In this document: positions 1 through 32,777 of the stretch, in pieces | Layout: each line of letters opens with the position of its first letter | Numbering within the stretch: position 1 is the stretch's first letter | NCBI GenBank assembly: GCA_902386135.1 | Contig: CABMIB010000093.1 | Location: 1 to 32,777, forward strand | Direction of reading: 5' to 3' | DNA length: 32,777 bases | Origin: an uncultured archaeon | GTDB lineage: Archaea > Halobacteriota > Methanosarcinia > Methanosarcinales > Methanoperedenaceae | The notes under the pieces: model-generated | The model's input: only the letters and a program-made list of their open reading frames with translations | What the model was told of the DNA's origin: nothing | Database searches by the model: none | Translations under genes and position numbers: made by a program

Positions 1-820
1 CCAGCGCTGCCGCTGCTGCGGCTGTGTTTGTTACCACAAATGCACTTGTTGCAAGGCCGTTGCTTGATACTGCGCTGCCTCCATTGAACCCGAACCATCC
101 GAACCACAGAAGCGCAGCTCCAAGAACAACCATAGGTATGTTGTGCGGCTCCATGGGCTGCTTTCCTAATCCCTTGCGTGAGCCTATCACAAAGGCAATT
201 GCAAGAGCCGAAACCCCTGAGCTGATATGAACGACCGTGCCTCCGGCAAAATCAAGTGCGCCCAGGTTGCGAAGCCAGCCGCCGACGCCCCATACCCAGT
301 GGGCTATCGGGTCGTATACAAGAGTTGCCCAGAGCAGGGAGAACAGCATGAACGCGCTGAACTTTATGCGCTCAACGAATGCACCTGAAATGAGTGCAAC
401 CGTGATTATGGCGAACATCGCCTGGAATATCATATAAGCGAGAGCCGGGATAGTGGCTGCATAGTCAGCGTTGGGCGTCTGGCCTACGTTGTTAAGCCCG
501 AGCCATTCGAGATTGCCAATTACATGGCCTACATCAGGACCAAAGGCAAGGCTGTAGCCAAGAAGCACCCACTGCACGCTTATCAATGCAAGGATTGCAA
601 AGCTGAACATTATCGTTGAGAGGGCGTTTTTCTTCCGCACCATGCCGCCGTAGAACAAACCCAGGGCAGGGGTCATCAGCATCACGAGCGCCGAACTTAT
701 GAGAACCCATGCAGTGTCGCCTGTATCCACTTTCTGCGTTTCTGCTGCCAGAGCAGGCGCAGAGAGCAGCAGAAGAGTAATTACTGACCAGTATATCGGA
801 TTTTTTAACCTCATTTTCAT
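1..820 (-). CDS. amt: Ammonium transporter Amt, N-terminal part (gene runs off the left edge)
   Basis: Reading the minus strand from 820 to the window edge gives an uninterrupted frame of about 273 codons. It opens with a hydrophobic signal-like segment ending near ALAAE, followed by Amt/MEP/Rh hallmarks: [65 protein letters not shown] and [15 protein letters not shown]. The product is an integral membrane channel for ammonium or ammonia uptake. The C-terminal third lies outside the window. A strong AGGAGG at 824-829 precedes two possible starts, at 820 (3-nt spacing) and 814 (9-nt spacing); nifH uses the same short spacing, so 820 is kept. The gene is divergent from nifH and shares its symmetric promoter, so joint nitrogen control is likely. 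Family call is firm; substrate preference is inferred. Confidence 0.95.
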
Positions 821-860
821 ATTCCTCCTGATTACACCTTAATCAAAGGCATACGGCTAT

Positions 861-946
861 CCACTGGACAGGTTATAATATATAAAGATTATCATAACTA
901 ACATCTTTATACTGAAAATCTTTATATATTATAACATCACCAGTTG
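861..946. promoter_or_regulatory. Symmetric divergent amt/nifH promoter on an inverted repeat
   Basis: Between amt and nifH, 872-889 (GTTATAATATATAAAGAT) and 918-935 are perfect 18-bp inverted copies. The match extends outward to 29-bp arms (861-889 and 918-946) with 25 of 29 positions paired and a 28-bp spacer. Each arm carries a TTTATATA-type archaeal TATA box, one per gene. Expected starts, about 25 bp beyond each TATA box, fall near 950 for nifH and 856 for amt, next to CCAGT/ACTGG copies; CAGTtgACTG at 941-950 is itself palindromic. These could be operators for a nitrogen regulator, but the methanogen NrpR site was not recognised. Confidence 0.75.
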
Positions 947-947
947 A

Positions 948-1799
<852 letters not shown>

Positions 1800-1803
1800 G
1801 AAC

Positions 1804-2121
1804 ATGAAGATGATCCGTGCAATTATAAGACCGAACAGGGAAGAAAAAATTGTTGAAAACCTGGAAAAGGAGGGCTTTGTCTCCCTCACAAAGATGAACG
1901 TGTTCGGACGCGGCAAGCAAAAGGGAATCAGGGTAGGGACGGTATGTTACGATGAACTGCCCAAGGTGATGCTGATGCTGGTCGTGGAAGACGGGGACGT
2001 TCCGAAGGCAGTGAAGGTTATCCAGAACAGCGCGAGAACGGGGAATATCGGGGATGGCAAGATTTTCGTGACCGATGTTTCAGAGGTTTACACTGTAAGG
2101 ACAGGCGCATCCGGATTATAG
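1804..2121 (+). CDS. nifI1: PII-family nitrogenase regulator NifI1
   Basis: This is a 105-residue GlnB/PII-like protein. The C-terminal GDGKIFVTDVSEVYTVRTG is the PII signature region, and FGRGKQKGIRVG marks the start of the T-loop. In methanogens NifI1 pairs with NifI2 and binds dinitrogenase when 2-oxoglutarate is low, shutting off nitrogen fixation. The start at 1804 follows GAGGTGAG at the nifH stop; an earlier in-frame ATG at 1774 would overlap nifH and adds no PII sequence. Its place between nifH and nifD is the usual archaeal arrangement. Confidence 0.93.
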   Translation: MKMIRAIIRPNREEKIVENLEKEGFVSLTKMNVFGRGKQKGIRVGTVCYDELPKVMLMLVVEDGDVPKAVKVIQNSARTGNIGDGKIFVTDVSEVYTVRTGASGL

Positions 2122-2129
2122 GTGAGATC

Positions 2130-2507
2130 ATGATGGAAGTTATCGCCATAATCAGAAGGCACAGGTTGCAGGAGACAAAGGCAGGACTTCTCGGGATTGG
2201 CATTCCCGCCCTTACAATGGTAAGTGTGGAAGGGCGCGGCAAACAGAAGGGACTGCCAGGCTGGAATTATGAACTTGATCCCGCGCTTACCGGGATAGAG
2301 GAGAAAAACACTGGCGTCAGCATGCGCTTTATCCCCAAGAGGATGATATATACAGTGGTCGAGGATGAGGATGTCCCGAAAGTGGTGGAGACGATAATCA
2401 GAACAAATCAGAGCGGTCACATTGGAGACGGGAAGATATTCGTGTGCCCTGTTTACGATGCAGTAAGAGTGAGAACAGGAGAGAACGGAGAACAAGCAAT
2501 TAAGTAA
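2130..2507 (+). CDS. nifI2: PII-family nitrogenase regulator NifI2
   Basis: A second GlnB-like protein of 125 residues (or 124 from the adjacent ATG at 2133). It carries EGRGKQKGLPGWNYELD, a longer T-loop region than NifI1, and ends with GDGKIFVCPVYDAVRVRTGE. GGTGAG at 2121-2126 is the likely ribosome site. With NifI1 it should form the hetero-oligomer that senses 2-oxoglutarate and ADP/ATP and inhibits NifDK. The extended loop and position after nifI1 distinguish it from general GlnB/GlnK. Confidence 0.92.
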   Translation: MMEVIAIIRRHRLQETKAGLLGIGIPALTMVSVEGRGKQKGLPGWNYELDPALTGIEEKNTGVSMRFIPKRMIYTVVEDEDVPKVVETIIRTNQSGHIGDGKIFVCPVYDAVRVRTGENGEQAIK

Positions 2508-2524
2508 AATTGGAGACTTGAAAT

Positions 2525-3895
2525 ATGACTACAATATTACCGCAATGCGACATACCTATACCGCAGCGTCAGCCCCACATAGTGTGCCATGAGCCCGGGA
2601 ATATGATATTGCCCATGTGCAATGTCCAGACAGTACCTGGCGATATGACCGAGCGCGGCTGCACGTTCGCTGGCTGTCGGGGTGTAGTAGGAGGTCCTGT
2701 GAAGGACGTTATCCAGCTGGTGCACGGCCCCATAGGATGCGCCTATTATACCTGGGGCACGCGCAGGAACCTTTCGGACATGAAGCTGCACAGAAAGTAC
2801 TGCTTCAGTACAGACCTGACCGAAGAAAGCGTGATATACGGAGGCGCAAAAAAGCTCTACAACTCTATAATAGAATCGCATGACCTTTTCCCTGAAGCAA
2901 AGGCGGTTTTCGTCTATTCTACATGCGTTGTTGGGCTTATCGGCGACGATACCGAAGCAGTATGCAAGCAGGCTCAGGAAAAAATCGGGATACCTGTCGT
3001 GCCGTTCCACTGCGAGGGTTTCCGCGGGGTAAGCCAATCCCTCGGGCATCACATAGCCAACCGCACGCTATTTGAGAAGGTAGTGGGAACTTGTGAACCT
3101 GATAAGACTACGCCTTACGACATGTGCATAATTGGTGAATTCAACATCGACGGGGATGCATGGATTGTCAAGCCCCTCTTTGAGAGGATGGGTGCGAGAG
3201 TCCTTTCTGTATTTACAGGTAATGCTTCGTACAGCGATCTTCCACCAATGCACAGGACGAAGCTGAATATCGTACAGTGCCAGAGGTCATCGACTTATAT
3301 CGCCAAAATGATTCAGGACAAATACAATATTCCCTATATCAACGTATCCCTGTTTGGCATGAGCCAGACGGCACAGGCTCTTCGCGATGTGGGAAAGTTC
3401 TTCCATCTCGAAGAGAACACAGAAAAAGTGATAGCAGAGGAGCTTGCAAAATACCAGCCCAATATCGATCACTACAGAAAGAGGCTTGAGGGTAAGAAAT
3501 GCTTCATATATCAGGGGGCGCCGCGCGCCTGGCACTGGATCGAGCCGATGAGGGAATTAGGCATTGAGACTGTACTCACTGCGACTACTTTTGGCCACAA
3601 AGACGATTATGAGAAAATCATGGCCAGAGCTCAGCCAGGACATATCTGCATAGATAACCCTAATGCCCTTGAAATTGAGGAGTACCTGGTCAAGCTCAAA
3701 CCCGATTTCTTCATAGGCGGCTTGAAGGAGAAATACCTGACATACAAGCTCGGTATCCCTTTCATTAACGGCCATTCCTACGAAGAAGGGCCTTATGCCG
3801 GATTTGAAGGGTTCGTGAATTTCGCAAAGGATATTGACGTTGCTGTGAACAGCCCGGTGTGGAAGTTCATAAACCAACCTCTTGAGGTGAGCTAA
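2525..3895 (+). CDS. nifD: Nitrogenase alpha subunit NifD (short form)
   Basis: At 456 residues this alpha subunit is shorter than usual (about 475-530). P-cluster cysteines are Cys46 (ERGCTFAGC), Cys72 (HGPIGC) and Cys134 (YSTC). The cofactor ligands are Cys252 (IVQCQRS) and His417 (NGHSYEEGPY). Gln171 and His175 lie in CEGFRGVSQSLGHH. The section after Cys72, YYTWGTRR, resembles VnfD/AnfD as I remember them, and LSVFTGNASY and LWHW-like AWHWIE also recall the alternative enzymes, while the HCEGFRGVSQSLGHH block is Mo-type. A stretch of roughly 30 residues present in many alphas after the FxHxDDY motif is absent. No anfG/vnfG delta gene follows, which argues against a V or Fe enzyme. GGAGA precedes the start. 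Confidence 0.92.
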   Translation: MTTILPQCDIPIPQRQPHIVCHEPGNMILPMCNVQTVPGDMTERGCTFAGCRGVVGGPVKDVIQLVHGPIGCAYYTWGTRRNLSDMKLHRKYCFSTDLTEESVIYGGAKKLYNSIIESHDLFPEAKAVFVYSTCVVGLIGDDTEAVCKQAQEKIGIPVVPFHCEGFRGVSQSLGHHIANRTLFEKVVGTCEPDKTTPYDMCIIGEFNIDGDAWIVKPLFERMGARVLSVFTGNASYSDLPPMHRTKLNIVQCQRSSTYIAKMIQDKYNIPYINVSLFGMSQTAQALRDVGKFFHLEENTEKVIAEELAKYQPNIDHYRKRLEGKKCFIYQGAPRAWHWIEPMRELGIETVLTATTFGHKDDYEKIMARAQPGHICIDNPNALEIEEYLVKLKPDFFIGGLKEKYLTYKLGIPFINGHSYEEGPYAGFEGFVNFAKDIDVAVNSPVWKFINQPLEVS

Positions 3896-5212
3896 ATGAC
3901 ACGGAGCGTTACTATCAATCCGCCCAAGATGTGTCAGCCTATGGGCGCAATACTTGCCTACATGGGAGTGCACGGCTGCGTTCCTCTGGTGCATGGCTCT
4001 CAGGGATGCAGCACGTACCCCCGCTATAATATTGCAAGGCATTTCAGGGAATCCGCAGAGGTTGCAGTTTCTTCGCTCTCCGAGGACGCTGCTGTGTTTG
4101 GCGGAGCACAGAATCTGACAGAAGCAATAAAGAATATCAAATCAAGGCTTTCGCCAGAGGCGATAGGCATCTGTACAACGTGCATGAGCGAGACCATTGG
4201 AGATGATGTAAAACTGATCTCAAAGAAGGCGCTGCAGGATGAATCGACAAAGATATTTCCTGCATCCACGCCGAGCTATGTTGGCACACATCTCACCGGT
4301 TATGATAATGCCCTGCGTACGCTTGTGGAAACGCTGGCAGTAAATGGTGAGCCAAACAATAAAATAAATATCATCACTGGTGTGATCAACCCTGGAGATA
4401 TCAGAGAACTAAAGAACATGCTCCGTCTAATGAATGTGCAGAGCATATTCCTATCCGATATCTCAGAAACTCTTGATTCACCCATTCTTCCAGGCGGGCA
4501 CAAACCCCTGCTCCCTGAGGGCGGAACAAAGCTTGTTGACATCGCCGATTCAGCGAACTCGCTGGGCACAATAGCGATTTGCAGGACTGCAGGTTCAGCA
4601 GCCGTATATCTTAAGAACAAGTTCAATGTCCCTGCGATACTTGACCCTGCACCCATAGGCGTGGCGAACACTGACATGTTTGTGCAGAATATATGTCTCT
4701 TAAGCGGAAAGCCAATTCCACGCGAGATTGAGATTGAGCGCGGGCGCCTGATAGACAGCATGGTGGATGTACATCACTATATGTTTGGCAGGAAGGTTGC
4801 GATATTCGGCGACCCTGATATCGTCTCAGCTATGGTGCGCTTTTTTGCTGAAGCAGGAATGAAACCCACAGTGGCGATGACCGCAACAAAGCACAAGGAC
4901 TTTGCACCCGATATAAAAGCTGTGAATAGCGAATATAAGACCGATACGCAGATTCTTGAAGGCACTGACCTTTACGAATTCCATGAGGTTGTAAAAACCC
5001 ATGGCGCTGAACTGATAGTGGGTAACTCCAAGGGCAAGGACATTGCTGATGACGAGAACATACCTCTTGTTCGTGTGGGATTCCCCGTGTACGACCGCGT
5101 GGGCGTGTATCGCTATCCTATCATCGGCTACAATGGCTCGATATACCTGCTTGACCTGATGACAAATGCAATACTTGGGCACAAGTATGACCCCAATAAG
5201 CTGCACCAGTGA
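3896..5212 (+). CDS. nifK: Nitrogenase beta subunit NifK (short form)
   Basis: This 438-residue protein pairs with NifD to form the catalytic heterotetramer. P-cluster ligands are Cys13 (KMCQPMGA), Cys38 (HGSQGC) and Cys96 (CTTCMSETIGDD). The STPSYVGTHLTGYDN segment is the usual beta motif near the P-cluster. It lacks the 40-60 residue N-terminal extension of bacterial cluster-I NifK: the P-cluster cysteine sits only 13 residues from the start. The ATG begins immediately after the nifD stop, so translation is probably coupled through the GAGGTGAG at the nifD end. Confidence 0.93.
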   Translation: MTRSVTINPPKMCQPMGAILAYMGVHGCVPLVHGSQGCSTYPRYNIARHFRESAEVAVSSLSEDAAVFGGAQNLTEAIKNIKSRLSPEAIGICTTCMSETIGDDVKLISKKALQDESTKIFPASTPSYVGTHLTGYDNALRTLVETLAVNGEPNNKINIITGVINPGDIRELKNMLRLMNVQSIFLSDISETLDSPILPGGHKPLLPEGGTKLVDIADSANSLGTIAICRTAGSAAVYLKNKFNVPAILDPAPIGVANTDMFVQNICLLSGKPIPREIEIERGRLIDSMVDVHHYMFGRKVAIFGDPDIVSAMVRFFAEAGMKPTVAMTATKHKDFAPDIKAVNSEYKTDTQILEGTDLYEFHEVVKTHGAELIVGNSKGKDIADDENIPLVRVGFPVYDRVGVYRYPIIGYNGSIYLLDLMTNAILGHKYDPNKLHQ

Positions 5213-5221
5213 GGTGAAAAC

Positions 5222-5497
5222 ATGGAATACATTACTGGAATAACAGCTTCAGGTGGAAGTTGGATTCCAACCTTTGTTGTGAGCAGCAACATAAACAACT
5301 GCGGATGTTGCGGCAAGTGCTTCAAGATATGCGGACGCAGTGTTTTTGAATATATCGACCATCCTAACAGCGATGACCTGTGCGGAGCAAAGGTCATGAC
5401 CGTAGCACACCCTGAGAACTGCATCGGCTGCGGGGCATGCGCGCGAGGATGCCCGAAGAAGAATATCGTATGCGGACCGAAGGTCAGGAGCAATTAG
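5222..5497 (+). CDS. Nif-specific 2x[4Fe-4S] ferredoxin (FdxB-like)
   Basis: A 91-residue ferredoxin resembling the nif-linked ferredoxin III (FdxB) family: it opens with a GGSWIPTFV segment like that family's GxxWxPxFV. Cluster 1 is Cys-x2-Cys-x2-Cys-x3-Cys in NCGCCGKCFKICG, with one extra cysteine between the first two ligands; cluster 2 is CIGCGACARGCP. The central KVMTVAHPENC matches the KVMTI-xx-xxNC pattern of the family. The start follows GAGGTGA 10 bp after nifK, so it belongs to the operon and is a candidate electron donor to NifH or a helper in cofactor assembly. Confidence 0.85.
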   Translation: MEYITGITASGGSWIPTFVVSSNINNCGCCGKCFKICGRSVFEYIDHPNSDDLCGAKVMTVAHPENCIGCGACARGCPKKNIVCGPKVRSN

Positions 5498-5509
5498 AGG
5501 AGGGAAAAC

Positions 5510-5557
5510 ATGTGCGGAATAAAGCAGATCGAATCAGAAATCAATAACAGTAGATAG
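5510..5557 (+). CDS. 15-codon micro-ORF with strong ribosome site
   Basis: ATG at 5510 opens MCGIKQIESEINNSR and ends with TAG at 5555-5557. It is preceded by GAGGAGGG, the strongest ribosome site in this part of the operon, and the next gene starts 2 bp after its stop without a site of its own. It may be a translated leader or coupling peptide for the CBS gene, or the surviving 5' end of a deleted gene. No function can be assigned. Confidence 0.45.
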   Translation: MCGIKQIESEINNSR

Positions 5558-5559
5558 TT

Positions 5560-5949
5560 ATGGCGAAAATAAGCCACGTCCTCCTGAAAAACCCGGTGGT
5601 GGTTCCCACCGGGACAAAACTCAGCGAGGCTGCGCAGCTCATGAAGAAAAATAAAATTTCAAGCGTACTGATCAGCAGGAATGGCATGCTTGCAGGCATT
5701 GTTTCAGTGGAAGATATCATGTATAGCATGGCAGAGAGAGCGGATATGGATATTGCAGTAGATGAAGTGATGCACTTTCCTGAACTTACCATTGATTCGG
5801 AGAAATGGCTTTCAGACGCCATTACAATGTTCGAGCGCTGCAAAGCTTCCCATATAACAGTGGTAGAACATGGGGAGGAGGTAGGCATTATCAGGGCAGA
5901 TGATATACTGCACACGTACAGGTTTAATAAAGAAGACAGTTGCAGATAA
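5560..5949 (+). CDS. Tandem CBS-domain protein
   Basis: A 129-residue soluble protein made of two CBS motifs: residues about 8-58 (VVVPTGTKLSEAAQLMKK, GIVSVEDIMYS) and about 66-122 (SDAITMFERCKASHITVVE, VGIIRADDIL). CBS pairs usually bind adenine nucleotides. It lies 62 bp beyond the nif ferredoxin with only a micro-ORF between, and its ATG has no good ribosome site, so coupled translation is likely. An energy or ligand sensing role in nitrogen fixation is possible but inferred from position only. Confidence 0.8.
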   Translation: MAKISHVLLKNPVVVPTGTKLSEAAQLMKKNKISSVLISRNGMLAGIVSVEDIMYSMAERADMDIAVDEVMHFPELTIDSEKWLSDAITMFERCKASHITVVEHGEEVGIIRADDILHTYRFNKEDSCR

Positions 5950-5990
5950 AAAAGATATCCAGCCTGAAACAGGTACATAGAGGTCAAAAA

Positions 5991-6452
5991 ATGAGGAGAA
6001 AAGATAAAGAAATCAAAGATAAAAAAGAGATAGAATCCATAATAAGCAGATCTGATGTTTGCAGGATTGCTCTTTGTGAAAATGATTCTCCATATATCGT
6101 CCCTGTCTGTTTCGGCTATAAGGATAATTTCCTGTATATTCATTCCGCAGCAGATGGCAAGAAGATAGACCTAATTAAAAAAAATAACAAGGTTTGTTTT
6201 GAATTTGATACTCATGAGGGTTTAATAAAATCCGAAAATCCCTGCGATTGGGATGTGAAATATCATAGCGTTGTAGGGTCTGGCAAAGCATTTTTTATTG
6301 ATGGCCTTGAAGAAAAGACAAAGGCTCTGACTATTATAACAGGTCATTATTCAAGTGACGCGTTTGAATATCAAGAAAATTCAGTTGATAATGTGACAAT
6401 TATTAAAGTTGAGATTGAAAACATTACCGGAAAAAAATCTGGATATTTATGA
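5991..6452 (+). CDS. FMN-binding split-barrel (pyridoxamine oxidase-like/NimA-like) protein
   Basis: This 153-residue protein has the features of the pyridoxamine 5'-phosphate oxidase-like family: VCRIALCENDSPYIVPVCFGY, then FLYIHSAADGKKIDLIKKNNKVCFEFD, and YHSVVGSGKAFFI. These are typical of small flavin-binding oxidoreductases annotated as NimA-like. The start at 5991 is chosen for GAGGT at 5980-5984; an upstream in-frame ATG at 5940 would overlap the CBS gene. The stop overlaps the next start as ATGA. Substrate is unknown. Confidence 0.75.
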   Translation: MRRKDKEIKDKKEIESIISRSDVCRIALCENDSPYIVPVCFGYKDNFLYIHSAADGKKIDLIKKNNKVCFEFDTHEGLIKSENPCDWDVKYHSVVGSGKAFFIDGLEEKTKALTIITGHYSSDAFEYQENSVDNVTIIKVEIENITGKKSGYL

Positions 6453-7147
6453 GACTACATTCCCTGCAACATGAACCGTTTGAAGGTCTGGCGAATATCG
6501 AAATCTGGGCGAAGGACAGAGGACACAGCGTTTCAAGAACACTGCTCTTCAATAACGAAGAACTTCCAGATATCAGTAACTTCGACTGGCTAATTATAAT
6601 GGGAGGCTCTATGAACATCTACGAGGAAGAAAAATACCCATGGCTTGAGGAAGAGAAGAACTTTATTGCTGAAGCTATTGAAAACAAAAAAATAGTCTTA
6701 GGAGTATGCCTCGGCTCTCAACTGATTGCGGACGTCCTTGGAGGCAGGGTCACCAAGAATAAATATAAGGAAATCGGTTGGTTTCCTGTAACATTGACCA
6801 GAGAAGCAAAGAACTCCCCGATTTTCAGAACCTTACCCAATAAATTCTGCGTTTTCCACTGGCACGGCGATACTTTCAAAATACCGCCTGGCGCTGCAAG
6901 AATAGCGCAAAGCGAGGGATGTGCGAATCAGGCATTTGAGTACGGGCGGGTGATAGGATTACAATTCCATCTTGAATATTCGGTTAAGAGCATCAATCTC
7001 ATGATGCAGAACTGCGGCGATGAGATTGTGGATGAGAAATATATTCAGAAGCAGGATGAAATCATATTGCAGATTAGCAATGTGCATAAAATGAAGGAAA
7101 TATTGAACACGCTGCTTGATAATATGGAGAGAGAGTATGGCAATTAA
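6449..7147 (+). CDS. Class I glutamine amidotransferase-like protein
   Basis: A 232-residue stand-alone GATase domain. The catalytic triad appears intact: Cys87 in LGVCLGSQ, His174 and Glu176 in LQFHLEYS. WLIIMGGSMNIYEE and FHWHGDTF are characteristic of the GMP-synthase-like amidotransferase group (COG0518), whose acceptor substrates are mostly unknown. Its start overlaps the previous stop as ATGA, so the two genes are coupled. A C-terminal helical extension of about 40 residues follows the catalytic core. It is not guaA, because the synthetase domain is missing. Confidence 0.8.
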   Translation: MRLHSLQHEPFEGLANIEIWAKDRGHSVSRTLLFNNEELPDISNFDWLIIMGGSMNIYEEEKYPWLEEEKNFIAEAIENKKIVLGVCLGSQLIADVLGGRVTKNKYKEIGWFPVTLTREAKNSPIFRTLPNKFCVFHWHGDTFKIPPGAARIAQSEGCANQAFEYGRVIGLQFHLEYSVKSINLMMQNCGDEIVDEKYIQKQDEIILQISNVHKMKEILNTLLDNMEREYGN

Positions 7148-7163
7148 TAGATTTTTCGAAAAG

Positions 7164-7199
7164 TTTATATTAAATCGTTATGTTTGAGTGAACATAACG
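7164..7199 (+). promoter_or_regulatory. modABC promoter with ModE-like operator
   Basis: TTTATAT at 7164-7170 is a TATA box. Just after it, 7176-7199 is a perfect inverted repeat CGTTATGTT-N6-AACATAACG. The outer CGTTAT/ATAACG hexamers with 12 bp between them match the ModE operator I know from E. coli modA. The expected transcription start, near 7192, falls inside the operator, so bound ModE would block initiation when molybdate is plentiful. The modA ribosome site GAGGTGA is at 7220-7226. Confidence 0.72.
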
Positions 7200-7232
7200 A
7201 GGATCAACTCATGATAATTGAGGTGAAAAAGT

Positions 7233-7985
7233 ATGAAACTAAAGTATTTGCTAACAATTTTTTTAATTGTTACAGCGATAGCGGCAGCATCCGGTTGTTT
7301 ATCTGAAAAACCAAAAGAAAATGAGCCTGTAGAGATTACGGTTTCAGCAGCGATAAGCCTCTCAGATGCACTAAAAGATATGGGGACAGAGTTTCAGAAA
7401 AAAAATCCCGAGGTTAAGATTAATTTCAATTTTGGCGCTTCAGGGGTACTTCAAAAACAAATAGAGCAGGGTGCTTCAGTAGATATATTTGCAAGTGCTT
7501 CACTAGTGGAAATGGACTTGCTGGAAGAAAAAGGATTAATAATCAAAGCTACAAGAACAAACTTCACAAGGAATAAGCTAGTTATAATTGCCCCTTCTAA
7601 TTTAACAATCGAAGGGCTTAAGGGCCTTGAAAAAATAGCAATAGGCAACCCAAAGACTGTACCTGCGGGGCGATATGCCCAGACATTCCTTGAAAATGCG
7701 GGGGTATATGAGATGCTGAAGCCCAAACTTATCTTTGCGGAAAATGTACGCCAGGTACTTGATTATGTCAATCGTGGAGAAGTTGATGCAGGTTTTGTTT
7801 ATTCCTCTGATACCTTAAAAAGTAATATGAGCGTTTCCCCGATCAACGATTCCTTATACCCTCCTATAGTATATCCAGTAGCAGTCGTAAAGGACAGCCA
7901 GCAATCAGCGGTATCCGTGCAATTCATCGAATACATACAGAGCGATGAAGGGCAAACCATTTTACATAAGTATGGTTTTGGATGA
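7233..7985 (+). CDS. modA: Molybdate-binding lipoprotein ModA
   Basis: A 250-residue extracytoplasmic solute-binding protein. A signal segment ends in the lipobox AASGC (Cys at residue 22), so the mature protein is probably lipid-anchored outside the membrane. VSAAISLSDALKDMG, INFNFGASGVLQKQIEQGASVDIFASAS and GNPKTVPAGRYAQ are ModA hallmarks that contribute oxyanion ligands. VDAGFVYSSD is a further conserved block. It is the first gene of modABC, overlapping or abutting modB. Tungstate or sulfate binding is possible, but the nif neighbourhood and ModE-like operator favour molybdate. Confidence 0.93.
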   Translation: MKLKYLLTIFLIVTAIAAASGCLSEKPKENEPVEITVSAAISLSDALKDMGTEFQKKNPEVKINFNFGASGVLQKQIEQGASVDIFASASLVEMDLLEEKGLIIKATRTNFTRNKLVIIAPSNLTIEGLKGLEKIAIGNPKTVPAGRYAQTFLENAGVYEMLKPKLIFAENVRQVLDYVNRGEVDAGFVYSSDTLKSNMSVSPINDSLYPPIVYPVAVVKDSQQSAVSVQFIEYIQSDEGQTILHKYGFG

Positions 7986-7989
7986 GTAT

Positions 7990-8643
7990 ATGGATTGTTC
8001 CCCGCTAATTCTGTCTCTGTGGGTGTCTACATTAGCAACGTCTATAATCGCTTTGCTTGGAACATTAATTGCGTACCTGCTTGCAAGGAAACGGTTTTTC
8101 GGAAGAACAATGTTGGATGCTTTCACAACGCTCCCCATGATTCTTCCCCCCACGGTCACAGGATACTATCTTATCATCCTCCTCGGAAAGAATGGAATTA
8201 TAGGTAATCATATCTATAAGCTGACAGGCTGGAGCGTAATGTTCACCTGGCAGGCAGCAGTTATAGCCGCAACCGTAGTTGCAATCCCCATAATGATAAA
8301 ATCTGCAAAAGCGGCAATCGAATCTGTTGACATTGAGTATGAGAAAGCTGCATTTACGCTTGGCAAATCCGAAACTGAGACTTTCTTTCTTGTAACCCTG
8401 CCGCTTGCAAAAAAAGGATTAATCGCAGGTCTGGTTCTCAGTTTTGCCAGGGCACTTGGGGAATTCGGGGCAACGATAATGGTTGCGGGAAATATCCCTG
8501 GAAAAACAAGTACGATGCCTCTTGCCATCTATAGTGCATTCCAGTCAGGTGAAGACCAGCTTGCTACTACGCTTGTGATTATCCTGACAGTAATCTCAAT
8601 AGTTGTAATATACATCACTACCAGAATCAGCAGAACGGATTGA
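7990..8643 (+). CDS. modB: Molybdate ABC transporter permease ModB
   Basis: A 217-residue permease with about five to six membrane segments. LPPTVTGYYLIILLG is the ModB signature. The EAA loop is the segment around SVDIEYEKAAFTLGKSETETFFLVTLPLAKKGLIAG, which docks on ModC. The start at 7990 is preferred (GGATGAG just upstream); in-frame ATGs at 7972 and 7945 would overlap modA and add poorly conserved residues. It forms the transmembrane path for molybdate with ModA and ModC. Confidence 0.9.
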   Translation: MDCSPLILSLWVSTLATSIIALLGTLIAYLLARKRFFGRTMLDAFTTLPMILPPTVTGYYLIILLGKNGIIGNHIYKLTGWSVMFTWQAAVIAATVVAIPIMIKSAKAAIESVDIEYEKAAFTLGKSETETFFLVTLPLAKKGLIAGLVLSFARALGEFGATIMVAGNIPGKTSTMPLAIYSAFQSGEDQLATTLVIILTVISIVVIYITTRISRTD

Positions 8644-8645
8644 TT

Positions 8646-9731
8646 ATGGAGCTACAGGTCAGCATATCCAAAAAATTGACAAGCGGGAATTCAAACGAGT
8701 TCTCACTGGATGCGGAATTTAAATGCCGTAACGAAATGATCGTTCTTTTCGGCCCTACCGGAGCAGGGAAAACCCTGACCCTTGACTGCATAGCAGGGCT
8801 TGAAAATCCTGATGCAGGCTACATAAGGGTAAATAATACCGTATATTTCGATTCTGAGAAAAATATCAACATTTCACCCCAGAAGAGGAAAGTCGGATAT
8901 CTGTTCCAGAACTATGCTCTTTTTCCCCACCTTACAGTTGAAGAAAATATTATGTTCGGCATGCGCTCCAGAAATAACATTAAAGAGCTGGAAAAGATGC
9001 TGAATCTTTTTGAAATTCACGGCCTTGAGAGAAGATATCCTTCACAGTTGTCCGGAGGCCAGCGCCAGAGGGTCGCACTTGCCCGTGCACTGATAACCCA
9101 GCCACAAATACTCCTTCTTGATGAGCCTTTCTCAGCCATTGATCATATCACACGGGTCAGGTTAAGGCGGGATTTGAAGAAGATCAGACAAATGATTGAA
9201 ATACCGATTGTTCTGATTACCCATAACCCCGTTGAAGCGTACACTATGGCAGATACTCTTGTTGTTTACAGGCATGGAGGGATAGAACAGATCGGATCGC
9301 CGAAAGAAATATTTACAAAGCCAAAAAGCATGAATGTGGCAAGGCTTGTAGGAATGAACAATATTTTCAAAGGAAATGTTCTTGATACAAGAGAAGACGA
9401 AATTGTAATCCAGAGCCAAGAAAAAATAACTGCGCCTGGGGTACCGGATTTGAAAATCGGCGAAGACGTCACCTGGTGCATTCGCCCAGACCATGTTATG
9501 GTGCTGCGGGAAGGTCGCTCTCTTGGAAAGGCTGTGGCAGAGAACATCTTTTCAGGAAAAATCACCGAAATAGTCTCAAAAGGCGCGACGTATTTACTTT
9601 TTATCGATGGAGATTTTAATCTTGAAATTGAGATGCCAGCGCATGTTTTTGAAAGGCTTTGTCTTGAAGCAGGGAGAACGATTAAAGTTTCTTTGAAAAA
9701 ATCTGCAATTCACATAATAAGAGAATGTTGA
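8646..9731 (+). CDS. modC: Molybdate ABC transporter ATPase ModC
   Basis: A 361-residue ABC ATPase with Walker A GPTGAGKT, Q-loop LFQNYALFPH, signature LSGGQRQR, Walker B ILLLDEPFSAID and switch histidine LITHNPVEA. About 120 C-terminal residues form a TOBE-type regulatory region (IRPDHVMVL, NIFSGKITEIVSKGATY) that in ModC-like proteins binds oxyanion. The start at 8646 lies 3 bp after the modB stop; a TTG at 8640 is in frame but less likely. A hairpin terminator follows. Confidence 0.92.
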   Translation: MELQVSISKKLTSGNSNEFSLDAEFKCRNEMIVLFGPTGAGKTLTLDCIAGLENPDAGYIRVNNTVYFDSEKNINISPQKRKVGYLFQNYALFPHLTVEENIMFGMRSRNNIKELEKMLNLFEIHGLERRYPSQLSGGQRQRVALARALITQPQILLLDEPFSAIDHITRVRLRRDLKKIRQMIEIPIVLITHNPVEAYTMADTLVVYRHGGIEQIGSPKEIFTKPKSMNVARLVGMNNIFKGNVLDTREDEIVIQSQEKITAPGVPDLKIGEDVTWCIRPDHVMVLREGRSLGKAVAENIFSGKITEIVSKGATYLLFIDGDFNLEIEMPAHVFERLCLEAGRTIKVSLKKSAIHIIREC

Positions 9732-9740
9732 ATAAAAAAC

Positions 9741-9760
9741 AGCAAGGCTATCTTGCTTTT
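9741..9760 (+). terminator. Hairpin plus T-run after modC
   Basis: AGCAAG (9741-9746) pairs with CTTGCT (9752-9757) around a 5-nt loop and runs into TTTT, 10 bp after the modC stop. It probably ends the mod transcript. Confidence 0.6.
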
Positions 9761-9773
9761 AAGAGTTGTAAAG

Positions 9774-10188
9774 ATGTCAGAACCGCTTTTTTATGGCAGG
9801 CACTCGGGAGCTACTGATGCAGTTAAGCCAGTTCCGGTTCTCAGGGCTGTTCTTTTTGGAGCCGGGATTGGACTGTTATTCCGGTGCAGTTGGCGTGGGA
9901 GGCGGTATATTTCTGAGTCCTCTGCTCCTGTTTATGGGCTGGGCAAAAACAAAGCAAACTGCCGGGGTTTCTGCTGCTTTTATCCTTGTGAACTCCATAG
10001 CGGGCATTGCAGGGCATCTGGCAAGCGTAAAATTCCTACCTGATGCCGTCTACCCCTGGGCATTTGCTGCGGTGGTTGGCGGAATAATCGGATCTCGTCT
10101 GGGCAGCCAACGATTTGTAAATGCAACCCTCTACCATCTGCTAGCAGTAGTCCTTGTTATTGCTGGCGCAAAGCTCATTTTTGTGTGA
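9774..10188 (+). pseudogene. TauE/SafE (TSUP) exporter remnant, half-size and frameshifted
   Basis: Two frames must be joined to give a coherent TauE/SafE-like half protein of about 137 residues. ATG at 9774 gives MSEPLFYG...VLRAVLFGAGIGLL, and removing one T from TTATTCC (9877-9882) continues into SGAVGVGGGIFLSPLLLFMG, then FILVNSIAGIAGH and a hydrophobic C-terminus. Intact TSUP exporters have two such repeats in about 250 residues, so the N-terminal half is missing as well. The +1 shift could be a sequencing error, but the missing half supports decay. The downstream frame alone opens from 9793 but lacks a good start. Confidence 0.6.
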
Positions 10189-10300
10189 AGAGAATCCTTT
10201 GGAACCCGATTGATCCGATAAACCCCACAGGTAAGACTGACGGAAAGAAGATATGCAGAAAATGAGTACTGAAGACTTTACAGTACCTCCTTTATCGAAA

Positions 10301-10351
10301 CCGTGAATATCGTCAGGGTTGCTCATCATTCCACCTTGACGATATTTACGG
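10301..10351 (+). other. Strong 19-bp hairpin beside tRNA-Gln
   Basis: 10301-10319 and 10333-10351 pair along 19 bp with a 13-nt loop. As plus-strand RNA the two non-Watson-Crick positions are G-U pairs. A smaller stem (GTACTG/CAGTAC, about 10266-10286) precedes it. No T-run follows. The region 10189-10378 has no convincing gene. It may be a small structured RNA, a processing signal for the adjacent tRNA transcript or a remnant palindromic repeat. Confidence 0.45.
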
Positions 10352-10378
10352 AGTCTGGATTATATACTTGTGGTCTAT

Positions 10379-10450
10379 AGTCCCGGGCGGATTCGAACCG
10401 TCGTCTCCGGCTCCAAAGGCCAGAAGGATTGACCACTACCCTACGGGACT
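10379..10450 (-). tRNA. tRNA-Gln, anticodon UUG
   Basis: The minus strand folds as a 72-nt tRNA. The acceptor stem AGTCCCG/CGGGACT is perfect, the anticodon stem is CTGGC/GCCGG with loop CTTTGGA (anticodon TTG, decoding CAA), and the T-arm is CGGTTCGAATCCG. The 3' CCA is not encoded. It is divergent from the PIN-ATPase gene. Confidence 0.95.
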
Positions 10451-10553
10451 AAGGACTTAAAATCGCAACCAAACTACTTATTCTTTATGTTCGATACGCT
10501 TCCTATGGAAACATCAGAACATTTTTAGCTTTACGGGATGTATTTATATCTAT

Positions 10554-12401
10554 ATGACTGAAGAGCTTTGTATAGTTCCCGATACCAGTGTTATCATCGA
10601 CGGCAGGATAACAGCGAAATTAAAGGAAGGTGAATACACGCAGGCAACCATAATAATCCCGGAAGCCCTCGTCTCCGAACTTGAGGCACAGGCGAACAGG
10701 GGCAGGGAAATTGGTTTCAAAGGGCTTGAAGAGCTAAAAGAACTCAGCGAGATGGCAAAGAAGGGAGAGATCCGGCTTGAGTACCAGGGAAAAAGACCGT
10801 CGCCTGAGCAGGTGAAACTTGCAGCCACAGGCGAGATAGATGCCATGATCCGTGCGGTGGCGGTCGAGAATAAGGCGATATTCATTACAAGCGATAAAGT
10901 GCAGGCAGAGGTCGCCCGCGCCAAAGGGTTGAATGTGGAATACCTGTATCCGAGGGTAGAAGAGTTAAAACCTCTCCACATCGCGGAGTTCTTCACGGAC
11001 GATACACTTTCGGTGCACCTCAAGGTAAATGTGCCTCCCATGGCGAAAAGGGGCACTATCGGCAACCAGCGGCTTGTAAAGATAAGGGATGAGGTCTGTA
11101 CTGATACCGAGCTTCATACCATCTTACGTGAACTCATCGAAAGATCAAAACGCGACCCGGATTCGTATCTGGAGATCGACTTCACAGGCGCGACAGTGTT
11201 CCAGATAGGCTCGATGCGTATAGCTGTAGCACAGCCCCCATTCTCAGACGGCATGGAGATAACGGCTGTAAGACCCATAGCCGTAGTGCGTCTTGAAGAT
11301 TACAGGTTGAGCAAAGAGCTTAAAAGCAGGATTATCGAAAGACAGCGGGGTATTCTTGTAGCCGGTCCGCCCGGTGCGGGAAAATCCACGTTCGCAGCCG
11401 GTGTTGCTGAGTTCCTGCACGACAAGGGTTTTATCGTGAAAACGATGGAATCGCCGCGCGACCTGCAGGTACAGGATGCGATAACACAGTATGGCCCTCT
11501 GGAACGCGATATGGAAAAAACGGCGGATATCATGCTGCTCGTGAGACCGGACTATACGATATACGATGAGGTCAGGAAGACGAAAGATTTCTATGTTTTT
11601 GCGGATATGAGGATGGCTGGCGTCGGTATGATAGGGGTTGTGCATGCCACAAGGGCTGTTGATGCTATCCAGAGGCTCATAGGAAGGGTTGAACTCGGGA
11701 TCATACCGCAGGTCGTGGACACGGTTGTTTTCATCGAAAAAGGCGAGATCTCCAAGGTATACGATATCGGGTTCACGGTGAAAGTGCCGCATGGAATGAT
11801 TGAGCAGGACCTTTCAAGACCCGTGATAACAGTGACGGATTTTGAGACCGGGAAAGTAGAGTACGAGATGTACACATACGGCGAGCAGGTCGTGGTAATG
11901 CCGGTCGGGGAAGTTGCCGTAAAACGTCCGGGCATATGGGACCTTGGAGCCGCAGCAGTGCAGAGAGAATTGCAGAAATACACGCGGGACGTTATTGAAG
12001 TTGAAGTCGTTTCCGATTCAAGTGCCACTGTGTATATGAATGAGGAAGATATACCGGGCGTTATCGGGAAAGGTGGGAAGAATATAGACCAGATCGAGAA
12101 AAAGCTGGGCATCCACCTGGAAATACGGGAGAGGCGGGAAGGTAAAAAGAAGGAAAAAAAAGCTGGAAAATCCGAAGTATCAAGCTTCATACCGGTAGTT
12201 GAGCGCACAAAGAAATACGTGGTTCTCACGGTCGCAGGGTTAGCGGGTGAAACCGTAGATGTGTACAGCGGGGAGGATTACCTGTTTACCGCCACGGTAG
12301 GACGGAAAGGAGATGTGAAAATAAGCAAAGATACAGATGCAGCCTACCGCATAATGGAGAATCCTTCAAATGTGACACTGCGTCGAAGCGCGAAGACATA
12401 A
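10554..12401 (+). CDS. Archaeal PIN-domain/ATPase/KH-domain protein
   Basis: This 615-residue protein matches the conserved archaeal PINc-ATPase family. Residues 1-130 form a PIN nuclease-like domain with acidic residues in VPDTSVIIDG (Asp10), GEIDAMI (Asp96) and ITSDK (Asp114). Residues about 240-410 are a secretion/PilT-type ATPase with Walker A GPPGAGKS (271-278) and the HATRAVDAIQR segment. Residues about 487-526 are a KH RNA-binding domain with PGVIGKGGKN. A lysine-rich linker and a C-terminal beta-rich tail follow. A role in RNA processing or ribosome-related RNA handling is inferred from domains; the function is not settled for the family. TTTATATC lies only about 10 bp upstream, so the true promoter or start may differ. 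Confidence 0.88.
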   Translation: MTEELCIVPDTSVIIDGRITAKLKEGEYTQATIIIPEALVSELEAQANRGREIGFKGLEELKELSEMAKKGEIRLEYQGKRPSPEQVKLAATGEIDAMIRAVAVENKAIFITSDKVQAEVARAKGLNVEYLYPRVEELKPLHIAEFFTDDTLSVHLKVNVPPMAKRGTIGNQRLVKIRDEVCTDTELHTILRELIERSKRDPDSYLEIDFTGATVFQIGSMRIAVAQPPFSDGMEITAVRPIAVVRLEDYRLSKELKSRIIERQRGILVAGPPGAGKSTFAAGVAEFLHDKGFIVKTMESPRDLQVQDAITQYGPLERDMEKTADIMLLVRPDYTIYDEVRKTKDFYVFADMRMAGVGMIGVVHATRAVDAIQRLIGRVELGIIPQVVDTVVFIEKGEISKVYDIGFTVKVPHGMIEQDLSRPVITVTDFETGKVEYEMYTYGEQVVVMPVGEVAVKRPGIWDLGAAAVQRELQKYTRDVIEVEVVSDSSATVYMNEEDIPGVIGKGGKNIDQIEKKLGIHLEIRERREGKKKEKKAGKSEVSSFIPVVERTKKYVVLTVAGLAGETVDVYSGEDYLFTATVGRKGDVKISKDTDAAYRIMENPSNVTLRRSAKT

Positions 12402-12421
12402 GCTGAAAATTTTGTATAAGT

Positions 12422-12485
12422 CCGGTTACATAAAATTTTTTATAAAATTAACCGGGATAAAACTGTCAAAACTATCAAAACCATC
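12422..12485. promoter_or_regulatory. Inverted repeat and tandem 9-bp repeats before the HTH gene
   Basis: CCGGTTA (12422-12428) and TAACCGG (12449-12455) flank an AT-rich loop and may act as terminator of the PIN-ATPase gene. Immediately after, AAAACTGTC, AAAACTATC and AAAACCATC stand head to tail at 12459-12485, a typical layout for a repressor-binding array. It lies about 87 bp ahead of the winged-helix gene, which may bind it. The rest of 12402-12571 shows no gene. Confidence 0.5.
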
Positions 12486-12571
12486 GGTAAGTTTATGCTA
12501 AATGATTTATGACCCTATATTGTAAAATCCTATCAAATCGGCATTAAAAAATTGTTATAAGGGTCCAAAAA

Positions 12572-12934
12572 ATGAAAAAAGAAGAAATGCTTATTGAACT
12601 TCTTGGAGATAAGTATTCAAGGGCGATACTATCCATGACCTCCAGCATGGAATGCTCTGCTCTCTTGTTATGTACCGAGCTTGGTATACCCCTTGCAACT
12701 GTGTACAGGAAGTTGAAGCTCCTGGAAGATTCAGGGCTGATAAAGCACGTCAAGACAATCATACATCTCTCTGGTAATGAAGAAAAATATTACCGCTGTG
12801 TAGTTCATGAGGTTAAAGTGAATTTCCATAAAGGTATGCTTTCGGTCAGCCTGAAAATGGAGGATTGCAATGATAAGATCGTCAGGCTCTGGAAAAGGCT
12901 TGCCAAGCAAGGTTCCAAGGAAGTCGGCGTATAA
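12572..12934 (+). CDS. Winged-helix transcriptional regulator
   Basis: A 120-residue protein with an ArsR/MarR-like winged helix. Residues about 12-60 include SRAILSMTSSMECSALLLCTELGIP and the recognition-helix-like ATVYRKLKLLEDSGLIKHVK, followed by a beta wing (IHLSGNEEKYYRCVV). The C-terminus is helical, with two or three cysteines overall that could sense metal or redox state. It is the last gene before the integrase; whether it belongs to the chromosome or the element is open. AAGGG precedes the ATG. Confidence 0.75.
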   Translation: MKKEEMLIELLGDKYSRAILSMTSSMECSALLLCTELGIPLATVYRKLKLLEDSGLIKHVKTIIHLSGNEEKYYRCVVHEVKVNFHKGMLSVSLKMEDCNDKIVRLWKRLAKQGSKEVGV

Positions 12935-13034
12935 GGGCCGGATAGCCGCCAAGATCGGGCAGGGATTCGTCCTCTAGATAATCGTATGTCTTTTTTAATG
13001 TTTTAGCGTTCTACGCATATCGTATTTTCTGTCG

Positions 13035-13081
13035 TTCTCATAGATGAGAATCATCTATTTTCTGTAATCAGAAATGAGAAT
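13035..13081. repeat. ATGAGAA repeats and candidate left attachment site
   Basis: Three copies of ATGAGAA lie here: inverted at 13035-13041, direct at 13044-13050 and 13074-13080. The first two form TTCTCAT-AG-ATGAGAA. GATGAGAATCAT at 13043-13054 recurs exactly at 27791-27802 near the other end of the element. The block is 50-90 bp upstream of the integrase, so it may be an attachment core, integrase arm sites or an operator. A 12-bp match alone is weak evidence. The remainder of 12935-13128 shows no gene. Confidence 0.4.
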
Positions 13082-13128
13082 AACCTTATAACCATGTAAA
13101 GCGTATAAGCCGCCAGTGAGAACCTTAC

Positions 13129-14277
13129 ATGGACGTACTACAGAAATACTTAAAAGACTTAAGCGTTGCGGGATATTCCAGAAATTCGATAGTTTATAAG
13201 CAGAAGTTTCTGGAACAAATGAGTAGGATAAAGAAAATTGAGACATGGACAAAGGACGACGTCGACAATTACCTTTATCAAATATCACAAACGAAAGCAA
13301 GGGCTACGGTTGAGAACGCTAAGACCTGTTTTGTCAGTTTCTTTAAGAGGATAGGACAACCTGAGAAAGTCTCTCATTTAACGATTAAGATGGTCGAGGG
13401 AACACTCAGGCGGGATGAGTTATTAACTTATGATGACGTTATAAAGTTGATAGATGCCACTGATAGCGTATTATATAAAGCTTTATTGATTTTCTTGTTT
13501 GAATCCGGTGCAAGAATAAACGAAGTTCTTGCGGTCAAGGTTTCAGATGTTATGGAAACCGACATTGGGATGGTTGTGCATGTTCACCAGACCAAGTACG
13601 GCGTTGATAAACGACGCGTAATATGTATCTACTCAGCCAGTTACATCCGCAACCTTTTAACATACTTAAATCTTGGAAAAGGTGATTATCTATTTCCGAG
13701 TCCTAAGAACCTGAAAAGAAATCATGGTCAACCAGTTTCGTTAAATTCTCAGTTTGTGCCGCACCTTTTTAGGGAAATTGCTAAAAAAGCAGGAATTGAA
13801 AAACCAGTGAACCCTCACGCCTTCCGTCATGCTTGCGCCACAAATTTAGTCTTGCAGGAATATCCAGAAAGCCTGATAAAGAAAGGTCTCGGATGGAAAC
13901 CAACAAGCAGGGCAATAAATCGCTATACTCACGTTGTAGATGATGATTTCATTAATGCAAGACTTGAAAAAGAAGGGGTTGTTCAGCCACACGAAAAGCC
14001 ACAACAGCAGATTAAATTAGCAGAACCAATCCAATTTTCTGACGATAAAACCATCCTTCGTAGGCTTGTTGTCGAGAATCAAGAACTACAAAAAAAGGTA
14101 GCCGATACGGAAAAATTGGCGGCTGATTTTGAAGAAATGAAAAAAGCATTCGGCTTGATGCGAAACACAGATGGGAACTATACGTTTAATGCTGTACTTA
14201 AAGAACTGCCGCAGAAGAAAAAGAAGGATGGGGTAATCGGGCTTATCTCATCGGAGAAGCTTGATGATGGAAAATAA
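13129..14277 (+). CDS. Tyrosine recombinase/integrase
   Basis: A 382-residue XerC/D-like integrase. Residues 1-85 are the SAM-like core-binding domain (TKDDVDNYLYQISQ). The catalytic domain has Arg129 (ESGARINEVL), a Lys near 156 (HQTKYGVDKR), His230 and Arg233 (NPHAFRHACAT), and Tyr266 (AINRYTHV). The usual second His/Trp position is Trp256 (LGWKPTS). About 100 extra C-terminal residues hold a coiled coil (RRLVVENQELQKKVADTEKL) and a basic tail. The gene is intact, unlike the split integrases of SSV-type viruses. A TATA-like CTTATAA lies about 40 bp upstream. It probably inserts and excises the element spanning to about 27.8 kb. Confidence 0.92.
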   Translation: MDVLQKYLKDLSVAGYSRNSIVYKQKFLEQMSRIKKIETWTKDDVDNYLYQISQTKARATVENAKTCFVSFFKRIGQPEKVSHLTIKMVEGTLRRDELLTYDDVIKLIDATDSVLYKALLIFLFESGARINEVLAVKVSDVMETDIGMVVHVHQTKYGVDKRRVICIYSASYIRNLLTYLNLGKGDYLFPSPKNLKRNHGQPVSLNSQFVPHLFREIAKKAGIEKPVNPHAFRHACATNLVLQEYPESLIKKGLGWKPTSRAINRYTHVVDDDFINARLEKEGVVQPHEKPQQQIKLAEPIQFSDDKTILRRLVVENQELQKKVADTEKLAADFEEMKKAFGLMRNTDGNYTFNAVLKELPQKKKKDGVIGLISSEKLDDGK

Positions 14278-14289
14278 CTTTAGCAGGAA

Positions 14290-15265
14290 AGCCCAGAAAA
14301 CGTGGGCTTAGAAGAAGAGGGATGAAACAACCGGACAGTATAAACCCAAGTCTGAGGCAAACTCTGCCTCAAAGCTGGATGATGGGGCTGATGGAAAAAA
14401 AAAAGAAAGCCTGAAAAACGCGGTAGACCCCCAAAGTGCAGGGAATGAGGACGACCAAAAAAGCCTCGGAGAACCAAGGAGTTGAAAATCTTAAGAGAAA
14501 TTGCAGAGAATCGGGCAAAGCAACGCCAATCAGAAGCAGGTGGGAATAAAAAGAAGGATAAGGGCAAACAGCCTAAAAACCCACCGCTTGTGACGAAAAC
14601 GTCACAAGCTACAGGAGTTTCAGAAGATAAAGATAAAAAAAAGACTAATAAGGAAATATTAGAACAAAATAATAAAACCGAAACTATGGTTAAAGGTATG
14701 GCGAAAACGCCAGAAGCTTCGGGGAGTTCAGAAGATAAAGAAAAAAAAAAAGACAACAAGGACAATTCTGGAGAAATGACCCAAACGAAAGAACGCGCCC
14801 CGCAATATAGAGATTTAAAAGCCGCTCAAACAGGGGGTAGTAGCTATCTGTATTTCCCGTTGAATGGTTCGGTCGGATAAACCTATTTTATTAGCGGTAT
14901 CTAATCGCAAAAGAGTTCGGGTGGACTGAGATTGAAACCGTCATCAGAGATGATTTTAAGAATGAGAGGGAAATAACTCAGTTTATAATCCTCGCTAATG
15001 CGACCCGACAGAAATCAGGAGAGTTAAGAAAGAGAGAGGAACGATGCCTTAATGAAGAAGTTTACATAGAAGAAGCGAATAAACGCAAGAAAGAAGGCAA
15101 CAGAAGGGGCGGCGGCGACCATAAAAGTAAGAAATATAGGGAATCACAAAAACAAAAAGAGAAGGAAAATCGGTCTGTGGACTTAAGTCCTGAGACCGAT
15201 TCGGCTGAAACAAACGAAAACAAAGAATCAAAAGAGAAAATCAAGGATGAGGCATATTCTGCCTC
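14290..15265. repeat. Family of short hairpins with GAAAAC or aNtC loops
   Basis: Small perfect dyads recur with changing arms but like loops: AGCCCA-GAAAACG-TGGGCT (14290-14308), GTGAC-GAAAAC-GTCAC (14590-14605), GGC-GAAAAC-GCC (14700-14711), and a second type GAGGCA-N5-TGCCTC (14354-14370 and 15249-15265). Most are followed by CAAG/AGAAGC-like bases, a GATGG or CAGAAGAT block and a long A-run. Stems vary while the loop stays, which suggests selection on structure or a palindromic repeat that spread inside coding DNA. Confidence 0.45.
14403..14880 (+). pseudogene. Decayed lysine-rich ParB-like/AT-hook gene fragment
   Basis: The frame ending at 14880 reads back through a stop into AT-hook-like PEKRGRPPK and RGRPKKP, then KILREIAENRAKQRQSEAGG, which resembles the region after the ParB nuclease-like domain in phage and plasmid ParB proteins. 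Two imperfect lysine-rich repeats follow (TKTSQATGVSEDKDKKK and AKTPEASGSSEDKEKKK). There is no proper ATG: the longest open frame begins at a TTG (14482) directly abutting AAGGAG. Another frame from 14321 (MKQPDSINPS) is only 30 codons. The block looks like an eroded gene; ParB origin is a low-confidence inference. Confidence 0.4.
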
Positions 15266-15335
15266 AAGGTCGGTCGATGGAAAAAAAGAACCACAGGCAT
15301 TTGGAGATACAATTATTTATGACTCTTTCTCTTAA
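14896..15335 (+). pseudogene. Decayed ParB-domain gene, C-terminal part
   Basis: The frame from about 14896 to the TAA at 15333-15335 reads RYLIAKEFGWTEIETVIRDD, then ITQFIILANATRQKSGELRK and KRKKEGNRRGGGDHKS, a recognisable ParB/sulfiredoxin-like segment (GHRRYLIAKELG..., ILANxxRQ) and the Gly-rich stretch after it. No start codon is available, and a stop (TAG about 14893) lies just upstream. KPILL, the expected preceding strand, is present in a different frame (about 14878-14892), so a short deletion has broken the gene. A serine/lysine-rich tail follows. It is probably an older partition or regulatory gene replaced by the intact ParB at 16248. Confidence 0.5.
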
Positions 15336-15540
15336 GATTCCCACCTAATGCAAACCCAAAAACAGCAGATATACTATACCCGAATACAGAAGTCCATATA
15401 TTTATATTACCGACATTGATTCCTGCGGAAGAAATCAAAATCGCAATTAATGAAGCAACTGCAATAATAATAATAAATAACACACAAAACACACCAAGAA
15501 CTCCATGTGGGTCTTCATAACAGACTTTCATCAATTCCAT
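15313..15540 (-). CDS. Small two-helix membrane protein
   Basis: 75 residues from ATG 15540, preceded on the minus strand by GGGGTG at good spacing. There are two hydrophobic segments (VLGVFCVLFIIIIAVASLIAIL and the AGINVGNINIW to VFGFALGG region) and a basic end. An earlier in-frame ATG at 15567 lies inside the upstream gene. The start overlaps the end of the zinc-ribbon gene, so the two are coupled. No family recognised. Its 3' end overlaps the tail of the decayed ParB frame on the other strand. Confidence 0.6.
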   Translation of the reverse strand: MELMKVCYEDPHGVLGVFCVLFIIIIAVASLIAILISSAGINVGNINIWTSVFGYSISAVFGFALGGNLKRKSHK

Positions 15541-15719
15541 TTTATAAACACCCCACATCTTGGGCATTGAGGTATTCCGTTTTGAAGAGTCAAACTACAA
15601 TTAGGACATCGAGGAATTGGTTTATTCCGAAGTATTTTACTTAAAAGCCACAATTCACCTAAAAAAATCGCAATCCATCCGATGACATATCCTATATTTT
15701 CATCGTGTTTGTTGGTCAT
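15531..15719 (-). CDS. Small membrane-anchored zinc-ribbon protein
   Basis: 62 residues: one membrane helix (IGYVIGWIAIFLGELWLLSKIL) then a zinc ribbon CPNC-x11-CPRC. ATG 15719 has GGTGA upstream; an in-frame GTG at 15731 is less likely. It forms a two-gene operon with the membrane protein at 15540. Function unknown; the layout suggests a small membrane pair carried by the element. Confidence 0.6.
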   Translation of the reverse strand: MTNKHDENIGYVIGWIAIFLGELWLLSKILRNKPIPRCPNCSLTLQNGIPQCPRCGVFIKWN

Positions 15720-15913
15720 TATCCTTTTCACCCAATCTTTTTATCGTTCAAACATCTGTTACTACTGTTATATTATACTTTTGTCTTACTATTTATGTAA
15801 TGTATCATACAAAAGTCATTTACAATTTATCTGACGATTTTTGACAAAATATTCTATCAGACGCAGACTTTACAGAACCTATCGGAAGGTTGCGCCGCGC
15901 TAATTGATTGTAT

Positions 15914-16030
15914 GGTTTTTAGTTTTTTAGTATGTACTTATGTACGTACAAAACCAAGCCTTTACAGAACTTATTTTAATCACTATATACTCAATAACAC
16001 CTTATTTTGTTTTGTACGTATCTAAAAACC
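15914..16030. repeat. Nested dyads in the divergent intergenic region
   Basis: TACGTACAAAAC (15943-15954) and GTTTTGTACGTA (16009-16020) are perfect 12-bp inverted copies, bracketed by GGTTTTTAG (15914-15922) and CTAAAAACC (16022-16030), also inverted. CTTTACAGAAC is repeated directly at 15868-15878 and 15960-15970. The region 15720-16080 is AT-rich, gene-free and lies between divergent transcripts, directly before the RHH/ParB genes. A centromere-like site, operator or origin is possible. Confidence 0.5.
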
Positions 16031-16086
16031 TTTAAAACGAAAAAGCTTTTATCTTATGCAGTAATCATGGATAATCGGCGATAATT

Positions 16087-16245
16087 ACGTCGAAAAACGT
16101 ATTGTTACGACTGAATCAGAGGCAATATACTGCCCTGAAATCAGAGGCAGACCGGAAAGGATTGCCTCTTGCTACGACTGTTAAACACCTGCTTCATGAG
16201 AGGTTCATGGAAACAGACCCCGAATATCAGAAAAAAGGGGTGTGA
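16087..16245 (+). CDS. Small RHH-like protein without a normal start codon
   Basis: The frame ending with TGA at 16243-16245 reads SKNVLLRLNQRQYTALKSEA, then DRKGLPLATTVKHLLHERF, a typical ribbon-helix-helix DNA-binding fold of about 50 residues. No ATG/GTG is available upstream before a stop at 16072; the natural first codon would be ACG 16087, ATT 16084 or ATA 16081, with TTG 16102 as a fallback that cuts the strand. A TATA-like CTTTTATCTT at 16046-16055 lies at leaderless spacing from 16081-16087. Either a rare start is used or the gene lost its ATG. The stop overlaps the start region of parB. Confidence 0.5.
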   Translation, partial: TSKNVLLRLNQRQYTALKSEADRKGLPLATTVKHLLHERFMETDPEYQKKGV

Positions 16246-16247
16246 CC

Positions 16248-17264
16248 ATGATAGGGGAGTGCATACAGATACCTGTTGGAAAGCTAAAACCGAATAGCTA
16301 CAATCCAAACGAAATGAGTAATGAGGATTTTAATAGTCTGGTAGATAGCATTGCGAACGCTGGCTTTCTCTCCACTAATCCCCTATTGGTCAGACCAATA
16401 GCACCAGTAAAAAACAGTGAATATGAATATGAAATCGTTGATGGCGAACACAGATGGAAAGCATGTACGCAGTTGGGTATAAAAGAAGTACCCTGCGAAG
16501 TGCGGGAAATGTCCGACCTCGAAGCACACAGGCATTGCGTTATCCTGAATAAAGACAGGGGCGCACTCGGTTATTTCAAACTATCGAAGCTGTTCAACGA
16601 GGATTACGATACATACAGCAGGGACGGCAAAAACCAGGAATGGATAGGACAACAGTTCGGGTTTAAACAGAATACCGTATCAGAGATATTGAAGATACAT
16701 GAGAGGTTAAAAAGTATCGACATGTCGATACTTTCATCCTATTCCAATCGGGATTTGATAATGTTAGCCCGTGTTCGCAATGACAGATTCCGCGAAGCAT
16801 TGGTGACATGGGCTGTTGGGATACCTTCTTCGGAGATTCAGGATGCCGCCAGTCGGTGCAATAAATTATCGGACTACATTGATGAAAAAACAAAGGATGT
16901 TGAATACAGGAATGTCTGTTATGGCTTTCTTCTCTATGGTAACATAATATTTGATGTGCCGTCTGTGGACACTCTCAAAAAGGCGGTTGATACCCTCTTG
17001 GATAATGATTTTCTCATACTTTGTACTCCAGATAATACATTCCTTGTCAGGACGGCTGATAAATACCAGCCGAACTGGCGCAAAGGGGTAAAAATAACTG
17101 CTGAAACCATAAGAAAAATAGAACTTTGTATATCGGAAAAGTTCGATATACTCGAATCTGCAAATAAACATGTTTGCGAACGGTGCGGCTATATGAAATG
17201 GTGGCTTGAAACCATTGCTATATACCAACAACATGACTCAACAGTTCCAGTTGTTGGTGCGTAA
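16248..17264 (+). CDS. ParB-like nuclease-domain protein
   Basis: 338 residues. Residues about 5-110 form a ParB/Srx domain: IPVGKLKPNSYNPNEMSNED, then YEIVDGEHRWKACTQLGIKE with the GEHR motif. Residues about 135-175 are an HTH (EWIGQQFGFKQNTVSEILKIH). The C-terminal half is unrecognised, ending with a possible metal site CERCGYMKWW. ATG 16248 is preferred over GTG 16242 because GGGGTG lies just upstream. With the RHH gene before it, a partition or replication-control role is likely, but no ParA ATPase gene is seen, so a regulator of transcription is an alternative. Confidence 0.78.
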   Translation: MIGECIQIPVGKLKPNSYNPNEMSNEDFNSLVDSIANAGFLSTNPLLVRPIAPVKNSEYEYEIVDGEHRWKACTQLGIKEVPCEVREMSDLEAHRHCVILNKDRGALGYFKLSKLFNEDYDTYSRDGKNQEWIGQQFGFKQNTVSEILKIHERLKSIDMSILSSYSNRDLIMLARVRNDRFREALVTWAVGIPSSEIQDAASRCNKLSDYIDEKTKDVEYRNVCYGFLLYGNIIFDVPSVDTLKKAVDTLLDNDFLILCTPDNTFLVRTADKYQPNWRKGVKITAETIRKIELCISEKFDILESANKHVCERCGYMKWWLETIAIYQQHDSTVPVVGA

Positions 17265-17287
17265 ACAAACCGACCGACTATGAACTT

Positions 17288-17328
17288 TTTTCAGCTTTAT
17301 CACCTCACGAATAATATTAATGTGCATA
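17288..17328 (+). promoter_or_regulatory. Shared promoter of RHH gene 1 (leaderless spacing)
   Basis: TTTTCAGCTTTAT at 17288-17300 recurs exactly at 22512-22524, in both cases 26-27 bp before the ATG of a related RHH gene. That is the distance from an archaeal TATA box to the transcription start, so both mRNAs are probably leaderless. Confidence 0.5.
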
Positions 17329-17453
17329 TGAAACGCCGTATAAACATTACTATTGAACCGAAAGTTCTGGAAACCGTAGATAGGGAACGCGGGCTTATTA
17401 AACGGTCTACGTTCCTTGAAAATCTTATAAAATTGAGGTACGGTATAAAATAA
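17328..17453 (+). CDS. CopG/RHH family DNA-binding protein 1
   Basis: 41 residues, MKRRINITIEPKVLETVDRE followed by RGLIKRSTFLENLIK: a beta strand and two helices of the ribbon-helix-helix fold. It is closely related to the protein at 22551 (shared KRST-x2-ENLIK). An in-frame ATG at 17280 would add 16 residues but would place the conserved promoter element inside the gene. Probably a dimeric repressor or partition-type DNA binder of the element. Confidence 0.75.
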   Translation: MKRRINITIEPKVLETVDRERGLIKRSTFLENLIKLRYGIK

Positions 17454-17463
17454 TCGGATTGTT

Positions 17464-17613
17464 ATGAAAAACGGAAATTATATGGAAGGCAGGCGGGAGA
17501 ATTGGAATCAAACAGCCGCCTGCGTGGTCGATGGGTTCAAACCCGAAGAACTTAAAAAGCCGGTACGAAGCGGATTTTCTATCGGTTACAGGGGGTTGGA
17601 ACGCTATGAATAG
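17464..17613 (+). CDS. Small unrecognised protein
   Basis: 49 codons (MKNGNYMEGRRENWNQTAAC to GYRGLERYE). It starts 10 bp after the RHH gene and its stop overlaps the ATG of the next gene (ATGAATAG), consistent with coupled translation. No family recognised; coding status rests on layout only. Confidence 0.4.
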   Translation: MKNGNYMEGRRENWNQTAACVVDGFKPEELKKPVRSGFSIGYRGLERYE

Positions 17614-17881
17614 ATACCACACACGTACATATAAACCTGATAGCCGCCCGCAATTCTTCAATAAAATAATTAATGTGTTGCAAGAACGGGGCTATCGGAA
17701 AGGTAGATTATATTATTTTTTAGAATGCCGACGGGTACTATGTCCCTACTTCGGCTTATCCGCAGAATACTTACACACCCTATATCACGAGATGGAGCAA
17801 GACGGGTTAATAATAATCCATAATTATAAAGGAATTGAAATAGTACACAAAAGTCGGTCGGCTTCGGGGGCGGAAGAATGA
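17606..17881 (+). CDS. Small putative winged-helix protein
   Basis: 91 residues from ATG 17606, which has GGGGGTTGG upstream; an in-frame ATG at 17531 would overlap the preceding small gene. RPQFFNKIINVLQERGYRKG, LYYFLECRRVLCPYFGLSAE and LHTLYHEMEQDGLIIIHNYK suggest three helices and a wing. The stop overlaps the replicase ATG, so it is probably a replication or copy-control partner. It shows a faint likeness to the protein at 24298 (GY-x2-G-x2-Y-x2-L pattern). Confidence 0.6.
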   Translation: MNRYHTRTYKPDSRPQFFNKIINVLQERGYRKGRLYYFLECRRVLCPYFGLSAEYLHTLYHEMEQDGLIIIHNYKGIEIVHKSRSASGAEE

Positions 17882-20475
17882 ACGATATTCTGAATGCAGT
17901 TAAAGATTACACAGCCCGCGGGTGGGTGTGTCACCCTTTATCAAGCCCGAAGGACAACGGCAATAGCCCTGGAAAAAAACCATTATTACCCGGTTGGCAA
18001 AATCTACAGAAAACGCCTGATGATATTGAAAGGTTTATCACGCAAGGATGCAACATCGGGCTTGTCTGTGGGGCAGTGAGTGGGATAACTGCGTTGGATA
18101 TGGATTCAATGTTTTTTGCCGATGACTTATTCAACGGTTTTGATACTGAGGTCAAGACGCTGAGAAGTAGCCGAACTAAAGGCAGAGGTCATATTTATTT
18201 CAAGTATAACCCGAACTTGCCATCCCAAAAACACCACGACCTCGGTATTGAGATATTAAACGATGGAAATAATATTGTTTTGCCTCCATCAACCCATCTA
18301 AGCGGAGATACCTATCGTTGGATTGACCAAACCGTGCCCCTTATCGAAATGCCGAAAGCACTTGAAGAACGGATTATCAACTTGTTCAAAACGGAAACGG
18401 AACTAAGACACATACTAAGCAAGTGCAGGCATTGTTTCCGCGCCTTGATTAAAAGACGGCACGAGATTGATTGGCATGGCGGCGAGGGGAGGCAGTATAT
18501 GTTAGCTGTATGTACCGACCTGGTAGCGAAGGGTGCTACTGAGAATCATATCAAAATGTTCGCCAAGCTTGTTTACGGAACTGGATACGATGAATCAGCG
18601 ACCTTAGAGGAGTACCGGAACATTGACAAAAACAAAACATGGACATGCGACAAACTGAAAGAAAATCTACCTACTTATATCGATTTAACACAGTGTGAGA
18701 AATGTAATGAGAGGCGCGAGGCGTTTAAAGAAAAGGATAAAGAAAAAGTGAAAGAACGTGAGGTAGAAGTACCGCAACATATATCGCAACATATTAAAGA
18801 CAAAGCCGATGAAGTAATGACTACGGGCGATCCTGTTAGATTCATTTTGGATACTATCCAAACCATGCACACAGGGGACGAAGGGACGGCTAAGGCATTG
18901 CTTGTATCTGTTGGTTGCCAAAGTGTAGGGAACAGCGAGGGGCTACAACCAAAGTTAAGCGGTGACTCCGGTATGGGCAAAAGCCACGTCTGCAAAGCTA
19001 TGGTACACGTAACTCCAAAAGAATATCTTCTGACGGGTGCAGTTAGCGATAAAGCACTATTCTATATGAAAATATGCCCAGGGACAGTGTACTATTGTGA
19101 TGACGTTACGCCCTCGGAGAATTTACAAAGTGTTATTAAGCAGTCCACGACCCATTACCGGACGGGCACAAAGTATCATACCGTTCATGACAAAAAATTG
19201 GTAGATATGTTTATTCCACCTCGGCTGGCTTGGTGGATAACAAGCGTTGATGACGATGTATCCATGCAGGTACTTAATCGCCAATTTAACCTCGAAGTGG
19301 ACGAATCCACAGATCAAGACTTAAAAGTAGTTCAATTCCACTCTGATTTGGCTGTAAAAGGCGAAGTGGAGTTTCCCGAATCTGATGATGTTGAAGTATG
19401 CCGTGAAATATTACGGCAGGTTAAGCAGAAACTCTATTCCGTTAAAATCCCGTTCGCCAATGATATTCAATGGAAAGACCCTTCAAACCGACGGAACTAC
19501 TCGATGTTCCTCGACATGATAAAGTCATTCGCAGTATTGCGGTTTAGACAAAGACAGGAAGTAGATGGGTATCTTATCGCGACTATAGATGATTACGAAG
19601 ATGCCCGCGAATTGTATTGTTCCCGCGCGAGCAATATGCGGCTGAAACTAAATAAAATGGAAATGGATGTATGCCGGACAATCCACGAACTAACGCAATT
19701 GCAAGGATGGTGCGATTCAAAAGCCATCGAACGGCACATGAACTTATCACAACAGCGGGTTCATCAACTCATTCATGGGAGGAAAGACCGGAATGAATCG
19801 GGGTTGCTTAGTAAGGTTAAAGGATTACATCACGAACTCCAAAATGTTAAAGATGGTGACCGTTACACCAACAAGAACACATATACGTTGGATAGCTTTA
19901 GCTTGGTTGGAAGCTACGATTCCGTAGTTGAATTATCGGAGAAAATCAAAGAACAGTATCGGTCGTCACAATACAACCACTACAACCACACTACAACCGT
20001 AAATGGTTGTAGTGTAAAACCAGATACAGTAGATATAAAAATATATGATAATTATATCACTACTACCACTACAACCAATAAGAGTGTACACCAAACAGAT
20101 TCATATATTTTTGTTAGTAAGTCTGAAAAATCTTCTTTGTTTGCTTCTACCCCGAAAATTGGTTGTAGTGGTAGTAGTGTGGCTACTGATAGCGAAAATG
20201 TGGTAGTAGTGCGTGGTAGTAGTGGTTGTAATGGTTCTACCGATAACGAAAAACGTGGTAGTAGTGTGATTTTGAGTTCAAAAACTGATTACACCAACAT
20301 TGCACTTCATGTAAACGAATGGTTATCAGAATCTTATGGGGTTACTTACACGGGGTCGAATATCAAAGCAAGCATTGACTGGTTTATTGATAACGTTACG
20401 GCAAAATTCGATCTTCCGAGAGAGTCCGCGGCAAAGATAGTAAAAGATGCTTTCCGCAATCGGGGGTGGGTATGA
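17878..20475 (+). CDS. Primase-polymerase/helicase replication protein
   Basis: 865 residues. Residues 1-170 are a bifunctional primase-polymerase domain: GKKPLLPGWQ, NIGLVCGAVSGITALDMDS (metal-binding Asp74/Asp76), GRGHIYFKY (His105) and NNIVLPPSTHLSGDTYRW. A cysteine-bearing linker (SKCRHC, CEKC) follows. Residues about 330-560 form an ATPase/helicase core with Walker A GDSGMGKS (362-369) and Walker B VYYCDD (404-409). A winged helix lies around 635-690 (SKAIERHMNLSQQRVHQLIHG). Residues about 697-797 are low complexity (Thr, Ser, Asn, Val) because the DNA there holds iteron-like repeats; a folded helical end closes the protein. It should prime and unwind element DNA. Its start overlaps the previous stop. 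Confidence 0.85.
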   Translation: MNDILNAVKDYTARGWVCHPLSSPKDNGNSPGKKPLLPGWQNLQKTPDDIERFITQGCNIGLVCGAVSGITALDMDSMFFADDLFNGFDTEVKTLRSSRTKGRGHIYFKYNPNLPSQKHHDLGIEILNDGNNIVLPPSTHLSGDTYRWIDQTVPLIEMPKALEERIINLFKTETELRHILSKCRHCFRALIKRRHEIDWHGGEGRQYMLAVCTDLVAKGATENHIKMFAKLVYGTGYDESATLEEYRNIDKNKTWTCDKLKENLPTYIDLTQCEKCNERREAFKEKDKEKVKEREVEVPQHISQHIKDKADEVMTTGDPVRFILDTIQTMHTGDEGTAKALLVSVGCQSVGNSEGLQPKLSGDSGMGKSHVCKAMVHVTPKEYLLTGAVSDKALFYMKICPGTVYYCDDVTPSENLQSVIKQSTTHYRTGTKYHTVHDKKLVDMFIPPRLAWWITSVDDDVSMQVLNRQFNLEVDESTDQDLKVVQFHSDLAVKGEVEFPESDDVEVCREILRQVKQKLYSVKIPFANDIQWKDPSNRRNYSMFLDMIKSFAVLRFRQRQEVDGYLIATIDDYEDARELYCSRASNMRLKLNKMEMDVCRTIHELTQLQGWCDSKAIERHMNLSQQRVHQLIHGRKDRNESGLLSKVKGLHHELQNVKDGDRYTNKNTYTLDSFSLVGSYDSVVELSEKIKEQYRSSQYNHYNHTTTVNGCSVKPDTVDIKIYDNYITTTTTTNKSVHQTDSYIFVSKSEKSSLFASTPKIGCSGSSVATDSENVVVVRGSSGCNGSTDNEKRGSSVILSSKTDYTNIALHVNEWLSESYGVTYTGSNIKASIDWFIDNVTAKFDLPRESAAKIVKDAFRNRGWV
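19972..20266. repeat. Iteron-like decamer array, candidate replication origin
   Basis: Inside the replicase gene the decamer GGTTGTAGTG occurs as its complement CACTACAACC at 19978, 19989 and 20067 and directly at 20005 and 20161, with GGTTGTAATG at 20224. The variant GGTAGTAGTG occurs at 20170, 20202, 20215 and 20257 and inverted at 20058. Complements dominate the left side and direct copies the right, around an AT-rich core (about 20015-20160, including ATATAAAAATATATGATAA). Clustered iterons with an AT-rich core are the usual look of a plasmid or viral origin. Confidence 0.6.
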
Positions 20476-20511
20476 TACTATGAACCATAACCATAACCAG
20501 GAGGTCATATA

Positions 20512-21006
20512 ATGCCAAAGAAATGTAGTGTTTGTGAACACATACAGAGCAAAGAGATTAATGAGGCGCTGTTGGATGGTCAGGCGTACCGCATAATTGC
20601 GGCACAGTTCGGTACATCAATAGCATCGTTGCAGCGACACAAGGAACATTTATCGACCAAGATGGTAATAGCACCTGGCGCGCAGGACGTAGCTGCGGCG
20701 AACATTTTACTTAATCAGGTCAAGGACTTGCAGCAGAAGTCATTGGACTTATTAGCTAAGGCAGAACAGGCAGGTGACCTTAAGACAGCCCTGCAAGGCG
20801 TAAGGGAGGCGCGAGGTTGCCTTGAATTGCTGGCTAAATTGGAAGGACAGTTGGCGCAGGAAGGAACTATCAACATCACTATCGCACCGGAATGGCTGGA
20901 ATTACGAACTACCATAATGCAAGTACTTGAGCCTTATCCAGAAGTGAGGACGCGGCTTGTAGAGGCGCTGGCGCTGCGGGAGGTACAACCAGAACATGCT
21001 CAGTAA
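20512..21006 (+). CDS. Terminase small subunit-like protein
   Basis: 164 residues. The N-terminus has CSVCEH and an HTH (AYRIIAAQFGTSIASLQRHK), followed by a long helical stretch (LNQVKDLQQKSLDLLAKAEQ) that would oligomerise, as in DNA-recognition subunits of viral terminases. A strong AGGAGGT sits at about 20500. Its last codons overlap the start of the ATPase gene. The assignment relies on domain style and on the neighbouring large-subunit genes. Confidence 0.65.
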   Translation: MPKKCSVCEHIQSKEINEALLDGQAYRIIAAQFGTSIASLQRHKEHLSTKMVIAPGAQDVAAANILLNQVKDLQQKSLDLLAKAEQAGDLKTALQGVREARGCLELLAKLEGQLAQEGTINITIAPEWLELRTTIMQVLEPYPEVRTRLVEALALREVQPEHAQ

Positions 21007-21751
21007 TGATTTGAGGCTGGCTCTGGACGCCGTGGCATTCGCACGGGAAGCTCTGGGTTTTGAACCTGACCCTTGGCAGGCTAACGTACTTCGTTGGAAC
21101 GGCAAAAGATTATTATTAAATTGTTGTAGGCAATCAGGTAAATCATCAACTGCGGCAGTATTAGCACTACATCGGGCATTGTATCATCCTGGTAGTTTAA
21201 TCCTTGTTGTCTCCCCTTCTTTGCGGCAATCCGGTGAATTGTTCAGAAAGGTAACGGACTTTTTAAGCAATATCAAGCTTGAACAGCAACCTTTACTAAA
21301 AGAAGACAACAGGCTATCCTTGACACTGGATAATAATAGTCGTATCGTGTCCCTACCATCTACTGAAACGACCGTCCGAGGTTTTTCCGGTGCATCATTA
21401 ATAATAGAAGATGAGGCATCGCGCGTACCGGATGAGTTATATTATGCAGTTCGACCAATGCTCGCCGTTAGCGGCGGCAGGTTAATCTTAATGAGTACAC
21501 CTTTCGGCAAACGCGGTCATTTCTTCCATGAGTTCGTAGAAGGCGGTGAGGGGTGGGAAAGAATATCTATCCCTGCTTCGGAATGCCCCCGAATAAGCCA
21601 GGACTTTTTGAAAGAAGAGCAAGCGACAATGCCGGATTTTTTTTTCAGGGCTGAATACTTATGTGAGTTTACGGAAACAGTTGACCAGGTATTCAGCTAC
21701 GAACAAGTGCAGGGGGCTTTATCTGACGATATTGAACCTTTACAATTTTAG
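20996..21751 (+). CDS. Terminase large subunit, ATPase domain only
   Basis: 251 residues. An adenine-binding region (DPWQANVLRW), Walker A LLNCCRQSGKSS, Walker B SLIIEDEASRVPDE and the coupling motif LMSTPFGKRG match the packaging motor of tailed viruses. The protein ends with FRAEYLCEFTETVDQVFSYE, exactly where the ATPase domain usually joins the nuclease domain. The nuclease domain is a separate gene 11 bp downstream. The ATG overlaps terS. There is no frameshift site visible at the junction: a stop, a gap and a fresh ATG separate them. Confidence 0.82.
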   Translation: MLSNDLRLALDAVAFAREALGFEPDPWQANVLRWNGKRLLLNCCRQSGKSSTAAVLALHRALYHPGSLILVVSPSLRQSGELFRKVTDFLSNIKLEQQPLLKEDNRLSLTLDNNSRIVSLPSTETTVRGFSGASLIIEDEASRVPDELYYAVRPMLAVSGGRLILMSTPFGKRGHFFHEFVEGGEGWERISIPASECPRISQDFLKEEQATMPDFFFRAEYLCEFTETVDQVFSYEQVQGALSDDIEPLQF

Positions 21752-21762
21752 AGGATGATTAT

Positions 21763-22422
21763 ATGGACAAACAAAAAACATCAATAATAGGCATTGATTT
21801 GGGTCAAACGGCGGATTACACTGCCATCACAGTCATTGAAAAGCATCAGCAAGAAACCGACGGAAAACACATTAATCTTTATGATGTTCGATATCTGGAA
21901 CGTGTGCCCCTCAATACCTCATATCCTTCGATAATCGACAAGGTAAAAAGGATTTACAACAGTTTGTGTAAAGATACTGATAAAAAGCCAATCCTGGTTC
22001 TTGACGTTACAGGCGTTGGTCGTGCTGTCTTCGATAGTTTTGTACAAGAGAAACTTAACCCCGTTGGCATTTCTATTCACGGCGGGAACACTGTTACCAA
22101 AGATGGCAACATTTACAATGTCCCTAAGCGCGACCTTGCCGGAGTGCTACAAGTACTGTACCAAAGTGCAAGGATCAAGGTAAGTTCAAAGCTGAGGGAT
22201 GCTCAGACACTTAACAACGAACTTTTGAATTTCAAGATAAAAATCAACATCGGTACAGGTCACGACAGCTACGAAGCCTGGCGGGAAAGCATTCACGATG
22301 ATTTGGTGCTGTCGGTCGCTTGTGCGGCTTGGTATGGTGAGAAGGCGGTTGGAAACTCCGAAAGATATATGCGTTTTGTGGTAGGTGGCTCACGCCACGG
22401 TTTTAAGCGGTGCGGTTGGTGA
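21763..22422 (+). CDS. Terminase large subunit, RNase H-like nuclease domain as a separate gene
   Basis: 219 residues with the RNase H-fold acidic residues: Asp12 (IIGIDLGQTADYTAI), Asp81 (ILVLDVTGVGRAVFD) and Asp179/180 (ESIHDDLVLSVACAAWYG). This is the headful-cleavage nuclease half of TerL. GAGGATGATT precedes ATG 21763. Together with the ATPase gene it rebuilds a complete TerL of about 470 residues. A RuvC/resolvase-like nuclease is the alternative, but the TYEAWRE-HDD end is terminase-like. Confidence 0.78.
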   Translation: MDKQKTSIIGIDLGQTADYTAITVIEKHQQETDGKHINLYDVRYLERVPLNTSYPSIIDKVKRIYNSLCKDTDKKPILVLDVTGVGRAVFDSFVQEKLNPVGISIHGGNTVTKDGNIYNVPKRDLAGVLQVLYQSARIKVSSKLRDAQTLNNELLNFKIKINIGTGHDSYEAWRESIHDDLVLSVACAAWYGEKAVGNSERYMRFVVGGSRHGFKRCGW

Positions 22423-22428
22423 ATATAT

Positions 22429-22551
22429 ATGGTGCATTGCCGTCATAGGCGTACTAAGAGCAAGAGAAAACGCCGTCGGTCTGAAGAAAACATGAAAAAA
22501 TCAGGGAACGATTTTCAGCTTTATTATAAGTTCCTACATACAAATATGTAA
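22429..22551 (+). CDS. Small very basic peptide gene
   Basis: 40 codons starting MVHCRHRRTKSKRKRRRSEE, ending TAATG with the next RHH start inside it. No clear ribosome site. It contains the promoter element of RHH gene 2 near its 3' end, so it may be an accidental frame; the high Arg/Lys content could also mean nucleic-acid binding. Confidence 0.3.
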   Translation: MVHCRHRRTKSKRKRRRSEENMKKSGNDFQLYYKFLHTNM

Positions 22552-22694
22552 TGAAGACCCGCATCTGCATTACCCTTGAAAATCCAGTTGTGGAGAAACT
22601 TGATACTCTCCGCAGATTGGCGAAACGGTCTACATACATCGAAAACCTGATAAAACAGGTTGCAAAGACTGATACAAATATAGAAACGGACTGA
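22551..22694 (+). CDS. CopG/RHH family DNA-binding protein 2
   Basis: 47 residues, MKTRICITLENPVVEKLDTL then RRLAKRSTYIENLIKQ, a ribbon-helix-helix paralogue of the protein at 17328. Upstream TTTTCAGCTTTAT (22512-22524) is the same promoter element as in front of that gene, again 26 bp before ATG. The two proteins may compete for or share operators. Confidence 0.72.
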   Translation: MKTRICITLENPVVEKLDTLRRLAKRSTYIENLIKQVAKTDTNIETD

Positions 22695-22698
22695 TGTT

Positions 22699-23010
22699 AT
22701 GAATGGTGACTCAGCGACAGCAAAACAAATCCACAGGCAGGATTGGTTATCTGACCTGGACAATCAGTTATCAGCCTTATGGGGCGCACATATTCGAGTT
22801 ATAGATAGCCAAACAGGTCTCATGACACTTGAAGAGGTACTGGATTATTACAAGGCGATTGGCTTCTTAAGGCAGGCTGTATCGGACTATGAGTATTGGC
22901 GGAACAAGCCAACCGACTTGTTAGTAGCGCGGAAATATCCGCAGGTTGTGGAACTGCATGATAATAAAAACAAAACAGTCAGATACGGCATACTACAAAT
23001 TATCTTATGA
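22699..23010 (+). CDS. Unrecognised element protein
   Basis: 103 residues, mainly helical, no membrane segment (SDLDNQLSALWGAHIRVIDS, LMTLEEVLDYYKAIGFLRQA, DYEYWRNKPTDLLVARKYPQ). It starts 4 bp after the RHH gene. The position after the terminase genes is where a portal gene would stand, but at 103 residues it cannot be one. Function unknown. Confidence 0.65.
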   Translation: MNGDSATAKQIHRQDWLSDLDNQLSALWGAHIRVIDSQTGLMTLEEVLDYYKAIGFLRQAVSDYEYWRNKPTDLLVARKYPQVVELHDNKNKTVRYGILQIIL

Positions 23011-23040
23011 TTAAAAAATTAAAAAAGGAGATTGAAATAC

Positions 23041-23343
23041 ATGCAAGATAAAATCGTAAGAGGGGCGCACGACCGTGTGCTTATGATGCCGCTCGAAGTG
23101 GCAGACACCGCGTGCCCGCACAAGAAAAAGGAACAGACGGAAACGCAGTTGACACCAGAGTTAGTGGTTCGACGAAACGAGTTAGGGCAATTGGTACTTG
23201 ATGCCGATAAGCGTCAGGGGCTTAAGGAAGAGTTTGAGAGAGGTTTGGAACTTGATGATGTTTTGTATCCTGTGACAGACCCGCAGATGGTCGCCCATGT
23301 CAGGAAAAACGCCGGTGTTGTTACCAGGGTGGTAGAATGGTAG
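23041..23343 (+). CDS. Unrecognised element protein
   Basis: 100 residues from ATG 23041, with AAAAAGGAG about 12 bp upstream; a TTG at 23032 is in frame but less likely. The sequence is charged, with one Cys-Pro-His group (TACPHKKK) and no recognisable fold. Its stop overlaps the start of the next gene, so the pair is coupled. Confidence 0.65.
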   Translation: MQDKIVRGAHDRVLMMPLEVADTACPHKKKEQTETQLTPELVVRRNELGQLVLDADKRQGLKEEFERGLELDDVLYPVTDPQMVAHVRKNAGVVTRVVEW

Positions 23344-23861
23344 GAACAGTAGAAAAACAAGATGCAGGGGACGATGCAGAGACCATACATATAATAATAA
23401 AAAACCCTGAAACCGCACAGAACGACCTTGCCTACCTTGCGAAAAAGTTAGGGCTTGACATTGACCAATTAAGGCAGGAGCGTATTGAAAAGGAACATCA
23501 GGAACGGGAACAAGAAATCAACAGGCGATTGGAAAAGAAGAACAAAGCAAGACAAGCGCAGGAAGCCGCGCTTGAAAAAGAGTTCCTGGATAATTACGGA
23601 AGCCGTGATGGTCATTATTTGATGACCGTGGGTGGCAAGCGTATCCATAAATTGAGGAGCTTTGAAGAAATCACATGTCCACAATGCGGCGTTTTAATGG
23701 ATATTCGCGGGCTTGGTCGGGCAATAGCCGAATGGCGGGGTTATAGATTTGATATAACTGGTAATCCTCTTTCAGTATGGGTCGGCATCCCTGCGAGGGA
23801 AGATGGTGTTAAGTGCGGCAACGGTCATAATACAAAAATCACTACGCAGTACATTATATAA
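23337..23861 (+). CDS. Coiled-coil/zinc-ribbon-like element protein
   Basis: 174 residues. Residues about 35-85 are a strongly charged coiled coil (RIEKEHQEREQEINRRLEKK). The C-terminal half has a possible zinc site made of CPQCG and CGNGH, a layout seen in small nucleic-acid-binding proteins. It overlaps the previous stop. Function unknown. Confidence 0.65.
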   Translation: MVGTVEKQDAGDDAETIHIIIKNPETAQNDLAYLAKKLGLDIDQLRQERIEKEHQEREQEINRRLEKKNKARQAQEAALEKEFLDNYGSRDGHYLMTVGGKRIHKLRSFEEITCPQCGVLMDIRGLGRAIAEWRGYRFDITGNPLSVWVGIPAREDGVKCGNGHNTKITTQYII

Positions 23862-23889
23862 TTTTTAATTACAGGAAGTGAAAAAAATC

Positions 23890-24246
23890 ATGGTTGATAC
23901 TTTTGAAACCGAGGAAAGAAAACGCAGACTTGCGAGGGGGATTGAAAACTTATGGTCTGATATTCAAGAAGTCCAAGACCTTCAAGCAAGCAACCGAAAG
24001 AAGGAAGAAGAACTCATTGAACTTCAAGCTGGTTTAATACGGAAACGGACAGCCCTACAAGACGCTGAAGTCGCGTTGGAAAGAATGGAGAGGTTAGAAC
24101 GCCGATTATCCGCAATCGAGAACAACCGCCGGAATCTTGCAGGTGATTCATCAAGACCATCCTTTCTTGAATATGTGCCTGAAGAACCCGACCCTGAATC
24201 GCGTCCATATGTTGATAGGCGGAGGGGTGAAATTTACAAATACTAA
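23890..24246 (+). CDS. Coiled-coil element protein
   Basis: 118 residues from ATG 23890, with AGGAAGTGA upstream (a GTG at 23878 is in frame). Residues about 10-90 are a long coiled coil (IQEVQDLQASNRKKEEELIE, ALQDAEVALERMERLERRLS); the tail is proline/acid rich (YVPEEPDPESRPYVDRR). Shape recalls a scaffold or tail-length fragment, but nothing identifies it as structural. Confidence 0.62.
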   Translation: MVDTFETEERKRRLARGIENLWSDIQEVQDLQASNRKKEEELIELQAGLIRKRTALQDAEVALERMERLERRLSAIENNRRNLAGDSSRPSFLEYVPEEPDPESRPYVDRRRGEIYKY

Positions 24247-24297
24247 CCTTCAGTGGATTTACGCGATAATGAAAAGTATTTTCTGGGGTGGTCGATG

Positions 24298-24903
24298 ATG
24301 AAATTATCACAGGACGGCGAAGACTACATAATGTCCAAGAAGGAACGGCGAAAATTTGCTACTGAACTTCTGGACGCTGTCAATAAATATTTTATGGATG
24401 TTGATACGCCTGAGAGGAAAGCGCAAAAAGAGGAGCAGGTAAGGCGACATGCAGCTTCCTTAGACCACTTTAACCGAACAGGTCAGTTATTACAACATCC
24501 TTCGCCTTCTCCCGCTTTAGCTGAGCAAAGGTTGAGAGAGTATTTGAAGGGGCAAATAGAGATTATTAAACCCGCAGGAATTCGGCTATCAATGGCTCTT
24601 GACCGGATTATCCGGCATTATGTTGAGCAGGGATATCAGCGCGGGTATTTCTATGATTGTTTATTAAAAAATACTTGCTCTCAACAGCGGGGTCTACCCC
24701 ATGAGGTTGTGAGAACAGCGGCACAGCGGCTTCAAGCCACAGGGTTACCACCTGCTCTCAAAGACCTGATAATTTCTGAGGTTCAGGACATTATAAACAC
24801 TGTCGAGGTCTATGAACGTGAGGATATTCGTGCTCTCGGAATACAAGGCGCAGCAGACAGAATTTATTTTCGAGCGTTTAAATCAGGTTTGATGGTGCAG
24901 TAA
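24298..24903 (+). CDS. Unrecognised helical element protein
   Basis: 201 residues from ATG 24298 (GGGGTGG 7 bp upstream; ATG 24295 and GTG 24253 also in frame). Soluble and helical. Residues about 95-150 (LDRIIRHYVEQGYQRGYFYD, then LPHEVVRTAAQRLQATGLPP) weakly resemble the small winged-helix protein at 17606. It is the last gene before the 10-bp repeat array. Function unknown. Confidence 0.62.
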   Translation: MKLSQDGEDYIMSKKERRKFATELLDAVNKYFMDVDTPERKAQKEEQVRRHAASLDHFNRTGQLLQHPSPSPALAEQRLREYLKGQIEIIKPAGIRLSMALDRIIRHYVEQGYQRGYFYDCLLKNTCSQQRGLPHEVVRTAAQRLQATGLPPALKDLIISEVQDIINTVEVYEREDIRALGIQGAADRIYFRAFKSGLMVQ

Positions 24904-24916
24904 CGCAGGTTATGAT

Positions 24917-24972
24917 GTATGGTAACGTATGGTCGGATTGTGGTGCGGTAATGTGCGGTGTTGTGCAGTAAG
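24917..24972. repeat. Five 10-bp tandem repeats, centromere- or operator-like
   Basis: GTATGGTAAC, GTATGGTCGG, then after 6 bp GTGCGGTAAT, GTGCGGTGTT and GTGCAGTAAG stand in line, sharing GT-N2-GGT or close to it. Spacing near one helical turn places all copies on the same DNA face, as at sites bound by RHH partition proteins. It lies just after the last gene of the replication/packaging block. The rest of 24904-25214 shows no gene; ATGCGTATT is repeated at about 25127 and 25147. Confidence 0.5.
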
Positions 24973-25214
24973 CGATCATAGCTTCAGAAGCAATCCAACC
25001 GCTATCGGTAAGACTACGATAAGATTCCGTAACGGAAAATGTCCCCGTAAATCGTTTATAGGATGTTTTCGTTAGGTAGCTAATGGTTTTATACCTGCAA
25101 TATCAGGGGGAACTGTCTTACTAAACATGCGTATTACAAAAAAATTATGCGTATTTTTTTCAATTATATAGGGAAAACCTTTTAAATTACGATGGAATTA
25201 ATAATTGAATTAAT

Positions 25215-25874
25215 ATGTCATTTAGTGATTTAATCAAAATAATCAAAAAAATTGATGATAGGCATGAGGAATATTATGTTCTATTTACTGAAATAATTGG
25301 TAAATTACAGCCCATAGCCTTTTTGATTTCAGCATCACTGGTTTTAGCAGTATTTTTTTTTAACATTGATAAAAATAGCATTTCTGGAATTTACGCACTA
25401 TTTGCGAGTGTCTTGTTTTTTTTTGCATATTTGGGATTAGCATTATATAAAATAACAAATTATAAACTGGCATTTTATTGGGGATTATCTTTAATCGTAA
25501 TCAGTGTGCATTTAATTTACAATTCATTTAATGATGCTTTTACCAGAATTATCAGCATTGAGAACATAAATATTAATATGCTGGTTTTTTATGTTCTTTT
25601 TTCGACACTTATTTTAATGACAAAATTTACATTGGACATGGCTAATAAAGATAGTCTCTGGTATAAAAGATGTAACATTGCATTGTATATTATAACTTTG
25701 ATAATTATAATATACATTCCCCTTGGATTATCTTTTCATCTCACATTTATTCCATTATTCTTGGCAACTTTATTATTAGCGTTAATTATGATAATTTCGC
25801 TAAAAATTCCAATTTCCAAAAAATTAAAAAATAGACTGCTGGGGGATATATCAGAAGATTTTTCATATCAATAA
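25215..25874 (+). CDS. Polytopic membrane protein, unknown
   Basis: 219 residues with about six membrane segments (residues about 31-50, 57-78, 84-102, 120-139, 152-172, 177-196) after a cytosolic charged N-terminus. AT-rich DNA with many ATT/ATA/TTA codons, unlike the genes to its left. No family recognised. There is no ribosome site, and TTTTAAATT about 35 bp upstream suggests a leaderless or near-leaderless message. It may be cargo of the element. Confidence 0.65.
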   Translation: MSFSDLIKIIKKIDDRHEEYYVLFTEIIGKLQPIAFLISASLVLAVFFFNIDKNSISGIYALFASVLFFFAYLGLALYKITNYKLAFYWGLSLIVISVHLIYNSFNDAFTRIISIENININMLVFYVLFSTLILMTKFTLDMANKDSLWYKRCNIALYIITLIIIIYIPLGLSFHLTFIPLFLATLLLALIMIISLKIPISKKLKNRLLGDISEDFSYQ

Positions 25875-26054
25875 CCCCATTAATAGAAAATATTGATGAG
25901 TATTAGCTTTTTCGACTATATTCATTTAATGAGAATGACTAAGCGAGGGATGGGATGCGATATGGCGCATTATCTCATATACAATAATTGACCGTTGATA
26001 TGTTGTTATAGTTAGTTTTTTATAACTGCATAACAATTTAAAGTTGTTGCATAT

Positions 26055-27380
26055 ATGGATGAAGAACCGAAAGAATCAATGGATAAGAATTGTCCGCTTT
26101 CAAGTAAGGAATGGATAATTGTTTTGAACAGTGAAATCAATACGCTAAAGTATCCAGATTTTCTGCCGCTTATGAATGTTTTTCTAATAGTCATGATTGC
26201 ATATATTACAATCATGGTAAATGCTTCTCTTGACTATAACAGATGTATTGCATCTAATTTATCTAATTCAAATTGTAAATTACCTGCCTCCCTTACCTTT
26301 TTATTTGTTAATTTGTATCCCTCTGTGGCTATGGCATTAGCCGTTTTAATAGCTATCGGATTTATAAATTTCTTAATAGGATACTTTAAGGCTGATAGAC
26401 GAATAAAGGCTTGTAAAATCATCAGGGAAAGCATAATTCGTGGTGAAACTGACTCAAATAATATACGTAAAAAATGGGAAAAAATTAATATGAAAAATTG
26501 GAACATTAAAAAATATTTGTCTTTAATTGTACTTTTTATTGCGTTATTGTTTGTTGCTCTTTTGATTTTCAATTATCAATGGTTGACTTCAAATTATCAA
26601 TGGTTGATTTCCAATATTATAGAAATAGCAGTGGCAGCCGGAACGTTATTCCTTGCTTATATCGCTTACCGACAGATGCAAGATAGCAATGAGAAAATTC
26701 ATACTTCGAATCTGAAAGATATGTTACGATTATGGCAGCAAAATTTGAGTTCGAATAAAGTTGCTCCAGCCGAAGAAACATTTACCTTTGGTAGGTTAGA
26801 TTCATATGCCCCATCATCTCTTAGCGATATAGAGAATCATGCGCTTTTTGAGGATATTTTTCATCACTTTCCATACCTTAGAGATTTCTGGAATGAATTT
26901 AAAACTTTAAGCATCACTTACAGTTTAGAACGACAGAGGTTAATTGATAAGATACAAGAGCATATCAAACAAAAATTTAAAGAGCGCAATTTCGATTTAG
27001 GATCGGAGACTGGAAAAGGATTTTCTTTATCAGTTTACAGAGAAACCATTTGTATAGCCAAAGGTAAAAGTAGCAGTTATGATTATTTCACCGAAAGAAT
27101 AAGTGTTAAAAATGTTATAAAAACCCGATTGATTTATGGTTATATGGGGACTGGAAACGGTTATATTTTAGCAGAATTAGAGTCAGAAGAAATGGAAGGG
27201 ATAAAAAATATCCATAAAGAAATGATTAAGGAGTGCAAGGAACTTTATCTCGATGATATTAAGAAAATAATTGAATTGGAAAACAAAACAAGGGTTTGTC
27301 ATAATAAATTAGAATCTATGTTGGATAAAATAAGTTATTGTATGGTATTTCCTCAAATGGATTGTAAATTTGTCAAATAA
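26055..27380 (+). CDS. Four-helix membrane protein with large cytosolic domain
   Basis: 441 residues. Membrane segments at about 37-55, 89-111, 153-173 and 185-204 are followed by about 235 soluble residues with SNLKDMLRLWQQNL, HALFEDIFHHFPYLRDFWNE and a charged helical end. A 21-bp in-frame duplication gives NYQWLTSNYQWLIS (residues 173-186). AT-rich like its neighbour, with its own TATA-like TTTTTTATAAC about 30 bp upstream. A membrane anchor plus soluble effector suggests a defence or signalling protein, but no motif proves it. Confidence 0.65.
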   Translation: MDEEPKESMDKNCPLSSKEWIIVLNSEINTLKYPDFLPLMNVFLIVMIAYITIMVNASLDYNRCIASNLSNSNCKLPASLTFLFVNLYPSVAMALAVLIAIGFINFLIGYFKADRRIKACKIIRESIIRGETDSNNIRKKWEKINMKNWNIKKYLSLIVLFIALLFVALLIFNYQWLTSNYQWLISNIIEIAVAAGTLFLAYIAYRQMQDSNEKIHTSNLKDMLRLWQQNLSSNKVAPAEETFTFGRLDSYAPSSLSDIENHALFEDIFHHFPYLRDFWNEFKTLSITYSLERQRLIDKIQEHIKQKFKERNFDLGSETGKGFSLSVYRETICIAKGKSSSYDYFTERISVKNVIKTRLIYGYMGTGNGYILAELESEEMEGIKNIHKEMIKECKELYLDDIKKIIELENKTRVCHNKLESMLDKISYCMVFPQMDCKFVK

Positions 27381-27410
27381 AGTTTAGTTTAATAAATAAT
27401 TATTAATATT

Positions 27411-27668
27411 ATGTACAAAAACGAATATTGTATCCAAGATAACTACCAACATCGTTTTGATGAATTGAGGATTGTTCAAATTTGTGTAAATGTGACTATA
27501 TTTTACCATAACCCCGTACTAAAGCAACAAATATTGCTTAGATTTGGTGCAATAATCGCATATCTGAACAGGATACACGATGAACTGCGGGCAAGGCGAA
27601 GCCGTAGCTGTGTCCTGGCTTACATTGAACCTGATGAAATCAAGAATGACCTATCCTTTTCCCCGTAA
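27411..27668 (+). CDS. Short unrecognised ORF at the right edge of the AT-rich block
   Basis: 85 residues, MYKNEYCIQDNYQHRFDELR onward. Base composition changes within it, from AT-rich to GC-richer at about 27580, so it may span a junction and be a remnant. TCCCC-GTAA-GGGGA at its end forms a hairpin (about 27659-27671). Coding status is doubtful. Confidence 0.3.
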   Translation: MYKNEYCIQDNYQHRFDELRIVQICVNVTIFYHNPVLKQQILLRFGAIIAYLNRIHDELRARRSRSCVLAYIEPDEIKNDLSFSP

Positions 27669-27790
27669 GGGGAGGGGATAGTAATTAATATAGCAGGTTC
27701 GTGTTGTATACACTTAAGGATTACATGGGGCAGTTGAGGGTGTACGAGTTCCAAAAGACAAAAAATAATCATTTATGATGACAGTCAAAT

Positions 27791-27802
27791 GATGAGAATC
27801 AT
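27791..27802. repeat. Candidate right attachment site
   Basis: GATGAGAATCAT matches 13043-13054 exactly and lies in AATGATGAGAATCATT, a dyad. It would place the element at about 13043-27802 (14.8 kb). The stretch 27669-27999 holds no convincing gene other than promoter sequence for the next one. The match is short, so the boundary is tentative. Confidence 0.35.
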
Positions 27803-27999
27803 TACTGATTACGGATTATACGTTTTATTTACCAGGGGAGCCAAGGACGTAACATAAGATTTCGCAATGTTTTACATTCCTCGCCATGGGTCAGGGCGTA
27901 AATACAGGCAGTGAATAAGACTGTTTGTGTTTTTGCCCCGATTATATGAACTGGAATGAGAAACGGAGCGGGTCTGAATGAATAAAGGGAGCTAAACAA

Positions 28000-28947
28000 A
28001 TGAATAAGAAAATAACACTTGGGCTATTGCTCTTAACAGTAGTAGCCATAGTAGGAGTCCCAGGAGCTTTGGCATACGGGACGTATGTGACGCCTCTTAA
28101 CGATCTGTATGGCCCAGGTCTGTCATGTGGCACCTGCCACGTTGATCCTAATGGCGGGGGAGCAAGGAATGCCTATGGACAACTCTTTGAAGGTCAAACC
28201 AACCATCAGTCTGATTCAACGGCGGCATTGAAAGCAATTGGTGCCCCGCCAGGTGCAACACCCACGCCTGTATTGACAACAATAAAGGTCTCGCCAGCAA
28301 CTGCAACGCTGGATGTGAACGGAACTCAGGCATTCACAGCAATGACCTTAGACCAGAATAACAATACGATCAATGCAACAGTGATATGGAGCAGCAGCAA
28401 CACCACAGTAGGTACTATAGATGCCGCTGGCTCGTTTATGGCACTGGCCGCCGGAACTACAACTATAACCGCAACGAACGGAACTGTCAGTGGAACTGCA
28501 TCAATAACAGTGAATCCAGCTAATTCATCTCCAGGAGCGTCTATACTAACAACAATAAAGGTCTTGCCAGCAACTGCAACGCTGGATGTGAACGGAACTC
28601 AGGCATTCACAGCAACAGCATACGACCAGCTTGGTAAATTGATGGATGTAATATTCAGCTGGAACAGCAGCAACACTACAGTCGGTACTATAGATAGCAC
28701 TGGCTTGTTCACAGCAAAAGCTCTTGGAACAACTACCATAACAGCAACAAGCGGAGATGTCAACGGAACCACATCTGTATCAGTATCTGCTGCACCTACA
28801 TCATCTCCACCATCTTCTTCACCAGGTGATGAAAATCACGGACATAAATATGGTAAAATACACAAACATAACCATAGTAAAATACACGAAAATGGACATA
28901 ATAATGTAAACGAGACTGAGCATGATGAAGTCGAAGAAGATGATTGA
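28000..28947 (+). CDS. Exported single-heme-motif protein with two Ig-like (BIG2) domains and His-rich tail
   Basis: 315 residues. A signal peptide ends near residue 25 (GALAYG). Cys43-Cys46-His47 (SCGTCHVDPNGGG) is a c-type heme-binding motif followed by RNAYGQLFE. Two tandem bacterial Ig-like group 2 domains (about 92-172 and 184-262) share TATLDVNGTQAFTA and GTTTITAT. The tail (about 275-315) is His/Asp/Glu-rich, a likely metal-binding region. There is no clear C-terminal anchor. It is probably extracellular and might take part in electron transfer at the cell surface. GGGAGC at about 27986 is the ribosome site. Confidence 0.8.
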   Translation: MNKKITLGLLLLTVVAIVGVPGALAYGTYVTPLNDLYGPGLSCGTCHVDPNGGGARNAYGQLFEGQTNHQSDSTAALKAIGAPPGATPTPVLTTIKVSPATATLDVNGTQAFTAMTLDQNNNTINATVIWSSSNTTVGTIDAAGSFMALAAGTTTITATNGTVSGTASITVNPANSSPGASILTTIKVLPATATLDVNGTQAFTATAYDQLGKLMDVIFSWNSSNTTVGTIDSTGLFTAKALGTTTITATSGDVNGTTSVSVSAAPTSSPPSSSPGDENHGHKYGKIHKHNHSKIHENGHNNVNETEHDEVEEDD

Positions 28948-28979
28948 AGATAATGCATCTTTAAAAAGGCATCTATTAC

Positions 28980-29024
28980 GGGATTAGATTCACCATTATT
29001 GGACTCTAATTCCCTCTTTTTTTT
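28980..29024 (+). terminator. Terminator after the heme/Ig-like gene
   Basis: GGGATTAGA (28980-28988) pairs with TCTAATTCCC (29005-29014) with one bulge, then C-T8. It lies 33 bp after the stop. The rest of 28948-29100 is promoter sequence for the next gene. Confidence 0.6.
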
Positions 29025-29100
29025 CCATGTTATATAATTAAAGAATTGGTTCATTTCTGGACAGGTTATTAATAAAAGGATAGCATTTTAACGCAAATAC

Positions 29101-29994
29101 ATGAAATGCCAGCGATGCAGCAAGAATGCTGTCGTATACCAGAAATACTCAAGCGCTCACCTGTGTAAGATACATTTTATCGAGGATGTTGAGAGAAAAA
29201 TCAAACGGGACATCCGCAAGTTCAGAATGATCGGAAAAGGGGATAGGATAGCAGTCGCCCTGAGCGGGGGAAAGGACAGCACGGCTCTGCTCTATGTCCT
29301 GCATAAGATATTTAAGAACAGACCTGATATCGAACTTCTGGCGATCACGATAGATGAAGGCATAAGGGGATACAGGGAACATACTTTATCCCATGCAGTA
29401 AAGCTCACAGGGGAGCTTGGGATTCCCCATACCATAAAAACGTTCGAGGAAGGGTTCGGCACTACTCTTGATGAGCTTACGAAACGAAAAGAACATGCTG
29501 CTTGTACGCTTTGCGGTGTGCTCCGGAAAAATCTCCTGAATAAAGCCGCACGGGAGCTTGGCGCTGATAAACTCGCTGTCGGTCATAATCTTGATGACGA
29601 GGCGCAGACCATTTTGATGAACTACCTGCGCGGGGATGTGGACAGGTTAAAGAGAATGCTGCCAGGCGTAGTCCAGCCCGGTCTTGTAATGCGGATAAAA
29701 CCGCTTCGAAGCATCCCTGAAAAAGAGGTGGCGCTTTACGGGCTCTTAAACGACCTGCCCGTGAGTACGGATGAATGTCCCTACGCCGGAGAGGCGCTCC
29801 GCAATGAGGTTCGCGAGATTGTCAATAACTATGAGGTAAAGCATCCGGGAACGAAATATTCCCTTCTTGGAGGGTTTGATGTGATCGCCCCGGCGCTGCG
29901 CCCGCCCGAAACGCAGATAGTGCAGTGCAGGCTCTGCGGGGAACCGAGCAGCGAGGACGTATGCAAGACGTGCAGGCTGCTGGGGCGAGTGTAA
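29101..29994 (+). CDS. tRNA 2-thiolation protein, Ncs6/TtcA family
   Basis: 297 residues. The N-terminal zinc ribbon uses Cys3, Cys6, Cys22 and His25. The adenylating PP-loop is SGGKDS (55-60). The catalytic cysteine pair is Cys135/Cys138 (ACTLCGVLRK), with GHNLDDEAQTILMN and a further cysteine in TDECPYAGEA. A C-terminal zinc ribbon (CRLCGE...CKTC) completes the Ncs6/CTU1 architecture. It should adenylate and thiolate wobble uridine in tRNAs such as Gln, Lys and Glu, using a ubiquitin-like sulfur carrier. No ribosome site is present; a leaderless start is likely. Confidence 0.9.
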   Translation: MKCQRCSKNAVVYQKYSSAHLCKIHFIEDVERKIKRDIRKFRMIGKGDRIAVALSGGKDSTALLYVLHKIFKNRPDIELLAITIDEGIRGYREHTLSHAVKLTGELGIPHTIKTFEEGFGTTLDELTKRKEHAACTLCGVLRKNLLNKAARELGADKLAVGHNLDDEAQTILMNYLRGDVDRLKRMLPGVVQPGLVMRIKPLRSIPEKEVALYGLLNDLPVSTDECPYAGEALRNEVREIVNNYEVKHPGTKYSLLGGFDVIAPALRPPETQIVQCRLCGEPSSEDVCKTCRLLGRV

Positions 29995-30009
29995 ACCTTC
30001 AGCATTATT

Positions 30010-30312
30010 TCACTTATGCGTGAAATACGCCACGACCTCATCCCCGCGAACCCATCCAATAATTAGACGGGATAACAGGATTGACAGGATAGATTTTTTA
30101 CATTTCATCCTGTCAATCCTGTCCATCGGCTAAGTTTTAACTCTTAAACACAAGATGTAATTTGAGAAGTTAGAATTATTGGATGGGCTCCATTCCCGCT
30201 AACGCTGTCGATCCTCACGAACCCGAACCTCTCGAACTGCACGACCTTATCCAGTTCCTTTTCGATCCCGCGCTCCCCTATGCCTGTATATTCTCCATCA
30301 GGAGACAACACC
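30010..30312 (-). pseudogene. Duplicated gltX C-terminal fragment, interrupted by a MITE-like insert
   Basis: Minus-strand sequence at 30188-30312 encodes VLSPDGEYTGIGERGIEKEL, then DKVVQFERFGFVRIDSVSG, and 30010-30050 continues with RGDEVVAYFTHK and a stop. This copies the last 45 or so codons of gltX (30903-31040) with a few base changes. The copy is split by a 137-bp insert. Upstream of about 30312 similarity to gltX ends and a stop lies in frame, so it is a dead fragment. Confidence 0.85.
30051..30187. mobile_element. 137-bp MITE-like element
   Basis: CCCATCCAATAATT (30051-30064) and AATTATTGGATGGG (30174-30187) are perfect 14-bp terminal inverted repeats. Inside, ACAGGATTGACAGGAT (30075-30090) and its complement (30107-30122) form a second perfect 16-bp stem. 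CTCATCCCCGC at the left edge and CTCCATTCCCGC at the right may be a decayed target duplication. It carries no gene, so movement would rely on a transposase elsewhere. Confidence 0.75.
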
Positions 30313-30343
30313 ATCGGTATATACCCTCGTCAGGAACTCTGTA

Positions 30344-30565
30344 TTATGCCGTAGCTCTTGATGCTTTCAAAGGCTTCTGGCTGAGTATTGGCTGAAGAAA
30401 ATCAATCACTGTTCTGGAAGCATCAAGTATTTCAATCTTAACAAGTTTATTATCTTTGGTATAATGAAGAATCATCTCTTCACCTATTTGCTCACCATGG
30501 TCTGGTTTTTCATCAAGTATCCTCAAAACCAGCGCATCGGCATCAGGATAGTATTTTATCTTCAT
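30344..30565 (-). CDS. DUF2283-like small protein, probable antitoxin partner
   Basis: 73 residues from ATG 30565, with AGAAGG upstream; an earlier ATG at 30595 is in frame. MKIKYYPDADALVLRILDE, then GEEMILHYTKDNKLVKIEIL and DASRTV are the DUF2283 pattern. Its start lies within the end of the upstream gene, a coupled pair. DUF4258/DUF2283 pairs are common in archaea and bacteria and are considered toxin-antitoxin-like. The assignment of antitoxin is inference. Confidence 0.75.
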   Translation of the reverse strand: MKIKYYPDADALVLRILDEKPDHGEQIGEEMILHYTKDNKLVKIEILDASRTVIDFLQPILSQKPLKASRATA

Positions 30566-30878
30566 ATTTTCCTTCTCTAAAGTATCTATTAACATAACTA
30601 ATATAAAAAGTTATTACGATAACATTGCGCCCGTCATATTCATAAACTACTCTTGCCAGATGATGATTTAATCTTCGGTGCGCAATATATCTATTTGCAT
30701 GCCCCTTTATTACTTCTTCTGGATATAATAAAAAATTTAATATATTTTCAAGTGTCATTTCATAGTCTTCAATTGCGTCCAAAGAATGCCACGTGAATAT
30801 TATTTGTACAAGCTGATTTTCGCAGTCTACCTCCAGATATTTTCCTTTAGGGGTTTCCTGAGAGAAGCGTATTTTCAT
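30543..30878 (-). CDS. DUF4258-like small protein, probable toxin partner
   Basis: 111 residues. The C-terminal half (VIKGHANRYIAHRRLNHHLA, then RVVYEYDGRNVIVITFYISY and NRYFREGKYEDKIL) has the His-rich, basic pattern of DUF4258, a RelE/BrnT-like nuclease group. AGGA lies about 10 bp before ATG 30878. It starts 24 bp after the gltX stop on the same strand and overlaps the DUF2283 gene by 23 bp. Confidence 0.65.
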   Translation of the reverse strand: MKIRFSQETPKGKYLEVDCENQLVQIIFTWHSLDAIEDYEMTLENILNFLLYPEEVIKGHANRYIAHRRLNHHLARVVYEYDGRNVIVITFYISYVNRYFREGKYEDKILS

Positions 30879-30902
30879 AGGTTATTTTCCTAAATTCTTT
30901 TC

Positions 30903-32603
30903 TCACTTGTGCGTAAAATACGCCATGACCTCATCCCCGCTAACGCTGTCGATCCTCACGAACCCGAACCTCTCGAACTGCACGACCTTATCCAGTTCTC
31001 TCTCGATCCCGCGCTCTCCGATGCCAATATATTCTCCATCGGGCGATAGCACTTTGACCTTCAGTCCATCAGGCGGCGCCCAGTGGATGATGCGCGCCTT
31101 TTCTTTTTTGACAAGGTCCATATTAGTGCCAATGAATTTCGCTGTCAGAGGCGAGATGCCGGTTATCTGGATGTTGTATAGGTCTTTCAGGCGCAATTTT
31201 TCACCTTCCTTCAGTGTATCAACATCATTCCTGCAAACTAGCACAGCCGTTCCCACAGGTATCTCCCTCATCCCTCCCCGCGAAGGATGGAGCGGCGCCT
31301 TTGCAATCTTCGGCTCTGCGCCCTCGATAATCATTTCAACAGGGTCCCAGACAAAGAAATACCTGTTCGCCACAGGGTCAACGAGCTTCCTGTTCTCAGC
31401 ATACAGAGTATCCAGGCTCAGGCTTATATCGGTCTCGCCAAGACCGAGGTCTATCATGAATTTGCGCAGCGCCTCCGGCATTATGCCTCTTCTCCGAATT
31501 GCGCGGATAGTGGGCAGGCGCGGGTCGTCCCAGCCTGTGTAAATCCCTTCCGCTATCGCTTTCTTGATGCCGCTTGTGCTTAGCTTCCCGAACTCGTGTA
31601 TCTGCACGCGCCCCCAGTGCATGGTTTTCGGGTAAGTCCAGCCCATGTATTTATAGACGTACTTCTGGCGTTTTTCGCTGTCTGCCAGGTCCTTCCCGCG
31701 TATAATTAAAGTCGTTCCGAGGAGATGGTCTTCCACAGCACCCTCAAAATCAAGAAGGGGCCATGCACAGTATTTATCCCCTACTTCAGGTCGCGGATGC
31801 GGTGTCTTTATGATGCGGAAAGCCACCCAGTCCCTGATGGCAGGGTCTTTATGGGCTATATCGGTCTTGATGCGCAGTACCGCCTCCTGCTCTTCGTAAT
31901 CGCCGGAAAGCATCTTTTTCCAGCATTCAAGGTTTTTCTCCACTCCCTGCTCTCTGTGCGGGCACGGTTCCTTTGCGTCCTTGAGTGCCTTGAACACTTC
32001 CTGCTCGCAAAAACAGATGTACGCTCCGTCTTTCCGTATCAATTGCTCGGCGACCTCGTAGTACCTGGGGATCCTGTCCGATGCTATAACGACCTCATCG
32101 GGTATTGCCCCGAGCCACCTGCAATCGTCAAGGTACCATCCGTAAGCCTCAAGCATCGGGCGCTTGGTCGCGGGGTCGGTATCATCAAAGCGGATAATGA
32201 GCTTCCCGTGATATTTTCTGGTGTACTCCGAGTTCACCACGATGCCCCTTGCGCTTCCAAGCGTGGGGGGGCCATTTGGGTTTGGCGCGAATCTCATCAC
32301 CAGGGGACCGTTCATCTCAAGAGGGGGCAGGCCTTTATCAGGTTCTTTCTTCTCCTTCAACTCCTCAATGAGCTCGGGCGCAAGTACCTTCAGTTCCTCT
32401 TCGCGCGCCTCATGGCTCATCTGATCTATTTCGACAAGGACTTCGTTCACAAGACCGGTTATTTCCTTAGCCCGCGAGCGAAGTTCAGGATTAGCCATGA
32501 CCTTTCCCATCACCGCCCCTGCCTGCGGCGTCTTTTTATATTTGACCGCATTCTGCAGGGCGTATTTCTTTATTAGTAGTTTTATCTCATCACTGGTTAA
32601 CAT
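30903..32603 (-). CDS. gltX: Glutamyl-tRNA synthetase, archaeal type
   Basis: 566 residues, an archaeal GluRS that charges tRNA-Glu and, where no GlnRS exists, also tRNA-Gln. An N-terminal helical extension (1-95) precedes the Rossmann core with VMRFAPNPNGPPTLGSARG, which stands in place of HIGH (both histidines replaced), then IIRFDDTDPATKRP and HWGRVQIHEFGKLSTSGIKK, where KLSTS replaces KMSKS. The C-terminal beta-barrel ends in VVQFERFGFVRIDSVSGDEV. A TATA-like TTTAATATTATA lies about 25 bp before ATG 32603 with no ribosome site, so the message is probably leaderless. The tail is duplicated downstream. Confidence 0.93.
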   Translation of the reverse strand: MLTSDEIKLLIKKYALQNAVKYKKTPQAGAVMGKVMANPELRSRAKEITGLVNEVLVEIDQMSHEAREEELKVLAPELIEELKEKKEPDKGLPPLEMNGPLVMRFAPNPNGPPTLGSARGIVVNSEYTRKYHGKLIIRFDDTDPATKRPMLEAYGWYLDDCRWLGAIPDEVVIASDRIPRYYEVAEQLIRKDGAYICFCEQEVFKALKDAKEPCPHREQGVEKNLECWKKMLSGDYEEQEAVLRIKTDIAHKDPAIRDWVAFRIIKTPHPRPEVGDKYCAWPLLDFEGAVEDHLLGTTLIIRGKDLADSEKRQKYVYKYMGWTYPKTMHWGRVQIHEFGKLSTSGIKKAIAEGIYTGWDDPRLPTIRAIRRRGIMPEALRKFMIDLGLGETDISLSLDTLYAENRKLVDPVANRYFFVWDPVEMIIEGAEPKIAKAPLHPSRGGMREIPVGTAVLVCRNDVDTLKEGEKLRLKDLYNIQITGISPLTAKFIGTNMDLVKKEKARIIHWAPPDGLKVKVLSPDGEYIGIGERGIERELDKVVQFERFGFVRIDSVSGDEVMAYFTHK

Positions 32604-32662
32604 CTGCGCCTAAATAATCCAGTATAATATTAAACCTCTCGGAATAGACTCTAAATCAATAA

Positions 32663-32700
32663 AGTATATATTTCACCCGTTCATATTCAGGGCAGGTGAT
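32663..32700 (+). promoter_or_regulatory. Promoter and ribosome site of the PRC-barrel gene
   Basis: AGTATATATTT at about 32663-32673 is a TATA box and GGTGAT at 32695-32700 a ribosome site. It is divergent from gltX, whose own TATA lies at about 32618-32631. Confidence 0.55.
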
Positions 32701-32703
32701 TCG

Positions 32704-32777
32704 ATGCAGTCAGAGGTTTCGACATTATTTGGTTTGAACATTTATACAGACAGAGGAGTTTACATTGGAAAAGTAAG
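32704..32777 (+). CDS. PRC-barrel protein, first 24 codons (runs off the right edge)
   Basis: ATG 32704 opens MQSEVSTLFGLNIYTDRGVYIGKV, the start of the small archaeal PRC-barrel family (pattern S-L-x-G-x-x-V/I-Y-T-D-x-G-x-Y-x-G-x-V). These roughly 80-residue proteins occur widely in Euryarchaeota; their role is not well defined. The rest is outside the window. Confidence 0.75.
   Translation, partial: MQSEVSTLFGLNIYTDRGVYIGKV

What the first reader, a model, noticed from the sequence alone, without database searches (positions are those of the whole stretch)
20512..24903. Terminase module without capsid genes: possible packaging satellite
TerS, TerL-ATPase and TerL-nuclease genes are present, but the following 2.5 kb holds only short proteins of about 40-200 residues and none resembles portal, protease, major capsid or tail proteins. 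With an integrase, own replicase, ParB and RHH proteins this fits a plasmid-like satellite that packages its DNA into another virus's particle, an arrangement I do not know from methane-oxidising archaea. Decay of a full virus is the alternative.
Basis: inference. Interest (0 to 1): 0.66.

Follow-up and report, generated by a model that had tools for sequence, protein, structure and literature searches.

The report
Capsid-less archaeal element carrying its terminase
A 14.7-kb mobile element integrated in a Methanoperedens (methane-oxidising archaeon) chromosome carries a complete virus DNA-packaging motor, split into two proteins, but no gene for a virus shell, and att-bounded relatives in other archaea and bacteria suggest a widespread kind of satellite that packs its DNA into another virus's particles.

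Summary
TerS, a TerL ATPase and a separate TerL nuclease lie at 20512-22422; both TerL parts match solved terminase domains. They sit in an integrated element whose ends I fixed with an empty site in a sister genome: 13043-27802, 14.75 kb, 12-bp repeat. No ORF of portal or capsid size is left unassigned except one membrane protein. Decay is unlikely: two other Methanoperedens carry integrated relatives (about 12-13 kb) with the same TerS and split TerL, intact and under purifying selection, and no capsid. Similar bounded or circular 9-15 kb elements occur in Methanoregulaceae, Bacillota, Chloroflexota, Myxococcales and Magnetococcales. The window's own genome holds a second capsid-less element, in tRNA-Leu, with a full-length TerL 75% identical to that of a head-tailed provirus in Ca. 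M. nitroreducens, plus a tape-measure relative. This points to a helper type.

Best reading: a packaging satellite that supplies its own TerS and TerL and borrows a tailed virus's procapsid. Packaging itself is inferred, not shown. The small-protein cassette also occurs in a relative without terminase, so the packaging genes are an exchangeable module. Closest precedent: a 15.8-kb virome genome from 2015. New variant of a known kind (phage satellites).

The parts
13043..13054 (.). left att core GATGAGAATCAT
   Evidence: single copy in the empty site of sister genome G008 (91% identical flanks); window matches G008 up to 13054 and again from 27791
13129..14277 (+). tyrosine integrase
   Evidence: Phage_integrase 6e-24, phrog_1 1.1e-30
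15313..15731 (-). two small membrane / zinc-ribbon proteins
   Evidence: Zn_ribbon_9 2e-5 for the 66-aa ORF, below the curated cut-off; TM by eye
16102..16245 (+). small RHH-like DNA-binding protein
   Evidence: weak CopG/DUF6290 similarity only
16242..17264 (+). ParB-like protein
   Evidence: ParB_N 2.1e-16
17280..17453 (+). small RHH-like protein; relative in the G014 element
17531..17881 (+). 116-aa protein, relative in the G024 element
   Evidence: 33%, 4.5e-8
17878..20475 (+). replicase: Prim-Pol primase and helicase-like region
   Evidence: Prim-Pol 9e-21; relatives in G014, G024 and G008 elements
20512..21006 (+). terminase small subunit (TerS)
   Evidence: 63-67% to the two Methanoperedens relatives and 35% to the ORF just upstream of TerL in Thermus phage Riverbug; no Pfam/PHROG hit, so named by position and homology
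20996..21751 (+). terminase large subunit, ATPase protein
   Evidence: Terminase_6N, phrog_7579, PDB 4zni
21763..22422 (+). terminase large subunit, nuclease protein
   Evidence: phrog_27743 2.2e-36, PDB 5m1q 1.3e-13 by profile, conserved Asp residues
22551..22694 (+). 47-aa RHH-like protein
   Evidence: resembles the 17280 ORF (60% over 35 aa)
22699..23010 (+). 103-aa cassette protein
   Evidence: 24%, 6.7e-5 to the terminase-less element in G008
23032..23343 (+). 103-aa cassette protein
   Evidence: same position in the G008 element, 24% identity, not significant
23337..23861 (+). 174-aa coiled-coil plus Cys-rich protein
   Evidence: 40%, 1.7e-31 to the G008 element; low-confidence fold
23878..24246 (+). 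122-aa coiled-coil protein
   Evidence: 40% over 53 aa to the G008 element
24253..24903 (+). 216-aa helical protein; possible truncated minor-head (Mu gpF/SPP1 gp7) relative, unproven
   Evidence: same position as a G008 protein that resembles the provirus Mu-F protein; HMM E 0.36-1.1; predicted all-helical at pLDDT 50
25215..25874 (+). low-GC membrane cargo protein
   Evidence: no family match; DNA relatives elsewhere in G014 and G006
26055..27380 (+). low-GC membrane cargo protein, 441 aa
   Evidence: no significant family match
27411..27668 (+). 85-aa protein at the right end, relative in the G008 element
   Evidence: 47% over 34 aa
27791..27802 (.). right att core GATGAGAATCAT

Best explanation
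This is an integrated packaging satellite of a head-tailed archaeal virus. Shown: the element is inserted site-specifically with a 12-bp core and carries a tyrosine integrase, a Prim-Pol replicase, ParB and small regulators. It also carries TerS, a stand-alone TerL motor ATPase and a stand-alone TerL nuclease, all intact, and lacks a recognisable portal, protease, capsid or tail cassette. Inferred: after excision and replication, TerS binds a pac site on the element. The ATPase and nuclease proteins assemble into one motor, dock on the portal of a procapsid made by a co-infecting or resident tailed virus, and pump the element's DNA in. The satellite thus brings the whole motor rather than only TerS. 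The small proteins and the membrane cargo are probably accessory, not capsid.
For: Exact ends from the empty site. Orthologous TerS/split TerL in two other Methanoperedens elements, the G014 one flanked by a 17-bp repeat, 11.6 kb. Purifying selection: dN/dS about 0.10-0.12 for the one pair that is mostly unsaturated, no stops. No unassigned ORF of portal or capsid size in these elements except the 441-aa membrane protein here; the large G014 ORF is tail-fibre-like. Bounded or circular 9-15 kb relatives in bacteria and archaea; portal/head HMM hit in 1 of 39 genome loci with at least 5 kb downstream, against 36 of 58 viral loci. Own genome: a second 12.9-kb element in tRNA-Leu with TerS, full TerL and tape measure, its TerL 75% identical to that of a Ca. 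M. nitroreducens provirus with portal, major head protein and tape measure.
Against: No pac site, helper, excision or particle has been observed. The window's own genome shows no portal or HK97 capsid by the three families searched, so the helper is not resident in recognisable form. A related element in G008 keeps the replicase and small-protein cassette but has a methyltransferase-like gene where the terminase is here, so the backbone does not depend on packaging. Capsid absence rests on homology and ORF size; a wholly new coat protein is not excluded. The genome/viral contrast is biased by how the two collections were built.
Confidence: 0.68

Rival explanations
1. Decayed head-tailed provirus that lost its structural genes and keeps a terminase by chance.
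For: The terminase module is of phage origin: Riverbug and Meiothermus phages carry the same family next to Mu-like head genes. Portal-bearing and capsid-less loci are intermixed on the TerL tree (at least 23 changes).
Against: Both ends are intact. TerS and both TerL proteins are intact and conserved in three independent integrations, better than the replicase (62-85% against 35-45% identity). Bounded capsid-less elements recur across phyla. No homologue of a structural head gene, whole or broken, was found in the element by family scans of its ORFs.
Confidence: 0.07
2. Autonomous small virus with an unrecognised coat built from the small proteins.
For: Five small ORFs follow TerL. The 216-aa ORF sits where a relative has a minor-head-like protein.
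Against: Much of the cassette occurs in G008 without any terminase and is not found in the G014 and G024 elements, which share the terminase. Terminase motors are known only with portal-bearing capsids (established knowledge). The two predicted folds are low confidence and the one searched gives no match.
Confidence: 0.08
3. Plasmid-like element in which the terminase serves maintenance (resolution of multimers, copy control or DNA cutting) and not packaging.
For: Small plasmids of Salinibacter and Streptomyces carry a split terminase of this family and are typed non-mobilizable. ParB is present here. A terminase-less relative exists.
Against: TerS is kept together with both TerL domains. Tail genes (tape measure, tail fibre) recur in such elements: L120, pSR11, pSR14, G014 and G000:C65; these make sense with virions. 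No maintenance role for a TerS-TerL set is established (own knowledge).
Confidence: 0.1

Closest known systems
Putative satellite phage-plasmids of cryoconite viromes, group G8, genome ML_43_3791 (Bellas et al. 2015, PMC4490671)
   Same: 15,770-bp circular genome with ParB, terminase, Prim-Pol and integrase; the group is described as lacking structural genes (paper's Table 5 and text). Size and gene list very close to this element; assembled from a virus-size fraction.
   Different: Host not stated in the passages read; lists 'phage tail' and resolvase; split TerL not stated; I could not compare sequences.
Capsid-forming PICIs and Streptomyces Mulch/Flayer satellites (PMC10690885)
   Same: Satellites that encode TerS and TerL and depend on a helper.
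   Different: They also encode portal and capsid; this element does not.
PICIs/SaPIs and P4
   Same: 10-15 kb integrated elements with integrase, regulator and primase; hijack tailed phages.
   Different: They bring TerS, Rpp or capsid-size proteins and use the helper's TerL (PMC10690885 introduction); here the whole motor is carried.
Thermus phage Riverbug / Meiothermus phages MMP7, MMP17
   Same: Closest cultured phage relatives of the TerL ATPase (46-48%) with TerS just upstream.
   Different: Single-ORF TerL and complete Mu-like head and tail genes.
Salinibacter plasmids pSR11, pSR14, pSR31 and a Streptomyces virginiae plasmid
   Same: TerL ATPase of this family with a nuclease gene next to it in the Salinibacter ones, primase; ParA partition gene in the Salinibacter ones; no capsid annotated.
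   Different: Circular plasmids of bacteria; pSR11 and pSR14 also have a tape-measure match.
Charybdis elements of marine archaea (PMC12324425)
   Same: Small archaeal elements proposed as virus or satellite.
   Different: No terminase at all.

Membership tests
Phage/virus satellite (general) | Mobile element bounded by attachment sites, with integrase and own replication genes | tested here: met
   Empty site, 12-bp core, integrase, Prim-Pol
Phage/virus satellite (general) | Lacks a complete set of virion genes | tested here: met
   No portal, capsid or tail homologue; no ORF of that size left except a membrane protein
Phage/virus satellite (general) | Encodes a function that directs helper packaging to its own DNA | tested here: inconclusive
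   TerS and TerL present and intact; use with a helper not shown
Phage/virus satellite (general) | DNA is found in helper-made particles | not testable with these tools
   needs virion DNA
Capsid-forming PICI | Carries portal, protease and major capsid genes | tested here: not met
P4-like / PICI | Uses the helper's TerL, bringing only TerS, Rpp or size-redirecting proteins | tested here: not met
   own TerL ATPase and nuclease present
Head-tailed (Caudoviricetes) provirus | HK97-type capsid and portal | tested here: not met
   no hits in the window or own genome with the families searched
Bellas group G8 satellite phage-plasmid | Under 16 kb, Prim-Pol, integrase, no structural genes | tested here: met
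Conjugative or mobilizable plasmid | Relaxase / transfer genes | tested here: inconclusive
   no relaxase among Pfam hits; no dedicated search was made

The most novel reading that the evidence does not exclude
A distinct class of satellites in both Archaea and Bacteria whose hallmark is bringing a complete packaging motor (TerS plus a TerL split into ATPase and nuclease proteins), sometimes with a tape-measure or tail-fibre gene, but no head genes. By re-arming a helper's procapsids with a foreign motor they would be a new satellite strategy, and the first packaging satellites described in methane-oxidising archaea.
Probability: 0.45. Interest if true: 0.85.

Novelty: new variant of a known kind. 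Interest (0 to 1): 0.7.

Why it matters
Known satellites either borrow the helper's TerL or bring motor and capsid together. An element that brings only the motor would mean that portal-motor compatibility, not capsid making, sets the helper range. It would also add a virus-mediated route of gene transfer to archaea that control methane release. It makes direct predictions: element DNA in particles, TerL conserved to fit the helper portal, TerS diverged to fit the element's own pac site. The second element in the window's genome and the M. nitroreducens provirus already show that pattern (TerL about 74%, TerS 34% identical).

Tried and rejected
Split TerL as a sequencing frameshift: rejected, conserved in orthologues and many loci. 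Decay: see rivals. Portal hits in L154 and L187 turned out to be the TerL gene itself. The PHROG scan of 87 downstream proteins lists only the top 25 families, so it does not by itself exclude a single weak portal. Minor-head identity of the 216-aa ORF: suggestive alignment, but HMM E 0.36-1.1 and no fold match. CRISPR spacers against the element: no clear match in the genus DNA search, but only 9 candidates per genome were scored, so inconclusive. PADLOC found no defence match in the window's cargo. A 12-bp repeat in the G024 flanks lies inside host genes and was not accepted as att, so the G024 ends are approximate. Portal-bearing contigs of G005 look like bacterial-type phage contigs and were not used as helper evidence.
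Full report
Check of the observation. The middle product is a TerL ATPase (Terminase_6N 2.4e-8; phrog_7579 2.6e-62; PDB 4zni 1.6e-12). The third is the TerL nuclease: its family profile matches solved TerL nuclease domains at about 1e-13, and the acidic residues D12, D81 and D179/D180 are invariant in 14 relatives. The first is TerS by position and by homology to the ORF just upstream of TerL in Thermus and Meiothermus phages; no library names it. The following ORFs have 47, 103, 103, 174, 122 and 216 aa and no structural match.

Ends. Sister genome G008 has the same neighbourhood without the insert. The window matches it at 91% up to 13054 and again from 27791, sharing GATGAGAATCAT once. The element is therefore 13043-27802, 14.75 kb, with integrase, two small membrane proteins, ParB, Prim-Pol replicase, terminase module, small-protein cassette and two low-GC membrane genes.

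Relatives in the genus. Both carry integrase, a related replicase, TerS and split TerL, and different small genes. G014 is flanked by a 17-bp repeat and spans 11.6 kb. G024 is about 12.8 kb with unproven ends. No stop interrupts the terminase genes. For the pair close enough to measure, dN/dS is 0.10-0.12; other pairs are largely saturated at synonymous sites. Terminase proteins (62-85% identical) are better conserved than the replicase (35-45%). G014 adds a tail-fibre-like protein (phrog_9942 3.5e-10) and G024 an STIV B116-like domain.

A wide class. Alignment searches gave 160 relatives in GTDB genome contigs and 227 in IMG/VR (best 80 kept of each). The gene neighbours shared most are TerS, integrase and replicase; nothing downstream is broadly shared. 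Portal or minor-head profiles made from these loci, whose members PHROGs names portals, hit 36 of 58 viral contigs with at least 5 kb downstream and 1 of 39 genome contigs. The two collections are biased differently and novel portals would be missed, so this is an indication only. Stronger are elements with their own ends: Thermovorax 10.0 kb, Magnetococcales 10.4, Myxococcales 10.0, Thermoleophilia 12.0, Methanoregulaceae 13.0, Chloroflexota 13.1, most with repeats that look tRNA-derived, and a circular 15.2-kb viral contig. Ten large ORFs from such elements gave primases and a methyltransferase or nothing, no portal. A tape-measure match occurs in a Methanomicrobiales element (L120, 2.6e-119) and in plasmids pSR11 and pSR14. 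On the TerL tree portal-bearing and capsid-less loci are mixed (at least 23 changes among 134 rows); the three Methanoperedens rows form one clade.

Helper. By the portal and capsid families searched, the window's genome has no resident head-tailed provirus. It does have a second capsid-less element, G000:C65 2946-15849, 12.9 kb, bounded by a 23-bp repeat from a tRNA-Leu, with integrase, TerS, full-length TerL and a tape-measure relative. Its TerL is 75% identical to that of a provirus on G014 contig C5 with portal (phrog_9232 2.1e-18), major head protein (phrog_10 8.7e-9), a Mu-F minor head protein (1.3e-19) and a tape measure relative (31% to the C65 one, 7.5e-27). TerS of that pair is only 34% identical. 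This fits a motor kept compatible with the helper portal and a TerS adapted to the element's own DNA; that reading is inference. The nearest portal-bearing relative of the window's own TerL ATPase is an IMG/VR contig at 67% (L189), so a helper with a Mu-like portal is a guess, not a finding.

A caution. In G008 contig C22 a related element has the replicase and relatives of the 22699, 23337, 23878 and 27411 proteins, but a methyltransferase-like gene where the terminase lies here. The terminase is thus an exchangeable module, and the small cassette is not tied to packaging. One G008 protein at the place of window 24253 resembles the provirus Mu-F minor head protein (3.3e-8; conserved Cys/His motif). 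The window protein shows no significant similarity, and its predicted fold is too poor to use (pLDDT 50).

Comparison and novelty. The nearest description is ML_43_3791, a 15.8-kb virome genome with ParB, terminase, Prim-Pol and integrase, proposed as a satellite phage-plasmid in 2015 (PMC4490671). Capsid-forming PICIs and the Streptomyces satellites carry capsids as well (PMC10690885). No held paper combined Methanoperedens with satellite and terminase. I therefore call this a new variant of a known kind. Function as a satellite remains inferred until element DNA is found in particles.

Noticed in passing
L293/L294 (G014 C5, about 244001-266500): Complete-looking head-tailed provirus in Ca. 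Methanoperedens nitroreducens: TerS, TerL, portal, Mu-F protein, major head protein, tape measure.
   Followed up: partly
L292 2946-15849 (G000 C65): Second capsid-less element in the window's own genome, in a tRNA-Leu, with TerS, full-length TerL and a tape-measure relative.
   Followed up: partly
L041 3776-4483: STIV B116-like / Csx16-like domain (Pfam 3.2e-17, PADLOC 6.1e-15) in the G024 element; possibly acts on type III CRISPR signalling (inference).
   Followed up: no
L278 (G008 C22) 1-9800: Related element with the same replicase and small-protein cassette but a methyltransferase-like gene where the terminase would be; left part cut by the contig end.
   Followed up: partly
G005 C36, C38, C66, C87: Several phage contigs with portals and capsids, one with a masked stretch; bacterial-type, possibly contamination of that genome.
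   Followed up: no
window 15826-15882 and 25974-26002: Short sequences that recur many times in other Methanoperedens genomes (25-57 bp, about 80-100% identical); dispersed repeats of unknown nature.
   Followed up: no
window 975-5497: Nitrogenase-like gene cluster (NifH, two PII-like, NifD/K-like, ferredoxin-like) left of the element, named by eye only.
   Followed up: no
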